Source: Amorphoplanes digitatis | GTDB taxonomy: Bacteria; Actinomycetota; Actinomycetes; Mycobacteriales; Micromonosporaceae | DNA: 64,000 nucleotides | Reading direction: 5' to 3' | Assembly (NCBI RefSeq): GCF_014205335.1 | Contig: NZ_JACHNH010000001.1 | Span: 4,520,501-4,584,500 of the forward strand | Part shown: in pieces, positions 1 to 64,000 of the stretch | Layout of the letters: each line of letters begins with the position of its first letter | Position numbering within the stretch: position 1 is the first letter of the stretch | The notes under the pieces: model-generated | Told to the model about the DNA's origin: nothing | Seen by the model: only the letters and a program-made list of their open reading frames with translations | The model's database searches: none | Made by a program: the position numbers and the translations under genes

Positions 1-437
1 TTGTCGTAGTCCGGGATCGACAGCGGACCGACGTTGCAGGGCGGGCAGGGCAGCTTCTCCGCGAGCACGGTGTGCTTGCCGCTGGCGTCGACCCGGGTCA
101 CCGAGTAGAACTGCCGCCGGTTCCAGTTCTCGCTGTCAAGCGACTCGATCGGGCCGGTGTTGTAGAGGAACGTCCGGTCGTTGCGCAGCTCGGTGCGGAA
201 GCGGAACTGGTACGTCAGGTCGGGACGCCCGTCACCGTTCTTGTCGACGTGGATCTCGTAGAGCACGTCGTCGCCGAACTCGAAGAAGTTCGGTCCGCTC
301 GCGGGAAGCTGGAGCGGGACGTAGTTGGCGATCAGGGTGACGGTGTCCGGGTGGTCCGGGCTGACGAACGCGTACAGGTCGGCGCTGTCGGCCACCGGGT
401 CCTTGCTGATCTCCGGCGCTTCGCGGTGCGATGACAT
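1..437 (-). CDS. DUF4331 family protein (N-terminal part, runs off window)
   Basis: The first 145 or so residues are visible, starting MSSHREAPEISKDPVADSAD and continuing through LYAFVSPDHPDTVTLIANYVPL. That opening is characteristic of the DUF4331 family, whose function is unknown. A repeated D-x-N-x-D-G-R-P-D-like acidic stretch follows at about residues 70-80. The ATG at 437 is the only sensible start. The C-terminus lies beyond position 1. The small exported-protein gene lies 52 nt upstream on the same strand, so the two are probably co-transcribed. Family assignment is firm; the role is unknown. Confidence 0.85.
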   Translation of the reverse strand, partial: MSSHREAPEISKDPVADSADLYAFVSPDHPDTVTLIANYVPLQLPASGPNFFEFGDDVLYEIHVDKNGDGRPDLTYQFRFRTELRNDRTFLYNTGPIESLDSENWNRRQFYSVTRVDASGKHTVLAEKLPCPPCNVGPLSIPDYD

Positions 438-489
438 GAGTCTTCTTCCTTACTCAGGAATCGGGGGTCCTACCGGGCGAGGAAGCGGC

Positions 490-765
490 TCAGCCGCGCT
501 TGGCTGCCTTGAGGAGCTTCTCGGCGAGCTTCTTGTCGGTCAGGGTGACCCTGGAACCGCCGGAGAACACGTCGAACGTGCCCTTCTTCGCGTCGCGCAG
601 CGACAGCACCAGCGGCTCGCTGTCGTTCGAGCCGCCCTTCTCACCGGCGACGCTCAGCCCGGCCACGCCTGCGGCGGAGACGCCGACGCCGACGGTGGCG
701 GCGATAAGGACCCGACGGCGCGTGAGGCGACTGAACGCCCGTGTGCCGGAGTGGACACGACTCAT
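490..765 (-). CDS. Small Tat-type exported protein, unknown function
   Basis: This 91-residue protein starts MSRVHSGTRAFSRLTRRRVL. The RRR cluster followed by a hydrophobic stretch (about residues 19-41, IAATVGVGVSAAGVAGLSVAG) looks like a twin-arginine or other export signal. The mature part is only about 50 residues, lysine-rich at its C-terminus, with no recognised domain. It lies upstream of, and on the same strand as, the DUF4331 gene with a short gap, which suggests one transcript. The export call rests on the N-terminus alone. Confidence 0.6.
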   Translation of the reverse strand: MSRVHSGTRAFSRLTRRRVLIAATVGVGVSAAGVAGLSVAGEKGGSNDSEPLVLSLRDAKKGTFDVFSGGSRVTLTDKKLAEKLLKAAKRG

Positions 766-1060
766 GCTCGGCCTTTCGTCAAACGCCCCGGCGGTCTCCC
801 GCCGGTCGCGCGTTTCGGGGGTATTGCCCGGGACAAACGTCGTCGACAGCCATCAGTACGAAGCCGCCACCGCAGTAGTTCAAAGCAATTTCCCAGAAAA
901 GATTCCGTACCGGTTCCGAGGCGTGTTTTCGCAGCTCAGATCCCGGATGACCGGTTCGCGCACGAAGATCAATCCGAGTGACGACACGATCACGCGTCGC
1001 ATTCGGACCGGGATTTTCGCAGGCCTGCGACGGGCGCGCGCGGCCGGCGACCGAAATCGG
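766..1060. other. Intergenic, no gene seen
   Basis: About 295 bases without a convincing ORF. The stretch around 880-950 is less GC-rich than its surroundings and must hold the promoter for the minus-strand genes ending at 490 and 1. I could not identify a convincing -35/-10 pair. A 5-bp hairpin (gaccg-aaat-cggtc) lies just after the stop of the DUF6232 gene and is too weak to call a terminator. Confidence 0.4.
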
Positions 1061-1462
1061 TCAGCGCCCCAGGCGGGCGTCCTCCATGGCCCGGCGCAGC
1101 GCCCGGGTCACCTGGTTGAAGACCCGGGGATCCACCGAGCTGTAGAGGGTGACTTCGTCGCCGCGGTACGCCGCCCTCAGCATCCAGCGGCGGGTGCGCG
1201 GCGGCCAGACGAGGATCGCCAGCGCGGCGATCAGCGCGCCGACGCCGGCGTACCAGCGGCCCGGCAGCGCGAGCTGCACCCAGACCCCGCCGGCGACGGC
1301 CAGCAGCAGGGCGGCGATGACCCGGCCGAGGCGGCTCGCCTCCTGCTCGACCCGGCCGACGTCGCGCAGGTCCACGAGCACGAAGGTGCGCACCGGACCG
1401 GACTGCCAGATGAACAGCTCCTCGGTGACGGCCGCGTCGGGGCCGCGGTAATAGGTGCGCAC
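1061..1462 (-). CDS. DUF6232 family membrane protein
   Basis: A 133-residue protein starting MRTYYRGPDAAVTEELFIW, which matches the opening of DUF6232 proteins. An N-terminal strand-rich part (1-45) is followed by two closely spaced hydrophobic segments (about 47-68 and 70-87, the latter ending VWPPRTRRW) and a cytosolic tail. The function of the family is not known. It lies 48 nt downstream of the ABC transporter ATPase gene on the same strand, so it may be read through from that operon. Confidence 0.65.
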   Translation of the reverse strand: MRTYYRGPDAAVTEELFIWQSGPVRTFVLVDLRDVGRVEQEASRLGRVIAALLLAVAGGVWVQLALPGRWYAGVGALIAALAILVWPPRTRRWMLRAAYRGDEVTLYSSVDPRVFNQVTRALRRAMEDARLGR

Positions 1463-1510
1463 ATGTCAGTAGAGCAAGCAGCGCAACGTGATCGCCATCC
1501 TACTGAGCGT

Positions 1511-2533
1511 TCAGGTCTCGAGCGCTACGGGCACCGGCCGCAGGTCGACCCGGACCGGCGTGTGGACGGTCAGTCCCGCGAGCCGCTCGCCGGTCACCTG
1601 GGCGACCACGAGGGTCTCCCCCACGGCGACGGTGACCCGGCTGGTCGGGCCGAGGAACGTCGTGGACACCACGCGCCCGGTGCCGTCGGCGTCCGGCACG
1701 ACGTCGACCGATTCCGGGCGTACCAGGGCGGTGACCTCCGGCCCGCCCGACGCGGGCCGGACCAGCGGCAGGCGCGTGCCCAGCACCGAGACCGCGTCGC
1801 CGTCGAGGCGGCCCGGCAGCCGGTTACTGAGGCCCACGAAGTCCGCCACGAACGCGTTCGCCGGGCGCAGGTACACCTCGGCCGGCCCGGCCAGCTGTTC
1901 GAGGCGGCCCGCGCGCATCACGCCGACCCGGTCCGCGATCGCGAGGGCCTCCTCCTGGTCGTGGGTGACGAACAGGGTGGTGGTGCCGACCTCGGTCTGA
2001 ATCCGCCGGATCTCGTCGCGCAGCTGCACCCGGACCTTGGCGTCCAGGGCGGACAGCGGCTCGTCGAGCAGCAGCACCTGCGGCTCGATGGCGAGTGCCC
2101 GGGCCAGCGCGACCCGCTGCTGCTGCCCGCCGGAGAGCTGATGCGGGTAGCGGGCCGCGTGCGCGGAGATGCCGACCAGGTCGAGCATCCGCGCGGCCCG
2201 GTCGCCGGACGCGCGGCGGCGCAGCTTGAGGCCGAACTGGACGTTCTCCAGCGCGGTCAGGTGCGGAAAGAGGCTGTACGCCTGGAACACCATGCCCATG
2301 TCGCGGCGGTTGGCCGGCAGGCCGCCGATGTCGCGGCCGCCGACCAGGATCCGGCCGCCGTCGGCGTCCTCGAGCCCGGCCAGGATGCGCAGCGCGGTGG
2401 TCTTGCCGCAGCCGGACGGGCCGAGCAGGGCGACGAGCTCGCCGGGCTCGATCTTCAGCGAGAACCCGTCGAGGGCGTGCACGGCGCCGAAACTGCGGCG
2501 CAGGCCATCGAGGTGTACCGCGACGCCGTTCAT
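1511..2533 (-). CDS. ABC importer ATPase (iron/polyamine/phosphonate type)
   Basis: A 340-residue nucleotide-binding subunit. It has Walker A GPSGCGKTT (about 39-47), the Q-loop region MVFQAYSLFPHLT, the signature LSGGQQQRVALARAL, Walker B LLLDEPLSALD and the switch His in TLFVTHDQEEAL. A C-terminal TOBE-like regulatory domain (about 240-340) is typical of the PotA/FbpC group. It energises uptake by the two permeases upstream. Its ATG overlaps the stop of the second permease gene by 4 nt (ATGA). The substrate cannot be read from the sequence; ferric iron, polyamine, thiamine and 2-aminoethylphosphonate importers all look like this. Confidence 0.9.
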   Translation of the reverse strand: MNGVAVHLDGLRRSFGAVHALDGFSLKIEPGELVALLGPSGCGKTTALRILAGLEDADGGRILVGGRDIGGLPANRRDMGMVFQAYSLFPHLTALENVQFGLKLRRRASGDRAARMLDLVGISAHAARYPHQLSGGQQQRVALARALAIEPQVLLLDEPLSALDAKVRVQLRDEIRRIQTEVGTTTLFVTHDQEEALAIADRVGVMRAGRLEQLAGPAEVYLRPANAFVADFVGLSNRLPGRLDGDAVSVLGTRLPLVRPASGGPEVTALVRPESVDVVPDADGTGRVVSTTFLGPTSRVTVAVGETLVVAQVTGERLAGLTVHTPVRVDLRPVPVALET

Positions 2534-3321
2534 CGCCGTGCCCTTCTACTTTCGCCGAACAGGGACAGGAGCAGGAGCAGGACGAACGCGAGAATTAGCG
2601 CGGCGAGCGACACCGCGACGCTCATCGTGGCGCTGCTCTTGGCGAGCAGATTGATCGCGACCTGCAGGTTGGTGCGGTTCAGCAGCGACGCGATGGTGAA
2701 CTCGCCGAGCACCAGCGCCACGGTCAGGAACGCCGCGGAGAGCACCGCCGAGCGGATGTTCGGCAGCACCACCCGCACCATCACGGTCGTCCAGCCCGCG
2801 CCGAGGCCGCGGGCGGCCTCGGCGAGCGTGCGGACGTCGATCGCGGACAGCCCGGCGTCGATCGCCCGATAGGCATAGGGCAGAACCAATATCGTGTACG
2901 CGAAGGTCAGCGTCAGCGACGAGCCGCCGATCAGGTAGTTGACCCAGGCGTACACCGGGGCGAGCCCGACCACCAGCACGATCGCCGGGATGGTCAGCGG
3001 CAGCAGGCAGAGGAACTCGACGAGCGGCCGCATGCCGGGCAGGCGCAGCCGGACCCAGATCGCGGTCGGCACCAGCAGCACCAGCATCAGCAGCGTGGTG
3101 AGCGCCGCCAGGCCCAGCGACGCGAGGATGCCCTCGGCCAGGTCCGGATAGGTCGCGGCCAGGCGCGGCCAGTCGGCCAGCAGCGACCACGTCCCGCCGT
3201 CGCGGGTGCTGAACTCCAGCATCGCGACGAGCGGCAGCAGGAAGAAGACGCCCGCCACGCTCAGCACGGCCCAGCGGAACACGCGTTGCCGGCGTGCCCG
3301 GCGCGCCCTCAGCCCAGCCAT
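2530..3321 (-). CDS. ABC importer permease, second subunit
   Basis: A 263-residue membrane protein with about six hydrophobic segments. It has the binding-protein-dependent permease EAA loop at about residues 163-182 (LAEAARGLGAGWTTVMVRVV), the cytoplasmic coupling helix that docks on the ATPase. The ATG at 3321 gives MAGLRARRARRQRVFRW. It overlaps the end of the preceding permease gene by 13 nt, which implies translational coupling. An in-frame extension upstream of 3321 is only a shadow of the other permease. It forms a heterodimeric channel with the product of 3309-4199. Confidence 0.88.
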   Translation of the reverse strand: MAGLRARRARRQRVFRWAVLSVAGVFFLLPLVAMLEFSTRDGGTWSLLADWPRLAATYPDLAEGILASLGLAALTTLLMLVLLVPTAIWVRLRLPGMRPLVEFLCLLPLTIPAIVLVVGLAPVYAWVNYLIGGSSLTLTFAYTILVLPYAYRAIDAGLSAIDVRTLAEAARGLGAGWTTVMVRVVLPNIRSAVLSAAFLTVALVLGEFTIASLLNRTNLQVAINLLAKSSATMSVAVSLAALILAFVLLLLLSLFGESRRARR

Positions 3322-4199
3322 CGCGCGGTCCGCCGTTGCAGCAGGGTGTAGCCGGTCATCACCACGGCGACCACGACGACCATGCCGAGCGCCATCGCCT
3401 TGCCCAGGTTCTGCTGGCCGAGGACGACCTCGCTGGTCAGGGCGCCGCGGATCTGCAGCGGCACGATCGGGTTGCCCTGGCTGACCAGGGCGGCCGCCGT
3501 CGCGTACGCGGAGAAGGCGTTGGCGAAGAGCAGCAGCGCCGAACCGAGGAACGCGGGTGCGAGCAGCGGCCCGGCGACCCGGGTCCAGTACTGCCAGGTG
3601 GAGCCGCCGAGGCTCTCGGTCGCCTCGCGCCACTGCGGGCGGATGCCGTCCAGCGCGGGCAGGAAGACGATGACCATCAGCGGCACCTGGAAGTAGGTGT
3701 ACACCAGCGCGAGCCCCGGCAGCTCGAAGAGCCAGACGCCGCCGGCGTACAGGTCGATGCCGAGGTGGTCGCGCAGGAAGACGGTGACGAAGCCGGAGAG
3801 GCCGATCGTCGCGATGAAGGCGAACGCCAGGGTGACGCCGCCGAACTGGGCCAGCACACCGGAGGCGGCGGTGACGACGCGCCGCAGCGGCCCGCCGGGG
3901 CGCGCCGTGACCAGGGCGTAGGCGAGCACGGCGCCGAGGACCGCGCCGATCGCGGCGGTGACCGCGGACAGCGCGACGCTGCGGGCGAACGCGTCCAGGA
4001 TGTACCCCTCGCCGAGCGCCGCGACGTTCGACCAGGTGAAGCCGCCGTCGCCGGCGAACGCGCCGACCACGACGACGAGCGTGGGGATGATGAGGAAGAC
4101 CGCGACGTAGGCGAGGAACGGGACGGTGCCGAGCAGGCTGCCCGCCCGGACCCGCGGCTTGGCGGCCGGCGGGTCCGGGCGGTCGGAGACGGTGGCCAT
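3309..4199 (-). CDS. ABC importer permease, first subunit
   Basis: A 296-residue membrane protein starting MATVSDRPDPPAAKPRVRAG. A short cytoplasmic N-terminus is followed by six or so transmembrane helices. The EAA-type loop at about 200-215 reads WREATESLGGSTWQYWTRV. The start codon is 2 nt after the stop of the binding-protein gene, so all four transport genes form one operon. It partners the second permease and faces the lipoprotein receptor on the outside. Confidence 0.88.
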   Translation of the reverse strand: MATVSDRPDPPAAKPRVRAGSLLGTVPFLAYVAVFLIIPTLVVVVGAFAGDGGFTWSNVAALGEGYILDAFARSVALSAVTAAIGAVLGAVLAYALVTARPGGPLRRVVTAASGVLAQFGGVTLAFAFIATIGLSGFVTVFLRDHLGIDLYAGGVWLFELPGLALVYTYFQVPLMVIVFLPALDGIRPQWREATESLGGSTWQYWTRVAGPLLAPAFLGSALLLFANAFSAYATAAALVSQGNPIVPLQIRGALTSEVVLGQQNLGKAMALGMVVVVAVVMTGYTLLQRRTARWLG

Positions 4200-4201
4200 T
4201 C

Positions 4202-5329
4202 TCAGCCGATGGCCTTCGCCCAGTTCGCCGCCAGGTACTCCTTGGCCTTGGTGGTCTGCGCCTCGGTCTGGAAGACCGGGGTGCCGTCCACCTTCGGCAG
4301 CGCCGCGAACGCGGCCGCGTCGATGGTGCCCGCCTTCTGCATCGCGTCGGCGCGCACGGGCCGGGCGCCGCCCTTGAGCCAGAGGTTCTGGCCCTCGTCG
4401 GAGTAGAGGAACTCCTGCCAGAGCCGGGCCGCCGCGGGGTGCGGCGCGTCCTTGCTGACCGCCTGCACGTAGAAGGAGCCGAGCACCGCGTTGGCGGGCA
4501 CCAGGGTCTTCCAGTCCAGCTTGCCCTTGAGCTTGGTGCCCTGCGCGACGTTGAGGTAGTCCCAGTCGATGACGACCGGCGTCTGGCCGGACTCGACCGT
4601 CGCCGGCGTCGGGTCGACCGGCAGGAAGTTGCCCGCCTTCTTCAGCTTGGCGAAGAAGTCCACGCCGGGTGCGATGTCGTCGGCCGAGCCGCCGCTGCCC
4701 AGGGAGGCCATCATGACGCCCGCGAACGCGGCGCCGGCCTGTGTCGGGTCGCCGTTGAGCGCGACCTTGCCCTTGTACTCGGGCTTGAGCAGGTCGGCGA
4801 CGCCCGACGGCGCTGGCACCTTGCCGGCGTCGTAGCCGATCGACATGTAGCCGCCGTAGTCGTTGGTCCAGGTACCGTTCGCGTCCTTGAGCGCGTCCGG
4901 GATCTCGGCCCAGGTCGCCGTCTTGTACGGGGCGAACTTGGCGACGTTGGCGGTCGCCACCGCGCTGCCGAGGTCGAACACGTCGGGCGCCTTGTCCTGG
5001 CCCTTGAGCTGGTCGGCGGCGTTGATCTCGTCCTGGCTGGAGGCGTCCGGCTGCGCCGAGTTGACCTTGATGCCGTACTTGGTGCCGAAGGCCTTGATGA
5101 TCTCGCCGTAGTTCGCCCAGTCCGGCGGCAGGGCGATGACGTTGAGCTCGCCCTCCTTCTTGGCGGCCGCGACCAGCGCGTCCATGCCGCCCAGGTCGGC
5201 GGCGCTGGTCGCCGTCGCGGCGGCGGTGCCGGAGCCGGCGCTCTCCTTCTCGGGCGGCGAGCAGGCCGCGGTTCCGGCGAAAGTCGTGACCGCCACCAGG
5301 GCCGCGGCGGTGCGGGCAAGGGTACGCAC
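4202..5329 (-). CDS. ABC importer substrate-binding lipoprotein
   Basis: An extracellular solute-binding protein of about 375 residues. An ATG at 5339-5341 is in frame, but its bases are part of a strong GGAGG ribosome-binding site located 5 nt before the GTG at 5329. I therefore take the GTG as the start, giving (V)RTLARTAAALVAVTTFAG with a lipobox ending GTAAC. The mature part begins LGGMDALVAAAKKEGELNVIALPPDW, typical of the iron/phosphonate/spermidine-type binding proteins. It is the first gene of the importer operon. The ligand is not predictable from this sequence alone. Confidence 0.85.
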   Translation of the reverse strand: MRTLARTAAALVAVTTFAGTAACSPPEKESAGSGTAAATATSAADLGGMDALVAAAKKEGELNVIALPPDWANYGEIIKAFGTKYGIKVNSAQPDASSQDEINAADQLKGQDKAPDVFDLGSAVATANVAKFAPYKTATWAEIPDALKDANGTWTNDYGGYMSIGYDAGKVPAPSGVADLLKPEYKGKVALNGDPTQAGAAFAGVMMASLGSGGSADDIAPGVDFFAKLKKAGNFLPVDPTPATVESGQTPVVIDWDYLNVAQGTKLKGKLDWKTLVPANAVLGSFYVQAVSKDAPHPAAARLWQEFLYSDEGQNLWLKGGARPVRADAMQKAGTIDAAAFAALPKVDGTPVFQTEAQTTKAKEYLAANWAKAIG

Positions 5330-5421
5330 TTGATCCTCCATCCATCGGTGCCGACAGGGACGGCACCGCGTTGCCGATCTTGGGGGTGCCGGGTGGATCT
5401 CCGGCGGGCGGCGGGCGAAGA

Positions 5422-6516
5422 TCAGCCGTCGGCTGCCTGAATGACAGCCGCCGCGAGCTGGTCGTTCTCCGCCGCCCCGCCGGGTGGGGCGAACCGGTCC
5501 CGGGTGTAGCCGTACGCGACGCCGCTGCGCGGGTCGGCGAAGCCGAGCGAACCGGCCGCGCCGGAGTGTCCGAGCGCGGCCGGGCCGAGGAAGGGATAGA
5601 TCGTGGTCAGGGCCTCGAAGCCGAGGCCGAAGCGGTTGCCGGTGGCACCGGTCAGCAGGTCCCGTGCGGGCCCGCCTGCGGTGCCGAACTCCGTGATCGT
5701 CCGCGGATGCAGAAGTGGCGCGATTCCGTCCACACCCGACAGTGCCGCAGCATACAGCCGGGCGACGCCCCGCGCGCTAGCCACTCCGCCCGCCGAGGCC
5801 TGGCCGAGGCGGCGCACCGTCCGGCTGTTCGCGAACGCGACGAGGTCGGTCGGCGGGTCGGCGTGCCGGTTGAGCGCGATGCCGGCCAGGCTCGCGGGGT
5901 CCGGCGGCGGCTCCCGCACGACGGCCGGCCGGATCGGGCGGTACCGCGGCTCGAGGCACTCGGGCAGCCCGAGGTACAGGTCGACGCCGTACGGCGCGCG
6001 GACGCGCTGCTCGTAGGTCTGCTGGAGCGAGCGCCCGGTGACCCGCCGGACGATCTCGCCGGCGAGCGCGCCGATGACCAGCACGTGATAGCCGTAGCCC
6101 GCGCCGCGGGTCCAGTACGGGCGCTGCTTGGCGAGCCGCTCGGCGATGATCCGGTCGTCCGCGACCTCGCGCGGCCCGAATCCGCCGTCCACCCCGATCA
6201 GCCCGGCCCGGTGCTGTAGCAGCTCCCGCACTGTGACATCGCTGGTGAACTGCGGCCAGTAGTGCCGCACCGAGCGGGCGACGCCGACGAGGCCGTCCTG
6301 CACCAGCAGCGCGAGGACCAGGTGTGCGGCGCCCATGGTGACGGCGAAGACCGCGGTCAGCGCGTCGCCGTCGTGGGTGTACAGGTCGACGACCGGGCGG
6401 CCGTGCCGGTAGACCGCGAGCTGGGCCGCGACATCGCCGGGCCGGGCGGCCTCGGCGGCGAAGACCTCGCGGACCTTCTCGTAGCCGGGTGCGACCGTGC
6501 CGTGCACGAGGGACAT
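5422..6516 (-). CDS. Serine-hydrolase (class C beta-lactamase-like) homologue lacking the SxxK catalytic pair
   Basis: A 364-residue protein of the beta-lactamase/EstB-type serine hydrolase family. The fold landmarks are present: VRELLQHRAGL, the YGYH region containing the second-motif Tyr, and the C-terminal GHSGAAGSLGFADP. The position that normally reads F-S-V-T-K-G instead reads F-A-V-T-M-G (Ala58, Met61), so both the nucleophile Ser and the base Lys are absent. The start at 6516 (MSLVHGTVAPGYEKV) has an AAGGAGG site 8-9 nt upstream; a longer in-frame ATG at 6555 has none. It is probably a pseudoenzyme with a binding or structural role. Confidence 0.8.
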   Translation of the reverse strand: MSLVHGTVAPGYEKVREVFAAEAARPGDVAAQLAVYRHGRPVVDLYTHDGDALTAVFAVTMGAAHLVLALLVQDGLVGVARSVRHYWPQFTSDVTVRELLQHRAGLIGVDGGFGPREVADDRIIAERLAKQRPYWTRGAGYGYHVLVIGALAGEIVRRVTGRSLQQTYEQRVRAPYGVDLYLGLPECLEPRYRPIRPAVVREPPPDPASLAGIALNRHADPPTDLVAFANSRTVRRLGQASAGGVASARGVARLYAAALSGVDGIAPLLHPRTITEFGTAGGPARDLLTGATGNRFGLGFEALTTIYPFLGPAALGHSGAAGSLGFADPRSGVAYGYTRDRFAPPGGAAENDQLAAAVIQAADG

Positions 6517-6879
6517 GGGGCATGCCTCCTTTCCGGCGTTTCCATCCTGGCGCAATCGCCGGTCCGCGGCGAGGTCGCGACCGTTAGGACGGTGTCCTCA
6601 TCGCTCACTCCCGGTACGCTCGTGACACCCGTGCGCATCCACCGGCCTCCACCGTTCGTACTAGTGGGACATCGGCCGAACGGTGGAGGTCCAGGGTTCG
6701 GAATGCGATGCATATTTTTGCATTAATTCGCGCCTAAGAATTCCTCAAGTTTTCGGCCTTAATTGGCGTTCGGCCGACCCTGCTCCTAACGTCTGGTTGC
6801 CACCGCGGATGGGGACGGGAAATGGCCTCCTCTGCTGGCAACCAGCCGCCGAAATGGTTCGAAGAAGAGGTACCCACCC
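6517..6879. other. Divergent intergenic region, locally AT-rich
   Basis: This 363-base region separates the hydrolase homologue (minus strand) from the LALTG protein (plus strand). It holds a perfect 13-bp inverted repeat (6646-6689), then a stretch at about 6700-6760 that is unusually rich in A and T for this genome (atgcatatttttgcattaat and neighbours). The ribosome-binding site AGAAGAGG lies about 9 nt before the ATG at 6880. No ORF in it is credible. Confidence 0.6.
6646..6689. repeat. 13-bp perfect inverted repeat
   Basis: The arm cctccaccgttcg (6646-6658) is repeated in inverse as cgaacggtggagg (6677-6689), with an 18-nt spacer. There is no T-run after either arm, so it is more likely a regulator-binding site or an mRNA leader structure than a terminator. 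It lies about 190 nt upstream of the surface-protein start. Confidence 0.7.
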
Positions 6880-8445
6880 ATGCGAAGGCCGACCTACCGT
6901 CGGGCCGGCACACGCCGGGGCCCGGACCGCAGGATCATCGCCGCGGTCGCCGCGCTCGTCGCGTTCGGCGGGGTGATCACGGTCACCCAGATCTCCAACG
7001 CCGACGAGAGCAAGACCGCCGCCTGCCAGGCCCCCGCCGCCACCACGGCCCCGCCGTCGGGCCAGAAGGCCGCGAGCGACCCCAAGGTCGGCACCTACAC
7101 CGACAAGGACGGCGACGTCCAGCACAAGGGCGACGGCCAGCTCGCGAAGGGTGAGCAGGCGCCCAAGCCCGAGGCCGTCGAGGTCTGCAAGACCGGCAAC
7201 ACCACGGCCAAGCAGGTCAACGGCCTGACGATCCTGGCCAACAGCTGCGAGGACAGCGACCTGACGCCGCACGACGGCTTCCAGAACGGCAACCGCTGCG
7301 TCTCCACCGAGTTCGGTGAGGTCGGCGCGCAGGAGAACAACCCGACGCTGCTGATCACCGAGTTCCCGGAGACGGTGCGCGCGAACACGCCGTTCACCCT
7401 CAAGGTCAGTACCCGCAACCTGATCCGGGACCGCTTCCTCGCGGCCGGCCAGGGCGGCTACTACGTGGAGAGCTCGGTCCTCCAGGACGGCCTCGTCCGT
7501 GGCCACTTCCACACCGCCTGCCGGATGCTGTCCAGCACCACCGAGGCCGTCGACCCGGCGCCGGTGCCGGCGTTCTTCGTCGCGACCGAGGACCGCAAGG
7601 GCAGCCGGACGCCGGACACCGTGACGATCCAGGTGCCGGGGCTGCCGCAGGAGGGCATCGCACAGTGCGCGTCCTGGGCCGGCGACGGCTCGCACCGCAT
7701 CCCGATGATGCAGCGCGCCAACCAGACCCCGGCGCTGGACGCGGTCCGCGTCAAGGTCGAGGGCGGCCGGGTCGAGGAGCCCGAGGACCCGCCGGCCACC
7801 ACCCCGCCCGCGGACAACGGCGGCAACAACGGTGGTAACAACGGCGGCGGTAACAACGGCAACAACGGCGGCGGCGACAACGGCAACAACGGTGGTGGCA
7901 ACAACGGTGGTGGCAACAACGGCGGTGGCGACGACGGCAACGACGACGGTGACGACGGCGAGGAGCCGAACCCCGGCGACACGGCCGGCACCGCGACGCC
8001 GAAGACCGGCACCGACGGCACGCCGCCCAAGACCGGCACCGTGACCATCCCGCCGAAGACCACCGCGGCCTCGCCGAAGACCACCACCGCGGCGCCGAAG
8101 CCCGCCAAGACCACCAAGCCGGCGACCGGGGACGACGAGTCCAACGGCTCGGGCGACGAGGACGAGGGCGACGAACCGGCGCGCAACGCGGCCGGCAACA
8201 CCGCCGAGCCCGAGCCGACCGAGACCGAGGAACCCGCCGCCGAGGCCGTGAACAGCGACGACGGCGCGCCGGACGCCGGCCAGGACGACGTGGTGAACAA
8301 CGACGTGCAGGCCGAGAACAACTCGAGGCTGGCACTCACCGGCGCCAACTCGATGACCATCATCCTCGGCGGCGCGCTGCTGGTGCTCTGCGGTCTGGTG
8401 CTCATCGGCGCGACCCGGCGCCGCCGGAACGCCGCCCGCGACTGA
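6880..8445 (+). CDS. LALTG-anchored surface protein with Gly/Asn-rich stalk
   Basis: A 521-residue exported protein. The N-terminus (about 1-42, with RRAGTRRGPDRR before a hydrophobic segment) is a signal peptide or anchor. A globular part with several cysteines covers about 45-295. Low-complexity NNGG/NGGG runs at about 310-350 and a Pro/Thr/Lys/Asp/Glu-rich stalk (about 350-480) follow. The end is LALTG (484-488), a transmembrane helix and RRRRNAARD. LAxTG with a basic tail is the recognition signal for class E sortases of actinobacteria, so covalent attachment to peptidoglycan is expected. The globular domain is not one I recognise. A strong terminator follows. Confidence 0.8.
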   Translation: MRRPTYRRAGTRRGPDRRIIAAVAALVAFGGVITVTQISNADESKTAACQAPAATTAPPSGQKAASDPKVGTYTDKDGDVQHKGDGQLAKGEQAPKPEAVEVCKTGNTTAKQVNGLTILANSCEDSDLTPHDGFQNGNRCVSTEFGEVGAQENNPTLLITEFPETVRANTPFTLKVSTRNLIRDRFLAAGQGGYYVESSVLQDGLVRGHFHTACRMLSSTTEAVDPAPVPAFFVATEDRKGSRTPDTVTIQVPGLPQEGIAQCASWAGDGSHRIPMMQRANQTPALDAVRVKVEGGRVEEPEDPPATTPPADNGGNNGGNNGGGNNGNNGGGDNGNNGGGNNGGGNNGGGDDGNDDGDDGEEPNPGDTAGTATPKTGTDGTPPKTGTVTIPPKTTAASPKTTTAAPKPAKTTKPATGDDESNGSGDEDEGDEPARNAAGNTAEPEPTETEEPAAEAVNSDDGAPDAGQDDVVNNDVQAENNSRLALTGANSMTIILGGALLVLCGLVLIGATRRRRNAARD

Positions 8446-8463
8446 CCGTCCGAACCCGGAGAT

Positions 8464-8495
8464 CGGGCAGCCACCCTCCGGTGGCTGCCCGTTTT
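8464..8495 (+). terminator. Rho-independent terminator
   Basis: A 12-bp perfect stem (cgggcagccacc at 8464-8475 paired with ggtggctgcccg at 8480-8491), a 4-nt loop and a TTTT run (8492-8495). It ends the surface-protein transcript 19 nt after its stop codon. Confidence 0.9.
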
Positions 8496-8624
8496 CGTCA
8501 CTGGTGAATGTCACTCGGCTCGGGGACCACGCGGGGTTCCCGGTGTGGATCGCTCCCGTCCTGGCTAGGTTCACGGCGAAGCACATGCCCCGCTGCGCCA
8601 GCTACCGCCGAGAGGGCGTTCACC

Positions 8625-10883
8625 TTGTCGTTCCCGGTCACGATCGTCACGCCCGCGGAAGGCCCCGCCGGGGCGCAACAGCCACTGGAGCTCCTCGAAG
8701 CCGCCCTGATCCGGGCCGGACTGGAGCTCGGGCGGTTCGGCGACGACGGGCGGGGCACCGAGCGGCTGGGCACGCTGGCACACGTCGCCCGGTCGAGCTC
8801 GGCCGTCCTCTACACGCTCCAGCTCACCGTCCGCCGGTCGCACGACCGGCCCGAGGAACCCTCCGACGTGGCCGCCGTCCGCGCGGCGGCCGAGTTCGTG
8901 CAGGCCGTCCGCGCACACAATGACCGGGTCCCGATCCTGCTGTTCGGCGAGCAGCTGACGGCGCGGCGGATTCCGCAGTCGGTGCTCTCCCGGATCGACG
9001 GCGTCATCAACGCCTACGAGGACACACCCGACTTCCTGGCCCGCAAGATCCAGCGGGAGGTCAGCCACTATCTCGGCCAGTTGGCACCGCCGTTCTTCGC
9101 GGCGCTGATGCGCTACGCCAACGACGGCGCCTACTCCTGGCACTGCCCCGGCCACTCCGGCGGCACCGCGTTCCTGAAGAGCCCCATCGGCACCCTGTTC
9201 CACGGGTTCTTCGGCGAGAACCTGCTGCGCGCCGACGTGTGCAACGCCGTCGAGGAACTGGGGCAGTTGCTCGATCACAGCGGACCCATCGCCGACAGCG
9301 AACGCCTCGCCGCCAGGACGTTCCGCGCCGACCACCTCTACTTCGTCACCAACGGCACCTCCACCTCCAACAAGATCGTGTGGAACTCGCTGGTCGGGCC
9401 GGGCGACATCGTCGCGGTGGACCGCAACTGCCACAAGTCGGTCCTGCACGCCATCGTGCTCACCGGAGCCGTACCGATCTATCTGATGCCGACCCGCAAC
9501 AGGGCCGGCACCATCGGGCCCATCCCCCGCAGCGAATTCACCGCCGCCGCGCTCCAGGCCAAGATCGACGCCAGCCCGCTGGTCACCGACAAGAGCAAAC
9601 GGATCCGCCTGCTGGCCCTGACCCAGTCCACCTACGACGGCATCATCTACCGCGCCGACGAGCTGAGGAGAAGCCTCGACGGCGTCGTCGACGCCCTCCA
9701 CTTCGACGAGGCCTGGCTGCCGCACGCCGGCTTCCACAAGCTGTACGAGGGGATGCACGGTGTCGCCAACGACCGCGACCGCACCGACCGGACCGTGATC
9801 TACTCCACCCAGTCCACCCACAAGCTCCTCGCCGGCCTGTCCCAGGCGTCCCAGATCCTCGTACAGGACACCACCGGTGGCCACTTCGACAGCCGGGTCC
9901 TGGCTCAGGCGTACCGCATGCACACCTCGACCAGCCCGCAGTACGCCATCATCGCCAGCTGCGACGTCTCCGCCGAGATGATGGCCGGCAGACGCGGCCA
10001 TGCCCTGGTCGAGGAGAGCATCACCGAGGCGATGGAGTTCCGCCGCACCATCATCCGCGTCGGCGAGGAGCGCGACGACTGGTGGTTCGGCGTCTGGGGG
10101 CCGGACACCCCGCCCCGGACCGGGCTGCCCGAACGCTCCGAGTGGGAGCTGACCGCCGACGCGCCATGGCACGGCTTCGACCAGGTCGACGACGGTTTCA
10201 CAATGCTCGACCCGATCAAGGTCACCCTCACGATGCCGGGCCTCACCGTGCACGGCGAGTTCAGCGAACCCGGCTCACCGAGCATCCCGGGCGTGGTGCT
10301 GGCGCGCTATCTCGCCGAGCACGGCGTCGTGGTGGAGAAGACCGGCCTGTACTCGCTGCTCGTGCTCTTCACCATCGGAATCACCAAGGGCCGCTGGAAC
10401 TCCCTGGTCGCCGAGCTGCACCGCTTCAAGAGCGCCTACGACGGCAACGCCGAGATCGAACGGCTCATGCCGGCCTTCGCCGCCGCGTACCCCGGTTACG
10501 CCAGGCTCGGACTGCGGGACCTCTGCGACGCCCTGCATGTCACCTACCGCGACGCCGACCTCGCCGAGCTGACCACGACGATCTACACCGAGCCGGTCGA
10601 GCAGGTGACGCTCCCGGCCGACGCGTGGACCGCCATGGCCGCCGGGCACGTCGAACACGTGCCGCTGGAGAAGCTGGCCGGCCGGACGACCGCGGTGCTG
10701 CTCACCCCGTACCCGCCGGGGATTCCGCTGCTGGTCCCCGGCGAGCGGATCGGCGAGACGATCGTGCGCTTCCTCCGGCACGAACAGGTCCTGGCCCAGC
10801 GCTGGCCGGGTTTCACCGGCATCACCCACGGCGTCGCCGACGACGGCGATCACCGTACGGTCGCCTGCCTGCTCGACTCGTAG
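8625..10883 (+). CDS. Orn/Lys/Arg decarboxylase (PLP-dependent, fold type I)
   Basis: A 752-residue protein, the usual size for the large inducible-type basic amino-acid decarboxylases, which make cadaverine, putrescine or agmatine in the cytosol. It has an N-terminal receiver-like wing domain (about 1-125), then the core: SWHCPGHSGGTAFLKS, the cofactor-proximal HFDEAWLPHAGF, and the PLP lysine in STQSTHKLLAGLSQ. The TTG at 8625 is chosen because a GAGAGGG site lies 8-9 nt upstream and homologues begin near SFPVTIV. The upstream in-frame extension to 8508 looks non-coding. The exact substrate cannot be decided from motifs alone. Confidence 0.85.
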   Translation: MSFPVTIVTPAEGPAGAQQPLELLEAALIRAGLELGRFGDDGRGTERLGTLAHVARSSSAVLYTLQLTVRRSHDRPEEPSDVAAVRAAAEFVQAVRAHNDRVPILLFGEQLTARRIPQSVLSRIDGVINAYEDTPDFLARKIQREVSHYLGQLAPPFFAALMRYANDGAYSWHCPGHSGGTAFLKSPIGTLFHGFFGENLLRADVCNAVEELGQLLDHSGPIADSERLAARTFRADHLYFVTNGTSTSNKIVWNSLVGPGDIVAVDRNCHKSVLHAIVLTGAVPIYLMPTRNRAGTIGPIPRSEFTAAALQAKIDASPLVTDKSKRIRLLALTQSTYDGIIYRADELRRSLDGVVDALHFDEAWLPHAGFHKLYEGMHGVANDRDRTDRTVIYSTQSTHKLLAGLSQASQILVQDTTGGHFDSRVLAQAYRMHTSTSPQYAIIASCDVSAEMMAGRRGHALVEESITEAMEFRRTIIRVGEERDDWWFGVWGPDTPPRTGLPERSEWELTADAPWHGFDQVDDGFTMLDPIKVTLTMPGLTVHGEFSEPGSPSIPGVVLARYLAEHGVVVEKTGLYSLLVLFTIGITKGRWNSLVAELHRFKSAYDGNAEIERLMPAFAAAYPGYARLGLRDLCDALHVTYRDADLAELTTTIYTEPVEQVTLPADAWTAMAAGHVEHVPLEKLAGRTTAVLLTPYPPGIPLLVPGERIGETIVRFLRHEQVLAQRWPGFTGITHGVADDGDHRTVACLLDS

Positions 10884-10888
10884 CCGGG

Positions 10889-11710
10889 TCAGGGGCGCCG
10901 GTTGCGGCGCCGCTCGAAGCCCGGCATGTCGATGTGCGGGTCGAGGCCGTCGCCGGAGGACACCTGGGCGGCCAGGCGCTGGGTGATGCGGCGGGCACCG
11001 GGCCGGCGGCGGCCGTTGGCGTCCGGAACCTCGGGCTGGCTGAGCAGCTCGGCCTGGTCGCCCATCGAGCGGGCGATCTCCTTGAACGGGATGTACAGGG
11101 CGCGGTTGGCCGGCGAGCCGAGGTACTCGAAGGGCGCGGAGCCGGCCATCGCGACGAACCGGACGCCGAGCATGTCCAGGTTGCGGAAGGCGGCCGAGTC
11201 GAGCATGCAGACGACGTGCCGGACGTCCCAGCGGTGGCCGGCGTTGATGAACATGCGGTAGAGCATGCTGCTGACGGTCAGGCCGTTGCGGTCGGCGCGG
11301 TAACGGGGAAGGACCGCGAGCGTGGCGTAGTCCCAGATCTTTCCGCCGTCGTGCATGCCGTGCGCGTCGACGATCTTGGACAACGGCACACCGATCAGGT
11401 CGGGCGCGTCGTCCAGGGTCTTGCCGCCACCCTCGATCGCCCGTGCGGCGCCCGCCGGCAGCCCGGTCTCCCGGTCGAGGACCAGGAAGAAGTAGCTCTG
11501 TTCCTCGTACGGGGTGTACTCGGCGAGCATCGCGGCCTCGTCCAGCCCGAACGACTCCTCGAACACGATCCGCTCGACGGTCCGCGCGACGTCGGCCAGC
11601 GGGTCGTGGGTGGCGAGGGCCAGGGCGACGAAACGGTTCTCCGACGCGTGTGCGCTGAGCGCCTTGGCGCAGAGCCGGCTGAGGGTCGCGTCGTCGAGGG
11701 CGTAGGACAT
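10889..11710 (-). CDS. GNAT/autoinducer-synthase-like protein, function unknown
   Basis: A 273-residue cytosolic protein converging on the decarboxylase gene with a 5-nt gap. I do not recognise a named family. The layout resembles acyl-CoA or acyl-ACP-dependent GNAT-fold enzymes such as LuxI-type synthases: an N-terminal helix with RTVERIVFEESFG, a strand pair SYFFLVLDRETGLPAGAARAI, a central strand KIWDYATLAVLPRYR, and a C-terminal half with VRHVVCMLDSAAFRNLDMLG ending in a short basic tail. The fold suggestion is an inference from motif order. An inverted repeat lies upstream of its start. Confidence 0.5.
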   Translation of the reverse strand: MSYALDDATLSRLCAKALSAHASENRFVALALATHDPLADVARTVERIVFEESFGLDEAAMLAEYTPYEEQSYFFLVLDRETGLPAGAARAIEGGGKTLDDAPDLIGVPLSKIVDAHGMHDGGKIWDYATLAVLPRYRADRNGLTVSSMLYRMFINAGHRWDVRHVVCMLDSAAFRNLDMLGVRFVAMAGSAPFEYLGSPANRALYIPFKEIARSMGDQAELLSQPEVPDANGRRRPGARRITQRLAAQVSSGDGLDPHIDMPGFERRRNRRP

Positions 11711-11762
11711 CTGAAGAACTCCTTAGCGGTGCCAGCCAGGGGGATGAGCTGGGCGCACCGGG

Positions 11763-11812
11763 CATAACGGGGGAATTTAGCTTGTGCAGCATTAGCCATG
11801 AATCCCGTTATG
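11763..11812. repeat. 9-bp inverted repeat upstream of the GNAT-like gene
   Basis: cataacggg (11763-11771) is repeated in inverse as cccgttatg (11804-11812), separated by 32 nt of comparatively AT-rich sequence. It lies 53-102 nt upstream of the start at 11710 and just past the end of the GGDEF-EAL gene. It could be a paired operator or part of a terminator for the upstream gene; there is no clear T-run. Confidence 0.5.
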
Positions 11813-11844
11813 TCAAGATATTCACAAACCCTCAGCCTGCGGCC

Positions 11845-14088
11845 TCAGGCGGAGGTCGTCGCCCCGACCCGGTTCGCCGTGCCGGTGCCGCGGGCCAGCA
11901 GGCCGGTCACCGAGGCCGCGTCACCCGGGCGGCCGAAGAGGTAGCCCTGGCCCTGGTCGCAGCCGATCTCGCGGAGCATCGCCCACTGCCCGTCGGTCTC
12001 GATGCCCTCCGCCACGGTCTGCAACCGCAGCGCCTGGCCCAGGTTCACCACCGCGTCGATCAGCGCCACGTCCTCGGCGTCGGTGTCGACCTGCTCCACG
12101 AACGTACGGTCGATCTTGATGATGTCGACCGGGAGCTGCTTGAGGTAGTTGAGCGACGAGTAGCCGGTGCCGAAGTCGTCGATCGCCAGCCGGACACCGA
12201 GCCCGCGCAGCGCGCCCAGCGTCTCGATCGCACCGTCGATGTCCACCATCAGCATCGACTCGGTGATCTCCAGGGTCAGCGAGCCCGCCGGGATGCCCGC
12301 GTCGCGCAGCGCCGCGGCGACGTCGTCGACCAGGCCGGCGTACTGGAACTGGCGCGCCGACAGGTTGACGTTCATCACCAGCCCGGCCGCGTCCGGCGTC
12401 TCGCGGCGCCAGCGCGCGAGCTGCTCGCAGGCCTCCCGCAGCACCCACCGGCCGAGCGGCACGATCAGGCCGTTGGCCTCCGCGTTCGCGATGAACTGGT
12501 TCGGGCTGAGCAGCCCGTCCTCGGGGTGGTGCCACCGGACGAGCGCCTCGACGCCGGTCACCCGCTCCGTCTCCATGTCCACGACGGGCTGGTACAGGAC
12601 GATGAACTGCTTCTGCTCCAGGCCGCGCTCCATGTCGACGCGCTGCTGCGCCTCCTCCAGCACCGAGCGCGACATCGACGGGCTGAAGAGCTCGTAGGCG
12701 TTGCGCCCGCCGCGCTTGGCCGCGTACATGGCGAGGTCGGCGTTGCGCAGCAGCTGCTCGGCGGGCATGTCGCCGCCGGCGACGCCGATGCTCAGCGAGC
12801 AGCTCACGTCGCGGCTGTCCAGGCGTACCTGCTCCCGGCCGGCGGCCAGCAGCCGCTCCGCGAGGGCGGCCGCGCCGTCGAGGTCGAGGTCCTCGACCAG
12901 GATGGCGAACTCGTCGCCGCCGAGCCGGGCCAGGGTGTCGCCGGGTCGCATCTCGGCGCGCAGCCGCCCGGCGAGGGTGGATAGCAGCTTGTCGCCGGCG
13001 CTGTGCCCGAGGTTGTCGTTCACCAGCTTGAAGTCGTCGAGGTCGATGAGCAGCACGGTGACCCTGCCGTCGGAGCGACGGCGGGCGACGGCCTGCTCGA
13101 GCCGGTCGCGGAACAGCGCCCGGTTCGGCAGCCCGGTCAGCGAGTCGGTGAACGCCTGCTTGCTGAGCTCGTCCTCGAGCTCCTTGCGGCGGCCGATGTC
13201 CCGCAGGCTGATCACGGCGGCGCGCAGGGCCGGATCGTCGACCCGGTTCGTGCCGATGACGTCGAGGTGCATCCAGGTGCCATCCGGGCGGCGCAGCCGG
13301 GCCTCGGTGCGGCTGGTCTCGCCCGGCGTGCGCCAGAGGCCGGCCAGCCACTCGCGCAGGCTCTCCAGCTCCTCCGGGTGGGTCAGGGTCGACGCGGCGG
13401 TACCGCTGAGCTGGTCGGTGCGCAGGCCGAGGATCCGCTGCGCGGACGGGCTGGCGTAGCGGACCACGCCCTCGGCGTCGATCGCGAAGACCGCGTCCGA
13501 GGCGGCCTCGAGCAGCATCTCGGTGCGGTGCTCGGCGGCCTTGCGCCGGGTGTCCAGCTGGCGCCGGTTGTGCGCGTGCATCGAGTTCAGCGCCACCAGG
13601 CAGGACATGATCGCCGCCAGCGAGACGACCGAGACGGCGCTGGTGCTGGTCACCGCCGGCAGCAGGGCCAGGAAGCCGGCCAGCGACAGCCCACCGAGGG
13701 CCACCACGACCCGGGGCCCGTACAGCGACGCGGCGGCCACCAGGATCAGCGCGACGCCCGGCAGGTAGATGATCAGTCCGTCGTCGTCGATGTACGAGAA
13801 CAGGAACAGCAGCGGCAGCACCACGAACCACCAGGTGAGCAGCCAGTTGCGGAACCGCAGGTTGCGCATCATCCGGGCCCAGGGCAGGAACACCGCGCCG
13901 ACCTGGCCGAGGATCGCGCAGACCACCAGCGGGATCAGCCAGCGTGCGCCGGGCCCCCAGGCGACGGCCACCCGTACGCAGCCGAGCAGGGACACGCCGG
14001 CGGCGATAGCGGATCCGATCCGGATCTGGCGAGCCCAGTACTCCGCGGTGTGGTCGTCGAATTCCGCACTTTGCACGAGCGGAGCCAT
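11845..14088 (-). CDS. Membrane PAS-GGDEF-EAL cyclic-di-GMP protein
   Basis: A 748-residue protein, taking the start MAPLVQSAEFDDHTAEYW at 14088. Residues 20-170 contain several transmembrane helices. A PAS domain covers about 190-300 and a GGDEF domain about 310-470, with an intact GGDEF at 390-394 and an RPGD inhibitory site at 381-384. The EAL domain follows at about 485-735, with EAL at 514-516 and the later motifs ITES, DDFGTGYSSL, KIDRTFV, AEGIET and QGYLFGRP. Both halves look catalytically competent, so it may both make and degrade cyclic-di-GMP, with product feedback on the cyclase. Confidence 0.9.
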   Translation of the reverse strand: MAPLVQSAEFDDHTAEYWARQIRIGSAIAAGVSLLGCVRVAVAWGPGARWLIPLVVCAILGQVGAVFLPWARMMRNLRFRNWLLTWWFVVLPLLFLFSYIDDDGLIIYLPGVALILVAAASLYGPRVVVALGGLSLAGFLALLPAVTSTSAVSVVSLAAIMSCLVALNSMHAHNRRQLDTRRKAAEHRTEMLLEAASDAVFAIDAEGVVRYASPSAQRILGLRTDQLSGTAASTLTHPEELESLREWLAGLWRTPGETSRTEARLRRPDGTWMHLDVIGTNRVDDPALRAAVISLRDIGRRKELEDELSKQAFTDSLTGLPNRALFRDRLEQAVARRRSDGRVTVLLIDLDDFKLVNDNLGHSAGDKLLSTLAGRLRAEMRPGDTLARLGGDEFAILVEDLDLDGAAALAERLLAAGREQVRLDSRDVSCSLSIGVAGGDMPAEQLLRNADLAMYAAKRGGRNAYELFSPSMSRSVLEEAQQRVDMERGLEQKQFIVLYQPVVDMETERVTGVEALVRWHHPEDGLLSPNQFIANAEANGLIVPLGRWVLREACEQLARWRRETPDAAGLVMNVNLSARQFQYAGLVDDVAAALRDAGIPAGSLTLEITESMLMVDIDGAIETLGALRGLGVRLAIDDFGTGYSSLNYLKQLPVDIIKIDRTFVEQVDTDAEDVALIDAVVNLGQALRLQTVAEGIETDGQWAMLREIGCDQGQGYLFGRPGDAASVTGLLARGTGTANRVGATTSA

Positions 14089-14245
14089 CGGCAGGCCGGC
14101 GGCGATTGTGAGGACTTCGGTCCGGGCCCCGCGGGCGTGCCCCCGTTCTCCGCGCCCGCACCCCGGGGCCCGAACCGGTGCCTGGCATGACCGTACGGTC
14201 GGGAACCCGATCGCCCGAACCGTTCGACCGTGCTCGAATGTTCGG

Positions 14246-15244
14246 ATGATCCGGCTCGAGTTCGCACCGGCAGACCTCGCCGGCGTCCGGTTCGCGCACT
14301 CACCCATGGCGGAGGTGGTGGCCAGCGGCGTCGCGCTCACCGCGCCGGACCGGTACTGGATGTACGCGGCGTGGCGGGCACAGGTCGCCCCCGTGGTGGC
14401 GGCGTCGCGGCTGACCACGTTCGCGGCGGTCATGGCGCGGCCGAACCGCTGGGTCCCGGACTTCCTGACGCCGGTGCCGACGATGGCCCGGCCGCTGCTG
14501 CGCGACGAACTGGCACAGGTGGCGGCGACGCCGCTGGACCAGGTGGCGTACGAGGTGGCCTACGCCTGGCGTGGCGTGACCGCGGTGCCGCCGGAGGCCG
14601 CCCGGTTCGGCACCGATCCGGCGGGCGCGCTGGCCGTGCTGGTGCACGAGATCCGGCGGTACTTCGCCGTGGCGCTGGCGCCGTACTGGGCGCGGCTGCG
14701 CGCGGCGGCGGAGGCGGAGATCGCCCACCGGGGTCGGGCGGCCATCGAGCACGGGCCGGGTGCCCTGGTGCGGGACCTGCACCCCACTGTGACCTGGAAC
14801 GCCTCGGCGCTGTCCATCGGGCAGGGCGGCGACGTCGCCGACGTCGGACTGGACGGCAACGGGCTGACGCTGCTGCCGTCCGGCTTCGCCGGCCCGAAGG
14901 TGCTCACGGTCATGGAGCCGGCCCGGGGACGGGCGCTGTGGTACCCGCCGCGGGGGCACGGCGCGCTGTGGGAGTCGCCCGCCCGGGCGGAGCCGACGGC
15001 GGCGCTCGCGGCGCTGCTGGGGCCCACCCGGGCGGCGGTGCTGACGCTGCTGGACGTGCCGCACAGCACCGGCGAGGTGGCCTCGGCGCTGGGGCTGGCC
15101 GCGGCGACGGCGTCGCACCACCTGACGACGCTGCGGGACGCGGGCCTGGTGGCCGGCTCCCGGACCGGACGCCGCCTGCGCTACCTGCGCACCGGCCTGG
15201 GCGAACAGCTCGGCGGCGCGACCGTCGTCAGTCGTCGAAGCTGA
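14246..15244 (+). CDS. ArsR-type winged-helix transcriptional regulator with long N-terminal domain
   Basis: A 332-residue protein starting MIRLEFAPADLAGVRFAHSP. The N-terminal 230 residues form the domain usually found with DUF5937-like regulators. The C-terminal part (about 255-332) is an ArsR-type winged helix: LGPTRAAVLTLLDVPHSTGEVASALGLAAATASHHLTTLRDAGLVAG, with the recognition helix at ATASHHLTTL. No metal-binding ELCVCDL-type cysteines are present, so it is not a metal sensor of the classic kind. It converges on paaE and overlaps its end by 17 nt. Its targets are unknown. Confidence 0.75.
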   Translation: MIRLEFAPADLAGVRFAHSPMAEVVASGVALTAPDRYWMYAAWRAQVAPVVAASRLTTFAAVMARPNRWVPDFLTPVPTMARPLLRDELAQVAATPLDQVAYEVAYAWRGVTAVPPEAARFGTDPAGALAVLVHEIRRYFAVALAPYWARLRAAAEAEIAHRGRAAIEHGPGALVRDLHPTVTWNASALSIGQGGDVADVGLDGNGLTLLPSGFAGPKVLTVMEPARGRALWYPPRGHGALWESPARAEPTAALAALLGPTRAAVLTLLDVPHSTGEVASALGLAAATASHHLTTLRDAGLVAGSRTGRRLRYLRTGLGEQLGGATVVSRRS

Positions 15245-16286
15245 CCACTACCTTGGCCGTGGTCGGCGTCGACTGGCAGGTGAGCACGAAGCCCGCGGCC
15301 ACCTCGGCCGGCTCCAGCGCGAAGTTGCGCCGCATCTCCACCTCGCCGTCGACGACGCGGGCCCGGCAGGTGCCGCACACCCCGCCCTTGCAGGCGAACG
15401 GCAGGTCCGGGCGGGACCGCTGCGCGCCCTCCAGGACGGTGTCGCCCTCCGGCACGGTGACCGTGGTCGAGCGGCCGTCGAGCACGACGGTGACCTCGCT
15501 GCTCGGCCCCCGGGGTCCGGCCTCCTCGCGTACCGGCTCCGGCGGGGCCTCGTCCACCCAGAAGAGCTCGCGGTGGATGCGGGCCGGCTCGACGCCGAAC
15601 TCGCCGAGCACCTCGGTGGCGTCGGTGACCATGCCGAACGGGCCGCACAGCCACCAGTGTTCGACCCCGTGCACGTCGATGAGCAGCGGCAGCAGGGTCC
15701 GCAGCTTGGCCGCGTCGAGGCGCCCGGTCAGCAGCTCCACCTCGCGCGCCTCGCGGGAGAGCAGGTGCACCAGTTCGAGCCGGGACGGGTGGGTGTCCTT
15801 GAGGTCGGCGAGCTCCTCGGCGAACATGACCGTGTCGGCGCGGCGGTTGCCGTACAGGATGCTGACCTGGGTGTCCGGCCGGCGCAGCAGCGACGCCGCG
15901 ATCGAGATCACCGGGGTGATGCCCGAGCCGGCGGCGATCAGGACGTGCCGGCCGGCCGCGTCCAGGTCCGGGGTGAACGTGCCGCTCGGCGGCGCGACCT
16001 CGACCTCGTCGCCGGGGCGCAGGCCGTGTACCAGCCACGACGACACGAGGCCGCCCGGCACCTCGCGCACGCCGATGCGGGGGCGTTCCCCGGCCGGCGC
16101 GCAGATCGAGTAGCTGCGGCGCTCGTCGGCGCCGTCACCGGCGCGGCGGATCGTCAGCGACTGGCCGGGCCGGAACGCGTACGTGCCGGTGAGCTCCGCG
16201 GGCACCTCGAACGTGACGGCGACCGCGTCGTCGCAGAGCCGAACGACCTCGGCGACCCGCAGCGGATGGAAGTCCCGCACCACCAC
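15228..16286 (-). CDS. paaE: Phenylacetyl-CoA epoxidase reductase subunit PaaE
   Basis: A 352-residue flavin and iron-sulfur reductase that feeds electrons from NADPH to the PaaABC(D) monooxygenase. The FAD-binding front has RRSYSICAP. The NAD(P)-binding part has GSGITPVISI and WWLCGPFGMV. The C-terminal plant-type ferredoxin domain has C-x4-C-x2-C in the segment CKGGVCGTC plus the fourth Cys in VLTCQ. The GTG start at 16286 is preceded by AAGGAG, which lies inside the end of paaD. It is the last gene of the minus-strand paa operon and overlaps the convergent ArsR gene by 17 nt. Confidence 0.93.
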   Translation of the reverse strand: MVVRDFHPLRVAEVVRLCDDAVAVTFEVPAELTGTYAFRPGQSLTIRRAGDGADERRSYSICAPAGERPRIGVREVPGGLVSSWLVHGLRPGDEVEVAPPSGTFTPDLDAAGRHVLIAAGSGITPVISIAASLLRRPDTQVSILYGNRRADTVMFAEELADLKDTHPSRLELVHLLSREAREVELLTGRLDAAKLRTLLPLLIDVHGVEHWWLCGPFGMVTDATEVLGEFGVEPARIHRELFWVDEAPPEPVREEAGPRGPSSEVTVVLDGRSTTVTVPEGDTVLEGAQRSRPDLPFACKGGVCGTCRARVVDGEVEMRRNFALEPAEVAAGFVLTCQSTPTTAKVVVSFDD

Positions 16287-16287
16287 G

Positions 16288-16776
16288 TCAGATCTCCTTC
16301 ACGTGTTCGAACGGCTCGCCGCAGGCGGTGCACCGGCGCAGCGCCCGGCAGGCCGTGGCGCTGAAGGCGGTGATCTCCTCGGTCTCGGCGTGCCCGCACT
16401 GCGGGCAGGCGATCGCGCGCCGGCTGGGGCCGAGCGTGAGCGGCACCGGCCCGGCGGCCCGGCGAGGCGCGGGGCCCGGCGGCGAGATCCCGGCCGCGGC
16501 GAGCTTGTCGCGGCCCGCCGGGGTGATCCAGTCGGTGGTCCACGCCGGGCTCAGCACGGTGCGCACCTCGACCCGCGGGTAGCCGGCGTCGCGCAGCGCG
16601 CCGGTGAGGTCGTCCTCGATGGTCCGCATGGCGGGGCAGCCCGAGTACGTCGGGGTGATCGTGACGACGACGCCGTCGCCGGACTCGTCGACGGCGCGCA
16701 GGATCCCGAGGTCGGCGAGGGTGAGCATGGGCAGCTCCGGGTCGGTGACCCGGGCCGCGACGGCCGCCGCGGTCAC
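16288..16776 (-). CDS. paaD: PaaD, MIP18-type maturation factor of phenylacetyl-CoA epoxidase
   Basis: A 162-residue protein. The N-terminal MIP18/DUF59-type domain has VTDPELPMLTLADLGI and TPTYSGCPAM with its conserved Cys. The C-terminal zinc-ribbon has CPQCGHAET followed by C-x6-C-x2-C (ACRALRRCTACGEPF). PaaD is thought to help insert iron into the epoxidase. The GTG at 16776 forms a GTGA overlap with the stop of paaC and sits 6 nt after GGGAGG; a second GTG one codon earlier is too close to that site. Confidence 0.9.
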   Translation of the reverse strand: MTAAAVAARVTDPELPMLTLADLGILRAVDESGDGVVVTITPTYSGCPAMRTIEDDLTGALRDAGYPRVEVRTVLSPAWTTDWITPAGRDKLAAAGISPPGPAPRRAAGPVPLTLGPSRRAIACPQCGHAETEEITAFSATACRALRRCTACGEPFEHVKEI

Positions 16777-17651
16777 CACACACCTCCCGGCACCGACCGG
16801 GCCAGGCCCTGGAGCTCGGCGAGGATCCCGGCCAGCGCCGGGGTGTGCACGCCGTCGCGGCCGCCCGGGCCGTCGTCGTCCGGCACGCCGGACGGCGATC
16901 GCAGGTTCGCGGCCGCGATGACCTGCGCCCAGACGCCGTCGAACTCCGCGCGCAGCGTCGCCGGGTCGACGGCCGTCCCGGCCGCCACCAGGCGCGCCTC
17001 GGTGGGGTGGGTCCGGAACAGCTCGCCGGCCAGCGGCAGCACCGCGTCGGCCGCGGCCTGCATCCGGGCGTGGGACAGCTCGGTGCCGTCGCCGAGCCGG
17101 ACCACCCAGCGGGCCGCGTAGTCGCGGTGGTAGGTGACCTCCTTGACGCCCTTCGCGCCGATCGCCGCCAGCACCGGGTCGCCCGCGGCGGTCAGGGCGT
17201 CGAGCAGCGCGAGCCGCCAGGTCGCGAACACCAGCAGCCGGGCGACCAGGTGCGCGAAGTCGGCGTCCTCCCGCTCCACCAGCCGGACGTTGCGGAAGTC
17301 CGCCGCGTCCCGCAGGTAGGCGAGGGCGTCCTCGTCGCGGCCGGCGTCCTCGACCTCGGCGGCGCGGGTCAGCAGCAGGCGCGCCTGGCCGAGCAGGTCC
17401 AGCGCGATGTTCGCGATCGCCAGCTCGTCCTCGAGCTCGGGCGCGCGGGTCACCCACTGCTGGAGCCGGTGCGACATTATCAGCGCGTCGTCGCCGAGCA
17501 TGAGGCAGTACGCGGCCAGGTCGCCGCGGTCGACCCCGGCGGGCACCGCGGTGTCCACGCCCGCGAGCGGGTCGGCGAAACCGGTGCCGTACGCCCACCG
17601 GGCGTCGTCGTCGTGGTCGGTGAGCGCCTCGTAGGCCTCGTCGAAGGACAT
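16773..17651 (-). CDS. paaC: Phenylacetyl-CoA epoxidase structural subunit PaaC
   Basis: A 292-residue all-helical ferritin-like subunit without its own complete di-iron site in this family; it scaffolds PaaA. Segments such as YCLMLGDDALIMSHRLQQWVTRAPELEDELAIANIALDLLGQAR (in order, positions 48-92) and GVKEVTYHRDYAARWVVRLGDGT (about 168-190) are typical of PaaC. It is coupled downstream to paaD by a 4-nt overlap and follows paaB after 10 nt. Confidence 0.93.
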   Translation of the reverse strand: MSFDEAYEALTDHDDDARWAYGTGFADPLAGVDTAVPAGVDRGDLAAYCLMLGDDALIMSHRLQQWVTRAPELEDELAIANIALDLLGQARLLLTRAAEVEDAGRDEDALAYLRDAADFRNVRLVEREDADFAHLVARLLVFATWRLALLDALTAAGDPVLAAIGAKGVKEVTYHRDYAARWVVRLGDGTELSHARMQAAADAVLPLAGELFRTHPTEARLVAAGTAVDPATLRAEFDGVWAQVIAAANLRSPSGVPDDDGPGGRDGVHTPALAGILAELQGLARSVPGGVW

Positions 17652-17661
17652 GTGTCTCGCC

Positions 17662-17958
17662 TCAGATGTGCGGTACGGAGTCGGGGATCGAGTAGTACGT
17701 CGGGTGCCGGTAGACCTTGTCCCCGCTCGGTGAGAAGAACGCGTCCTTCTCACCCGGGCTCGACGCCGCCACGTCGTCGGAGCGCACCACCCAGATGCTC
17801 ACGCCCTCGTTGCGCCGCGTGTAGAGGTCGCGGGCGTGGTGCAGGGCCATCTGGTGGTCGGCGGCGCGCAGCGAGCCGACGTGCACGTGGTTCAGACCGC
17901 GCTTGGCCCGGACGAAGACCTCGAACAACGGCCACTCGTGCTTGATCTCTTCGGTCAT
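17662..17958 (-). CDS. paaB: Phenylacetyl-CoA epoxidase subunit PaaB
   Basis: A 98-residue subunit starting MTEEIKHEWPLFEVFVRAKR. It contains the family hallmarks GLNHVHVGSLRAADHQMALHHARDLYTRR and ends PTYYSIPDSVPHI. A GGAGG site 7 nt upstream supports the ATG at 17958; the longer frame to 17991 is not supported. Its ATG overlaps the stop of a 26-codon reading frame that fills the paaA-paaB gap. Confidence 0.95.
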   Translation of the reverse strand: MTEEIKHEWPLFEVFVRAKRGLNHVHVGSLRAADHQMALHHARDLYTRRNEGVSIWVVRSDDVAASSPGEKDAFFSPSGDKVYRHPTYYSIPDSVPHI

Positions 17959-18034
17959 GCCGTCACCTCCGCTTCGCTCCGGCGCCGACATGAGTCAGAC
18001 ACTGAGCTGAATGATTCGCTCGCAAGCTCGCTCA
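17955..18034 (-). other. Spacer between paaA and paaB: 26-codon ORF in a repeat-like element
   Basis: Between paaA and paaB the operon carries about 70 extra bases. They encode [20 protein letters not shown] plus six residues, start with ATG after GGAGGTAGCAGCACC, and end in a TGA overlapping the paaB ATG (ATGA). The DNA contains short direct copies of gcgagc (gcgagcttgcgagcg) and looks like the short repeat-derived gene starts common in Micromonosporaceae. Either it is a coupling peptide that carries ribosomes to paaB, or simply an inserted repeat. No function is claimed. Confidence 0.4.
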
Positions 18035-18958
18035 TGGTGCTGCTACCTCCTGGTGGCGGGCGGCGTGTGCCGCGGCCGCCTCGCGGACCCAGGCGCCGTC
18101 GGAGTCGGCGCGGCGCCGGTTCTCGATGCGCAGGGCGTTGCACGGGCCGTCGCCCGAGATGACCCGCTGGAGCTCGGACCAGTCGATGGCGCCGAAGTCC
18201 CAGTGCCCGCGCTCGTCGTTCCAGCTCAGGTCCGGGTCCGGCAGGGTGACGCCCAGCGCCTCGGCCTGCGGCACGCTCATGTCGACGTAGCGCTGCCGCA
18301 GCTCGTCGTTGGTGTGCCGCTTGATCTTCCAGGCCATTGACTGCGCCGAGTTCGGCGACTGGTCGTCGGGCGGCCCGAACATCATCAACGAGGGCCACCA
18401 CCAGCGGTTCACGGCGTCCTGCACCATGTCGCGCTGCGCCTGGGTGCCGCCCATCATGGTCATCAGCAGCTCGTAGCCCTGCCGCTGGTGGAAGGACTCC
18501 TCCTTGCAGATCCGGATCATCGCCCGGGCGTACGGGCCGAAGGAGCTGCGGCACAGCGGCACCTGGTTGCAGATCGCGGCGCCGTCGACCAGCCAGCCGA
18601 TGACGCCGACGTCGGCGAAGGACAGGGTCGGGTAGTTGAAGATCGACGAGTACTTCTGCCGGCCCTCGATGAGCCGGCGGGTCAGGTCGCCGCGGTCGGC
18701 GCCGAGGGTCTCGGCCGCCGAGTACAGGTAGAGCCCGTGCCCGGCCTCGTCCTGCACCTTGGCGAGCAGGATCGCCTTGCGCCGCAGCGACGGCGCACGG
18801 GTGATCCACTCGCCCTCGGGCTGCATGCCGATGATCTCCGAGTGCGCGTGCTGCGCGATCTGGCGGATCATCGTCTTGCGGTAGCCGTCCGGCATCCAGT
18901 CGCGCGGCTCGACCCGCTGGTCCTTCGCGATGGTCTCCGCGAAAACAGCCTCGGTCAT
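18032..18958 (-). CDS. paaA: Phenylacetyl-CoA 1,2-epoxidase catalytic subunit PaaA
   Basis: A 308-residue di-iron subunit that epoxidises the aromatic ring of phenylacetyl-CoA. The ligand motifs are visible: the helix carrying [17 protein letters not shown], and [16 protein letters not shown] for the second half of the site. The start reads [23 protein letters not shown]. It overlaps the end of paaH by 4 nt upstream and is separated from paaB by the 26-codon spacer. Confidence 0.96.
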
Positions 18959-19815
18959 CGGTTCACCTCCCAGGTGTGGAAGCCCTGTCCGGTCTTGCGG
19001 CCCAGCTCTCCACGGGCCACCTTGTCACGCAGAAGTTGCGGCGGCGCGAACCGCTCGCCGAGCTCGCGGTGCAGGTGCTCGGCGATCGCGAGCCGCACGT
19101 CGAGGCCGACGAGGTCGGTGGAGCGCAGCGGGCCCATCGGGTGCCGGTAGCCGAGCTCCATCGCCCGGTCGATCGACTCCGCGTCGGCGACGCCCTCCTC
19201 GAGCATCCGGATGGCCTCGAGGCCGAGCAGGACGCCGAGGCGGCTGGTGGCGAAGCCGGGCGAGTCGCGTACCAGAATGGCGGTCTTGCCGAGGCCGAGC
19301 GCCCAGGCATGGGCGGCGTCGCGGACCGCCTCGGCGGTCTGCGGCCCGACCACGATCTCGACGAGGTCGCTGGCCGGCACCGGGTTGAAGAAGTGCATGC
19401 CGACCAGGGCCGCCGGGCGGCGCAGGCCCTCGGCGAGGCCCGCGATCGACAGCGAGCTGGTGTTGGTGGCGAGCACGGTGTGCTCGCCGGCGACCGCCTC
19501 GGCGGCGGCCAGCACGCGGATCTTGAGCGCCGGGTCCTCGGGCACCGCCTCGACGATCAGGTCGGCGGCCGGCAGGTCCGCGACCTCGCCGGCGAGGCCG
19601 ACGCGGTCCAGGACCTGCGCGGCGTCCCCGGTGAGCTTGCCACGCTCGGCGGCGCGGCGCAGGCTGGTGCCGACCCGCTCCAGGGCGGCGACGCCCGCGG
19701 CCGGGTCCCGCTCGACGATGGTCACCGAGGCGCCGGCGGCGGCGAAGACCTGGGCGATGCCCGCGCCCATCCGCCCGCCGCCGATGACGCCGACGATCTT
19801 CGGCACGGCGGTCAT
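18955..19815 (-). CDS. paaH: 3-hydroxyacyl-CoA dehydrogenase PaaH
   Basis: A 286-residue NAD-dependent enzyme that oxidises 3-hydroxyadipyl-CoA late in the phenylacetate pathway. The Rossmann motif is [17 protein letters not shown], followed by the acidic E of VERDP. The catalytic His lies in GMHFFNPVP, with further conserved residues in NTSSLSI and [11 protein letters not shown]. The start [14 protein letters not shown] at 19815 overlaps the stop of the enoyl-CoA hydratase gene by 4 nt. Confidence 0.93.
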
Positions 19816-20552
19816 GACCGTTCTCCGGACAGGAAGGCGTCCATGCGGGTGTGCTTCTCCTGGGTCTCGAAGAGGATCGCCTGTGCGAGATCGTCGGTGA
19901 CCGGGTGGCCGCCGGGCGCGTCGGTGACCAGCTTGGTCAGCCGCAGCGCCAGCGCTCCGGAGCGCGCCATCCGGTCGAGCAGCGCGTGCGCCCGCTTGAG
20001 CAGGTCGTCGGCGGGCACGATCTCGGCGACCAGGCCGAGCCGCCAGGCGTCCTCGGCGGCGAGACGCCGGCCGGCGAGCAGAACCTGCTTGGCCACCGAG
20101 GCGCCTACGAGGTCGCGCAGCCGCCACGTGGCGCCGGCCGCGGCGAGGATGCCCAGGCCCGGTTCGGGGTTGCCGAACGTCGCGGCCGGCGACGCCAGCC
20201 GGATGTCGCACGCGTACGCCAGCTCGGCGCCCCCGCCGAGCGCGTAGCCGTCGACCGCGGCCACCGTCGGCATCGGCAGCCGGGCGATGCGGTCGAACAG
20301 GCGGCTGTTGATGCCCCGCAGCGCCTGGTCGCGGCCGCGGGCCCGCAGCTCGGCGATGTCGGCGCCGGCGGCGAACACGCCGCCGGCGCCGGTGAGCAGC
20401 AGCAGCCTCGGGTTGTCCTCCAGGCCGGCGCAGACGTCGTGCAGCTCGCTGATCATCGCGGCGTTGATGGCGTTGCGGGCCTGCGGCCGGTGCAGCGTCA
20501 CCACCACGCGGTCGTCGAGTTCTTCCACCGCGATGGTGGCGGGCGAGCTCAT
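19812..20552 (-). CDS. paaF: Enoyl-CoA hydratase (PaaF-type)
   Basis: A 246-residue crotonase-fold protein starting [20 protein letters not shown]. The oxyanion-hole segments are GVFAAGADIAEL and GYALGGGAELAYACD. Both glutamates of true hydratases are present, in GGGAEL and in NPEPGLG, so hydration of 2,3-dehydroadipyl-CoA (PaaF) is favoured over the isomerase PaaG, which keeps only one. It shares one base with the stop of the thiolase gene (TGATG). Confidence 0.85.
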   Translation of the reverse strand: MSSPATIAVEELDDRVVVTLHRPQARNAINAAMISELHDVCAGLEDNPRLLLLTGAGGVFAAGADIAELRARGRDQALRGINSRLFDRIARLPMPTVAAVDGYALGGGAELAYACDIRLASPAATFGNPEPGLGILAAAGATWRLRDLVGASVAKQVLLAGRRLAAEDAWRLGLVAEIVPADDLLKRAHALLDRMARSGALALRLTKLVTDAPGGHPVTDDLAQAILFETQEKHTRMDAFLSGERS

Positions 20553-21766
20553 CAGGCGCGCTCCAGGAGCATGGCGACGCCCTGGCCGACGCCGACGCAG
20601 AGCGTGGCGAGGCCGCGGCGGGCCTCCTCGCGCTCCATCCGGCCGAGCAGGGTGACGGTCAGGCGTGCGCCGGAGCAGCCCAGCGGGTGGCCCAGCGCGA
20701 TGGCGCCGCCGTCTGCGTTGACCAGGTCCTCGTCCAGCTTCAGCCGCCGGATGACCGCCAGGGACTGCACCGCGAAGGCCTCGTTGAGCTCGACCGCGGA
20801 GACGTCGCCGACGGCCCAGCCGGCCCGTGCGAGGGCCTTCTCGGTGGCGGGCACCGGGCCGAGGCCCATGATCTGCGGCGGCACGCCGGCGCTCGCGGAC
20901 GTGACGATGCGGGCGCGCGGTGTCAGGCCGTAGCGCTTGACCGCCGCCTCGCTCGCCACCACCACGGCGGCGGCGCCGTCGGAGAGCGGCGACGACGACG
21001 CGGCGGTGACCACGCCACCGGCGCGGAAGACCGGGCGCAGCGTGCCCAGCTTGTCGAGGCTGCCGCCGCGGCGCGGGATCTCGTCGGTGGTGAACCGGCC
21101 GTCCTTGACCGGAACACCGACGATCTCGGCGTCGAAGCGGCCGGCGTCGATCGCCGCGACGGCCCGCTCGTGGCTGCGCAGCGCGAACGCGTCGCTGTCC
21201 GCGCGGGTGATGCCGTCGAGGGAGGCGACCTCCTCGGCCGTCTCCCCCATCGCCAGGGTGACCCGGCGGTCCTCGGGGCCGGTGCCGGCGCCGCGGTCGT
21301 GTGCCGCGAACGCCGGGTTGGTGAAGCGCCAGCCCAGCGACGAGTCCACGACCTCGCCGGGGCGCGCCCACGGCGTGCCGGGCTTGGCCATGACCCACGG
21401 CGCGCGGGTCATGGACTCGACGCCGCCGGCCACGATCACGTCGGCCTCGCCGCTGCGTACCGCCTGTGCGGCCGAGACGATCGCGGTCAGGCCGCTGGCG
21501 CAGAGCCGGTTGACGGTGTAGCCGGGCACGACGTCGGGCAGGCCCGCGAGCAGCACGGCCATCCGCGCCACGTTGCGGTTGTCCTCGCCGGCCTGGTTCG
21601 CCGCGCCGAGGATCACCTCGTCGACGGCCTCGCCGGGCACGCCGCCGCGGCTGACGGCCGCGGCGACGACGAGCCCGGCCAGGTCGTCGGGGCGCACGCC
21701 GGCGAGCGCGCCGCCGTACTTACCCTGCGGGGTGCGGACGCCGCCGACCAGGTAGGCCTCAGGCAT
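20552..21766 (-). CDS. paaJ: Thiolase PaaJ (3-oxoadipyl-CoA / 3-oxo-5,6-dehydrosuberyl-CoA thiolase)
   Basis: A 404-residue thiolase. The nucleophilic Cys is in [11 protein letters not shown], the His in [12 protein letters not shown] and the second Cys in LCVGVGQG. In phenylacetate breakdown this enzyme is used twice, releasing acetyl-CoA from both C8 and C6 intermediates. Context inside the paa operon, not the motifs, decides the name over a general fatty-acid thiolase. Its start overlaps paaN by 8 nt. Confidence 0.9.
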
Positions 21767-23447
21767 CGGCCTGCTCCGCGACGTGGTGGCGCGACTGGAG
21801 CGTGAAGAAGCGGCCGGTGACGAAGTGCGAGTCGCTCAGCGACGCGGTCGCGGCGGGGTTCGCCGGGGTGCCGTGCAGGTCGCTGAACGCGGCGGTCTGG
21901 TTGACGAACACGCCGCCGGTGAGGTTCTGCGACAGGTGCACGCCGGCCTCGAGCGCGGCCTCGCGGGCCGCCTCGAGCACCTCCGGCGAGGTCGAGTAGA
22001 CCGACGCGGACAGCGCGCCGTGGTCCCGGACGGTCTCGGTGAACAGCTCGAGGCTGTGCCGGGTGGAGCCGGTGGCGATGACGAACGAGATCGGCCCGAA
22101 CCACTCGCGGGTGTAGGTCTTCTCGTCGGCGGCGTCGACGCGCAGCACGACCGGCGTCCGGATGGTGGCGCTCGGGAACCCCTCGTCGGTCACGGTCGCG
22201 GAGGCGTGGATGACACCGGGCGCGCCGCCGGCCTCGGTCAGCCGGGCCAGCACGCCGTCGTTGACGATCGCGCCGAGGGTGCCGGCCGCCCGCTTGGGGT
22301 CGCCGAGCAGCTTGTCCAGCGCGGTCGCCAGGTCGGCGCCGAACTCCTCGACGCTGCGGTGGCCCGCGTCCGTCTCGATGCCGCCGGACGGCACGAGCAG
22401 GTTCTGCGGGGTGGTGCACATCTGGCCGCTGTAGAGCGAGAGGGAGAAGGCCAGGTTGCGCAGCAACCCCTTGTAGTCGTCGGTGGAGTCGACGATGACG
22501 GTGTTGAGGCCGGACTTCTCGGTGTAGACGACCGCCTGGCGTGCGTTGGCCTCCAGCCAGTTGCCGAACTCGCTGGAGCCGGTGAAGTCGACGATGCGCA
22601 CGTCGCGGTGGGTGGCCAGGGTCGCGGCGATGCCCTCGCCGGGCTCCTCGACCGCGAGGGTCACCAGGTTGGCGTCCTGGCCGGCCTCGGCGAGCACCTC
22701 GCGGGCGATCTGCACGGTGATGGCCAGCGGCAGGACCGCGCCCGGGTGCGGCTTGACGATCACGGCGTTGCCGGTGACCAGGCTCGCGAACAGGCCGGGG
22801 TAGCCGTTCCAGGTCGGGAACGTGTTGCAGCCGATCACGAGCGCGACGCCGCGGCCGACGACGGTGCTGGTCTTGGCCAGGCGCAGCGGGTCGGTGCCGC
22901 GCTGCGGCTTGCCCCAGACCGCGGTGGCCGGGATGCGGGTCGACTCGGCGAGCGCGACCGCGACGGCCTCCAGGCCGCGGTCCTGCGCGTGCGCGCCGCC
23001 GGCCTGGAAGGCCATGACGAACGCCTGGCCGGTGGTGTGCTGCACGGCGTGCGCCAGCTCGAAGATGCGGCCGTTGATCCGCCGCAGGATCTCGGCGGCC
23101 ACGCCGGCCCGCCCCTGCGGGCCGACGGCGCGCCAGGCCGGCATGGCGGCGCGGGCGGCGGCGACGAGCGCGGCCGGGTCGCCCTTGGGATAACGGATGC
23201 CGAGGGCGATCCCGTACGGCGAGCGCTCGGTCGCCGCGGTGCCGGTCGCGCCGGGCACCTCGATCGGGAAGTCCGTGCCGAGCAGCGCCTGGAACGCCCG
23301 CTCGCCGGCGGGGGCGGCGTCCTCGCCGTACACGGATTTGCTGGGCGACTCGGGGTATGCCGACCAGTATTCGCGCGTGGCTGCCGCCTCGATCGCCTTG
23401 TCGAGCAGCTCGCGGTGCGTCTCGTAGTACTCGGCGGGGGTTGTCAT
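21759..23447 (-). CDS. paaN: PaaN, aldehyde dehydrogenase without hydratase domain
   Basis: A 562-residue aldehyde dehydrogenase starting [20 protein letters not shown], the opening of the PaaN type. NAD-binding segments include [32 protein letters not shown] in order (about 217-248), with [13 protein letters not shown] following and the catalytic Cys in [14 protein letters not shown]. It oxidises the semialdehyde formed after ring opening. Unlike PaaZ it has no C-terminal MaoC-type oxepin hydrolase domain, so ring hydrolysis must be supplied by another gene. It is the first gene of the minus-strand operon. Confidence 0.9.
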
Positions 23448-23477
23448 CGGCGCTCCTGTGCGGTTGGCTGTACCTCA

Positions 23478-23506
23478 TATTTACCGTCCGATCGGTCGGT
23501 AATCAA
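23478..23506 (-). promoter_or_regulatory. paaN promoter with TetR operator in the -35/-10 spacer
   Basis: On the minus strand, TTGATT (23506-23501), a 17-nt spacer and TAAATA (23483-23478) form a good promoter. The spacer and its edges are a 22-bp near-palindrome at 23481-23502: on the plus strand ttaccg-t-ccgatcgg-t-cggtaa, with only the two single bases breaking symmetry. The palindrome type and its position fit a TetR-family operator, so PaaR bound here would block RNA polymerase. The regulator gene diverges 28 bp away, so it may repress itself too. Confidence 0.8.
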
Positions 23507-23530
23507 GCCCGGGCGGTGACCGGAGGGAAG

Positions 23531-24199
23531 ATGACGCTTGAGAACGGTGTGCGCACCGCCGCGCACGAGGTGCCCGGCGTGGCCCCGGTCGACGCCGGCG
23601 ACGCACCCCGGCGCGGCCGCCCCCGGCGCGGCCGCCCCGGCCACGACCTCGGCGCGGTCCTCGCCGCCGCGGTGCGGCTGTTCAACGAGCGCGGCTACGA
23701 GGCGACGAGCATGGACGACGTCGCCAAGCGCCTCGGCATCACCAAGTCGAGCCTCTATCACCACGTCGCCGGCAAGCAGGAGCTGCTGCGGATCGCGGTC
23801 GACCACGCGCTGGACGGCCTCGACGACGCGATCGCCGGCGTCGAGGCGGACGCGCCCGCCATCGACCGCCTCGAGGCGCTCATCCGCGGCAGCGTGCTCG
23901 TGCTCGCCGAACGCCTGGAGTACGTGACACTGCTGCTGCGCGTACGCGGGAACACCGCGGTGGAGCAGCAGGCCCTGCTGCGCCGCCGGGTCTTCGACGC
24001 CGAGGTCACCAGGCTCGTCGAGCTCGCGCAGGCCGAGGGCGCCATCCGCCGCGACGTGGACGCGGCCACCGCCGCCCGCCTGCTGTTCGGCATGGTCAAC
24101 TCGCTGATCGAGTGGTACCGCCCGCGGCGCGGCGGCGCGGACGAACTCGCCGACGCCGTCACCATCGTCGCCTTCGACGGCCTGCGCACGCGGCGATGA
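23531..24199 (+). CDS. paaR: TetR-family repressor of the phenylacetate genes (PaaR)
   Basis: A 222-residue TetR-family regulator. After a basic RRGRPRRGRPGH stretch, the helix-turn-helix lies at about 45-80: VRLFNERGYEATSMDDVAKRLGITKSSLYHHVAGKQELL, with recognition helix TKSSLYHHV. The C-terminal ligand domain is TetR_C-like; phenylacetyl-CoA is the usual inducer for PaaR. The ATG at 23531 follows GGAGGG. It is divergent from paaN across the palindromic operator and is probably co-transcribed with paaK, 21 nt downstream. Confidence 0.88.
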   Translation: MTLENGVRTAAHEVPGVAPVDAGDAPRRGRPRRGRPGHDLGAVLAAAVRLFNERGYEATSMDDVAKRLGITKSSLYHHVAGKQELLRIAVDHALDGLDDAIAGVEADAPAIDRLEALIRGSVLVLAERLEYVTLLLRVRGNTAVEQQALLRRRVFDAEVTRLVELAQAEGAIRRDVDAATAARLLFGMVNSLIEWYRPRRGGADELADAVTIVAFDGLRTRR

Positions 24200-24220
24200 C
24201 CTCCGGTTAGGAGAACCGTC

Positions 24221-25519
24221 ATGCAGGACCGCACCCCGAGCCCGGCGGAGCTGGACCCGATCGAGCGCGCGTCGCTCGACGAGCTGCGCGCGCTGCAACT
24301 CGAACGCCTGCGCTGGTCGCTGTGGCACGCCTACGACAACGTGCCGCGGTACCGCGCGATGTTCGACGCGGCGGGAGCGCACCCCGGCGACGTGCGCGAA
24401 CTGGGCGACCTGGCCGCGTTCCCGTTCACCGACAAGGCCGTGCTCCGGGACAACTACCCGTTCGGCATGTTCGCCGTACCCCGGGAACAGATCTCCCGCC
24501 TGCACGCCTCCTCCGGCACCACCGGGCGGCCCACCGTCGTCGGCTACACCGCCGACGACGTCCGGACCTGGGCCCGGCTGGTGGCCCGCTCCATCCGCGC
24601 CGCCGGCGGCCGCCGCGGCGACCGCGTGCACGTCGCGTACGGGTACGGGCTGTTCACCGGAGGGCTCGGCGCGCACTACGGCGCCGAGGAGCTGGGCTGC
24701 ACCGTCATCCCGGTGTCCGGCGGCATGACCGAGCGCCAGGTCATGCTGATCAACGACTTCGAGCCCGACATCATCATGGTCACGCCCAGCTACATGCTCG
24801 CCATCGTCGACGAGATGCGCCGGCAGGGCATCGACCCGCGCGGCACGTCCCTGGCCGTCGGCATCTTCGGCGCCGAGCCCTGGACCGAGGACCTGCGCGG
24901 GGAGATCGAGCGCCAACTCGACATCCACGCCGTCGACATCTACGGCCTCTCCGAGGTCATGGGCCCCGGCGTCGCGAGCGAGTGCGTGGAGACAAAGGAC
25001 GGCCTGCACGTCTGGGAGGACCACTTCTACCCCGAGATCATCGACCCGGTCACCGGCGAGGTGCTGCCGGACGGCGAGACCGGCGAGCTGGTGTTCACGT
25101 CCCTGAGCAGGCAGGCCATGCCGGTCGTGCGGTACCGCACCCGGGACCTGACCCGGCTGCTGCCGGGCACCGCCCGCCCGATGCGCCGCATCGAGAAGAT
25201 CACCGGCCGCAGCGACGACATGATCATTCTGCGCGGCGTCAACCTGTTCCCCACCCAGATCGAGGAGCTGATCCTGCGCGTACCGCAGCTCGCCCCGCAC
25301 TTCCAGTGCCTGCTCACCCGCGAGGGCCGCCTCGACGCCCTGACCGTACGGGTCGAGCGCCGCACCGGCGTCGAGCCGGCCGCGGCGGAGCTGGCCGGCC
25401 GGGAGCTCGCCGCCCTGGTGAAGAACACCATCGGGGTGAGCCTCGCGGTGGACGTGATCGAGCCCGACGGCGTCGAGCGCTCCATGGGCAAGATGCGCCG
25501 CATCATCGATCACCGTTAG
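24221..25519 (+). CDS. paaK: Phenylacetate-CoA ligase PaaK
   Basis: A 432-residue adenylate-forming ligase of the usual PaaK size; it activates phenylacetate to phenylacetyl-CoA in the cytosol. The P-loop-like A3 motif is HASSGTTGRPTVVGY, with downstream IFGAEPWTED, DIYGLSEVMGPGVA and the adenylate contacts YRTRDLTRLL and RSDDMIILRGVNLFPTQIEE. The catalytic Lys lies in the C-terminal domain (RSMGKMRR). An AGGAG site precedes the ATG. Confidence 0.96.
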   Translation: MQDRTPSPAELDPIERASLDELRALQLERLRWSLWHAYDNVPRYRAMFDAAGAHPGDVRELGDLAAFPFTDKAVLRDNYPFGMFAVPREQISRLHASSGTTGRPTVVGYTADDVRTWARLVARSIRAAGGRRGDRVHVAYGYGLFTGGLGAHYGAEELGCTVIPVSGGMTERQVMLINDFEPDIIMVTPSYMLAIVDEMRRQGIDPRGTSLAVGIFGAEPWTEDLRGEIERQLDIHAVDIYGLSEVMGPGVASECVETKDGLHVWEDHFYPEIIDPVTGEVLPDGETGELVFTSLSRQAMPVVRYRTRDLTRLLPGTARPMRRIEKITGRSDDMIILRGVNLFPTQIEELILRVPQLAPHFQCLLTREGRLDALTVRVERRTGVEPAAAELAGRELAALVKNTIGVSLAVDVIEPDGVERSMGKMRRIIDHR

Positions 25520-25530
25520 CCTGTCTCGCC

Positions 25531-25922
25531 ATGGGCGTGCTCGTCGACTACTTCGCCGCATCGGCCACGGAGCTGGACCGCGTCGATCTCTCGGAAGGGC
25601 CGGCGGGCGCCGGATGGCCGCACGTCGACTGCAAGGTTTGGCTCGACGGTCTGGCCGATCTGGTCGCGAGCTGACCGGCCGCGATCTCAGCGAGTTCGGT
25701 ACCGACATCGCGGTCTCCGTCCCGGACGAGGGGCCGTGGCTGACGCGGGTGCCGGCGGAGGTCACCCTGGCGCTGGCCGGCGTCACCGACGACCGGCTGG
25801 CCGGGTACGCCGACGACGAGCTGCTGGATGAGCACGAGGCCGAGCGGGGTGTCCGGCTGCGGGACCTGGCCCGGTCGGCGCTGGCCGAGGGCCGGGACCT
25901 CTACTGCTGGTCGTCGCTGTAG
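25531..25922 (+). pseudogene. Small actinobacterial protein gene with an apparent 1-nt frameshift
   Basis: The reading begins MGVLVDYFAASATELDRVDL, continues to WPHVDCKVWLDGLADLVAS and stops at 25674. The continuation GRELTGRDLSEFGTDIAVSV, through ARSALAEGRDLYCWSSL, is in another frame and runs to 25922. The two parts join naturally if one base is restored near 25660-25665. The opening resembles a family of short actinobacterial proteins (MG-x-LVDYF) of unknown function. Either a sequencing error or a recent mutation would explain it. The assignment as one gene is an inference. Confidence 0.6.
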
Positions 25923-26616
25923 TCGACGAGCATCCGGAAGATCCGGTCACGGACGTCCGGCGGAAGCCGCCGGTCGACCCAGCTCCGGGACACCAGGGCG
26001 TGCCCGCCGTTGTCCCTGACCGCGAACTCGGCCCCGATCCGCAGGGACCGCTCCGCCCTGCCCTTGATCTCGTCGTCCGGCCACTCGGCCACGGCGGCCA
26101 GTGCGTACGCCACACGCCGATCAACCCGGTCCAGGACGGCGTAGCCGGGCAGGCCCGGGAACCTCTGTGCGTGCAGATCGATGTTCCTGAACTCGACGTC
26201 GAGCAGGTCCGCGCCCGTGAAGTCGTTGCCCGTAAAGGCGTTGCGCTCGCGGCCGAGCGCCGCGGCGTGCCGGTCCGGCGTACCCCAGAACCTGACGTCC
26301 TGAATCTTGCCGCGGAAGGTGCACCCGACGAACTGGGCCTCGCCCGTTGAGGTCAGATCGCGCAGGCGGGCGCCGTCGAAGACGCAGCGCTCGAACCGGG
26401 CGTTGCCGAAGTAGGCCTGCCGAGGTAGCCGGGTGCGGGAGAAGACGCAGTCCCGGTACACCGTCTCCGGCCAGCTCAGCTCGTCCAACCGCCGGCCGCC
26501 GCCTGGACGAAGCTGACATCGAGGTTCGCGTCCACCGGCTCGAAACGCCCGCCGCACAGCTCGCCCCGGGCCAGCCAGTAACCCCGCAGACCCATCTGGG
26601 CCGCCTCGATCCTCAC
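25901..26616 (-). pseudogene. Pentapeptide-repeat-like protein gene with an apparent 1-nt frameshift
   Basis: The N-terminal part starts at a GTG (26616), giving (V)RIEAAQMGLRGYWLARGELC and ending FVQAAAGGWTS at a stop. The rest lies in another frame: RRLDELSWPETVYRDCVFSRTRLPRQAYFGNARFERCVFDGARLRDLTS (about 26490 downwards) and on to the end. Restoring one base near 26490 joins them. The middle has pentapeptide-like A/C-x-F/L-x-x units (FGNARFERCVFDGARL, FRGKIQDVRF, FTGNDFTGADLLDVEF). The GTG overlaps the stop of the next upstream gene by 4 nt, which supports this start. Confidence 0.6.
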
Positions 26617-27107
26617 GGCACGGGCCGCATGCCGCGGCGCAGGGAATCGGCGATCTCGTCGCGGCGGCGCAGCGCCGCCCGCCAGCCGACCACGTGGGTG
26701 GTGATCCGGTCGTGGCCGAGGGCGGTCGCCTCGACCGTCCACGGGCGGCGGAGCAGCACGCGCGCCGCGACCGACGCCGCCAGCAGGATCAGCACGATGA
26801 CGAGGTCGAGCACCAGCAGGAGCAGCGGCAGCAGCACCCACCAGAACAGCGCCACCGCCACCACGAAGGCGATGAGGACGACCAGGATGGCCACGATCTC
26901 GTCGCCCAGGCCGAGGCCGCCGCCTCCCCCGCCGGACGTCGAGGCGTCGCCGACCTGAAGAGCGCCGTCGACCACCTCGCCGGAGCGGCCGGTGCGCTTG
27001 GCCCGCCAGCCACCGAAGCGCCGCGCGAGCGCCCGCCAGCGCGGCGCCCACACGACACGGACGTTCCACTGGGCGCCCTCGGGTGCCGTTACGGAGATCG
27101 TTCTCAC
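26613..27107 (-). CDS. Membrane protein with Gly-rich linker, unknown function
   Basis: A 164-residue protein starting MRTISVTAPEGAQWNVRVVW. A short N-terminal domain (1-55) is followed by a linker with six consecutive glycines (about 60-66), two adjacent transmembrane segments (about 70-92 and 93-117, very rich in Leu and Val) and a basic cytoplasmic tail. I do not recognise the family. It is translationally coupled (GTGA) to the frameshifted pentapeptide-like gene. Confidence 0.65.
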   Translation of the reverse strand: MRTISVTAPEGAQWNVRVVWAPRWRALARRFGGWRAKRTGRSGEVVDGALQVGDASTSGGGGGGLGLGDEIVAILVVLIAFVVAVALFWWVLLPLLLLVLDLVIVLILLAASVAARVLLRRPWTVEATALGHDRITTHVVGWRAALRRRDEIADSLRRGMRPVP

Positions 27108-27282
27108 CCCGCCAACCTTATTTCAGCGTGATCGCGGTGACCGGTGCGGAGGAGGCGACCGCGGCCAGAAACGTCCATACGCCCATCGGCTCTCCCGTCG
27201 CGGCGGGCGAGGGCTGGGACTGGCCATCGCTGGGGAATCATCCTCCGGCACGCGGTGGCCGTGGCGGTGCGAAGATTGATCG

Positions 27283-27792
27283 ATGATCGGCGACCGGTGG
27301 GGCGTGACCGACGACGAGACGCTGCGCCACTATCCGTGCGACGAGTTCGTCGTCGCACCTGCATTGCAGGTGTGGCGAGGAGTCAACGTTGCGGCGCCCG
27401 CCGCGACAGTATGGCCGTGGGTTGCCCAGGTACGGATCGCGCCGTACTCCTATGACTGGATCGACAACCTGGGCCGCCGCTCACCTCGTCAGCTGGTGGG
27501 CCTCCCCGAACCTGAGATCGGAGAGGCATTCACCTCCTCCGGCGGGCGGAAGTTGGGCAGGATCGTCTCTCTCGACCCGGGGAAGCAGCTGACGGGGACC
27601 ATCATGGGCGCCTTCATGTCCTACGTGCTCCTGCCTCAGGAGCACGACACGACCCGCCTGCTGCTCAAGGTGAGCATGCAGACGAACCGTTTGGCCGCCC
27701 TCGCGCTGTCCGTCGGTGACCTCGTGATGGCTCGCCGGCAGTTGCTGAACCTGAAGCAACTCGCCGAACGCCGAACCACTCCCCCGAGGTGA
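27283..27792 (+). CDS. SRPBCC-fold (START/Bet v1-like) protein
   Basis: A 169-residue protein with the SRPBCC layout. The early strand leads into GVNVAAPAATVWPWVAQVRI, the usual start of the helix-grip fold with its WPW-like element. The segment APYSYDWIDNLGRRSPRQLV and the late strands IMGAFMSYVLLPQEHDTTRLLLKVSM follow. Such proteins bind hydrophobic ligands; the ligand is unknown here. It stands alone between unrelated genes and converges on the TPR gene 23 nt away. Confidence 0.75.
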   Translation: MIGDRWGVTDDETLRHYPCDEFVVAPALQVWRGVNVAAPAATVWPWVAQVRIAPYSYDWIDNLGRRSPRQLVGLPEPEIGEAFTSSGGRKLGRIVSLDPGKQLTGTIMGAFMSYVLLPQEHDTTRLLLKVSMQTNRLAALALSVGDLVMARRQLLNLKQLAERRTTPPR

Positions 27793-27815
27793 CGATCGTC
27801 TTCGGACCCTACTGA

Positions 27816-29246
27816 TCAAGTGATCAGGTCACTCTGATCTCGTACTCGTTCTTGGCGTACCTGTTCGAGCATGGCGGTGTCGGATTCGAGGTCCGGGTTG
27901 CCGATTTGGCGGTCGAGGTCGACGACGATCTCAAGCTCGCCGGCTGCCTGGTCGAGATTCCGTTCCGCCCGGTGGATCATCGCGATGTTGTACCGGGTGG
28001 TGGCTTCGCCGGCGCGGTCGCCGACCTCCTGCCGGATGGGCAGGGCCTGCTGGTAGTAGGTCAGGGCCTGCTGCCGGTCCCCGAGCCTACTGTGCACGGA
28101 GCCGATGTTGTTGAGGGTGGTGGCTTCGCTGGCGCGGTCGCCGACCTCCCGGGTGATGGGCAGGGCCTGCTGGTAGTAGTCCAAGGCCCGCTGCCGGTCC
28201 CCGAGACCCTCGTGCACGCCGCCGATGTTGGTGAGGGTGACGGCTTCGCCGGCGCGGTCGCCGACCTCCCGCCGGATGGGCAGCGCCTGCTGGTAGTAGG
28301 CCAGTGCCTGCTGCCGGTCCCCCAGCCCGTGATACACGAAGCCGATGTTGTTGAGGGTGGTGGCTTCGCCGGCGCGGTTGCCGACCTCCCGCAGGGTGGG
28401 CAGGGCCTGCTGGTAGTAGGCCAGGGCCTGCTGCCGGTCCCCGAGCCCGTCGTACACGTGGCCGATGTTGTGGAGGGTGTTGGCTTCGCCGGCGCGGTCG
28501 CCGACCTCCCGGGTGATGGGCAGGGCCTGCTGGAAGTAGGCCAGGGCCTGCTGCCGGTCCCCCAGCCTGTCGTACACGGCGCCGATGTTGTTGAGGGTGT
28601 TGGACTCGCCGGCGCGGTGGCCGACCTCCCGCTGGATGGGCAGGGCCTGCTGGTAGTAGGCCAGGGCCTGCTGCCGGTCCCCGAGCCCGTCGTACACGAG
28701 GCCGATGTTGTTGAGGGTGTTGGCTTCGCCGGCGCGGTTACCGACCTCCCGCCGGATGGGCAGGGCCTGCCGGTAGTAGGCCAGGGCCTGCTGCCGGTCC
28801 CCGAGCCCGTCGTACACAAGGCCGATGTTGGAGAGAGTGGCGGCCTCGCTGCCGCGGTCGCCGGCCTCCCGAAACCGGTGGAGCGCCTGCTCGCAGTTGG
28901 CCAAGGCCTGTCGGGGCTGCCCGGTGGCGGACTGTGCCCAGCCCAGGGCGTAGAAGGAGCCGGCGTCCGGGCCGAGTGTCAGGGTCGCGGTCGCCACGGC
29001 CGCCACATCCGCGAACCGGGACCTGCGCAGCCACACCCCCGCCACCCGGTAACCGACATCCCGGGCGACCGCGGGCTCCCGGCCCGCGACCGCCAGCCGG
29101 TGCACCTCCACCCACCGGGCGACCGCGCCGGCCGACCCATCGCGAACCAATGACTCCCGACCCCCGGCTCGCCCACTGCCGGCCGCCGAGCATCCGTCAT
29201 CCGTCAACCCGACACCGCCCCTGCCCGCATCCGCGATCTCCGGCAC
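27816..29246 (-). CDS. Tetratricopeptide-repeat protein with near-identical 40-residue units
   Basis: A 476-residue protein. A variable N-terminal 110 residues is followed by eight to nine repeats of about 40 residues, each built on the pattern NNIGxVYDGLGDRQQALAYY plus QQALPIRREVGDRAGEATTL. The C-terminal cap is RYNIAMIHRAERNLDQAAGELEIVVDLDRQIGNPDLESDT and the end is rich in charged residues. It is an all-helical protein-binding scaffold, with no enzymatic or nucleotide-binding domain present. Related longer actinomycete proteins carry NB-ARC or CHAT modules in front of such repeats; this copy has none, so it may be a stand-alone adaptor or a remnant. Confidence 0.8.
   Translation of the reverse strand: MPEIADAGRGGVGLTDDGCSAAGSGRAGGRESLVRDGSAGAVARWVEVHRLAVAGREPAVARDVGYRVAGVWLRRSRFADVAAVATATLTLGPDAGSFYALGWAQSATGQPRQALANCEQALHRFREAGDRGSEAATLSNIGLVYDGLGDRQQALAYYRQALPIRREVGNRAGEANTLNNIGLVYDGLGDRQQALAYYQQALPIQREVGHRAGESNTLNNIGAVYDRLGDRQQALAYFQQALPITREVGDRAGEANTLHNIGHVYDGLGDRQQALAYYQQALPTLREVGNRAGEATTLNNIGFVYHGLGDRQQALAYYQQALPIRREVGDRAGEAVTLTNIGGVHEGLGDRQRALDYYQQALPITREVGDRASEATTLNNIGSVHSRLGDRQQALTYYQQALPIRQEVGDRAGEATTRYNIAMIHRAERNLDQAAGELEIVVDLDRQIGNPDLESDTAMLEQVRQERVRDQSDLIT
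28021..28860. repeat. Seven tandem 120-bp repeats inside the TPR gene
   Basis: Units start at 28021, 28141, 28261, 28381, 28501, 28621 and 28741. Each is exactly 120 bp and highly similar (ccgacctcc...gggcagggcctgctggtagtaggccagggcctg...cggtccccgagcc...). A diverged partial unit follows at 28861. Exact phase and near identity at silent positions imply recent duplication or gene conversion within the gene. Confidence 0.9.
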
Positions 29247-29412
29247 CAGCCACCTCGCCCCAGCAGCCGAAAGCCCTCCACAACGGCCAGCACCATACGA
29301 CCGGCACCGACCCGGTCGACCCCAACGACCATGATCTGACAGAGATCACGGTTGTCGCCGCCGCACCGGTCTTGCTCGCCGCCGGTGGTGGCCTGGTGGG
29401 AATCAGGTCTGA

Positions 29413-30306
29413 TCAGTTGCCGGCCGGCGGTGCGGGGATGCTCGGGCCGCCGTCGTCCCGGTGGAGGCGGCCCAGTTCCTTGGCGTTCCGGTCGAGAAGC
29501 ACGAGCATCGCACCGTCGAACCCGGCCCGCCGCGCGGACGACAACCAGTCTCCGACCGGCACGTTGTCGCAGCCCACGAGGGTGCTGACCCCGGACGTCG
29601 CCAGAAGGGTGCCCGCGGGTCCGGCGACCCAGCCGCCCCCGGACCCGTTGCACCCGTCCGAGCCCAACCAGCGGCCATCGGCGCCGATCTCCAGGTTTGG
29701 CTGCTCAAGCGCCTTCGATCCGCCACGGACCGGTACCCATCGACCGGGCAGCTCCCGCCGGTCGGCCGGCGTCAGGTGCGGAGGGAGCGCGGCGGGCGGG
29801 TCGAACAAGCGGCGAAACTCATCGGTCACCTCGAAAGACTCGCGGTCGGGCCGCAGTGGCTCACCGCTGGCGACCAGGCGGGCAACCGCTCTGCCGTCGG
29901 GGTCGACCAGCTCCGCGTCGCGGCCGCCGAGCCGGTATCCGGCGGCATCGCTAAGCCAGAGGATGCGGGTTCGCGGGTCGCAATCGTCCGTGCTGGCAAT
30001 GACGTCGCCGGTGAACAGCCCCTGAGAATCGGCATTCCAGGAACCCAGCAACTCGCCACAGCTTTGGTAGATCGTGAGTCCTCCCGGAGTCAGACCCACC
30101 GTCGTGCCGGCCTCCGCGCCGATACCGGTCAGCCTCCACATGCCGACCAAGGCGATCGGGTCCGGCGGCCCAGGCCGGGCCCGAAACGGAGCGGGTGCGG
30201 CGGACTCCGCGGATCCGGAAACGGCACAGCCCACCAGCGCGAGCACGGCCACCATCGCCAGCGCCATCCGCCGGCCACGCCAGACCCCAGTTCCGCTTCC
30301 CGACAT
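29413..30306 (-). CDS. META-domain-like lipoprotein
   Basis: A 297-residue lipoprotein. The signal MALAMVAVLALVGC ends in a lipobox Cys at about residue 27, counting from the upstream ATG at 30306; the internal ATG at codon 14 could equally be the start. Two related halves follow. The second has the META/HslJ-like pattern IGADGRWLGSDGCNGSGGGWV ... LLATSGVSTLVGCDN. The first has a diverged copy around LTIYQSCGELLGSWNADSQGLF ... ASTDDC. It probably sits on the outer face of the membrane; no activity is predicted. Confidence 0.65.
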   Translation of the reverse strand: MSGSGTGVWRGRRMALAMVAVLALVGCAVSGSAESAAPAPFRARPGPPDPIALVGMWRLTGIGAEAGTTVGLTPGGLTIYQSCGELLGSWNADSQGLFTGDVIASTDDCDPRTRILWLSDAAGYRLGGRDAELVDPDGRAVARLVASGEPLRPDRESFEVTDEFRRLFDPPAALPPHLTPADRRELPGRWVPVRGGSKALEQPNLEIGADGRWLGSDGCNGSGGGWVAGPAGTLLATSGVSTLVGCDNVPVGDWLSSARRAGFDGAMLVLLDRNAKELGRLHRDDGGPSIPAPPAGN

Positions 30307-30505
30307 GTCACCCTCTCAGCGACGACCACCTGCGTCTGGAGTGCGCAAGGTACAGCAGCCGCACCAGCTGAGAGCGGACCGGGCGGGTTGAGGAGGCGCT
30401 CATTTCGGCAGGTCAGGACACCGGGGTCGAAACCTCGCGCCTGCTAGCGCAGCGTGACCCCTGCTGGGCAACATCAGAACCTGAGCGCTGTGGCGTGATG
30501 AACCT

Positions 30506-30880
30506 ATGCTGCCGATCATGGGCGACGAACGGGTGGGCGGCCGGCTGGGCCGCTCCTACCTTTCGCTCGCCTTCTGGTACGCGGTGGCAGGATCCCTTCC
30601 GGTCTTCCTGGCGGCAACGGTCGAGGAGTCGGAGAGCGGCACCGGCCGCGTGGTGGACTGCACCGGCCATTTCGGATGCCCCACGGAGCCGGACATCGGC
30701 GCCGTCCTGCAGAACACTGCCCTGATCCTGGCCCCGACCCTTCTGGTGGCGGTGCCGCTCTGCACGCACCTCGCCCGCAAATGGGAAATGCCCGCCCTGG
30801 CGGGTTTCGTCGCCGCCGTCACCGCCTGGATGGTCTTCTGCGTCGGCGGGCTGCTCTACATGGCCGCCCGAGAAGGCTGA
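30506..30880 (+). CDS. Small membrane protein, unknown function
   Basis: A 124-residue protein with three hydrophobic helices, at about 20-37, 70-90 and 95-118. A short outer loop contains two Cys in VVDCTGHFGCPTEPD. Either ATG 30506 or ATG 30518 could be the start; neither has a strong ribosome-binding site. I do not recognise a family. Codon positions look genuinely coding, with GC-rich third bases. Confidence 0.55.
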   Translation: MLPIMGDERVGGRLGRSYLSLAFWYAVAGSLPVFLAATVEESESGTGRVVDCTGHFGCPTEPDIGAVLQNTALILAPTLLVAVPLCTHLARKWEMPALAGFVAAVTAWMVFCVGGLLYMAAREG

Positions 30881-31006
30881 CAAACGACCGTCACCAGTGC
30901 GCGGCGGAGCCGCTCGCGTCAGTGTTCGTCGTCGATCAGAAGTTTGACGTGGTCGAACCAGCCTGGAGCGTGCGGTCGTGCCGTTCGCCGTGACTACCCT
31001 GCGGCC

Positions 31007-31648
31007 ATGGCTTTGACTCCGGACGAGTTCTATCAGCATGCGCTTGCCGCCACGGACAGTGAGCGCCGCCTTCCCCTGTCCCGCATGACGGGTTGGGAGA
31101 TCAGCCCGTTCGTGCAGGACGGCCTGCGTGTCACTCCGCTACGGCCGCCGGTGGTACCCGAGCCGCCGCGGCACGGCGAGGATCCGGCGGAGTGCGGCAT
31201 CTGCGGCGACCGGGACAAGGGCGTCTGGTTCAACGAGCGCTGGCGGCTGGACCGGATCTCCGGCGTCGGGCTGCCGCTGATCGTGATGCTCTACCCCCGC
31301 GACCACTACGACCTGGCCGACCTGCCCGACGAGATGGCCGCGGAACTCGGCCTGCTGAGTACCCGGATCGTGCGGCACGTGCAGGCGGTGCCGCACGTCG
31401 CGCGGGCACACATGTACCGCTTCGGCGACGGCGCCGCCCACCTGCACCTGTGGTTCTTCGCCCGGCCCGAAGGCCAGGCTCAACTGTTCGGATCGTGGCT
31501 GCCGGTCTGGGACGACCTGCTGCCGGAGTACCCGGCCGACCTGGCCGACGCGGATGCCGCCCTGGTCGCCGACGCGCTCGTCGCCTCGTCCGGTGGCTCC
31601 CGTACGCCCACGGCCGCCTACGGCACGGAGGCCGAGCCTGCGCGCTGA
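31007..31648 (+). CDS. HIT-like / GalT-like nucleotide-binding protein
   Basis: A 213-residue protein starting MALTPDEFYQHALAATDSER. It contains a Cys pair ECGICGDRDKGVWF, which probably belongs to a zinc site, and a C-terminal HIT-type triad segment AAHLHLWFFARPEG (H-x-H followed by an aromatic rather than the third His). The overall plan resembles small HIT or galactose-1-phosphate uridylyltransferase relatives. The missing third His leaves activity uncertain. Its 3' end overlaps the convergent acyltransferase gene by 31 nt. Confidence 0.65.
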   Translation: MALTPDEFYQHALAATDSERRLPLSRMTGWEISPFVQDGLRVTPLRPPVVPEPPRHGEDPAECGICGDRDKGVWFNERWRLDRISGVGLPLIVMLYPRDHYDLADLPDEMAAELGLLSTRIVRHVQAVPHVARAHMYRFGDGAAHLHLWFFARPEGQAQLFGSWLPVWDDLLPEYPADLADADAALVADALVASSGGSRTPTAAYGTEAEPAR

Positions 31649-32781
31649 GGCACCGCGTTCTCCGGCTGGTGCGCGCTCCGCCTCGACAGCGGTAGTGGCA
31701 CCGAGGCCGCGCGCATCACGTCGAGCGAGCGGCGGAGAACCCGCCGCAGGTACGCGCCCAGCGGCTTCTCCACCAGCCGGTGCACGGCCCACGCCAGCAC
31801 CAGCATCAGGGCCGCCGTCGCGATCAGGAGGAGCCATACGGGCGGGCGGAAGGCCAGGTACACGTTGCGGATCACCGTGTAGCCGATCCGCTGGTGCAGC
31901 AGGTACAGCGGGTACGTCAGCGCCCCGGCGGTCGTCAGCCACCGCCAGCGCACCCGTTCCAGCCGGCCGAGCGCGATCGCCAGGACCAGGCCGTAAGCCA
32001 CCGTGATGATGACGACCCCGGGCCAGGTGGGGTAGGACGCGCCGAGGCTGTGCACGCGGCGGGTCACCGCGTGCAGGTTCACGATCCAGGTGAACGCGAT
32101 CATCGCGTACAGCAGCGGCGACGGGCCGAAGCGGTGGACGAGGTACATCAGGATGCCGGCCACGAAGTACGCGGCGTACTCGGGCACGGCCAGCGCGTTC
32201 AGCAGCGTGGTGCCCAGCACCGGGCTCAGCACCGCCACGGTCATCCAGGCGGCGCAGAAGAGCACGACGCGGCGGTAGGTCAGGCCGAGCATGACCGGAA
32301 CGAGGAAGAGCAGGTAGAAACGCAGCTCGACGAAGAGCGTCCAGTAGACGCCGTCCATCGACCCGACGCCGAGGGGTTCCTGCACCATCGTCAGGTTCAC
32401 CGCGACACCGACCGGTGTCGGGTCCACCAGGCCCCAGATGCCGCCGCCGCGGAGCGGGGCCGCGACCGCGACGAGCGCGGTCAGCAGGACGGCGACCCAG
32501 TACGCCGGGTAGAGCCGGCTCACCCGGGAGGCGAAGAAGTCGCCCAGCCGGCGCCCCCAGCTGCTCATGCAGATCACGAAGCCGCTGATCAGGAAGAACA
32601 CCTCGACGCCGAGGCACCCGTACACGGCGACCCACGAGCCGGCCGGCAGGAGGTCCGACGGCGGGCTCACGCCGTCGATGCGCCAGGCCATGGTGTAGTG
32701 GAACACCATCACCGCCGCGGCGGCCAGGAAGCGCATCCCGTCCAGTGCCGCGAGCCGGGGCCCACTGTCCATTTTTTCCAT
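31618..32781 (-). CDS. Acyltransferase-3 family membrane O-acyltransferase
   Basis: A 387-residue multi-pass protein of the acyltransferase-3 family, with about ten transmembrane helices. The opening LAALDGMRFLAAAAVMVFHYTMAW carries the expected motif with His. Later segments GCLGVEVFFLISGFVICMSS and YWTLFVELRFYLLFLVPVM are family signatures. Such enzymes O-acylate sugars or lipid-linked glycans across the membrane. It lies 51 nt downstream of the polyprenyl synthase gene on the same strand, so it may be the last gene of the ebo-like operon, though it could be independent. Confidence 0.85.
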   Translation of the reverse strand: MEKMDSGPRLAALDGMRFLAAAAVMVFHYTMAWRIDGVSPPSDLLPAGSWVAVYGCLGVEVFFLISGFVICMSSWGRRLGDFFASRVSRLYPAYWVAVLLTALVAVAAPLRGGGIWGLVDPTPVGVAVNLTMVQEPLGVGSMDGVYWTLFVELRFYLLFLVPVMLGLTYRRVVLFCAAWMTVAVLSPVLGTTLLNALAVPEYAAYFVAGILMYLVHRFGPSPLLYAMIAFTWIVNLHAVTRRVHSLGASYPTWPGVVIITVAYGLVLAIALGRLERVRWRWLTTAGALTYPLYLLHQRIGYTVIRNVYLAFRPPVWLLLIATAALMLVLAWAVHRLVEKPLGAYLRRVLRRSLDVMRAASVPLPLSRRSAHQPENAVPQRAGSASVP

Positions 32782-32832
32782 TCCTCAGGCATCGACCGAT
32801 GTCAGCGAAATGAAAGCAGACCCTCGCAAGCC

Positions 32833-33903
32833 TCAGCGGTGCCGGGCCACCACCGACGAGGCCAGGCCGGACAGGGCCGCCCGCGCCTCGGTGGTCAGCG
32901 GCGCGTCGGCGAGCGCCGACGTCGCCTCCGCCGCGCGCTGCGAGATCAGGCTCTCGATCCGCTGGCGGGCTCCGGTCGCGGTGATGATCGAGCGCAGCTC
33001 GGCGGCGCCCGCGTCGTCCAGGGCCGGGTCGCCGAAGAGTTCGCGGATGCGGGCGGCCTGTGTCCGGTCCGCCCGGTCCCGGGCCATCGCGATCATGACC
33101 GTGGGCTTGCCCTCGCGCAGGTCGTCCACGACCGGCTTGCCGGTCACCGCCGGGTCGCCGAAGACGCCGAGCACGTCGTCGCGGAGCTGGAACGCGTCGC
33201 CGAGGGGGTCGCCGAACGACTGTAGCGCCGCCTGGAGCCCCTTGGGGCCGCCGGCCAGGGCCGCGCCGATCTGGAGCGGCCGGGTCACCGTGTACCGGGC
33301 CGCCTTCATCCGGATGACCGTCAGCGCGCCCGCCACCGAGCCGTCGCCGACCCCCGAGACCAGGTCCAGGTACTGGCCGGCGATCACCTCGGTGCGCATC
33401 ACCGTGAAGAGCCGGTACCCGCGGTGTATCCACTCGACCGGCAGGCCCGACTCGTGCAGCATGTGGTCGGCCCAGGCGGCGCAGAGGTCGCCGCAGAGCA
33501 GCGCCGCGCTCTGGCCGTACCGGACGGCCTCGCCGCGCCACGAGTGCCGGGTGTGCACGTCCGCGAAGTGGCGGTGCACGGTCGGCTGGCCGCGGCGCAG
33601 GGTGCTGTTGTCCATGATGTCGTCGTGGATCAGGGCGAACGCGTGGAACAGTTCGAGCGCGGCCGCCGCCACGACGATCTGCGGGCTGTCCGGCTGCCCG
33701 GCGCCGCGCCAGCCCCAGTAGCAGAACATCGGGCGCAGGCGCTTGCCGTCGGCGAGCACGAACCGCCGTACGGCGTCGAGCACGCCCGCCGGGGTGCCGT
33801 CCGGCCAGTGTGGACGTTGCCGGTCCAGGTAGCGGATGAGCGCCGACTCGCAGCGCCGGGCCAGGCCCGCCGCGTCGGTCTCCGGCGCCATGCCCACGGT
33901 CAT
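32833..33903 (-). CDS. Polyprenyl (probably geranylgeranyl) diphosphate synthase
   Basis: A 356-residue trans-isoprenyl diphosphate synthase. The first Asp-rich motif is DDIMD in FALIHDDIMDNSTLRRGQPT, and the second is QLRDDVLGVFGD. Further conserved elements are GKRLRP and GKPVVDDLREGKPT. Chain length cannot be read with certainty; C20 is likely for stand-alone actinobacterial enzymes of this form. The ATG overlaps the end of the phosphatase-like gene by 4 nt, so its product, a prenyl diphosphate, is made in step with the UbiA-like protein encoded upstream in the operon. Confidence 0.9.
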   Translation of the reverse strand: MTVGMAPETDAAGLARRCESALIRYLDRQRPHWPDGTPAGVLDAVRRFVLADGKRLRPMFCYWGWRGAGQPDSPQIVVAAAALELFHAFALIHDDIMDNSTLRRGQPTVHRHFADVHTRHSWRGEAVRYGQSAALLCGDLCAAWADHMLHESGLPVEWIHRGYRLFTVMRTEVIAGQYLDLVSGVGDGSVAGALTVIRMKAARYTVTRPLQIGAALAGGPKGLQAALQSFGDPLGDAFQLRDDVLGVFGDPAVTGKPVVDDLREGKPTVMIAMARDRADRTQAARIRELFGDPALDDAGAAELRSIITATGARQRIESLISQRAAEATSALADAPLTTEARAALSGLASSVVARHR

Positions 33904-35282
33904 GACGGCAGCCCGGCCAGCGTGAGCAGCAATTCCTTCACCTCGGTCGCGGCGACGGCGTCCCGGGCGTGCGCCGGGTCGGAGCAGATCAGCACGGGCG
34001 CGTCGCGGGGGTCCGCCGGCAGCCGCCCGTGCGAGCCGCGGACCGCGCGGGCGCCGGCGTCGAGGCCGACGACGCTCATCAGGTAGCGCATACCGAGCTT
34101 CTTGCGCAGCAGCGCCAGCGCGGCGCGGCCCTTCGCCGCCGCCGGGCCCGCCGGGTCGAAGAACAGCTCGGCGGGGTCGTACCCGGGCTTGCGATGGATC
34201 TCCACCAGCCGGGCGAAGTCCGGCGCGGCCGCGTCGTCCAGCCAGTAGTAGTACGTGAACCAGGCGTCCGGCTCGGCGACCAGGACCAGCTCGCCGGAGC
34301 GCTCGTGGTCCAGCCCGTGCGCGGCCTTGCCGTCCGCGTCCAGTACCTCGGCGACGCCGGGCAGCGCCGCGCAGAGCTTCGCCACGGCCGGCACGTCGGC
34401 GGGGTCACGGACGTAGACGTGGGCGATCTGGTGGTCCGCCACGGCGAACGCCCGGGACGTCCACGGGTCGAGGTACTCCATCCCGGCCTGGGTGTGCACC
34501 CGCAGCAGGCCCTCGGCGCGCAGCAGCCGGTTGACGTCGACCGGGCGCGAGACGTCGGTGATGCCGTACTCGGACAGCACGACGACGGTGGCGCCGCGGG
34601 CCGCCGCCGCGTCGAGCAGCGGGCCGAGGGTGGCGTCGAGCTCGGCCGCGGCCGCCGCGGCCTGCGGGGCGGACGGACCGTGGCGTTGCAGGTCGTAGTC
34701 GAGGTGCGGCACGTAGACCAGGGTCAGGTCCGGGCGGTGGTCCGCCATGATCTGTTCGGCGGCCCGGCAGATCCACGCCGAGGACGGCAGGCCGGCGTTG
34801 GCGCCCCAGTAGCTGAAGAGCGGGAACGTGCCCAGTTTGGCGGTGAGCTCGTCGTGCAGGGCCGGCGGATCGGTGTAGCAGTCCGGGTCCTTGCGGCCGT
34901 CGGCGTGGTAGACCGGCCGCGGCGTTACCGTCCAGTCGACGTCGGCGCCCATCGCGTACCACCAGCAGACGTTGGCCACCGTGTAGCCCGGCGCGCGCGA
35001 GCGGGCCGCGTGCCACAGCTTCTCGCCACCGACCAGCGCGTTGTGCTGGCGCCAGAGCAGCACCTCGCCCAGGTCGCGGAAGTACCAGCCGTTGCCGACG
35101 ATGCCGTGTACGGCGGGCGGCTCGCCGGTGAGGAAGGTGGACTGGACCGTGCAGGTGACGGCGGGCAGCACCGTGCCCAGCGGCGCGCGGAATCCGGTGG
35201 CGGCGAGGCGGGACAGGCGCGGCATGTGCTCCAGCAGCCGCGGGGTGAGGCCGACGACGTCGAGTACGACCACGGGCTTCAC
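33900..35282 (-). CDS. eboF: EboF-like alkaline-phosphatase-superfamily protein
   Basis: A 460-residue protein of the type I phosphodiesterase/nucleotide pyrophosphatase branch. Asp8 of VVVLDVVGL and the nucleophile Thr43 in LPAVTCTVQSTFLTGEPP are in place. A second metal-site segment reads YVPHLDYDLQRHG. Where most of the superfamily has S-D-H-G, this protein has S-E-Y-G (VVVLSEYGITDV), so its metal centre may differ. The GTG start at 35282 is fixed by a GTGA overlap with eboE. In ebo clusters it is thought to act in processing or moving a small metabolite. Confidence 0.8.
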   Translation of the reverse strand: MKPVVVLDVVGLTPRLLEHMPRLSRLAATGFRAPLGTVLPAVTCTVQSTFLTGEPPAVHGIVGNGWYFRDLGEVLLWRQHNALVGGEKLWHAARSRAPGYTVANVCWWYAMGADVDWTVTPRPVYHADGRKDPDCYTDPPALHDELTAKLGTFPLFSYWGANAGLPSSAWICRAAEQIMADHRPDLTLVYVPHLDYDLQRHGPSAPQAAAAAAELDATLGPLLDAAAARGATVVVLSEYGITDVSRPVDVNRLLRAEGLLRVHTQAGMEYLDPWTSRAFAVADHQIAHVYVRDPADVPAVAKLCAALPGVAEVLDADGKAAHGLDHERSGELVLVAEPDAWFTYYYWLDDAAAPDFARLVEIHRKPGYDPAELFFDPAGPAAAKGRAALALLRKKLGMRYLMSVVGLDAGARAVRGSHGRLPADPRDAPVLICSDPAHARDAVAATEVKELLLTLAGLPS

Positions 35283-36430
35283 GGCGTGACCCCCTGTTGG
35301 GCGGTGAGACCCAGCGCGGTGAGCTGGGCCCGGGCGAAGAAGAGCTCGGAGGCGATCCCCGAGGCCAGCTCGGCGGGGCTGCCGGGGCGCGAGGTCGGCG
35401 GCAGCACGTTCCAGGTGTACGTCTCGACCTCGTAGTGGTCGCAGAGCGGCTCGGGGCCGCCGGCCAGCAGGGCGAGGGCCTCGGCGAGCACGCCGACGGT
35501 GGTTTGCAGCGGCGGTACGGGCGGCGCGTGCAGCGGCACGTGGTAGTGCACCCGCCAGGGCTGGTCGCGCCCGCCGGGCACGGCGAGGGCCTCGTCGAGG
35601 TCGTCGGTGGACAGGCCGCCGGGGCCGCGGGTCTGGTGCAGGAAGCGCGGCTCGACGTACTCGCCGAGCACCGCGGCGTCGGCGCGGGGGTCGGCGCTGG
35701 CGAGCGCGGCCGAGACCTGCACCTTGACGATCGGCAGCCCCGCGCCGGCCAGGTTGCGCAGCGCGTCCCGCGGCTCCTCCCAGGCGCAGGCGAGGTGCGC
35801 CAGGTCGAGGCAGACGCCGAGCCGGGTGGTGTCCACGCCGGCGAGCAGGCGCGCGGCCTGCGCCGTCGTCTCGATGACGCAGCCGGGCTCGGGCTCGAAC
35901 CCGACCCGGATCTCCCTGTCGAACAGGGCCAGCGTGCGGGCCAGCTCGTCGAGGTGGTGGCGGCAGGCGTCGGCGCGTGCGGCGTCCCACGGTTCGCGCC
36001 AGGCGAGCGGCAGGGTGGAGATGGACCCGCGGGCGGCGGCGGCCGGCAGCAGGTCGTTCAGCACCCGGGCCAGGTCGAGGGTGTACGAGAGCCGCTGCGC
36101 GGTGGTCCAGTCCGGCTGGTAGACGGCGTGCTTGACCACCGGCGCCTGGAACGCCTGGTACGGGAACCCGTTGAGCATGACGACCTCGAGCCCGCGCGCG
36201 TCGAGTTCCCGGCGCAGCCGCTGGCGGCCGGCGACGTCGGCGGCGAGCCCGGCCGCCACCGGTGCCGCGAGCCACAGGCCGAGACCGAGCACGTCGGCGC
36301 CGAGCCGGTCGCGGATCGGCACCGCGTAGGTGTCCAGCTGCGCCAGGATGCCGGCGAAGTCCTCGGCGGCGTGCACGTTGGTGCAGTACGACAGGTGCAT
36401 GGTCTGCCCGCCGGGGTGCCGCAGCCGCAT
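35279..36430 (-). CDS. eboE: EboE-like metabolite traffic protein (xylose-isomerase-like TIM barrel)
   Basis: A 383-residue TIM-barrel protein. From residue 11 it reads MHLSYCTNVHAAEDFAGILA, the usual EboE opening. The first ATG (36430) shares a base with the stop of eboB (TGATG) and is kept as the start, but the internal ATG is possible. Metal-site segments include VGFEPEPGCVIETT and LGVCLDLAHLACAWEEP, and the C-terminal part has YEVETYTWNVLPP. The biochemical role is not established; in other bacteria ebo genes are needed for export or proper location of secondary metabolites. Confidence 0.85.
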   Translation of the reverse strand: MRLRHPGGQTMHLSYCTNVHAAEDFAGILAQLDTYAVPIRDRLGADVLGLGLWLAAPVAAGLAADVAGRQRLRRELDARGLEVVMLNGFPYQAFQAPVVKHAVYQPDWTTAQRLSYTLDLARVLNDLLPAAAARGSISTLPLAWREPWDAARADACRHHLDELARTLALFDREIRVGFEPEPGCVIETTAQAARLLAGVDTTRLGVCLDLAHLACAWEEPRDALRNLAGAGLPIVKVQVSAALASADPRADAAVLGEYVEPRFLHQTRGPGGLSTDDLDEALAVPGGRDQPWRVHYHVPLHAPPVPPLQTTVGVLAEALALLAGGPEPLCDHYEVETYTWNVLPPTSRPGSPAELASGIASELFFARAQLTALGLTAQQGVTP

Positions 36431-37278
36431 CAGCCGCCTCCCCGCGCGATGGAGCTACCGGCGAAGGTGGCGACCGGCGCCGGGCTGGTGAGGTCGAGGC
36501 GCCCGGACTGGCTGTAGAACTCCACCGGGTTGCGCCACAGCACCAGGTCGACCTCGTCGGCGGTGAACCCGGCCGCGAGCAGCTCCCGGCCGGTTTCCAC
36601 GGTCAGCAGCGGGTCGGAGTGGCCCCAGTCGGCGGCGGAGTTCACCAGCATCCGCTCGGTGCCGTACGCCTTGAGGATCTCGACCATCCGCTGCGGCGAC
36701 ATCTTCGTCTCCGGATAGATGGAGAAGCCCATCCAGCAGCCGGTGTCGCGGACCAGGCCGACGGTGACCTCGTTGAGGTGGTCGATCGCCACCCGGCCCG
36801 GCTCGATGCCGGACTCGGCGACGACCTCGAGGCTGCGCCGGGTGCCGGCGGCCTTGTCGCGGTGCGGCGTGTGCACGAGCGCCGGCAGCTCGTACTCGAC
36901 GGCCAGGGCGAGCTGCACGGAGAAGGCCTCGTCCTCGGCCGGGGTCATCGAGTCGTAGCCGATCTCGCCGACCGCCACGACGCCGTCCTTGTCGAGGTAG
37001 CGCGGCAGCAGGTTGAGCACGCTGCGGCAGCGCGGGTCGTTGGCCTCCTTGGGGTTCAGCGCGATGGTGGCGTGGTGCCGGATGCCGAACTGCGCCGCCC
37101 GGTACGGCTCCCAGCCGATCAGCGAGTCGAAGTAGTCGGTGAACGACCCGGCGCTGGTGCGCGGCTGCCCGAGCCAGAACGCCGGCTCCACCACGGCCTG
37201 TACGCCGTTCGCGGCCATCGCCCGGTAGTCGTCGGTGGTCCGGGAGCTCATGTGGATGTGCGGGTCGAAGATGCGCAT
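36430..37278 (-). CDS. eboB: EboB-like TatD-family metal-dependent hydrolase
   Basis: A 282-residue amidohydrolase-fold protein starting MRIFDPHIHMSSRTTDDYRA. Metal ligands are visible: the H-x-H of DPHIH, Glu in VGEIGYD, His in LVHTPHRDK, His in AIDHLNE and Asp in SAADWGHSDP. The family includes nucleases and small-molecule hydrolases; within ebo clusters its substrate is unknown. The ATG shares one base with the stop of eboA. Confidence 0.85.
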   Translation of the reverse strand: MRIFDPHIHMSSRTTDDYRAMAANGVQAVVEPAFWLGQPRTSAGSFTDYFDSLIGWEPYRAAQFGIRHHATIALNPKEANDPRCRSVLNLLPRYLDKDGVVAVGEIGYDSMTPAEDEAFSVQLALAVEYELPALVHTPHRDKAAGTRRSLEVVAESGIEPGRVAIDHLNEVTVGLVRDTGCWMGFSIYPETKMSPQRMVEILKAYGTERMLVNSAADWGHSDPLLTVETGRELLAAGFTADEVDLVLWRNPVEFYSQSGRLDLTSPAPVATFAGSSIARGGG

Positions 37279-37883
37279 CAGCCCTGCCTCCTCGAGTTGT
37301 TCGCGACGGTGAGCCGGTTGAGCAGCGCGAGGGCGTCCGCCGGCATCCGGCGGTCGGCGGCGGCGCGCTCCTGCGCGAGGGCGCCGAGCATGGTGGCGAG
37401 CTCCGCGTCGGCGCGCTCGTCGAGGCGGTCGACGGCGCTGAGCGGGATGCCCATGAAGACGCACTTGACGACGCCCTGGCGCCAGGCCGCGGCGTCGAGA
37501 TGCGCCGCGTACGGGCCGAGCGCCGCGGCGACCAGCCGGGCGTCGTTGGTGCGCAGCGCGTCGTGCAGCAGCGGCACCAGCTCGGGGCCGATCTCCAGCA
37601 GCGGCAGCGCGGCGAGCACGGCCAGCCGCTCGGCGGTGTCGCCCTGCTGGTACAGGTTGGTGGTCCGGGCCGGGTCGGCCACCTCCACCAGCAGCAGCGC
37701 CCGCCCGGCCCGCCCGGCGGTCCAACCGCTGTCCGGGAACAACGGCTCCCGGCCGAGCTTGCGCTCGGCCCGGGCGAACAGGGGCGCCAGCTCGTCCGGG
37801 TCGTCGCGGACCCGGGCCAGCGCGTCGTCGAGCCAGTCCCTTTCCGGTACGCCGGCAAGCGCGGCGCGCAGCTCCTCGATCAT
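37278..37883 (-). CDS. eboA: EboA-like metabolite traffic protein
   Basis: A 201-residue helical protein. The pattern GWTAGRAGRALLLVEVADP, followed by LYQQGDTAERLAVLAALPLL, HDALRTNDARLVAAALGPYAA and a conserved VVKCVFMGIPLSAVDRLDERAD (about 151-172), is characteristic of EboA. No catalytic motif is evident. The start at 37883 overlaps the stop of the upstream TIM-barrel gene by 4 nt (ATGA). Confidence 0.88.
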   Translation of the reverse strand: MIEELRAALAGVPERDWLDDALARVRDDPDELAPLFARAERKLGREPLFPDSGWTAGRAGRALLLVEVADPARTTNLYQQGDTAERLAVLAALPLLEIGPELVPLLHDALRTNDARLVAAALGPYAAHLDAAAWRQGVVKCVFMGIPLSAVDRLDERADAELATMLGALAQERAAADRRMPADALALLNRLTVANNSRRQG

Positions 37884-38722
37884 TGAGCCTCCTTCTCGGC
37901 GGCTCGCAGGAACGCCAGCGATTCGCGGGCGACCGTCGGCGCCGCGTGCGAATGCCGGGGCAGTTCGACGGCGACCAGGCCGCGGTAGCCGCCGTCGATG
38001 AGCGCCCGCAGCACGGGCGGGAAGTCGATCTCTCCGGTGCCGAACTCGAGGTGCTCGTGCACGCCCCGGCGCATGTCGTCGATCTGGACGTTGACCAGGT
38101 GCGGCGCGACCGCGGCCACGCACTGCGGCACGGGCAGCGGCTCGAGGCAGCGGCAGTGCCCGATGTCCAGGGTGAGGCCGAACATGGCGGGCTCGCCCAG
38201 GTCGGCGCGCAGGCGCCGCCAGCCGTCGAGGTCGGCCACCTCCATCCCGGGCTCGGGCTCGAACCCGAGCGGCACCCCGGCGGCGGTGGCCGCGGCCGTG
38301 ACGTCGGCGCAGCCGTCGACCAGCCGGCTCCAGGCGGTGCGGTCGTCGACGCCGTCCGGCCGTACCCCGGACCAGAAGGAGACCGCCTCGGCGCCGAGGT
38401 CCGCGCCGACCGCGACCGCCCGGTGCAGGAATTCGAGCCGCAGCTTCCGGTCGTCGTGCAGCAGCGTCGGCGCGTGCTTGCGCCAGGGGTCGAGCAGGTA
38501 GCGGGCGCCGGTCTCGACGACGACGCCGAGGCCGAGGTCGCGGAGCCGGTCGGCGACCTCGGCGACCCGGCGGGCCAGGCCCGCCGCGAACGGGTCGAGG
38601 TGGTCGTGGTCGAGGGTGAGCGCGACGCCGGTGTAGCCGAGGCCGGCGATGACGGCGAGGGCGTCGCCCAGCCGGTGGTTGGCGAAGCCGTTGGTGCCGT
38701 AGCCGTACCGCAGGGCGGTCAT
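37880..38722 (-). CDS. Sugar-phosphate isomerase/epimerase-like TIM barrel, additional to EboE
   Basis: A 280-residue protein starting MTALRYGYGTNGFANHRLGD, with the xylose-isomerase-like fold. Probable metal ligands are Glu in VVVETGARYLLDP, Glu in LGFEPEPGMEV, Asp/His in LTLDIGHCRCLEP and Glu in VAVELPRHSH. A second such barrel beside EboE is not part of the six-gene ebo set. It may epimerise or isomerise the cyclitol made by the inositol-phosphate-synthase homologue. It overlaps the UbiA-like gene by 4 nt. Confidence 0.8.
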   Translation of the reverse strand: MTALRYGYGTNGFANHRLGDALAVIAGLGYTGVALTLDHDHLDPFAAGLARRVAEVADRLRDLGLGVVVETGARYLLDPWRKHAPTLLHDDRKLRLEFLHRAVAVGADLGAEAVSFWSGVRPDGVDDRTAWSRLVDGCADVTAAATAAGVPLGFEPEPGMEVADLDGWRRLRADLGEPAMFGLTLDIGHCRCLEPLPVPQCVAAVAPHLVNVQIDDMRRGVHEHLEFGTGEIDFPPVLRALIDGGYRGLVAVELPRHSHAAPTVARESLAFLRAAEKEAQ

Positions 38723-39567
38723 GTGGGTGAGACCTTGCGGGCGAGCAGCCGGGCGAGCGGGGCGGCCGCCGCGACCGCGAGCCCGGCCCAGGTGCGGCCG
38801 GCCCGGGCGGCGAGCGCGCCCTGGAGCGCGGGCAGCGCGGTGATGCCGGCGCCGACCGCGGCGCGTACCCGCGGCGCGGCGGGGTCGGTGAGGAGGCGTG
38901 CCTGCGCGCGGCCGTAGCTGGTGGCGTACTCGGCGGCGAGCACGGCGGTGACGGTGCCGCCGCGCGCGGCGACCGCGGCGGCCAGGGCGGCGGTGCCGGC
39001 CAGGGTGGCCGCGGGCAGCTTCGCGGAGGTGCCGCCGGCGACCTCGTGGCGGGACAGCTCGGTGACCGTGTACGTGTGCGCGGCGACGGCGAGGGCGGCC
39101 GGCAGCGCGCGTACCGGATTGCCGGTGCTCGCGCCGAGCAGCACGTCCAGGGCGCGGCAGGCGGCCATCCCGGCGGGCCCGGCCGCGGTGTTCTTCAGGC
39201 GCAGGTCGTATGCCCAGACCGCGGCGGCCAGCGGACCCGCCACGGCCAGGGCGCGGGCGCCGCCCGCGCGGGCGGCGAGGGCCAGGCCGGCCGCGGTGAG
39301 CCCGGCCGCGATGCCCAGCGCGGCGGGTGCGGAGATCCGGCCGGAGGGTATCGGGCGTTCCGGGCGCTCGGCGGCGTCGAGGTCGCGGTCGGCCCAGTCG
39401 TTGGCGGCCATCCCGGCCCAGTAGAGGCAGACCCCGGCGCCGGCGAGGCCGGCCGTGCGCGGGCCCAGCGTGCCGGCCGCGGCGGCGCCGGCCACCGCGT
39501 CGCCGGGCACGGAGAGCGCGGCCGGTGCGCGGACCAGTTCGGCGAGGGTGCGCAACGGCGTCTTCAC
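38719..39567 (-). CDS. eboC: EboC-like UbiA-family prenyltransferase
   Basis: A 282-residue membrane protein with seven to nine helices. The first prenyl-diphosphate motif is AANDWADRDLDAAERPERPIPSG (N-D-x-x-D-x-x-x-D). The second region, YDLRLKNTAAGPAGMAACRALDVLLGAS, is typical of EboC-type proteins and lacks the plain D-x-x-x-D of quinone-pathway UbiA. The start is the GTG at 39567, which gives a GTGA overlap with the upstream cyclase gene. It would transfer a prenyl group, probably from the C20 diphosphate made downstream, to a polar acceptor. Confidence 0.85.
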   Translation of the reverse strand: MKTPLRTLAELVRAPAALSVPGDAVAGAAAAGTLGPRTAGLAGAGVCLYWAGMAANDWADRDLDAAERPERPIPSGRISAPAALGIAAGLTAAGLALAARAGGARALAVAGPLAAAVWAYDLRLKNTAAGPAGMAACRALDVLLGASTGNPVRALPAALAVAAHTYTVTELSRHEVAGGTSAKLPAATLAGTAALAAAVAARGGTVTAVLAAEYATSYGRAQARLLTDPAAPRVRAAVGAGITALPALQGALAARAGRTWAGLAVAAAAPLARLLARKVSPT

Positions 39568-40700
39568 GACGCGAGTCCGGCCGTGAACGCCGCGAGGGTG
39601 GCCCACTGCTCGGCCAGCGCCGACGGGCCGTCGCCGAGCGGGTCCTTGAAGAAGAAGCCGAGCTCGGCCAGCGGGCCGCTGCGCCCGGCGCGGTGCGCGG
39701 CCGCGGTGAGCCGGGCCAGGTCGAGCACGAGCGGCGCGGCCAGGGCGGAGTCGCAGCCGTGCCAGCTGAACTCCATCCGCATGCCGGTGCCGAGGAAGCC
39801 CTCGAACGTGATCAGGTCCCAGGCGGTCTTGAAGTCGCCGATCTCCGCCACGTAGTCGATCCGGCTGGTGCCCTCCGGCTGGTATCCGAGCGCGTCGCCG
39901 AGCACCCGCTGCTTGCTGGAGACCTTGGCGGCGTTGGCGGCCGGGTCGGCCAGGTTGGCGCCGTCGCCGCCGCCGAGCAGGTTGAGCCCGGACCAGCTGC
40001 GTACCCGCAGATTGCGCAGGGCGAACATGGGCGCGAGCACCGACTTGACGAGGGTCTCGCCGGTCTTGCCGTCGTTGCCGGCGTACGGGACGGCCCGCGC
40101 CCGGGCGAGCTCGGCCAGGGCCGGCAGCCGCGCGCCGGTCGACGGGGTGAAGTCGATGAAGGAGCAGCCGGCGGTGAAGGCCGCGTACGCGGCGAGCGCG
40201 CTCGGCGGCAGCACCGGCGCCGGCCCGGCCAGGGCGGCGGTGAGCTCGGCGAGCCCGGCGTGCGCGGGGTGCGGCGCGGCGGCCGGCTCGGTGGTGGACA
40301 CGTTGACGACCACCACCCGGTCGAGGGCGTTGCGGTCGCGGAAGCCGCGCAGGTCCGCCGAGATACGCCGCGCGGTCGCGGCCTGGGTGTCGCCGGCCGG
40401 CAGCGGCCGCAGCTCCTGCTCGACCGCCGCGAGCTCGTCGGCGAGCGCGACGACGAGCCGGCCCGGCAGCACCCCGGCGGCGGCGAGCGCGTCTGCCTTC
40501 TTCAGCACGGGGGTGGTGACGATGTCGTGGCCGCCGAAGACCAGCTCGGACCAGCCGGGCAGGGCCGGGCCGCGCAGCTGCGGCAGTTCGGTGACGCAGC
40601 CGGTCGGCGCGACGAGGCGGGCCCGCAGCGCGGCGGCACCGACGATCGAGGTGACGGCGACGGAGCCGCGGGCACCGATCAACCATATTCCGGTACGCAT
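39564..40700 (-). CDS. myo-Inositol-1-phosphate synthase family cyclase heading the ebo-like operon
   Basis: A 378-residue member of the inositol-3-phosphate synthase family. The NAD-binding loop reads WLIGARGSVA. Conserved catalytic-region segments are VNVSTTEP, the GNDGKTGETLVKSVLAPMF segment with its lysines, and SWSGLNLLGGGDGANL. The length is near that of bacterial Ino1. Normally the enzyme cyclises glucose-6-phosphate; here operon context suggests a dedicated cyclitol supply. ATG 40700 is preceded by GGGGAGG at a 6-nt spacing. It is the first gene of the operon, where other ebo loci carry the DHQ-synthase-like EboD cyclase. Confidence 0.85.
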   Translation of the reverse strand: MRTGIWLIGARGSVAVTSIVGAAALRARLVAPTGCVTELPQLRGPALPGWSELVFGGHDIVTTPVLKKADALAAAGVLPGRLVVALADELAAVEQELRPLPAGDTQAATARRISADLRGFRDRNALDRVVVVNVSTTEPAAAPHPAHAGLAELTAALAGPAPVLPPSALAAYAAFTAGCSFIDFTPSTGARLPALAELARARAVPYAGNDGKTGETLVKSVLAPMFALRNLRVRSWSGLNLLGGGDGANLADPAANAAKVSSKQRVLGDALGYQPEGTSRIDYVAEIGDFKTAWDLITFEGFLGTGMRMEFSWHGCDSALAAPLVLDLARLTAAAHRAGRSGPLAELGFFFKDPLGDGPSALAEQWATLAAFTAGLAS

Positions 40701-40913
40701 GCGCGACCTCCCCATGACCGCCACGACCCCAGGCATAGACGTGTATCTCGCTAACGCCATGTGTCATCCGTGTTACGTGAGGCGACGCTAACCCAGGCGC
40801 CCCGACAAAGGAAAGGTTCGATAAAGAGAAACTTCTCTATCTCCGCCCGAAACTTATTTTCGGACCGTACGAAAGTGCGCATTGGACTGGCGCGCGGCAG
40901 CCATGATGGACGG
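40701..40913. promoter_or_regulatory. Divergent promoter region of the ebo-like operon and yccF
   Basis: These 213 bases separate the operon start from the yccF-like gene. They are AT-richer at 40810-40865. Visible elements are the near-palindrome agagaa-ac-ttctct (40825-40838), the inverted repeat ccgaaa/tttcgg (40847-40863) and two direct copies of gttagcg on the minus strand at about 40755 and 40788. No single -35/-10 pair is convincing. Confidence 0.5.
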
Positions 40914-41291
40914 GTGCGCCTGATCTTGAACATCCTCTGGTTCGTCTTCGGCAGCGGCTTCCTGCTGGCCATCGGCTACGGCCTCGCGGCGCTGCTCTGC
41001 TTCCTGCTGATCGTGACCATCCCGTTCGGCGTCGCCGCGCTCCGGCTGGCCGTCTACTCGATGTGGCCGTTCGGGCGCACGGTCGTGAGCCGGCCGGACG
41101 CCGGGGTCGCCTCCGGACTGGCCAATGTGCTCTGGGTGATCATCGCGGGCTGGTGGCTGGCGCTGACCCACCTCGTCGCCGGCGTCGCGCAGTGCCTCAC
41201 GATCATCGGGATCCCGTTCGGCGTCGCGAACTTCAAGCTGGTGCCGGTCGCGTTCTGGCCGCTGGGCCGCGAGATCGTCAAGCTGGACTGA
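40914..41291 (+). CDS. YccF-family inner-membrane protein
   Basis: A 125-residue protein consisting of two copies of the YccF/DUF307 unit. The first contains LLIVTIPFGVAALRLAVYSMWPFGRTVV (about 32-59). The second contains LTIIGIPFGVANFKLVPVAFWPLGREIV (about 95-122). Each half has a transmembrane helix pair. A GTG at 40914 gives (V)RLILNILWFVFGSGFL, matching the usual start. The family has no assigned function. Confidence 0.85.
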   Translation: MRLILNILWFVFGSGFLLAIGYGLAALLCFLLIVTIPFGVAALRLAVYSMWPFGRTVVSRPDAGVASGLANVLWVIIAGWWLALTHLVAGVAQCLTIIGIPFGVANFKLVPVAFWPLGREIVKLD

Positions 41292-41381
41292 CGGCGGCCG
41301 GGCGGCCCGCCGCCCCGCGCGCGGCGGCCGGCGCGCGGCGCCCGAGGCGAGTGTTCGCGCCCGGGCCGAACCCATGTCCGT

Positions 41382-41387
41382 TAGATT
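41382..41387 (+). promoter_or_regulatory. -10 element for a probably leaderless transcript
   Basis: TAGATT fits TAnnnT and lies 7 nt before the GTG at 41395. There is no Shine-Dalgarno sequence before this GTG or before the ATG at 41374. This spacing is what leaderless actinobacterial genes show, with transcription starting at the initiator codon. Confidence 0.5.
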
Positions 41388-41394
41388 GCTATTT

Positions 41395-42909
41395 GTGAAC
41401 ATCGAGGTCGCGGAGCTCGAGCTGCGGCCGGTGACCGACTTCCGGGCGACCGCCGCCGCGGCCGCCGCGCTGGAGCGCGACGGCGACGAGCGGACCGCCG
41501 TCCGTGCCCGGCTGATCCGCGCGGACGCCGCCCTGCGCGAGGGCCGCACCGCCGAGGGCGGCACGCTCGCCCAGCAGGTCAACGCGTGGGCGTCGCAGCA
41601 CGACGACGGCTACGTGCTGGCGTGCAGCCACCGCACGCTCACCCACTTCCACTACTACATCGGCGACCTGGCCGGCGCGCTCGGCAACGCCGTGCAGGCG
41701 GTCGCGCACCTGACCGACGACGATCCGCCGGCGATCCGGGTCCGGCACCTGATGACGCTCGCCGTCGTGCTCGGCGACAGCGGCTCCGCCGACGAGGCGG
41801 CCCGGCGGTACCGCGAGGCACTCGACCTGGCCGCGACGATGGGCGACCAGCAGCAGATGCTGATGATCCTCGGCAACCTGGCGAACCTCGCCGGCCAGGA
41901 GAACGACCACGAGGCCGCGGCGGCGGCCGTCGCGCAGATGGCCGAGCTGCACGACCGCAGCGGCATACCCCTGGACGGCCCCCAGCTGATCACGATGGCC
42001 CGGGTCCGGCTGGCCGAGGGCGACTACCCGGCGGTCGAGGAGATCCTCCGCCCGCTCACCCAGGACATCCAGTACGCGCACAGCACCGGCGCGGCGCTGC
42101 CGGAGGCGCTGCTGACCCTCAGCGAGGCGCACCGGCTGGCCGGGCGCTTCGCCACCGCGCAGGCCGACCTCGACCACGTGCGGCGGCTGGCACACGAGCG
42201 CGACCTGCGCGCCGCCGAGGCCGCCATGCTCGAGCAGCAGGCCGTGCTGCACGCGGCGATGGGCCGGCACCGCGAGGCCTACGAGGCGCACGTCGAGTTC
42301 CACCGGTTCTTCGCCGAGCTCCAGTCCGCGCAGCGCGACGCGCAGGCCCGCACGCTCCAGGCGGTGTTCGAGGCGACCGAGGCCCGGCGGCTCGGCGAGC
42401 ACTTCCGCGAGCTGGCCCACCGCGACGCGCTGACCGGCCTGCACAACCGGCGTTACGCCGACGAGCGGCTGCCCGCGCTGCTGGGCGACGCGGTGGCGCG
42501 CCACCGGCCGCTGGCCGCGGCGATCGTGGACCTCGACCACTTCAAGCGGATCAACGACACCCTCTCGCACGACGCCGGGGACCTGGTGCTCCAGCAGCTG
42601 GGCCGGCTGCTCGCCGACGCCGCGCCGGATCCGGCCTTCGCGGCCCGCCTCGGCGGCGAGGAGTTCCTGCTCGTCCTGCCGGGCACCGGGCTGGCCGAGG
42701 CGGTGCGGCGGTGCACCGAGCTGTGCGACCGCATCCGCGGGTACGACTGGGCGCCGATCGCCGGTGCCCTGCCGGTGACCGCCAGCGTCGGCGTGACGGT
42801 CACCTCGGCGGACCCGGTCACCGCGGCCGGGCTGCTGGCACACGCGGACCGGCACCTGTACGCGGCCAAGCGGGCCGGCCGGGACCGGGTGGTCTCCGGC
42901 CGCCCGTGA
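41395..42909 (+). CDS. Diguanylate cyclase with helical-repeat N-terminus (GGDEF, form GGEEF)
   Basis: A protein of about 504 residues. The N-terminal 330 residues are TPR-like helical repeats (for example DEAARRYREALDLAATMGDQQ and AEGDYPAVEEILRPLTQDI). A coiled linker, VFEATEARRLGEHFRELAHRDALTGLHNRRYADERL (about 323-358), leads into the GGDEF domain with GGEEF in AARLGGEEFLLVLP. IVDLDHFKRINDTLSHDAGD supplies the metal Asp. No RxxD inhibitory site precedes GGEEF. It is soluble, so the repeats probably sense a protein or ligand. The start is taken as the GTG after a -10-like element; the ATG at 41374 is the alternative. It is a paralogue of the protein at 58273-59850. Confidence 0.85.
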   Translation: MNIEVAELELRPVTDFRATAAAAAALERDGDERTAVRARLIRADAALREGRTAEGGTLAQQVNAWASQHDDGYVLACSHRTLTHFHYYIGDLAGALGNAVQAVAHLTDDDPPAIRVRHLMTLAVVLGDSGSADEAARRYREALDLAATMGDQQQMLMILGNLANLAGQENDHEAAAAAVAQMAELHDRSGIPLDGPQLITMARVRLAEGDYPAVEEILRPLTQDIQYAHSTGAALPEALLTLSEAHRLAGRFATAQADLDHVRRLAHERDLRAAEAAMLEQQAVLHAAMGRHREAYEAHVEFHRFFAELQSAQRDAQARTLQAVFEATEARRLGEHFRELAHRDALTGLHNRRYADERLPALLGDAVARHRPLAAAIVDLDHFKRINDTLSHDAGDLVLQQLGRLLADAAPDPAFAARLGGEEFLLVLPGTGLAEAVRRCTELCDRIRGYDWAPIAGALPVTASVGVTVTSADPVTAAGLLAHADRHLYAAKRAGRDRVVSGRP

Positions 42910-42916
42910 GGCGCGG

Positions 42917-43507
42917 TCAGGGCGCCGCCCGCCGGCCCGCCCGGCGGTGACCCGGCGCCGCCGGGAAGACCGCCTCGGTGATGACCGCCGCGCCGCAGAC
43001 CGCGCGGCCCTCGTGCATGGTGATCGGGTCGCCCGGCCCCAGGTGGCGCCAGCTGGCCGCGGTCAGCGGCGCCAGCCGCACCGAGCCGCGGCCGTCCGGC
43101 GGCAGGTCCGGCGCGTACTCGACCCAGATGAGCGCGACGGCGAGGCCGGGTTCGCCGGCCGGCGTGACCAGGCCGATGTTCCACAGCGACCGCACCCGGC
43201 CGGCGCCGGGTATCGGGGACCGGCGGGCGCCGGGCAGCAGGCGCAGCTCGGCCCGGATGACGCCGTGCAGCGTCTCGCGCCGGCGCCAGGCGCACCACGC
43301 GGCACTGCGGTCCAGCCGCATGCCGTGCGCGGCGTCGCCGAGCGTGCGCCAGAAGGAGGTCGTCGCCGGGTAGGCGTCGCCGACGTCCAGCAGCACGTCC
43401 AGCGCGGTCTCCCACTCACCCTGTGCCAGGTAGAAGTCCAGGTCGACGACGGCGACCGCCGCCGGTACCTGCCGGGCCGCCTGGCGCAGCAGTTCGGGGA
43501 CATCCAC
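42917..43507 (-). CDS. Hypothetical protein
   Basis: A protein of about 196 residues from the GTG at 43507, (V)DVPELLRQAARQVPAAVAVV; an in-frame start at 43543 is also possible. It has an N-terminal helical part (LAQGEWETALDVLLDVGDAYPAT), a Trp-rich centre (SAAWCAWRRRETLHGVIRAELRLLPGARRSPIPGAG in order, about 69-104) and a strand-rich C-terminal half ending in basic residues. I do not recognise a family. It lies convergent to the diguanylate cyclase gene, 7 nt away, and is followed on its own strand by nothing related. Confidence 0.5.
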   Translation of the reverse strand: MDVPELLRQAARQVPAAVAVVDLDFYLAQGEWETALDVLLDVGDAYPATTSFWRTLGDAAHGMRLDRSAAWCAWRRRETLHGVIRAELRLLPGARRSPIPGAGRVRSLWNIGLVTPAGEPGLAVALIWVEYAPDLPPDGRGSVRLAPLTAASWRHLGPGDPITMHEGRAVCGAAVITEAVFPAAPGHRRAGRRAAP

Positions 43508-43548
43508 GCGGGCGATTGTGCCCGCTCGGGCAACAGCCGCCAAGACGG

Positions 43549-43586
43549 CGAAACGCCCGGCGGGGCGACAGCCGCCGGGCGTTTCG
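43549..43586 (-). terminator. Terminator hairpin of the ytf-type operon
   Basis: A perfect 15-bp stem, cgaaacgcccggcgg (43549-43563) with ccgccgggcgtttcg (43572-43586), and an 8-nt loop. It begins 12 nt after the stop of the last permease gene. The arm is A/T-rich at its base and followed on the minus strand by a weak T-bearing stretch. Confidence 0.8.
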
Positions 43587-43598
43587 GTGCGCTCGCGC

Positions 43599-44612
43599 TC
43601 AGCTCGTGCGTCTGGTCACGAGGCGCTGAAGGACGATGAAGGCGAAGAGCAGGACGCCGATCACGATCTTCGTCCACCAGGAACTGAGATCGCCCTGGAA
43701 CGCGATGATGGTCTGGATCATGCCGAGCACCATCACGCCGAGGACCGTGCCGAGCAGGTAGCCGGACCCGCCGGTCAGGATCGTGCCGCCGATGACGACG
43801 GCCGCGATGGCGTCCAGCTCCATGCCCTGTGCGTGCAGGCTGTAGCCGGAGAGCATGTAGAAGCTGAGCAGCACCCCGCCCAGCGAGGAGCAGAACCCGC
43901 TGACGGTGTAGACGGCGATCCGGGTACGGCCCACCGGCAGGCCCATCAGCAGCGCCGAGTCGGCGTTGCCGCCGATCGCGTACACGGTGCGGCCGAAGCG
44001 CGTGTACGCCAGCACGTAGGCGCCGATCAGCACCACCACCAGGGCGATCACCACGCTTGTCGAGATGAAGATGCCGGGCGCGAACCGGATCCGCTCCTGC
44101 GCCATCGCCGTCCAGAACGGGTCGGTGATCGGGATGGAGTTGCGGTTGATCAGCAGCGCCAGCCCGCGGGCCAGGAACATGCCGGCGAGCGTGGCGATGA
44201 ACGGCTCCACCTTGAAGTAGTGGATGACCGCGCCCATGCCCAGCCCCATCGACGTGCCCATGAGCAGCACCAGGGGCAGCACCACGGCCGCGGGCCAGCC
44301 GGCGTCCAGCAGCGTGGCGGCGAGCACGGTGGTCAGGGCGACCACCGCGCCCACCGAGAGGTCGATGCCGCCGGTGAGGATCACGAACGTCATCCCCGCG
44401 GCCACGACCAGCAGGAACGCGTTGTCGACGAAGATGTTCAGGAAGACCTGTGCGTCGGAGAAGTTGTCGTAGTTGGCCACGCCCAGGCCGTACATGAAGG
44501 CGAGCAGGCCCAGGGTGGCAAGGACCGGGATGTGCCGCCGGTCGAGCCCGCGCCGCCGGCGCGGCGTGACCGCGGCGGTCTCGGGCTGGGGCGGCGCGCT
44601 GATGTCGATCAT
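43599..44612 (-). CDS. yjfF: Galactofuranose-type sugar ABC permease YjfF
   Basis: A 337-residue permease of the ribose/xylose/galactose branched family, with about eight to ten helices. The signatures are MTFVILTGGIDLSVGAVVALT and DAIAAVVIGGTILTGGSGYL. A start at 44612 (MIDISAPPQPETAAVTPRRR) overlaps the previous permease gene by 4 nt. It pairs with YtfT to form the channel. Confidence 0.88.
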   Translation of the reverse strand: MIDISAPPQPETAAVTPRRRRGLDRRHIPVLATLGLLAFMYGLGVANYDNFSDAQVFLNIFVDNAFLLVVAAGMTFVILTGGIDLSVGAVVALTTVLAATLLDAGWPAAVVLPLVLLMGTSMGLGMGAVIHYFKVEPFIATLAGMFLARGLALLINRNSIPITDPFWTAMAQERIRFAPGIFISTSVVIALVVVLIGAYVLAYTRFGRTVYAIGGNADSALLMGLPVGRTRIAVYTVSGFCSSLGGVLLSFYMLSGYSLHAQGMELDAIAAVVIGGTILTGGSGYLLGTVLGVMVLGMIQTIIAFQGDLSSWWTKIVIGVLLFAFIVLQRLVTRRTS

Positions 44613-45640
44613 GCGGAGACCTCGGCTGCGGGAGTGGCGGGAACGGCGGCGCGGCGGCGGAACACCGCGGCGCGGAAGGCGGCGGACTGGCTCAGGCAGA
44701 GCACGACGACCACGACGGCCTTGAACAGCAGCGTGGTCTCGGCCGGCACGCCGATGGTGTAGGTGGTGATGTCCAGCGCCGAGATCAGCACGGCGCCGAG
44801 CACGCTGCCCGCGATGGAGAACCGGCCGCCGGTCAGCGCGGTGCCGCCGATGACCACCGCCAGGATCGCGTCGAGCTCGATGAGGTTGCCGGCCGCGTTG
44901 CTGTCGGCGCTGGCCACGTTGGAGCTGAAGATCAGGCCCGCGATGCCGGCGCAGAACGCGGCGAAGACGTACACCGTGATCGTCAGCCCGCGCGCGCGGA
45001 TGCCGGCGAGCCGGCTCGCGGTCGGGCTCGCGCCGACGGACTCGATCAGCACGCCGAGCGCCGAGCGGCGTACCAGCAGCATCGCGGCCGCCACCACGAC
45101 CGCGACGATGATCACCGAGACCGGGATGCCGAGGAGGTAGCCGGCGCCGATCACCCGGTACGGCGCCGAGGTGACGTTGATGATCTGCCCGTCGGTGATC
45201 AGCTGGGCGATGCCGCGGCCGGCCACCATCAGGATCAGCGTCGCGATGATGGGCTGGATGCCGATCACCGAGACCAGCACGCCGTTCCAGACGCCGAGCA
45301 GCGCCGACAGGACCAGGGCGACGCCGACCGCGATCAGCACGCCGCCGACGCTGTTCTGGTTGGGCAGGTCGCCGATGATCAGGCAGGCGAGGGCGCCGGA
45401 GATCGCCATGATCGACCCCAGCGACAGGTCGATGCCGCCGGTGGCGATGACCATCGTCATGCCGAGCGCGACCAGGGCGAGGGGTGTCGCCGAGCGCAGG
45501 ATGTCGATGAGCGAGCCGTACAGGTGGCCGTCCTGGAGGGTGATGGTGAAGAACCGGGGCGCGAAGAAGACGTTGCTGGCCAGCAGCAGCACGAGGACGG
45601 CGGCGGGCCAGAACAGCCGGTGCCGGGTCAGGTTGCTCAC
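44609..45640 (-). CDS. ytfT: Galactofuranose-type sugar ABC permease YtfT
   Basis: A 343-residue permease, the first of the two. Its hallmark segments are MTMVIATGGIDLSLGSIMAISGALAC and ELDAILAVVIGGTALTGGRFSI. It begins MSNLTRHRLFWPAAVLVLLL and overlaps the ATPase gene by 4 nt. In E. coli the YtfT/YjfF pair imports galactofuranose; the same use is plausible here given the closeness of the binding protein. Confidence 0.88.
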   Translation of the reverse strand: MSNLTRHRLFWPAAVLVLLLASNVFFAPRFFTITLQDGHLYGSLIDILRSATPLALVALGMTMVIATGGIDLSLGSIMAISGALACLIIGDLPNQNSVGGVLIAVGVALVLSALLGVWNGVLVSVIGIQPIIATLILMVAGRGIAQLITDGQIINVTSAPYRVIGAGYLLGIPVSVIIVAVVVAAAMLLVRRSALGVLIESVGASPTASRLAGIRARGLTITVYVFAAFCAGIAGLIFSSNVASADSNAAGNLIELDAILAVVIGGTALTGGRFSIAGSVLGAVLISALDITTYTIGVPAETTLLFKAVVVVVLCLSQSAAFRAAVFRRRAAVPATPAAEVSA

Positions 45641-47160
45641 TGGTTCGCTCCGCTCGCGATGGCCTGCATGACTCTGTCGGCGTCGACGCCGCTGCCGGTG
45701 TTGTCGAGCTCCTCGACCAGGTGCCGCTCGCGCAGCACCTCGATCTTGTGGCTGAGCCGGAGCACCTCCTCGAGCTCGGCGCTGACGAACAGCACCGCCA
45801 TGCCACCGTCGGCGAGCTCGACCAGCAGCCGCTGGATCTCGGCCTTGGCGCCGACGTCGATGCCGCGGGTCGGCTCGTCCACGATGAGCAGCCGCGGCTC
45901 GGTGATCAGCCAGCGGGCCAGCAGCACCTTCTGCTGGTTGCCGCCGGACAGGTCGCGGACCGCGAGCTCCGGGTCGGCGGGCCGGATGCCCAGGGCCTCG
46001 ATGTAGCGGGCGACCAGTTCGTCCTGCTTGCGGCGGGGAATCGGCCGGGACCAGCCGCGGGCCGCCTGCATCGCCAGGATGATGTTCTCCCGGACGCTGA
46101 GTTCGGCGACGACGCCCTCGGTGCGGCGGTTCTCCGAGGAGAACGCGATGCCGTGCTGCATCGCCGCCCGCGGGGTGCGCAGGGTGACCGGGTTGCCGTC
46201 GATCTCCAGCCGGCCGTGATCGGCGCGGTCCGCGCCGAAGAGCAACCGCGCCATTTCGGTACGCCCGGAGCCGAGCAGCCCGGCCAGCCCGACGATCTCG
46301 CCGCCGCGCACGCTCAGGTCGAAGGGCGCGATCGCCCCGGTCCGGCCCAGCTGGTGCGCCTCGGCGATCGGCTCGGCGGGCGCGCCCGCGGCGATGGTGC
46401 GCGGCTCCTCCTCGAGCCGTTCGAGGACCGTCAGCTCCTTGCCGATCATCTTGGTGACCAGCTGCATCTGGGTCAGCTCGGCGGTGGGGTACTCGCCGAT
46501 CAGCCGGCCGTTGCGCAGCACGGTCATCCGGTCGGCGACGGCGTACACCTGGTCGAGGAAGTGCGAGATGAACAGGATCGCGACGCCGTCGCGCTTGAGC
46601 CGGCGCATCACCTCGAAGAGCCGTTCCACCTCGGAGGCGTCGAGGCTGGAGGTCGGCTCGTCCAGGATCAGCACCTTGGCGGAGACGTCGACGGCCCGGG
46701 CGATGGCGACCATCTGCTGGATGGCCAGCGAGTACGCGCTCAGCGGCGCGGTGACGTCGAGGTGCAGGTCGAGGCCCTCGAGCAGCGCGGCCGAGCGGCG
46801 GCGCATCTCGGCCCAGCGGATCTTGCCGAAGCGCCGGGGCTCGCGCCCGATGAAGATGTTCTCGGCCACCGAGAGGTTGGCGCAGAGGTTGACCTCCTGG
46901 TACACCGTGCTGATCCCGGCGTGCTGTGCCTGGAGCGGCCCGCCGAAGCGCACCGGGGCGCCGTCCAGCCGGATGTCGCCGGCGTCGATGCCGTAGACCC
47001 CGGTCAGCACCTTGATCAGCGTGGATTTGCCGGCGCCGTTCTCGCCCATCAGGGCGTGCACCTCGCCGGGCCGCAGGGAGAAGTCCACCCCGTCCAGGGC
47101 CACCACGCCCGGAAAGGCCTTGCGGATGCCGGTCATCTGCAGGATCGGCGGGTCACCCAT
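45637..47160 (-). CDS. ytfR: Sugar ABC importer double-domain ATPase YtfR
   Basis: A 507-residue ATPase with two nucleotide-binding domains, as in RbsA/YtfR. The N-terminal half has Walker A GENGAGKST and Walker B LILDEPTSSLD, and instead of the usual LSGGQ reads LSAYSLAIQQMVAIARA. The C-terminal half has a degenerate GLLGSGRTE P-loop and DLSGGNQQKVLLARWL with LLIVDEPTRGID. The ATG at 47160 follows AAGGAG at 6 nt. A 16-bp hairpin lies between it and the binding-protein gene. Confidence 0.9.
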   Translation of the reverse strand: MGDPPILQMTGIRKAFPGVVALDGVDFSLRPGEVHALMGENGAGKSTLIKVLTGVYGIDAGDIRLDGAPVRFGGPLQAQHAGISTVYQEVNLCANLSVAENIFIGREPRRFGKIRWAEMRRRSAALLEGLDLHLDVTAPLSAYSLAIQQMVAIARAVDVSAKVLILDEPTSSLDASEVERLFEVMRRLKRDGVAILFISHFLDQVYAVADRMTVLRNGRLIGEYPTAELTQMQLVTKMIGKELTVLERLEEEPRTIAAGAPAEPIAEAHQLGRTGAIAPFDLSVRGGEIVGLAGLLGSGRTEMARLLFGADRADHGRLEIDGNPVTLRTPRAAMQHGIAFSSENRRTEGVVAELSVRENIILAMQAARGWSRPIPRRKQDELVARYIEALGIRPADPELAVRDLSGGNQQKVLLARWLITEPRLLIVDEPTRGIDVGAKAEIQRLLVELADGGMAVLFVSAELEEVLRLSHKIEVLRERHLVEELDNTGSGVDADRVMQAIASGANQ

Positions 47161-47178
47161 CGTTCGCTCCTTCTGGGG

Positions 47179-47215
47179 CGGCACCGCCCCGGCCGGCGGG
47201 GCCGGGGCGGTGCCG
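47179..47215 (-). other. Intercistronic hairpin between ytfQ and ytfR
   Basis: A perfect 16-bp stem, cggcaccgccccggcc (47179-47194) with ggccggggcggtgccg (47200-47215), and a 5-nt loop. No T-run follows. Such hairpins after binding-protein genes commonly slow RNA decay or partly terminate transcription, so that the binding protein is made in excess. That role is an inference. Confidence 0.75.
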
Positions 47216-47290
47216 CGCTTGCGGTGTTTACGAGCAATTCTCAACCTGGCCTCGGGCCAGAGCTACCGCCCGGGCCACGTTGAAAACGGC

Positions 47291-48268
47291 TCAGTACTGC
47301 CGGGTGGGCAGGGCGGCCGTGGCCTGCTCCTGGTTGAACGTGGTCTCCTCGGTCAGCACCCGGGTCTCGATCGTCTCGCCGGCGTGGACCTTCTTGGCCA
47401 GGTCCATCAGCTGTGGGCCGAGCAGCGGGCTGCACTCCACAATGAAGTTGATCTTGCCCTGGGAGAGCGCGGTCATGCCGTCCTTGACCGCGTCCACCGT
47501 GATGATCTTGATGTCGGTGCCGGGCTTCTTGCCGGCCGCCTCGATCGCCTCGATCGCGCCGAGGCCCATGTCGTCGTTGTGCGCGTACAGCACGTCGATG
47601 TCCGGGTGCGCCTTCAGGAAGGCCTCCATGACCTCCTTGCCGTCGGTGCGGGTGAACTGCCCGGTCTGCGAGGCGATGACCTTGAACTTCGGGTCGGCCT
47701 TGATCACGTCGCCGAAGCCCTCCTTGCGGTCGTTGGCCGGCGCGGCACCGGGGGTGCCCTGGAGCTCCACGATGTTCACCGTGTCGGGCTTGCCCTCGTA
47801 CTCCTTGACCAGCCACTCGCCCGCCTTCTTGCCCTCGAGCACGAAGTCGGAGCCGATGAAGGTCTTGTAGAGGGTGGTGTCCGGCGTGTCGACGGCGCGG
47901 TCGGTCAGGATGACCGGGATGTTGGCGTCCTTGGCCTCCTTGAGCACGGGGCCCCAGCCGGACTCGACCACCGGCGAGAAGGCGATCACGTCGACGCGCT
48001 GGGTGATGAAGTTGCGGATCGCCTTGATCTGGTTCTCCTGCTTGCCCTGCGCGTCGAAGAACTTGAGTTCGATCCCGGCCTTGGCGGCCGAATCCTGGAT
48101 CGACTTCGTGTTCGCCGTGCGCCAGCCGCTCTCGGCGCCGACCTGGGCGAAGCCCATGACCAGCTTGTCGTCGCCGCCACCGCTGCCGGCGTCGTCGCCA
48201 CCACAGCCGGCGAGGGCGCCGAGCGCCAGCGCGCCGGCCAGGACCGCCGCGGACCATTTCTTGAGCAC
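47291..48268 (-). CDS. ytfQ: Galactofuranose-binding-type lipoprotein YtfQ
   Basis: A periplasmic-binding-protein-1 fold lipoprotein of about 325 residues. GTG 48268 (VLKKWSAAVLAGALALGALAGC) has GGAG 6 nt upstream and gives a clean lipobox; the in-frame ATG at 48289 does not. The mature sequence (MGFAQVGAESGWRTANTKSI, KQENQIKAIRNFITQ, PVVESGWGPVLKEAKDA, YAHNDDMGLGAIEAI) closely follows E. coli YtfQ in order and wording, which supports galactofuranose as the ligand. It is the first gene of the importer operon, and an operator-like site lies just before it. Confidence 0.88.
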   Translation of the reverse strand: MLKKWSAAVLAGALALGALAGCGGDDAGSGGGDDKLVMGFAQVGAESGWRTANTKSIQDSAAKAGIELKFFDAQGKQENQIKAIRNFITQRVDVIAFSPVVESGWGPVLKEAKDANIPVILTDRAVDTPDTTLYKTFIGSDFVLEGKKAGEWLVKEYEGKPDTVNIVELQGTPGAAPANDRKEGFGDVIKADPKFKVIASQTGQFTRTDGKEVMEAFLKAHPDIDVLYAHNDDMGLGAIEAIEAAGKKPGTDIKIITVDAVKDGMTALSQGKINFIVECSPLLGPQLMDLAKKVHAGETIETRVLTEETTFNQEQATAALPTRQY

Positions 48269-48289
48269 AACGTCCTCCAGGTATCTCAC

Positions 48290-48305
48290 TTGTTAGCGTT
48301 CACAA
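48290..48305. promoter_or_regulatory. LacI-type operator-like site at ytfQ
   Basis: ttgttagcgttcacaa is an imperfect palindrome with a central CG, the form bound by LacI-family regulators. It lies 22 nt before the ytfQ GTG. A second copy with 13 of 16 identical bases lies at 48451-48466 on the same strand. Confidence 0.65.
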
Positions 48306-48450
48306 TCTGACCTGTGTGGTTGCCGGTGGATCTTCTTGAGGGAGGGGGGTCGGCGACCCCGCTACGTCGGGGATTGTGGCGGGCGGAGCTGCCTGACGAC
48401 GGCCTCTCTGCCGCGATGCAGTGGCTACCGTCACATGGTGCGTTTCAGGA

Positions 48451-48466
48451 GTGTTACCGTTCCCAA
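48451..48466. promoter_or_regulatory. Second operator-like site in the ytfQ-lacI interval
   Basis: gtgttaccgttcccaa matches the site at 48290-48305 at 13 of 16 positions. The sites are 161 bp apart, which would allow looping or separate control of the two divergent genes. The rest of the 339-nt interval (48269-48607) shows a small ggggtc/gacccc hairpin at 48346-48360 and no gene. Confidence 0.5.
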
Positions 48467-48567
48467 ACGCGGCGTCAAGAGACGGCCGCCGATTGACGCC
48501 ATAAAGCGTCAGACACGACGGCGACACCCAGGTCACGAGGACGGTTCGGAAACCTCGGAGACCTACA

Positions 48568-48583
48568 CTGTGGTCGACCACAG
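48568..48583. promoter_or_regulatory. 16-bp perfect palindrome before the lacI gene
   Basis: ctgtggtcgaccacag is fully symmetric and overlaps a possible -10 (TACACT, 48564-48569). It lies 25-40 nt before the GTG at 48608. A dimeric regulator, possibly not the LacI protein itself, could act here. Confidence 0.55.
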
Positions 48584-48607
48584 CGCCACAGCGACGGGGG
48601 GAACTGC

Positions 48608-49627
48608 GTGGCATCGAAGAAGCCGGTGGCGGTCATGCGGGACGTCGCCAAGCTCGCCGGCGTGTCGCATCAGACCGTGTCGCGGGTGCTCAACGAGCAC
48701 CCCAACGTCCGGCAGGAGACCAGGGAGCGCGTCCTCGAGGCGATGGAGTCGCTGGACTACCGCCGCAACCTGGCCGCACGGACCCTGGTCACCCGCCAGT
48801 CGCACACGCTGGGCATCATCGGCTTCGAGACCACCCTGTTCGGGCCGGCCTCCATGCTCTACGGCATCGAGGACGCCGCCCGCACCGCGGGATACCTGGT
48901 CAGCATCGCCATGGTGCGCAACCTCGACCAGCGACCGGTGCGCGAGGCGGTCGACCGGCTGCGCCAGCACGCGGTCGACGGGATCATCGCGATCGCGCCC
49001 AAGCCGGCCGTGACCAACGGCCTGCTCCAGGCCCCGTCGGATCTCTACTGTGTCGCGGTCGGCGGCGCCGGGGAGGCCGAGGCGGTGCCGACGGTACGCA
49101 TCGACAACGCCACCGGCGCCCGGCTCGCCACCGAGCACCTGCTCGCCCTCGGCCATCGCACGGTGCACCACGTCGCCGGGCCGGCGGACTGGCCGGAGGC
49201 GCAGGAGCGCATCACCGGCTGGCGCGACGCGCTGCAACGGGCCGGCGCCGAGGTGCCCCCGATCGTCCCGCAGTCCTGGAACGCCGAGTCGGGCTACCTC
49301 CAGGGCCAGCGGCTGGCCCGCGACGAGTCCGTGACGGCCGTCTTCTGCGCCAACGACCGGATCGCGCTGGGCGTGCTGCGCGCCCTGCACGAGGCCGGCC
49401 GCCGGGTGCCCGAGGAGGTCAGTGTCGTCGGATTCGACGACATGCCCGACTCGGGCTATTTCCTGCCGCCGCTGACCACCGTGCGGCAGGACTTCGCCGA
49501 GCTCGGCCGGCGCAGCCTCACCCTGCTGCTCGAGCACATGGCCGGACCGGATGACGCGGACTCCCCGGCACATGTCACGGTCACCCCCGAACTCGTCGTC
49601 CGCGGCAGCACCGCGGCACCACGGTAA
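48608..49627 (+). CDS. LacI-family regulator of the ytf-type importer
   Basis: A 339-residue LacI-family protein. The N-terminal helix-turn-helix is VAVMRDVAKLAGVSHQTVSRVLNEHPNVRQETRERVLEAM (residues 7-46), with the hinge YRRNLAARTLVTRQS. The ligand domain is of the periplasmic-binding type (GIIGFETTLFGPASMLYGIE ... VFCANDRIALGVLRALHEAG ... VVGFDDMPDSGYFLPPLTTV). It starts at a GTG. Divergence from ytfQ with shared operator-like sites makes it the likely local repressor, relieved by the imported sugar. Confidence 0.88.
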   Translation: MASKKPVAVMRDVAKLAGVSHQTVSRVLNEHPNVRQETRERVLEAMESLDYRRNLAARTLVTRQSHTLGIIGFETTLFGPASMLYGIEDAARTAGYLVSIAMVRNLDQRPVREAVDRLRQHAVDGIIAIAPKPAVTNGLLQAPSDLYCVAVGGAGEAEAVPTVRIDNATGARLATEHLLALGHRTVHHVAGPADWPEAQERITGWRDALQRAGAEVPPIVPQSWNAESGYLQGQRLARDESVTAVFCANDRIALGVLRALHEAGRRVPEEVSVVGFDDMPDSGYFLPPLTTVRQDFAELGRRSLTLLLEHMAGPDDADSPAHVTVTPELVVRGSTAAPR

Positions 49628-49628
49628 A

Positions 49629-49662
49629 GGGGCCCGGGAGCGCCCTATCGCTCCCGGGCCCC
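49629..49662. terminator. Bidirectional terminator hairpin between lacI and the AA10 gene
   Basis: A perfect 14-bp stem, ggggcccgggagcg (49629-49642) with cgctcccgggcccc (49649-49662), and a 6-nt loop, placed between two convergent genes. There is no strong T-run on either side, as is common for actinobacterial hairpin terminators. Confidence 0.85.
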
Positions 49663-49672
49663 GTTCCTCACC

Positions 49673-50779
49673 TCAGGGTGTGGTGCAGGTCAGGTTCTGC
49701 ACGGACGCCGGTGTGGTACCGGAGCCGAGGAACCCGAACGTGGCGTGGTTGCCGGCCGCGATCGTCCCGTTCCAGGACTCGTTCTTGACCGTGGCCAGTG
49801 AGCCGCTGCCGGTGTACTTGCCGCCCCACAGCTGGGTGACCGTCTGCGCACCGGGGAACGTCCATGACACCGTCCAGTTGTTCACGGGTGTCGAGCCGGC
49901 GTGCACCATCACCTCGCCCTGGAACCCGCCGTTCCAGGTGCCGGTGACCGAGTACATCGCGGAGCAGCCGCTGCCCGTCGGCGGACTGGTCGGCGGGCTG
50001 GTCGGTGGGCTGGTGGGCGGGCTGGTGGGCGGGGTCGTGGGCGGGGTGGTCGGCGTCGTCGTCGTGCCGCCGCCGAGACCGGTCACCTCGCCGTTGCCGC
50101 CGTCGAAGACCACGTCCGAGCAGCCGTAGAACGTCTCGGTGCTGTCCGAGCGCGACCAGACCGAGTAGATCAGGTGCCGGCCGCTCTTGCCCGACGGCAG
50201 GTTGCCGGTCCACGAGTACCGGCCGTCGTTGGTGCCCGGTCCGCCGACCGAGGTCGGGTTGACCACCTGGGAGAACGGCTGCGACTCGAGATCGCTCCAG
50301 GCGAGCGCCCGGGTCGGGCTCCAGCTGTCCTTGGTGATGTACAGCGAGAAGGTGCCGGGGTGCTTGGCCCAGTTGTTGTAGTCGAAGCGCATGCTCGCGC
50401 CCGACGTCAGGTGCGTGACCGGGAAGTCGTTCCGGGCCAGGTTGAAGCCGGTGAAGTTGTACGGCCCGCCGGTACCGCCGCTGCACAACTGCCCGTCCGG
50501 GATGAAGCCGGAGGTCCGGCCGGCACCGTCGGAGCGCAGCACGGCGAACCAGTTGTAGAGCGCCGTCACCCCGCTCTGCGCGACCGCCGCGGCACACGCC
50601 GCGTTCTTCGGCTCGATCGCGCCGGTCGCGGTGAGCCCGTCCTTCCAGCAGAAGTAGGTGCGGCTGCCGGGCGCCATCATGGCGCCGTGTGCCGAGGCCT
50701 CGCTCTGCAACACCGTGACCCCGACCCCGGTGGCCAGCAGAACGGCCGCCGCGTACAGGAAACTTCGTCTGCGTCTCAT
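49673..50779 (-). CDS. AA10 lytic polysaccharide monooxygenase with CBM2
   Basis: A 368-residue secreted copper enzyme. The signal peptide (1-30) ends ASA, so the mature protein begins at His31 (HGAMMAPGSRTYFCW), the N-terminal His of the copper brace. The second brace His is most likely in FPVTHLTSGAS. The AA10 domain runs to about 225. A Thr-Pro-Ser linker (TTPPTSPPTSPP type) connects to a CBM2 domain (about 265-368). It cleaves crystalline cellulose or chitin oxidatively; co-transcription with GH48 argues for cellulose. An AGAGGA site supports the ATG. It is the last gene of the operon. Confidence 0.93.
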   Translation of the reverse strand: MRRRRSFLYAAAVLLATGVGVTVLQSEASAHGAMMAPGSRTYFCWKDGLTATGAIEPKNAACAAAVAQSGVTALYNWFAVLRSDGAGRTSGFIPDGQLCSGGTGGPYNFTGFNLARNDFPVTHLTSGASMRFDYNNWAKHPGTFSLYITKDSWSPTRALAWSDLESQPFSQVVNPTSVGGPGTNDGRYSWTGNLPSGKSGRHLIYSVWSRSDSTETFYGCSDVVFDGGNGEVTGLGGGTTTTPTTPPTTPPTSPPTSPPTSPPTSPPTGSGCSAMYSVTGTWNGGFQGEVMVHAGSTPVNNWTVSWTFPGAQTVTQLWGGKYTGSGSLATVKNESWNGTIAAGNHATFGFLGSGTTPASVQNLTCTTP

Positions 50780-50790
50780 GACAATTCCTC

Positions 50791-53715
50791 TCAGCCGTTC
50801 GGGAAGAGGCGGGCGAAGTCCGCGTAGCCGGTGGCGACGTCGACCTGTGCCCAGAAGCGGTGGTAGTTGAAGGTGGGCGCCGCACCGCCGTTCAGGTACG
50901 CCTGGACCTTGGGGAAGTCCGGGTCGTTGCGGTAGAAGGAGCGGATGTCCAGGAACGACTTGCCGGGTGCGATCACGTCGCCGTTCGGCATCTTGCCGCT
51001 CCAGCCCTGCGGGATGTAGAGACCCTGCCCCGTCGAGGCGTTGTAGACGTCGTCGAACCGGTTGTAGTCGGCGCGGGTCTCGGTGACCGAGACGCCCTTC
51101 GAGTCCTTCTTGGTCCAGATCGCGTCGAGCAGGTTCTTCGCCGCGGTCTTGGCGGCCGCGTTGCCGGACTTGGCGGCGTAGTAGGTGAGCAGCTTCGCGA
51201 ACGAGCCGGCGACGCCCAGGTCCTGACCCTTGGTCTTGACCGTGACGTGCAGGTTGGTGTTCGCGGCCGGGCTGGACGGGTTCCAGGTGGCCGGCGCGCC
51301 CGACCAGGTCATGTCGGACGGGATCTCGAAGTTGGTCGCGGAGATCGTGGAGTTCGCGAGCGCCCACGGCACCCACTTGTCCAGGACCGACTTGGCCTTG
51401 GTGTCACCGGTCGTGTAGTAGTACTCGGCCAGCCGCTCCAGCGACCAGGTCTGCATGCCGAACCACTGGTTGGACGGCGGGTCGGCGTACACCGGCGCCT
51501 CGACGTAGGCCAGGCCGTAGAACGTCGGGGTGCCGGACGGCGGCGCCGAGTAGCTGCCGTTCCAGCTGTTCGTCGCGCCGCCGGCGATCGCGCCCTCGGA
51601 CGACTGCAGCCACTGGTAGAACTCGAGCTGCCGGTTGAGGCTGGCCTGCCAGTCGGCCTTGGCGGTCGGTGACTTGGGCGCCAGCGCGGTGGTGTTGCTC
51701 AGCACGTACGCCGCCATCGGGTTCTGGTATCCGAAGTGGCTGGTGCTCGAGCCGATGCGCCACGCCCAGCCGGCGCTGGTGTCGTATGCGCCGCCCCAGG
51801 CGTAGTACCAGGACATCAGGTTGTTGGAGGCGTTCTTGCCGGTGCCGGCCGGGCAGCCGGTGGAGGTGCAGCCCGGCTGCTTGAAGTACTTGTCGTAGAA
51901 GGAGTACCGCAGGTAGTCACCCATCTTCGCGGCGTTGGCGACCGCGGTGGAGATCTGCGACTGCTTGCCCTGCGCGGTCGCCCACTGGTTGGCCCAGTAC
52001 GCGGCCTGCACCGCGCGCGAGTCCGCGTCCGGCGCGTTCGTGTACTTCCACTGCTTGGCGTAGCTGGCGTCCTTGGTGAACAGGTCCAGGTAGCCGTTGG
52101 GGCCGCCGTGCTTGAACGTGTCGCAGGACGGCTGCGGCACGGTCTCCCAGGTGGACTCCTGCGGCCCGCGCTGGAACGTGTTGATGTAGGTGACCCGGCT
52201 GGTCCCGTCACCGCAGTGCCCGAAGCCGTAGACGTTGTCGACGTCCAGCAGCCAGTGCATGCCGTAGATGTCGTCGGTGCCATACGCGCTCTTCAGCTCC
52301 GCGGCCAGCGGGTCGGTGCCGACCGAGACGCCGGTGTCGAGCTGCGAGGGGTACGACGACGGCAGCGGGTGCTCGGCGGCGTAGGTGGCCGGCTTCGACG
52401 CGTTGTAGTTGGCGTTTGTGGGCTGGTCGGCGTGCGACGGGATGATGTACTTCTCCATCGTCGTCCACGCCGAGTTGAACGGCGACCAGTTCCCCGTCAC
52501 CTGGCCGTACTCGGCCTCGAGCCACAGCCAGTAGCTGAACGCCTCGGACGTGGTCTCGTGGCCCTGGTCGGGCGCCTCGTCGATCAGCGTCTCGATCGAG
52601 TGGTACGGCACCCCCTCGGGGCTGAAGTAGCCGTTGGCCGAGTTCTTGATGTCGGTGTAGAGCTGGGTGAACCGCGCGTTCGCACTGCCCTGCGCCAGGA
52701 CGGTCGCGGTGATGCTCGCCGCCGTGTGGCCGGTCGCCGTGGCGCTGAACGTGGCGGTCGTGTTCTCGGCCGCGGCCGAGGTCGCCGCGACGGTCACCGT
52801 CTGCGCGGTGTTCCAGTTCGACGTGGTGAACGTCAGCGACGCGGGGGTCGCCGACACCGTGGTGGCACCGGCGCTGCGGGCGATCGCCACCGTGGTGCTC
52901 GCCGTCGGCGCCTTGGAGAGCGACACCTTGAACGTGGTGGAGCCGCCGGGCGAGACCGTCACGGCCGTGGGATCGGCGACGACCGCGGGGGTCGACGAGG
53001 CGTCCACGAAGACCGGCACGTCGGCGGTCGCGCTCTTCGCGCCCGTCGAGTCGTACGAGATGGCCTGCAGGTGGTACGCCGCCGTCTGCGCGGGGACGCT
53101 GGACCAGGTGTACGCGTACGGCGCCGCCGTGTCGGTGTTCAGCAGCAGGCCGTCGTGGTAGAACTCGACCTTGCTGATGGTCCGGCCGCTCGTCGCCGTC
53201 GCCGTCGCCGCGATCGGGATCTCGGCGGGCGCGGTGTACCGGGTGTTGGCGGCCGGACTGGTGATGGACACGGTCGGCACGGCGGCCGTCTGGTTGCAGG
53301 CCGTTCCGTTGAGGGTGAACGCCGTCGGCACCGGGTTGGCGCTGCCGAACGTGCCGTTGAAGCCGGTGCTGACCGAGGCGCCGGTGCCGAGGTTGCCGTT
53401 CCACGCCGCATTGTTGACCGTGACGTGCTGGCCGCTCTGCGAGTAGACGCCGCTCCAGCCCTGCGTCACCCGTTGCGACGAGTCGGGGAAGTCGAACTCC
53501 AGGCGCCAGCTGGTCACCGGGTCGCCGGTGTTGGTGATGGCGATGTCGCCGGTGAAGCCGCCGGTCCACTGGCTCTGCACGCGGTACACGACCGTGCACG
53601 CGGCGGCGGCCTGCGCCGGCGAGGAGCCGGCGACGACCAGGCCGGCGCCGAGGAGTACCGCCGCCGACGCGGCCAGGCCGCGTCGACAACGGGTTCTCCG
53701 GGACAGAAATCTCAT
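50791..53715 (-). CDS. GH48 reducing-end cellobiohydrolase with N-terminal CBM2
   Basis: A 974-residue secreted enzyme. Order: signal peptide (1-37), CBM2 (about 39-140), an Ig-like module (about 145-240), a second strand-rich linker module (about 245-340) and the GH48 catalytic domain (about 347-974). The GH48 start NARFTQLYTDIKNSANGYFS, the EAPDQGHETTSEAFSYWLWLE segment with the probable acid Glu391 and the conserved YGTDDIYGMHWLLDVDNVYGFG are present. It processively releases cellobiose from cellulose. It follows GH74 after 28 nt and precedes the AA10 gene by 11 nt. Confidence 0.95.
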   Translation of the reverse strand: MRFLSRRTRCRRGLAASAAVLLGAGLVVAGSSPAQAAAACTVVYRVQSQWTGGFTGDIAITNTGDPVTSWRLEFDFPDSSQRVTQGWSGVYSQSGQHVTVNNAAWNGNLGTGASVSTGFNGTFGSANPVPTAFTLNGTACNQTAAVPTVSITSPAANTRYTAPAEIPIAATATATSGRTISKVEFYHDGLLLNTDTAAPYAYTWSSVPAQTAAYHLQAISYDSTGAKSATADVPVFVDASSTPAVVADPTAVTVSPGGSTTFKVSLSKAPTASTTVAIARSAGATTVSATPASLTFTTSNWNTAQTVTVAATSAAAENTTATFSATATGHTAASITATVLAQGSANARFTQLYTDIKNSANGYFSPEGVPYHSIETLIDEAPDQGHETTSEAFSYWLWLEAEYGQVTGNWSPFNSAWTTMEKYIIPSHADQPTNANYNASKPATYAAEHPLPSSYPSQLDTGVSVGTDPLAAELKSAYGTDDIYGMHWLLDVDNVYGFGHCGDGTSRVTYINTFQRGPQESTWETVPQPSCDTFKHGGPNGYLDLFTKDASYAKQWKYTNAPDADSRAVQAAYWANQWATAQGKQSQISTAVANAAKMGDYLRYSFYDKYFKQPGCTSTGCPAGTGKNASNNLMSWYYAWGGAYDTSAGWAWRIGSSTSHFGYQNPMAAYVLSNTTALAPKSPTAKADWQASLNRQLEFYQWLQSSEGAIAGGATNSWNGSYSAPPSGTPTFYGLAYVEAPVYADPPSNQWFGMQTWSLERLAEYYYTTGDTKAKSVLDKWVPWALANSTISATNFEIPSDMTWSGAPATWNPSSPAANTNLHVTVKTKGQDLGVAGSFAKLLTYYAAKSGNAAAKTAAKNLLDAIWTKKDSKGVSVTETRADYNRFDDVYNASTGQGLYIPQGWSGKMPNGDVIAPGKSFLDIRSFYRNDPDFPKVQAYLNGGAAPTFNYHRFWAQVDVATGYADFARLFPNG

Positions 53716-53743
53716 CGCTGGTCCTTCCTGGGGGTGGGGAGGG

Positions 53744-56419
<2,676 letters not shown>

Positions 56420-56480
56420 AGGGATTCCTCTCCGAGCACGTCACGGCGCCGGGGGAAGCGCCATCGACGGACGTCTCTCA

Positions 56481-56494
56481 TGGGAGCGCTCCCA
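56481..56494. promoter_or_regulatory. CebR operator at the GH74 promoter
   Basis: tgggagcgctccca is the exact 14-bp palindrome bound by CebR, the cellobiose-responsive LacI-family repressor of actinomycetes. It lies directly downstream of the minus-strand -10 (56502-56497), overlapping the expected transcription start. Confidence 0.93.
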
Positions 56495-56496
56495 TG

Positions 56497-56525
56497 AATG
56501 TGGCCCGCCGTCATTTGGTTGTCAA
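56497..56525 (-). promoter_or_regulatory. Promoter of the GH74-GH48-AA10 operon
   Basis: On the minus strand TTGACA (56525-56520), a 17-nt spacer and CACATT (56502-56497) form a promoter with a perfect -35 and a weak -10. Transcription would start within the CebR box. Confidence 0.65.
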
Positions 56526-56529
56526 GAGC

Positions 56530-56543
56530 TCGAAACATTTCGA
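56530..56543. promoter_or_regulatory. Palindrome tcgaaacatttcga between the divergent promoters
   Basis: A 14-bp palindrome with a 2-bp centre, 4 bp upstream of the minus-strand -35 and 24 bp upstream of the plus-strand -35. It resembles in style the cgaaa-n-tttcg sites of actinomycete xylan regulators but has one more central base. It could bind a second regulator serving both promoters. Confidence 0.5.
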
Positions 56544-56567
56544 TGTCACGAGAAGGTTTCCTGCGTG

Positions 56568-56596
56568 TTGACACAACTGAACCGAGTAGGTAGAAA
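56568..56596 (+). promoter_or_regulatory. Promoter of the mannanase gene
   Basis: TTGACA (56568-56573), a 17-nt spacer and TAGAAA (56591-56596). The second CebR box begins 19 nt after the -10, that is about +13, a roadblock position. Confidence 0.65.
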
Positions 56597-56615
56597 GACG
56601 CCTGTCAATCCATCG

Positions 56616-56629
56616 TGGGAGCGCTCCCG
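56616..56629. promoter_or_regulatory. CebR operator at the mannanase promoter
   Basis: tgggagcgctcccg matches the CebR palindrome at 13 of 14 bases. It lies between the promoter and the GTG start at 56761. The remaining leader of about 130 nt up to the start contains a GGAGG site and no gene. Confidence 0.88.
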
Positions 56630-56760
56630 AACCGATGGAGGACCGGGACGGCGCCGTCACCCCCCGCCGACCCACCCGCGCGACTCCGCACCCGCCATCG
56701 GCGTGACCGTCACTCACCCGCAACGACCGGCGCCGCGTGCGCCGCCCGAGGAGGACACCC

Positions 56761-58143
56761 GTGAGACGACGCAGACTGTTCGGCGGCCTGGCCGCCCTGG
56801 TGGTCGCGGTGACCGGCGTGGTCGCCGTCGCGGCGCAGCCGGCGCAGGCCGCCGCCGGCTTCACCGTCAGCGGCAGCCGCATCCTGGAGGCCAACGGCAA
56901 CAACTTCGTGATGCGCGGGGTGAACCACGCGCACACCTGGTACCAGGACCGCACACCCCAGGCGCTGGCCGACATCAAGGCGCTCGGCGCCAACACGGTC
57001 CGCATCGTGCTCGGCAGCGGACAGCGCTGGGGACCGGACAACGCCGCGAACGTGTCCGCCGTGATCACCCAGTGCAAGGCGAACCGGCTGATCTGCGTGC
57101 TGGAGGCGCACGACACCACCGGGTACGGCGAGCAGAGCGGCGCCGCGACCCTCGCCCAGGCGGTCGACTACTGGATCAGCATCAAGAGCGCGCTCGCCGG
57201 GCAGGAGCGCTACGTCATCCTGAACATCGGCAACGAGCCGTACGGCAACACCAACGCGGCGGCGTGGGTCGCGGACACCAAGAACGCGATCACCCGGCTG
57301 CGTGCCGCCGGCTTCGAGCACTCGATCATGGTGGACGCGCCGAACTGGGGCCAGGACTGGCAATTCACGATGCGCGACAACGCCGCCTCGGTCTTCGCCA
57401 CCGATCCGCAGCGCAACACGATCTTCTCGATCCACATGTACGGCGTCTTCGACACCGCCGCGGAGATCAACGACTACCTGGGCCGGTTCATCACGGCCGG
57501 GCTGCCGATCGTGGTCGGCGAGTTCGGCCACAACCACTCCGACGGCGACCCCGACGAGGACACCATCCTGGCCACCGCACAGTCGCGGGGCATCGGCTAC
57601 CTCGGCTGGTCCTGGAGCGGCAACGGCGGCGGCGTCGAGTACCTGGACCTGGTCACGAACTTCTCCGCGAGCGCGCTGACCTCCTGGGGCCAGCGGCTGT
57701 TCAACGGCGCCAACGGCATCAAGGCGACCTCCCGCGAGGCGACCGTGTACGGCGGCACCCAGCCCACCACCCCGCCGACCACTCCCCCGACTTCGCCTCC
57801 GACCTCACCGCCCACCTCACCGCCGACCTCGCCGCCCGCCGGCCGGACCTGCACGGCCACCTACGCGGTGACCGGCTCCTGGGGCAGCGGCTTCCAGGGC
57901 GCGGTGACCGTCACCGCCGGCGGCACGGCGATCACCTCGTGGACCGTGACCTGGACCTGGCCCAGCGGCCAGCAGTTCACCAACACCTGGAACGCCTCGG
58001 TCACGTCGTCCGGCTCGGCCATCACGGCCCGCAACATGCCGTACAACGGCTCGGTGCCGGCCCGTGGCAGCACCAGCTGGGGCTTCACCGCCGGCTCGAC
58101 CGGCACCAACACCGCGCCGACCCCGGCCTGCGCGGCCGCCTGA
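56761..58143 (+). CDS. GH5_8 endo-beta-1,4-mannanase with C-terminal CBM2
   Basis: A 460-residue secreted enzyme. The signal peptide (1-31) ends QAA. The catalytic domain (about 32-335) has the GH5 subfamily 8 pattern NGNNFVMRGVNHAHTWYQDRT (residues about 45-65) and ICVLEAHDTTGYGE. The acid/base Glu is in LNIGNEPYGN and the nucleophile Glu in IVVGEFGHNHSDGDPDEDT. A Pro-Thr-Ser linker of TTPPTSPPTSPP units leads to CBM2 (about 365-460). Sequence points to mannan rather than cellulose. The GTG follows GGAGG at 6 nt. It is divergent from the cellulase operon and under its own CebR box. Confidence 0.92.
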   Translation: MRRRRLFGGLAALVVAVTGVVAVAAQPAQAAAGFTVSGSRILEANGNNFVMRGVNHAHTWYQDRTPQALADIKALGANTVRIVLGSGQRWGPDNAANVSAVITQCKANRLICVLEAHDTTGYGEQSGAATLAQAVDYWISIKSALAGQERYVILNIGNEPYGNTNAAAWVADTKNAITRLRAAGFEHSIMVDAPNWGQDWQFTMRDNAASVFATDPQRNTIFSIHMYGVFDTAAEINDYLGRFITAGLPIVVGEFGHNHSDGDPDEDTILATAQSRGIGYLGWSWSGNGGGVEYLDLVTNFSASALTSWGQRLFNGANGIKATSREATVYGGTQPTTPPTTPPTSPPTSPPTSPPTSPPAGRTCTATYAVTGSWGSGFQGAVTVTAGGTAITSWTVTWTWPSGQQFTNTWNASVTSSGSAITARNMPYNGSVPARGSTSWGFTAGSTGTNTAPTPACAAA

Positions 58144-58160
58144 CCCCGTCACCCGCCCCT

Positions 58161-58192
58161 GCGGCCCGGCCCGTCCCCCCGGGCCGGGCCGC
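58161..58192 (+). terminator. GC-rich terminator hairpin after the mannanase gene
   Basis: A perfect 12-bp stem, gcggcccggccc (58161-58172) with gggccgggccgc (58181-58192), and an 8-nt C-rich loop, 17 nt after the stop. No T-run follows. Confidence 0.8.
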
Positions 58193-58272
58193 AACCCGTC
58201 CGCTCCCGTGACCACACCGGTCACGCACCCGGTCGCCGCGAATCTGGGAACCTGCCCACCCTCAGGAGCATC

Positions 58273-59850
58273 GTGACCACCACACACGCGCCGGCCTACG
58301 CGGACCGCCTGGCCGAGGAGCTGCTGAACCTCGAGAACGGCGACCTGCCGTCCCACCCGCCGGACGTGGCCGCGGCGCAGCGCGTCGAGCGGGAGGCCAC
58401 CCTCCTCGACCGCGCCGACCTCGTGCTGCGGGCCCGGCTCGTCGGCGCCACCGCCATGCTGCGCGACGGCGAGACGGTGGCCGGTGGGCGCATCGTGCAC
58501 CAGGTACACCGCGAGGCCGCCGGGCTGGGCGACGACTATCTGCTGGCCCGCTGCCACCGCGCGATGTCGATCTTCTTCCGCCAGCTCGGCGACAACGCCA
58601 CCGGGCTGGAACACGCCGTGCAGTGCATGTCGCACACCTCCGAGGACGTGCCGTCGCCGCTGCGTGCCCGGCACCTGATGTGCCTGGCCGTGCTGCTCGA
58701 CGAGACGGGCTCGCAGGAGGAGGCCGTGCGCGTCTTCGAGGAGGCGCTGGTCATCGCGGCCGCCAACCGCGACGGGCGGCTGGCGATCAAGCTGCTCAAC
58801 AACATCGCCTACTCCGCGTACGAGCGAGGCGACCTGCAGGCCGCGGAGGACATCGAGCAGCAGCTGTGGGCGACCTCCGAGAGCACCGGAGAGCCGCTGA
58901 CCGGCACCGTCCTGGACACCCTCGCCCGGCTGGCCATGCTCGCCGGCCGGCACGCCGACGTGGAGGCCATCCTCGCGCCCGTCCTCGCCGACGACGCACC
59001 GCCGCAGCTGCTCGACGACGGCGGCGACACGATCGAGGAGGCCCTGCTCACCGCCGCCGAGGCCCAGCGCGAACTCGGCGACATCGCCCGCGCCCAGGAA
59101 CTGCTGGACCGGGCCCTTCTGCTGTGCGCCGAGCACGACCTGGCCGGCCAGCAGGCCCGGGCCCGCGAGCAGCAGGCCCTCGTGTACGCCGCCGCCGGGC
59201 GCTACCAGGAGGCGTTCGAGGAGTACCGCCGCTTCCACGCCGAGACGCAGGTGCTCACCTCCGCGGAGCAGGACGCACGCTCCCGGGCGCTCCAGGCGGT
59301 GTACGAGGCCGAGCAGGCGCGCCGGGCCACCGACGAGTTCCGCGAGCTGGCGCACCGCGACGCGCTCACCGGCCTCCACAACCGGCGCCACGTCGACGAG
59401 GAGCTGCCGGCGGCGCTCGAGGCGGTCGCCACGGCCGGGCCGGTCTCGGTCGCGCTGATCGACCTGGACCACTTCAAGCGGATCAACGACACGCTGTCGC
59501 ACGCGACCGGTGACGTGGTGCTGCGGCGCTTCGCCGGCCTGCTCACCGATGCCGCGCCCGGCGACGCCGTGGTCGCCCGGCTCGGCGGCGAGGAGTTCGT
59601 CGTCGTGCTGCCCGGGGCGGACGAGGCCGCGGCCTGGATCGCCGCGGAGCGAATCCGCATGGCCGTCGCCGGGCACGACTGGACGCCGGTCACCCGCGAG
59701 CTGCCGGTGACGTGCAGCATCGGCATCACGACCGTCACCGGACCCGGCCCGACCGCCGGCGCGGTGCTGGCCGCGGCCGACCGCAACCTCTACGCCGCCA
59801 AGCGCAGCGGCCGCGACCGGGTCTGCGGCGACCGGGTCAGCCGGCCGTGA
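58273..59850 (+). CDS. Diguanylate cyclase with helical-repeat N-terminus, paralogue of 41395-42909
   Basis: A 525-residue protein starting at a GTG with AGGAG 5 nt before it, (V)TTTHAPAYADRLAEELLNLE. TPR-like repeats cover about 30-345 (for example SQEEAVRVFEEALVIAAANRD, LGDIARAQELLDRALLLCAEH). The linker YEAEQARRATDEFRELAHRDALTGLHNRR leads into the cyclase domain with LIDLDHFKRINDTLSHATGD and ARLGGEEFVVVLP. As in its paralogue there is no RxxD inhibitory site. The two share the same architecture and nearly the same linker and cyclase motifs. It ends 14 nt inside the convergent membrane-protein gene. Confidence 0.87.
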   Translation: MTTTHAPAYADRLAEELLNLENGDLPSHPPDVAAAQRVEREATLLDRADLVLRARLVGATAMLRDGETVAGGRIVHQVHREAAGLGDDYLLARCHRAMSIFFRQLGDNATGLEHAVQCMSHTSEDVPSPLRARHLMCLAVLLDETGSQEEAVRVFEEALVIAAANRDGRLAIKLLNNIAYSAYERGDLQAAEDIEQQLWATSESTGEPLTGTVLDTLARLAMLAGRHADVEAILAPVLADDAPPQLLDDGGDTIEEALLTAAEAQRELGDIARAQELLDRALLLCAEHDLAGQQARAREQQALVYAAAGRYQEAFEEYRRFHAETQVLTSAEQDARSRALQAVYEAEQARRATDEFRELAHRDALTGLHNRRHVDEELPAALEAVATAGPVSVALIDLDHFKRINDTLSHATGDVVLRRFAGLLTDAAPGDAVVARLGGEEFVVVLPGADEAAAWIAAERIRMAVAGHDWTPVTRELPVTCSIGITTVTGPGPTAGAVLAAADRNLYAAKRSGRDRVCGDRVSRP

Positions 59851-60601
59851 ACACCCCCGTGACCTGTGCGTCCCGGCCGCCCGCGGTGGCCTCGGCGGAG
59901 TAGGTGTCGCCCGCCGCGGAGCGCCGGCCCGGTGCGTGGTTGAACTGCACCGCGAAGGTGTAGCGCCCCGGCGCGAGCACCGCGCCCTTGACCAGGGTGA
60001 AGCGGAACACCAGAAGGTCGTCCTTGCGGCTGCTGGTGGCGGTCAGCAGGTTGCCCGCCACCGTGCTGAACCGGCCGGCCTCGGCCAGGCCCGGCGTCAT
60101 CGCCACGTTGACCGTGACCTCCAGCGCGGTCAGGGTCCTGGTGTTCTCGATCACCACGGTGCCCTGCGCCCAGTAGTCGGTGGTGTTCGGATCGACGGTG
60201 CCCGCCGAGGACAGGAAGCCGTCCCGGCCGGGCTGGGCCGGCGGCGGCTTCTTCGTCTTCGTGGCGGTGCCGCTGCTCGTCGACGCCCGCGGGGGCGCCG
60301 CCGGCGTCGTGGCCGGCGCCGGACCGGTCGGCGCGACGGGCGTCGGGGCGGCCACCGGCGCGCCGTCCGGCCCGCCTCCGTCGGCGAGGCGCACGCCGGC
60401 GATGCCCAGCATGAGCACCACCGCCACCGCGAGCGCCGCGGCCGCCGGCCGCAGCAGGGCGACGAGGCGGTCCCTCAGGGCGGGTTCCCGCTCCGCGCGG
60501 CCGCGGGCGATCCGGTCCAGCATCGCCCCGCGGTCCGGCCGGTGCCGTTCCGCCTCCTCGCGCAGCACGAAGCGGAGGTCGTGCTCGTCAAGCCGTCGCA
60601 C
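59837..60601 (-). CDS. Membrane-anchored partner of the SigE-family sigma factor
   Basis: A 254-residue protein. A short cytoplasmic N-terminus (1-50, MRRLDEHDLRFVLREEAERH) is followed by one transmembrane helix (about 51-70), a Pro/Ala/Thr-rich linker (about 75-120) and an extracytoplasmic strand-rich domain (about 128-254) with TDYWAQGTVVIENTRTLTALEV. Its gene overlaps the sigma-factor gene by 14 nt, which suggests a regulatory partnership. No ZAS (HxxxCxxC) zinc motif is present, so classical anti-sigma activity is uncertain. Confidence 0.65.
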   Translation of the reverse strand: MRRLDEHDLRFVLREEAERHRPDRGAMLDRIARGRAEREPALRDRLVALLRPAAAALAVAVVLMLGIAGVRLADGGGPDGAPVAAPTPVAPTGPAPATTPAAPPRASTSSGTATKTKKPPPAQPGRDGFLSSAGTVDPNTTDYWAQGTVVIENTRTLTALEVTVNVAMTPGLAEAGRFSTVAGNLLTATSSRKDDLLVFRFTLVKGAVLAPGRYTFAVQFNHAPGRRSAAGDTYSAEATAGGRDAQVTGVFTAG

Positions 60602-61112
60602 TCAGTCCTCCCGTCGTCACTGGCAGTTGCTTCAGGTACTCGCTCAGCTGGGCCGCGCCCCGCGAGGTCAGGCTCTTCACCGCGCCGACGGAGATGCCGA
60701 GGATCTCGGCGACCTCCCGCTCCGGCACGTCGAACGCGTACCGCAGCACCACGCACTCGCGGCGGCGCAGCGGCAGGTGGCGCAGGGCCGCCCGGACGTC
60801 GAGGACCGCGGGCGTGTCGGGCTCGGCCCGGTCACGGCGCAGCAGGCCGAGGCCGAGCAGGCCCAGCCGCTCCCGGGTCTGCCGCTTGATCCACTGGCGG
60901 GCCAGGTTGGCCAGGATGCCGCGGGCGTACGCGATCGGGCTGTCGGCGGCCTCGACCCGCTCCCAGTGCCGCCACACCTCCAGGAACGCGTCCGCCGCCA
61001 GGTCGTCGGCCACGCCGGAGTCGCCCGTGACCAGATAGGCGAGCCGCGACAGGTCCGCGTGGTGCTGCTCGAAGAACCGCCGGAAGGCGCGCTCGTGATC
61101 GGTGTCCCTCAC
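60588..61112 (-). CDS. SigE-family ECF RNA polymerase sigma factor
   Basis: A 174-residue sigma factor. The region-2 segment is FFEQHHADLSRLAYLVTGDSGVADDLAADAFLEVWRHWE (residues about 13-51). The region-4 helix-turn-helix is LPLRRRECVVLRYAFDVPEREVAEILGISVGAVKSLTSRGAAQL (about 113-156). The GTG at 61112 follows GGAAGGA. It drives transcription of unknown targets. The co-encoded membrane protein downstream overlaps it. Confidence 0.9.
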   Translation of the reverse strand: MRDTDHERAFRRFFEQHHADLSRLAYLVTGDSGVADDLAADAFLEVWRHWERVEAADSPIAYARGILANLARQWIKRQTRERLGLLGLGLLRRDRAEPDTPAVLDVRAALRHLPLRRRECVVLRYAFDVPEREVAEILGISVGAVKSLTSRGAAQLSEYLKQLPVTTGGLSATA

Positions 61113-61220
61113 ACGGTCCTTCCTGTCGTACGGGTGGAGACCGGCTACCCCGGCTGTCGGGGATAACGGAACCGGAGCAGCCGGGGTTCATTTGTGGTTG
61201 GGGGACGGCGGCCAGGTACC

Positions 61221-61264
61221 CGCGGGGAGGCCGGTTGAGGTCCTGATGGAACGGCCTCCCCGCG
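61221..61264 (-). terminator. Hairpin after the GH42 gene
   Basis: A perfect 13-bp inverted repeat, cgcggggaggccg (61221-61233) with cggcctccccgcg (61252-61264), and an 18-nt loop, starting 68 nt past the GH42 stop on the minus strand. It probably ends that transcript; the rest of 61113-61332 must hold the sigma-factor promoter, which I cannot define. Confidence 0.6.
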
Positions 61265-61332
61265 GATCACTTGCCCCCTCAGTTGCCCGTGTGGCCGGAA
61301 AGGTTGCCAGCCGGGCGAAGAAAATCTCCGGG

Positions 61333-63333
61333 TCACTCCGGGCGGCGCAGGACCGCCACTCCCCCGGGCTCGAGCAGCGCCGCCGAGCCGTGCAGCGGCT
61401 CGCCGTCCAGGCCGGCCAGCTCGACCGGCCCGGCCGTGCGGTTGATCAGGAACCAGAAGTCACCACGGACCGCGAGCTCCACCCGGCCGCGCAGCGCGAC
61501 CGGGAGCTCGCTGCCGATCCCGGCGCGGACCAACAGCTCGCCGAGCACCGGCGCCAGGCCGTCCGGCCCGAGCCGGGTCGAGACGTACGCGGCCGAGCCC
61601 GCACCGGCCGGCCGGCGGGTGATGGCCGGGCCACCGTCGGAGTACGAGGCCAGCACCTCGACGTCCGCGCCGGTGACCGTGAGCCGGTCGGTCCAGAGGG
61701 TGCCGGTCAGGCCGTTGTCGAGCTCGGCCCGCTCGTCGTCGGGCAGCGGCGCGAACTCCTCGACGCGGATGCCGAGCAGCTCGCGCAGCGGCCCCGGGTA
61801 GCCGTCGAGCCAGACGTGGTCGTGCTCGTCGACGATGCCGGAGAAGTAGGTGGTCACCAGGTGCCCGCCGCCGTGCGCGTACGCCCGCAGCCGGTCGGCG
61901 AGCGCGGCCGGGACGACGTGCAGCACCGGCGCGACCACCAGGTCGTAACCGGACAGGTCGGCCGCGACGGGCACCACGTCCGCGCGTACGCCCAGGTCGA
62001 GGAAGGCCGAGTACCAGTCGAGGGCCTCCTGGCGGTAGCGCAGCCGGTCGGTCGGGTGCGAGTCCTGCTCGCTGGCCCACCACGACGTCCAGTCGAAGAC
62101 GATCGCCGCCCGGGCCGGGCGCCGCGCCGTACCCGAGACCGGGGCCAGCCGCCGCAGCGTGTCGCCGAGCGCGACCACCGACCGGAACACCTCTGTGTCG
62201 CGCCCGGCGTGCGGCAGCATCGCCGAGTGGTACTTCTCGGCGCCGGCCGCGGACTGGCGCCACTGGAAGAAGCAGACCGCGTCCGCGCCGTGCGCCACGT
62301 GGGTCAGCGAGTCGCGGGCCAGCTCGCCGGGCTTCTTCGCCACGTTGACCGGCTGCCAGTTCACCGCGCCGGTGGAGTGCTCCATCAGGAACCACGGCCG
62401 TCCGCCGGCGAGGTGGCCGGTGAGGTTGGCCGAGAAGGAGAGCTCGTCGAGGGCCCGCGGGCCGCGCCGCACGTAGTGGTCGTTGGAGACGAAGTCGATC
62501 TCGGCCGCCCAGTCCGCGTAGTCCATCGCCTTCTGGTCGCCCATGACCATGAAGTTGGTGGTGGCCGGCACGTCCGGGGTGAGCTCGCGCAGCACCGCCC
62601 GCTCGGCGCGCAGGTAGTCCTTGAGCGCGTCGGAGGAGAAGCGCTTGAAGTCGAGCTGCTGGGTCGGGTTGGGGTGTGTCGCCGCCTGCCGGGGCGGCAG
62701 GATCTGCTGCCAGTCGCCGTAGTGCTGCGACCAGAACGCGGTGCCCCAGGCCGCGTTCAGCGCGGCCAGGTCGCCGTAGCGGGCCCTGAGCCAGACGCGG
62801 AACGCGGCGGCGGCGTCCTCGGAGTAGTCGTAGACGTTGTGGCAGCCCAGCTCGTTGGAGATGTGCCACGCGGTCAGCGCCGGGTGCTCGCGGTAGCGCC
62901 CGGCCATCGTGCGTACCAGGCGCAGCGCGTGCGCGCGGAAGACCGGCGAGGTCGGCCGCCAGTGCTGGCGGCCGCCCGGCCACACGGTCGCGCCGTGCCG
63001 GTCGACGGGCAGGATCTCGGGGTGCTTCGCAGTCAGCCACGGCGGCGGGGACGCCGTCGCCGTGGCCAGGTCGACCGCGATGCCGCCCGCGTGCAGCATA
63101 TCCATCACCTCGTCGAGCCAGCCGAAGTCGTGCTCGCCCTCGGCCGGCTCCAGGAGCGCCCACGAGAAGATCGCGAGCGAGACGACGGTGACCCCGGCGG
63201 CCCGCATGGCCGCCACGTCGTCGTCCCAGGTGGAGCGCGGCCACTGCTCCGGGTTGTAGTCCGCGCCGTACTCCAGCCGGGGCGCGGCCGCGGGGTCGGT
63301 CCGGCGCAGCCAGCGGTGTGGTGTGGGGCTCAC
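61333..63333 (-). CDS. GH42 beta-galactosidase
   Basis: A 666-residue cytosolic enzyme without a signal peptide. The (beta/alpha)8 domain begins LEYGADYNPEQWPRSTWDDD. The acid/base Glu is in AWHISNELGCHNV and the nucleophile Glu in WFLMEHSTGAVNWQ. A trimerisation-type central domain (about 390-590) and a small C-terminal strand domain follow. The GTG at 63333 overlaps the stop of the binding-protein gene (GTGA). It would hydrolyse imported beta-galactosides, for example plant-derived galacto-oligosaccharides. Confidence 0.93.
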   Translation of the reverse strand: MSPTPHRWLRRTDPAAAPRLEYGADYNPEQWPRSTWDDDVAAMRAAGVTVVSLAIFSWALLEPAEGEHDFGWLDEVMDMLHAGGIAVDLATATASPPPWLTAKHPEILPVDRHGATVWPGGRQHWRPTSPVFRAHALRLVRTMAGRYREHPALTAWHISNELGCHNVYDYSEDAAAAFRVWLRARYGDLAALNAAWGTAFWSQHYGDWQQILPPRQAATHPNPTQQLDFKRFSSDALKDYLRAERAVLRELTPDVPATTNFMVMGDQKAMDYADWAAEIDFVSNDHYVRRGPRALDELSFSANLTGHLAGGRPWFLMEHSTGAVNWQPVNVAKKPGELARDSLTHVAHGADAVCFFQWRQSAAGAEKYHSAMLPHAGRDTEVFRSVVALGDTLRRLAPVSGTARRPARAAIVFDWTSWWASEQDSHPTDRLRYRQEALDWYSAFLDLGVRADVVPVAADLSGYDLVVAPVLHVVPAALADRLRAYAHGGGHLVTTYFSGIVDEHDHVWLDGYPGPLRELLGIRVEEFAPLPDDERAELDNGLTGTLWTDRLTVTGADVEVLASYSDGGPAITRRPAGAGSAAYVSTRLGPDGLAPVLGELLVRAGIGSELPVALRGRVELAVRGDFWFLINRTAGPVELAGLDGEPLHGSAALLEPGGVAVLRRPE

Positions 63334-64000
63334 TTGACGGTGAAGCCCTGCTCGGTGCCGTACTTGGCGGACTGGTCCTGCCACGCCTTGAGGCCGTCGG
63401 CGAGGGTCGTCGGCGACACGTACGCCTTGCCGACGGTGTCGTTGAAGACGCTGTTGGCGTACACCTGGAACGGCAGGTACGTCCAGCCTGGCACCACCGC
63501 CTGCGCGGACTGGGCGAAGATCTCGTTGGCCTTCTGGCCGCCGAAGTACTCGAACTCGTCGCCGAGGAACGCCGGGGACGTCAGCTGCGCGGTGGTCGCC
63601 GGGAACGCGCCGTTGTCGACCCGGATCTGCACGCCGTCACCGACGGCGGCGTACTTGAGGAAGGCGTACGCCAGGGTCTTGTCGGCGGCCTTCTCCGGGA
63701 TGGCGAGTGAGCTGCCGCCGTTCTCCGCGCTCGCCTTGGCGCCGGCCTGCCACTGCGGCAGCGGTGCGACCCGCCACTTGCCCGCGCCGCTCGGCGCGCT
63801 CGAGGTGAAGTTCGCCGGCATCCAGGCGCCCGTGGGCAGGGTGGCGATCGAGCCGTTGCTGATGCCCTGGAACCACTGGTCGCTCCAGCCCGCGATCGGC
63901 GCCAGCAGCTTCTCGCTGATCAGCGTCTGCCAGACGTTCACGAACTCGGTCGCGCCCGGGTCCGAGAAGTCGATCGTGACGTTGGTGCCGTCGACCTTGT
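63330..64000 (-). CDS. Sugar ABC transporter substrate-binding protein (C-terminal part, start beyond window)
   Basis: The visible part, about 222 residues, reads from (N)KVDGTNVTIDFSDPGATEFV to KYGTEQGFTVK. It contains GWSDQWFQGISNGSIATLPTGAWMPANF and WRVAPLPQW, features of extracellular solute-binding protein family 1 for oligosaccharides. The signal and lipobox lie outside the window. It is translationally coupled to the GH42 gene, so its cargo is probably a beta-galactoside. No permease genes sit between the two, so they must be upstream or elsewhere. Confidence 0.85.
   Translation of the reverse strand, partial: KVDGTNVTIDFSDPGATEFVNVWQTLISEKLLAPIAGWSDQWFQGISNGSIATLPTGAWMPANFTSSAPSGAGKWRVAPLPQWQAGAKASAENGGSSLAIPEKAADKTLAYAFLKYAAVGDGVQIRVDNGAFPATTAQLTSPAFLGDEFEYFGGQKANEIFAQSAQAVVPGWTYLPFQVYANSVFNDTVGKAYVSPTTLADGLKAWQDQSAKYGTEQGFTVK

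Follow-up and report, generated by a model that had tools for sequence, protein, structure and literature searches.

What is made by an ebo operon whose cyclitol synthase is not homologous to that of the canonical operon? The question is raised by a locus of Amorphoplanes digitatis, lying in an analysed stretch of 64,000 nucleotides (the window). Ebo operons are spread over many phyla of bacteria and are also present in the plastids of some algae, and to our knowledge no product or reaction has been assigned to any of them. The canonical operon, with the six genes eboABCDEF (Yurchenko 2016, PMC5133447), is already known, and a prenylated cyclitol has been proposed for it in print (PMC5133447, PMC6092422). 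New here is an ebo variant, spread across the Actinomycetota, with a MIPS-family cyclitol synthase (MIPS) in the place of EboD. This variant may well make a membrane-anchored prenyl-cyclitol for a step outside the cytoplasm, a reading to which we give a probability of about 55%. No MIPS-type ebo operon and no prenylated inositol product was found described in the literature searched, which was that available without subscription.

The ebo unit of the window consists of eight minus-strand genes (40700-32833), in the sequence MIPS, EboC, TIM2, EboA, EboB, EboE, EboF, and polyprenyl synthase. An earlier note on this DNA had described eight genes overlapping by 1 to 4 nt, and overlaps of 4, 4, 4, 1, 1, 4, and 4 nt, counted from the MIPS end, are indeed present at every one of the seven junctions. 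The interval it had given (31618-40700) was too long and took in an acyltransferase gene (32781-31618), which was rejected as part of the operon because a 51-nt gap precedes it and no homologue was found at the other Actinomycetota ebo loci compared; the unit spans 32833-40700. Five genes had been assigned to the ebo families EboC, EboA, EboB, EboE, and EboF, and profile matches bear these identities out, that of EboC through a sister SCO3242-family model; homologues of the canonical EboA, EboB, EboE, and EboF are present together. EboA (37278..37883) is a predicted HEAT-like all-alpha protein (NF035938, 141 bits, cut-off 50). EboB (36430..37278) is a TatD-like metal-dependent hydrolase (PF01026), the position of which is conserved across loci. 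EboE (35279..36430, start possibly at 36400) is a TIM-barrel protein (NF035939, 389 bits, cut-off 250), and EboF (33900..35282) belongs to a phosphodiesterase/pyrophosphatase family (PF01663, 222 bits).

The MIPS gene (39564..40700, alternative start 40760) encodes an archaeal-type enzyme that matched PF07994 with 159 bits (cut-off 25) and PF01658 with 105 bits (cut-off 27). Its closest solved relative is the MIPS of A. fulgidus (profile 331 bits), an enzyme that is, however, part of a separate archaeal lipid pathway. The lysines aligning with K274, K278, K306, and K367 of the A. fulgidus enzyme, which we take to be its active-site lysines, were invariant in all 88 sequences. The MIPS family also contains a five-membered-ring synthase (profile score 76 bits). 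Against the mycothiol Ino1 model TIGR03450, the operon MIPS scored 31 bits, far below the cut-off of 638.

No EboD was found in the window operon or in its genome, where the best match to the EboD profile scored 150 bits, the level of AroB (a true EboD scores 597 bits); nor was one found elsewhere in the MIPS-type genomes. Among 89 Actinomycetota ebo operons from at least 14 family groups, MIPS and TIM2 were each present in 85 and EboD in none. The operons of other phyla showed the reverse (EboD in 67/70, MIPS and TIM2 in 0/70), these being drawn from the 80 top-ranked of at least 580 loci, with a ranking against an EboD-type query by which MIPS-type operons could be missed. MIPS and TIM2 stand where the canonical operon has its sugar-phosphate cyclase, EboD. 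The ebo-MIPS subfamily was detected in 17 of 396 Actinomycetota genomes (at least 552 bits, versus at most 322 bits elsewhere), and these are exactly the EboE-positive genomes that are not of the EboD type. The order MIPS-EboC-TIM2-EboA-EboB-EboE-EboF was found again in dozens of genomes, so the arrangement is not due to chance, and the possibility that it is unique to the window genome is ruled out. The gene-order search that the earlier note had proposed therefore came out in its favour. It had regarded the MIPS, an epimerase-type TIM barrel, and the prenyl synthase as additions to ebo; the three identities hold, but the MIPS replaces EboD.

The MIPS-type operons form a single clade, which suggests that the exchange of EboD for MIPS was probably one ancient swap. 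As one event on one branch, the mutual exclusivity of EboD and MIPS counts as a single evolutionary observation. The substrate of EboD is probably sedoheptulose 7-phosphate. Since the phosphate is kept by MIPS and lost by EboD-type cyclases, the products of the two operon types cannot be the same unless further steps follow.

The second component of the proposal is the prenyltransferase. The EboC-like protein (38719..39567) matched the SCO3242-family model NF045897 with 360 bits (cut-off 260), versus 128 bits for the canonical EboC model (cut-off 250), and belongs to the UbiA superfamily (PF01040, 50.9 bits, cut-off 34.2). It has the NDxxDxxxD motif, and aspartate motifs of this type occur in 87 of 93 homologues. 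The nearest solved structures are chlorophyll synthase and archaeal DGGGP synthase, with O-prenylating UbiA enzymes the closest; EboC resembles DGGGP synthase weakly (34 bits), and the latter comes from a separate archaeal lipid pathway. The polyprenyl (short-chain) diphosphate synthase (32833..33903; PF00348, 169 bits) is a family-level addition, found beside 27 of the 34 operons of the window's own family. In its motif FALIHDDIMD a Phe-Ala pair stands at -5/-4 ahead of the DDxxD, a feature that hints at the C20 donor previously suggested. Isoprenoid-supply enzymes that are mutually unrelated (polyprenyl synthase, IDI-1, and IDI-2) recur beside ebo operons. An unrelated cyclitol synthase in EboD's place and the recruitment of these enzymes together give independent genomic support to the prenyl-cyclitol proposal. 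The idea of a cyclitol acceptor, a prenyl diphosphate donor, and a UbiA-type transferase, already raised in the earlier note, agrees with the gene identities.

TIM2 (37880..38722; PF01261, 115 bits) is a second xylose-isomerase-like TIM barrel. It was seen in MIPS-type operons only, other phyla being represented by the 80 top-ranked loci described above, and is fused to EboA at 8 loci. The AlphaFold2 model of EboA (pLDDT 97.6) is HEAT-like and all-alpha. Fold searches with it gave HEAT/alphaRep-like matches, with Z scores up to 10, a range that calls for caution with helical repeats, and nothing significant in Foldseek (best E 0.3); no function follows from these matches. Genes for secreted beta-propeller proteins (GSDH, ScyD/E) recur next to ebo operons. 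GSDH was enriched beside both operon types (50 ORFs versus 1.4 expected, and 17 versus 1.5, with shared ancestry ignored); no GSDH gene lies beside the window's own operon. In named Streptomyces plasmids, a ScyD/E-family gene is located immediately upstream of the operon. These neighbours are a lead on what the ebo product serves.

From these features a pathway can be proposed. MIPS would convert glucose 6-phosphate to an inositol phosphate, as its fold and catalytic lysines suggest, and the ring might perhaps be reshaped by TIM2 or EboE. EboC would then attach a prenyl chain to a hydroxyl of the ring, in the way that DGGGP synthase acts on a glycerol phosphate; here the chain would come from the neighbouring polyprenyl synthase. 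A phosphate or ester could conceivably be trimmed by EboF or EboB, and EboA, as the fusions suggest, may act as a HEAT-like scaffold in partnership with TIM2. The end result would be a prenyl-cyclitol anchored in the membrane, acting outside the cytoplasm with a secreted beta-propeller of the GSDH or ScyD/E type. A wider version, which we regard as decidedly doubtful, is that secreted beta-propellers (GSDH, ScyD/ScyE) depend generally, for their extracytoplasmic reactions, on the prenyl-cyclitol of both the EboD and the MIPS forms as a membrane cofactor or carrier. If true, one unrecognised lipid would link scytonemin maturation with sugar oxidation outside the cytoplasm and with the copies in antibiotic clusters.

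Other explanations were also considered. The ebo genes might be mainly a transport or assembly module, in which a membrane complex exports a metabolite (scytonemin monomer, or a peptide or polyketide precursor) and the cyclitol is a small tag or carrier. Nostoc ebo mutants retain scytonemin monomer in the cytoplasm (PMC6282210), MIPS-type copies are found inside an NRPS cluster, next to type II PKS genes and, going by the published annotation of SCO3237, SCO3242, and SCO3243, probably also within the CDA cluster of S. coelicolor, and the EboA fold is scaffold-like. However, at least five Ebo members resemble enzymes, no transporter fold is encoded, and most actinobacterial copies are outside such biosynthetic clusters, so this reading seems unlikely. 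It is quite improbable that the acceptor of EboC is an aromatic or quinoline compound, with the cyclitol branch as a separate co-product or later ornament: the operon has no conserved aromatic-acceptor gene, yet the cyclitol synthase is always there. Ubi-297, an EboC homologue of the marine bacterium Maribacter, does farnesylate 8-hydroxyquinoline-2-carboxylic acid in vitro, but from a preselected aromatic panel in which cyclitols were apparently not among the acceptors tried (PMC9235831).

That the operon is catabolic and serves to import and degrade a 3-keto-glycoside or an inositol-like sugar is very unlikely, given the biosynthetic MIPS, EboC, and polyprenyl synthase. Many loci do have a sugar ABC importer, Gfo/Idh dehydrogenase, ThuA, and 3-keto-disaccharide hydrolase domains as neighbours, the operon has two TIM barrels, and an EboE-like paralogue sits in such a catabolic module of the same genome (L052); these neighbours are missing at many operons, including that of the window. 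The MIPS could also simply provide housekeeping inositol, for phosphatidylinositol and mycothiol, and be in the operon by chance, in line with one genome (G268) without a canonical Ino1 match and another (G051) with weak matches only. This is extremely improbable and was rejected, since the window genome carries its own separate canonical Ino1 (662 bits) and the ebo-MIPS follows the ebo genes one to one across the 396 genomes.

The membrane-anchored prenyl-cyclitol thus remains the preferred reading, and the MIPS-type operon makes this proposal testable. The question of the ebo product becomes approachable in tractable actinomycetes and common soil bacteria, where labelled inositol could trace it. 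Like canonical ebo, the window operon combines EboA, EboB, EboE, and EboF homologues, a dedicated cyclitol synthase, and a UbiA-type prenyltransferase, here an EboC-like protein that scores below the canonical EboC cut-off; it differs in the non-homologous MIPS, the extra TIM2, the polyprenyl synthase gene carried in this family, and the gene order MIPS-C-TIM2-A-B-E-F. The Nostoc ebo and scytonemin genes (Klicki 2018, PMC6282210) share a ScyD/ScyE-family neighbour with some MIPS-type Streptomyces loci, whereas they are cyanobacterial, of the EboD type, and accompanied by scytonemin synthesis genes. The Actinoplanes BE-40644 pathway, as far as cited in PMC5133447, also pairs a cyclitol synthase with a UbiA-superfamily prenyltransferase, but with an EEVS cyclase instead of MIPS, a transferase that is not EboC, and an otherwise different cluster. 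In S. coelicolor (SCO3237-SCO3243), compared by three genes only, a phosphodiesterase (SCO3237), a transferase (SCO3242), and a MIPS (SCO3243), as annotated in print, fit the seven-gene unit; unlike the window operon, this locus is inside an antibiotic (CDA) cluster. The NCBI name of this EboC family derives from SCO3242.

The ebo operon runs on the minus strand from 40700 to 32833 and contains eight genes, identified by profile search as MIPS (myo-inositol-1-phosphate synthase), an EboC-like UbiA prenyltransferase, TIM2 (a xylose-isomerase-like TIM barrel), EboA, the TatD-like EboB, EboE, EboF (PF01663), and a polyprenyl diphosphate synthase. The prenyltransferase belongs to the "SCO3242 family", already named by NCBI. 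The overlapping run described in the earlier note was confirmed, with overlaps of 1 or 4 nt (GTGA, ATGA, or TGATG) at all seven junctions; its limit at 31618 was corrected to 32833. The acyltransferase gene at 32781-31618, next after the polyprenyl synthase, was excluded from the operon because of the 51-nt gap before it and because no homologue was found in the other Actinomycetota ebo loci compared.

The canonical ebo operon is eboABCDEF, in which the ring-making enzyme is the sugar-phosphate cyclase EboD (PMC5133447). EboD is missing from the operon of the window, a point that the earlier note overlooked, and the first gene, MIPS, stands in its place. Searched with a profile of 16 EboD proteins, this genome (9.13 Mb, single contig) and the other MIPS-type genomes examined gave nothing above the AroB level (≤184 bits); the profile scored 597 bits in G381, the sole actinobacterium with an EboD-type operon. 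MIPS forms a cyclitol by a chemistry and fold unrelated to those of EboD. Since a separate canonical mycothiol Ino1 is encoded elsewhere in the genome (662 bits), as in most other genomes checked, the MIPS of the operon is a dedicated enzyme. The ebo-MIPS profile gave 331 bits with the A. fulgidus MIPS (1u1i), versus only 76 bits with a five-membered-cyclitol-phosphate synthase. The lysines aligned with the A. fulgidus active-site residues K274, K278, K306, and K367 are unchanged in 88 of 88 homologues.

The MIPS-type operon is a conserved unit, in which MIPS replaces EboD. The order MIPS-EboC-TIM2-EboA-EboB-EboE-EboF recurs in genomes across Actinomycetota. Among 89 Actinomycetota operons from at least 14 family groups, 85 contain MIPS, 85 contain TIM2, and none contains EboD; among 70 operons from outside the phylum (Cyanobacteriota, Bacteroidota, Pseudomonadota, and others), 67 contain EboD and none contains MIPS or TIM2. 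The EboD-type operon of G381 (L051) was tallied separately from the 89. Genomes with EboE above its cut-off made up 174 of 251 in the family to which the window belongs, 90 of 395 in the class, and 18 of 396 in a sample spanning the phylum. Run on those 396 genomes, the ebo-MIPS profile scored at least 552 bits in 17 and at most 322 in all the rest; these 17 are exactly the EboE-positive set minus G381, and each of their matches lies within the ebo locus.

The MIPS-less exceptions are L181, L050 (a low-quality assembly), and L041 and L192, second copies in two genomes that each also carry a full operon. At L041, a CrtO/phytoene-desaturase-like FAD oxidoreductase (10712-12133) occupies the expected MIPS position. 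L181 (12745-15941) lacks both MIPS and TIM2, and the genes immediately upstream of it encode a Gfo/Idh dehydrogenase and a sugar-binding protein; its ring precursor is perhaps imported or oxidised rather than made. The EboD-less exceptions in other phyla are L103, at a contig edge, and the proteobacterial L100 (6123-11443) and L122 (6223-11452), which have EboE, EboC, EboA, EboB, and EboF, with neither EboD nor MIPS at the locus.

When EboF, EboE, and EboB were concatenated for a tree (quick method, SH-aLRT support), all MIPS-type operons fell into one fully supported group; L051 was placed alongside EboD-type operons from Acidobacteriota and Armatimonadota. The replacement was thus probably a single event on one branch, to which the tree gives no direction, and was afterwards both inherited and transferred. 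With a single swap, the exclusivity of EboD and MIPS is strong, yet it does not represent many independent observations.

The earlier note regarded MIPS as an addition to an ebo operon that may make a prenylated cyclitol. This reading was partly supported: MIPS is a replacement rather than an addition; the proposed prenyl-diphosphate donor is backed by recruited isoprenoid-supply genes. In the window's family the polyprenyl synthase adjoins 27 of 34 operons, and elsewhere it adjoins three; a type 1 isopentenyl-diphosphate isomerase occurs at eight EboD-type loci of proteobacteria and at a few loci of actinobacteria, and a type 2 isomerase adjoins L051. The recruitment of several unrelated supply enzymes supports prenyl diphosphate as the donor of EboC. 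In the polyprenyl synthase, Phe-Ala occupies positions -5/-4 ahead of DDxxD, which, by analogy with archaeal GGPP synthases, would be compatible with a C20 product. EboC retains the UbiA aspartate motif, and its nearest solved relatives are chlorophyll synthase and the archaeal DGGGP synthase (about 34 bits), an enzyme that attaches its prenyl group to a polyol phosphate as an ether. EboE weakly resembles IolI (23 bits), and TIM2 falls in the sugar-isomerase/epimerase group at group level only. EboA is predicted with high confidence to be all-alpha with a HEAT-like fold, and for this reason is likely a scaffold. Eight loci carry a TIM2-EboA fusion, consistent with a remark in PMC5133447.

What the sequences show is the gene content, the replacement, and its conservation; as the best reading of the MIPS-type operon, we infer reactions leading to a prenylated inositol-derived lipid, which would act at or across the membrane. 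A prenylated cyclitol has already been proposed (PMC5133447, PMC6092422). The ebo phenotype in Nostoc concerns movement of the scytonemin monomer (PMC6282210); that paper also relates, second-hand, a nematode-repellence phenotype in Pseudomonas. An EboC homologue prenylated quinolines in vitro (PMC9235831). No description of the MIPS-type operon was found in the literature searched, subscription papers being outside the search. Published annotation of SCO3237, SCO3242, and SCO3243 suggests that the unit is also present in the S. coelicolor CDA cluster. Other copies lie within an NRPS cluster or beside type II PKS genes.

Many MIPS-type operons adjoin genes for a sugar ABC importer, for a Gfo/Idh dehydrogenase, for ThuA, and for a large secreted protein whose domains are GSDH, CBM6, PKD, ThuA, and 3-keto-disaccharide hydrolase. 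At 91 MIPS-type loci there were 50 GSDH (PF07995) ORFs, where genome density predicts 1.4; at 75 EboD-type loci there were 17, where it predicts 1.5. These ORFs often lie less than 1 kb from the operon, and shared ancestry is ignored in both counts. On two named Streptomyces plasmids and in one genome of another family, MIPS is immediately preceded by genes of the ScyD/ScyE family, which is familiar from scytonemin biosynthesis. Several proteobacterial ebo loci have c-type cytochromes alongside. In the window's genome, the importer/dehydrogenase module is separate from the operon and adjoins an EboE-like paralogue (L052, contig C1 of G000, 7243000-7262900). There the paralogue (180 bits, under the cut-off) is accompanied at 8362-16145 by an IolE-like TIM barrel, a Gfo/Idh dehydrogenase, and the importer; a similar module directly adjoins the MIPS-type operon in many relatives.

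EboE-family genes over the curated cut-off also occur without other ebo genes at L174, L184, L190, L191, and L206, whose surroundings, with an ABC importer and dehydrogenases, resemble catabolic clusters. On plasmid 1 of Ketogulonicigenium vulgare WSH-001, which is used to produce vitamin C, the EboD-type ebo genes (L219, 10768-27031) have two Gfo/Idh dehydrogenases as neighbours, and further downstream come a c-type cytochrome and a dehydrogenase; the record divides eboC between two ORFs. The gene that most often directly adjoins EboD-type operons encodes a small TMEM220-family membrane protein (14 loci, including L076, 11400-11786). Elsewhere in the window, two similar long proteins (41374-42909 and 58273-59850) appear by eye to combine helical repeats with a GGDEF (diguanylate cyclase)-like domain. 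The large secreted proteins clustered at 49668-58143 have Ser/Thr/Pro-rich linkers and resemble one another in their terminal domains; by eye they look like polysaccharide-degrading enzymes.

Follow-up and report, generated by a model that had tools for sequence, protein, structure and literature searches.

An ebo-like operon of Amorphoplanes digitatis with an inositol-phosphate synthase and a TIM-barrel protein in the place of EboD

The ebo operon (eboA-F) has been described from eustigmatophyte plastids, from Nostoc and from Pseudomonas as the EDB cluster. In Nostoc it is required for export of the scytonemin monomer, and it is reported to match the nematode-deterring cluster of Pseudomonas (PMC6282210). 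A role as membrane-linked metabolite or carrier has been proposed for the ebo product (PMC5133447, PMC6282210), and in the open-access ebo literature we found no established physiological reaction for any ebo enzyme. EboD, the cyclase of the operon, has been grouped with the sedoheptulose-7-phosphate cyclases (PMC5133447, section 16).

Other described systems resemble the locus presented here in part. SCO3242 and SCO3243 of Streptomyces coelicolor place a prenyltransferase, for which the 'SCO3242 family' is named, beside a myo-inositol phosphate synthase; in the relevant part of PMC3610822 both are listed among the genes of the CDA cluster, SCO3243 as 'Myo-inositol phosphate synthase', and no link to ebo is made there. 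The BE-40644 pathway of Actinoplanes (PMC5133447, section 21) likewise combines a cyclitol with a UbiA-type prenyltransferase. A literature search of open-access PubMed Central gave no paper in which inositol-phosphate synthase (Ino1) is described as belonging to an ebo operon, and the word 'inositol' is absent from PMC5133447, PMC6282210 and PMC9235831. The Ino1-type ebo operon is apparently new as such, the gene pair having already been seen and named (NCBI SCO3242 family; PMC3610822).

The window analyzed here is the whole stretch of 64,000 nucleotides from A. digitatis. Eight of its minus-strand genes, running from 40.7 to 32.8 kb, form a tightly coupled ebo-like operon in which neighbors overlap by 1-4 nt, the sole gap measures 29 nt, and the run ends at a prenyl-diphosphate synthase. 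Along the minus strand the operon genes follow in the order listed, and one further gene is given last.

39564..40700, minus strand: ebo-type inositol-phosphate synthase (Ino1), by PF07994 and PF01658; reading frame open to 40760
38719..39567, minus strand: UbiA-superfamily prenyltransferase in the EboC position, by NF045897 ('SCO3242 family') and tree
37880..38722, minus strand: TIM3, a xylose-isomerase-like TIM barrel, by PF01261, profile A4 and genome-level co-occurrence with ebo-type Ino1
37278..37883, minus strand: EboA-domain protein, NF035938 at 140.9 bits (cut-off 50)
36430..37278, minus strand: EboB, a TatD-like metal hydrolase, by PF01026, alignment A1 and identity to EboD-type EboB
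35279..36400, minus strand: EboE, a TIM-barrel 'metabolite traffic protein', NF035939 at 389 bits (cut-off 250)
33900..35282, minus strand: EboF, a type I phosphodiesterase / nucleotide pyrophosphatase, PF01663 at 222 bits
32833..33903, minus strand: short-chain polyprenyl-diphosphate synthase, PF00348 at 168.6 bits; 4-nt overlap with eboF
31618..32781, minus strand: acyltransferase-3 protein, by PF01757; starts 51 nt past the polyprenyl-diphosphate synthase gene

The acyltransferase-3 gene probably lies outside the operon core, as its query gave one match only in the loci compared. A scan for promoters and terminators gave nothing useful. With eboA-F the window shares the EboA domain, EboB, a UbiA prenyltransferase, EboE and EboF. 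It differs in having no EboD, in carrying Ino1 and an extra TIM barrel, in ending on a prenyl-diphosphate synthase, and in a UbiA that falls below the EboC cut-off (127.9 against 250) while passing that of NF045897, the 'SCO3242 family prenyltransferase' model (360 against 260). The EboA-domain protein misses the full EboA_family model (67.5 against a cut-off of 320). EboB is 42-57% identical to the EboB of four EboD-type records, and EboF is 44-58% identical to that of the EboD-type clusters of Azospirillum, Aureibacter and Deinococcus. A second EboE-like protein of the genome (C1:7252667) was rejected as part of ebo, since it scores below the cut-off (176.7 bits) and has no other ebo gene nearby.

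The gene at the head of this overlapping run encodes an inositol-phosphate synthase, as the earlier note on this DNA had said: the protein passes the cut-offs of PF07994 (158.5 bits) and PF01658 (105.4 bits) and matches only those two families. The reading frame itself spans 40760-39564 on the minus strand, and the start at 40700 adopted in the note agrees with the starts of homologues. The best solved relative is 1u1i (222 bits), presumably the inositol-1-phosphate synthase of Archaeoglobus fulgidus, against 59 bits for 6k96 and 34 bits for 1gr0. In the 398-aa frame N260, K279, K283, K311 and K372 align with N255, K274, K278, K306 and K367 of 1u1i. We take these lysines and the asparagine to be catalytic, an assumption supported by point-mutant PDB entries among the structure matches, and their columns do not vary among 15 ebo-type Ino1 drawn from Actinomycetota, haloarchaea and Gemmatirosa. 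Judged by these residues the window protein, though a remote member of the inositol-phosphate synthases, appears to have kept its catalytic site; it matches the A. fulgidus enzyme at the catalytic positions and differs from it in its linkage to an ebo operon. It could be argued that ebo-type Ino1 has an altered reaction, acting on another sugar phosphate or forming another ring so that the product is not myo-inositol phosphate, and the superfamily offers a precedent in 6k96, a five-membered-cyclitol-phosphate synthase. We consider this quite improbable, since the window enzyme is far nearer to A. fulgidus Ino1 than to 6k96 by the scores given above and retains the four lysines and the asparagine.

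A simpler explanation would be that the operon gene is a spare housekeeping inositol synthase, present by chance or for bulk inositol, and its family membership and retained catalytic residues would be in keeping with that. However, the genome, searched as one contig of 9,128,557 bases (9.13 Mb), holds another Ino1 elsewhere, a mycothiol INO1 that passes the curated model TIGR03450 (662 bits, cut-off 638), to which the operon enzyme gives only 30.9 bits; the two proteins are 28% identical over 193 residues. The earlier note had proposed a phylogeny against the housekeeping enzyme. In a tree of 44 Ino1 sequences the six mycothiol-type proteins, although of the same superfamily, are set off by a long 100/100 branch from the operon Ino1, and the 15 actinobacterial operon proteins form one clade (100/99) with haloarchaeal and planctomycete Ino1 adjacent (90/94). 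The separate clade, the second Ino1 and the strict tracking of EboE reported below largely refute the housekeeping explanation, to which we attach hardly any credence.

EboD had been reported as missing from the operon, and we found none there or in the whole genome with PF01761 and an EboD profile. The single match to PF01761 (DHQ_synthase) over the cut-off is AroB, which passes TIGR01357, and a sub-threshold match (22.2 bits against 24.2) is a glycerol-1-phosphate-dehydrogenase-like protein. The EboD profile (A3, built from five EboD proteins) found AroB at 134 bits and nothing else, where EboD in control genomes and records reached 370-682 bits and AroB stayed at or below 199 bits. The idea of an EboD hidden elsewhere in the genome was dropped on these results. 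An eboD homologue elsewhere, or proof that the operon gene is the sole housekeeping Ino1 and sits there by chance, had been named in advance as counting against the earlier observation; the searches gave neither, and the observation is thus favored.

The Ino1-type operon is not peculiar to A. digitatis and is the standard form of the ebo operon across Actinomycetota. EboE exceeded the cut-off in 13 of 296 Actinomycetota genomes (14 at E<=0.001), and Ino1 of at least 518 bits was present in all 13 of these and in none of the 283 others, a match far beyond chance. A lower Ino1 class (335-364 bits) occurs in 7 other genomes of the phylum and a third (about 240-295 bits) in further ones, and the EboD profile at E<=1e-60 found EboD in 0 of the 296. 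Among the 14 actinobacterial ebo clusters fetched, Ino1 adjoins 12 and TIM3 is in place in 13. The exceptions for Ino1 (loci L024 and L036) are the second cluster of genome G128, whose other cluster does have Ino1, and the cluster of G279, a deep member of the phylum; both count against a replacement of EboD by Ino1. G279 could be taken for an ebo genome whose Ino1-TIM3 pair lies unlinked, but its Ino1 is nearer to that of the YcaO clusters described below, and we left it out of the count of ebo-type Ino1. Ino1 and TIM3 are present in all 20 Micromonosporaceae clusters inspected, and the prenyl-diphosphate synthase in 14 of them, these 20 being drawn from a longer list and mostly from its top. 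Streptomyces loci show the same Ino1-prenyltransferase gene order. By coordinates, Ino1 lies near EboB in 28 of 30 actinobacterial plasmid records among the matches listed (50 of 51 and 40 of 44 records); the remaining two, Streptomyces plasmids, keep EboB-EboE-EboF with no Ino1, UbiA or TIM3 in the stretch fetched, and they count against a replacement of EboD by Ino1. A ScyD/ScyE-type gene was discarded as a regular neighbor, as it stands beside one Streptomyces plasmid cluster only among the loci then gathered (6 later loci lie outside that set, and the 20 Micromonosporaceae loci possibly do so too).

Similar gene sets occur in other phyla. Among haloarchaea, a cluster of EboB, UbiA, two TIM barrels, EboF and Ino1 is found on plasmids of Halocatena, Natronococcus and Halobaculum, and Gemmatirosa (Gemmatimonadota) has EboE, EboG, EboB, EboF, UbiA, Ino1 and TIM3. 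On two Halomarina plasmids an Ino1 of this kind stands with no ebo genes nearby, and a Haladaptatus plasmid record has an ebo cluster with neither cyclase on the record, which counts against replacement. EboD without an annotated inositol synthase in the stretch fetched was found in Azospirillum, Aureibacter, Deinococcus, Ketogulonicigenium, Mycetohabitans, Roseivivax and Salipiger, and likewise in a partial EboD-type cluster of Gloeothece; these EboD-type clusters are all plasmid records, so that the comparison is one of plasmids only.

The relation between the two cyclases was counted in 50 EboB genomes (loci L049-L098), taken from the best 80 of at least 587 confirmed loci, with a threshold of at least 438 bits for ebo-type Ino1. 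EboD was present in 38 of them and ebo-type Ino1 in 7, with 1 genome having both and 6 having neither (Fisher p = 0.00036, kinship ignored); the best 80 are biased to Planctomycetota and Verrucomicrobiota, and the completeness of the 50 genomes is not given. Across phyla the two cyclases are thus close to mutually exclusive. On an EboB tree of 65 clusters each cyclase trait changes at least 7 times, and among independent pairs an average of 3.7 of 6 were opposite, 0.1 were the same and 2.2 showed no difference, which is not significant in a sign test (median p 0.125). The pairs run nearly always in the expected direction without reaching significance. The exclusion is thus clear from the numbers of genomes, but in this sample it is still unproven once kinship is corrected for.

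The genome with both cyclases, a Gemmatimonadetes MAG (G556), carries UbiA-Ino1-TIM3 and UbiA-EboD-EboE-EboF on separate contigs, and one of the six with neither (G584) retains a piece of EboD at the end of a contig. The coexistence in G556 and the six genomes with neither cyclase count against the replacement model. Six Planctomycetota among the 50 genomes (best 80 of at least 587 loci) have ebo-type Ino1 and TIM3 and no EboD; around the planctomycete Ino1 gene the stretch fetched contains no ebo gene or TIM3, and this too counts against the model.

What stands in the place of EboD is a pair of genes and not a single enzyme. TIM3, the second gene after Ino1 in the window operon, was found with profile A4 in exactly the 7 EboB genomes with ebo-type Ino1 and in none of the remaining 43 (Fisher p = 1e-8, the same 50 genomes from the best 80 of at least 587 loci). 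In Actinomycetota it occurs in 19 of 296 genomes, all with Ino1 of at least 335 bits, and 13 of them are the ebo genomes. Of the genomes whose Ino1 reaches this score, G173 alone gave no TIM3 at threshold, and there TIM3 is cut by a contig end. Outside ebo, G173 and five of the six non-ebo genomes with TIM3 have Ino1, an HD-domain protein, an IolG-like oxidoreductase and YcaO together with TIM3, and the five complete sets add a methyltransferase, a GT4 glycosyltransferase and a PIG-L-like protein; in the sixth, G279, Ino1 and TIM3 lie side by side with a weak PIG-L match. The Ino1-TIM3 pair is thus not exclusive to ebo, which counts against the replacement model; its recurrence in two settings argues that the substrate of TIM3 derives from, or feeds, the product of Ino1. 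Among solved structures TIM3 comes nearest to sugar 3-epimerases, isomerases and IolI, and among curated families to hydroxypyruvate isomerase, ribulose-phosphate epimerase and IolE, with scores far below cut-off for all of these families. In the relevant part of PMC5133447 an actinobacterial xylose-isomerase-like part is described as fused to EboA and is not linked to any cyclase; we take it to be TIM3.

The earlier proposal that an unrelated cyclase had replaced EboD is therefore upheld by the separate clade, by the housekeeping Ino1 that the genome keeps besides and by the near-exclusion across phyla, and it fails as a one-for-one swap, since TIM3 comes too. By our reading EboD and the operon Ino1 hold the same position in the pathway. 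Enzymes of the Ino1 family retain the phosphate on their product. EboD belongs to an unrelated family, the sugar-phosphate cyclase superfamily, whose members expel it (PMC5133447, section 21), and the statement in the note that both cyclases make a cyclitol phosphate is wrong for EboD. This difference in the fate of the phosphate counts against the replacement model, and an extra step would be needed before the two routes could meet, for which TIM3 and EboF are the candidates. Among solved structures the best relatives of EboD are dehydroquinate synthases, followed by 4p53, which we take to be the valiolone synthase ValA, and 2-deoxy-scyllo-inosose synthase; the structures thus do not decide its substrate.

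These differences would also suit a diversification of the operon in place of a replacement, in which Ino1/TIM3 operons yield another compound (e.g. a prenylated inositol phosphate) and EboD operons a C7-cyclitol compound, through shared EboB, EboE, EboF and UbiA. The loss of phosphate by EboD and its place among the sedoheptulose-7-phosphate cyclases (PMC5133447), set against an Ino1 that keeps the phosphate, speak for it, as does G556, which holds both systems, each with its own UbiA. The actinobacterial UbiA proteins, which miss the EboC model, form a clade of their own (16 rows, 100/100), and this leaves room for a different product. However, UbiA does not segregate strictly by cyclase type, a possibility that we rejected because the UbiA tree requires at least 4 changes. 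On that tree, in which as in the others the cyclase labels were set by hand from cluster and genome search results and plasmid annotations, closely related UbiA occur with either cyclase in Pirellulales (L081 against L075 and L106) and in Gemmatimonadota (L157 and L041 against L159), and clades that hold both types favor a common or similar acceptor. EboB, EboE and EboF are moreover common to both operon types, and only 1 of the 50 EboB genomes (best 80 of at least 587 loci) has both cyclases. Taken together, we regard diversification as rather unlikely.

Our preferred reading, to which we give a probability of roughly 0.6, is that of an ebo-type operon in which the ring is formed by Ino1 and TIM3 in place of EboD and feeds prenylation by UbiA. 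It builds on gene content, linkage, near-exclusion, the Ino1-TIM3 pairing, the Ino1 clade and the catalytic residues, from which we infer the chemistry. Ino1 would convert glucose 6-phosphate to inositol phosphate, as its conserved residues suggest, and TIM3, as a metal-type isomerase-, epimerase- or dehydratase-like enzyme, may turn the cyclitol into the acceptor, in line with its strict co-occurrence and its kinship to IolE/IolI-like enzymes. The membrane protein UbiA would then join an isoprenoid to this acceptor, with the diphosphate donor presumably supplied by the prenyl-diphosphate synthase often encoded at the operon end. EboF might take off a phosphate, and EboB and EboE with EboA may finish the molecule. 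The operon is predicted to yield a prenylated cyclitol, which would act as a metabolite or carrier linked to the membrane.

The further claim that the swap narrows down what EboD makes holds only if both routes converge on one acceptor, as the related UbiA proteins found across the swap suggest. Extending the preferred reading, we propose tentatively, and with more doubt than conviction, that EboD and Ino1-TIM3 are unrelated routes to the same ebo cyclitol acceptor which have taken each other's place repeatedly in bacteria and haloarchaea. On this view EboD would be a cyclase of the C6, glucose-6-phosphate type and not of the sedoheptulose-7-phosphate type, and Ino1-TIM3 a portable module, employed by an unrelated YcaO cluster as well.

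In conclusion, the presented data have a bearing on ebo operons beyond Actinomycetota. In the relevant part of PMC5133447, eboD is noted as missing from 2 of 3 planctomycetes, which is cautiously put down to draft genomes; the occurrence of Ino1 and TIM3 in six such planctomycete genomes offers a possible explanation for the missing eboD. A pathway that starts with Ino1 starts with well-understood chemistry, and it would give ebo a first step open to assay, the conversion of glucose 6-phosphate into inositol phosphate, along with TIM3 as a testable second enzyme and a prediction of the prenyl donor.

The Gemmatimonadetes MAG G556 carries an EboD-UbiA set as well as an Ino1-TIM3-UbiA set (loci L157, L159 and L049), in which TIM3 is the xylose-isomerase-like TIM barrel that partners the ebo-type inositol-phosphate synthase (Ino1). 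This double set reflects either a real coexistence of both cyclase systems or a mixed bin. At the EboD position itself, Salipiger sp. CCB-MM3 displayed a protein annotated as 3-dehydroquinate synthase (L179, 825-2726) which, at ~633 aa, is far longer than other EboD proteins, and its length suggests that it carries a fused domain.

Two Streptomyces plasmids (L169 and L170) retain EboB-EboE-EboF, and within the fetched stretches, including 7 kb flanks, no match to Ino1, UbiA, TIM3 or EboA was found; the genes of the operon's front half are absent as one block. Halomarina plasmids contained an ebo-type Ino1 of the haloarchaeal kind (L046, 8986-10230; L175, 6998-8176) with no ebo genes close by, and in L046 the gene adjoins glycosyltransferases. 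The genome of the window encodes a second EboE-like protein (C1, 7252667-7253611; loci L020 and L022; 176.7 bits, sub-threshold), in the vicinity of which no further ebo gene was found.

On the Streptomyces plasmid of locus L047, a ScyD/ScyE-family gene (2817-4016) lies immediately upstream of Ino1 in the ebo operon, an arrangement reminiscent of the cyanobacterial link between ebo and scytonemin genes; none was seen next to the remaining ebo clusters searched.

Ino1 and TIM3 also occur together in a conserved YcaO-containing operon, found in six Actinomycetota genomes (G053, G065, G076, G152, G237 and G173; loci L200-L205), the G173 copy being cut by a contig end:

L200, 4490-15620: YcaO-Ino1-TIM3 operon, Actinomycetota

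The gene set comprises Ino1, an HD-domain protein, a methyltransferase, an IolG-like oxidoreductase, a metallo-beta-lactamase-like domain, YcaO, TIM3, a GT4 glycosyltransferase and a PIG-L-like de-N-acetylase. Subsets of these genes were found on Methylobacterium and Roseomonas plasmids (Ino1, HD, methyltransferase and IolG; L171 and L172) and, smaller still, in Hymenobacter (Ino1, HD and IolG; L173). The operon looks like a pathway to a small molecule built on inositol, in which YcaO carries out one step.
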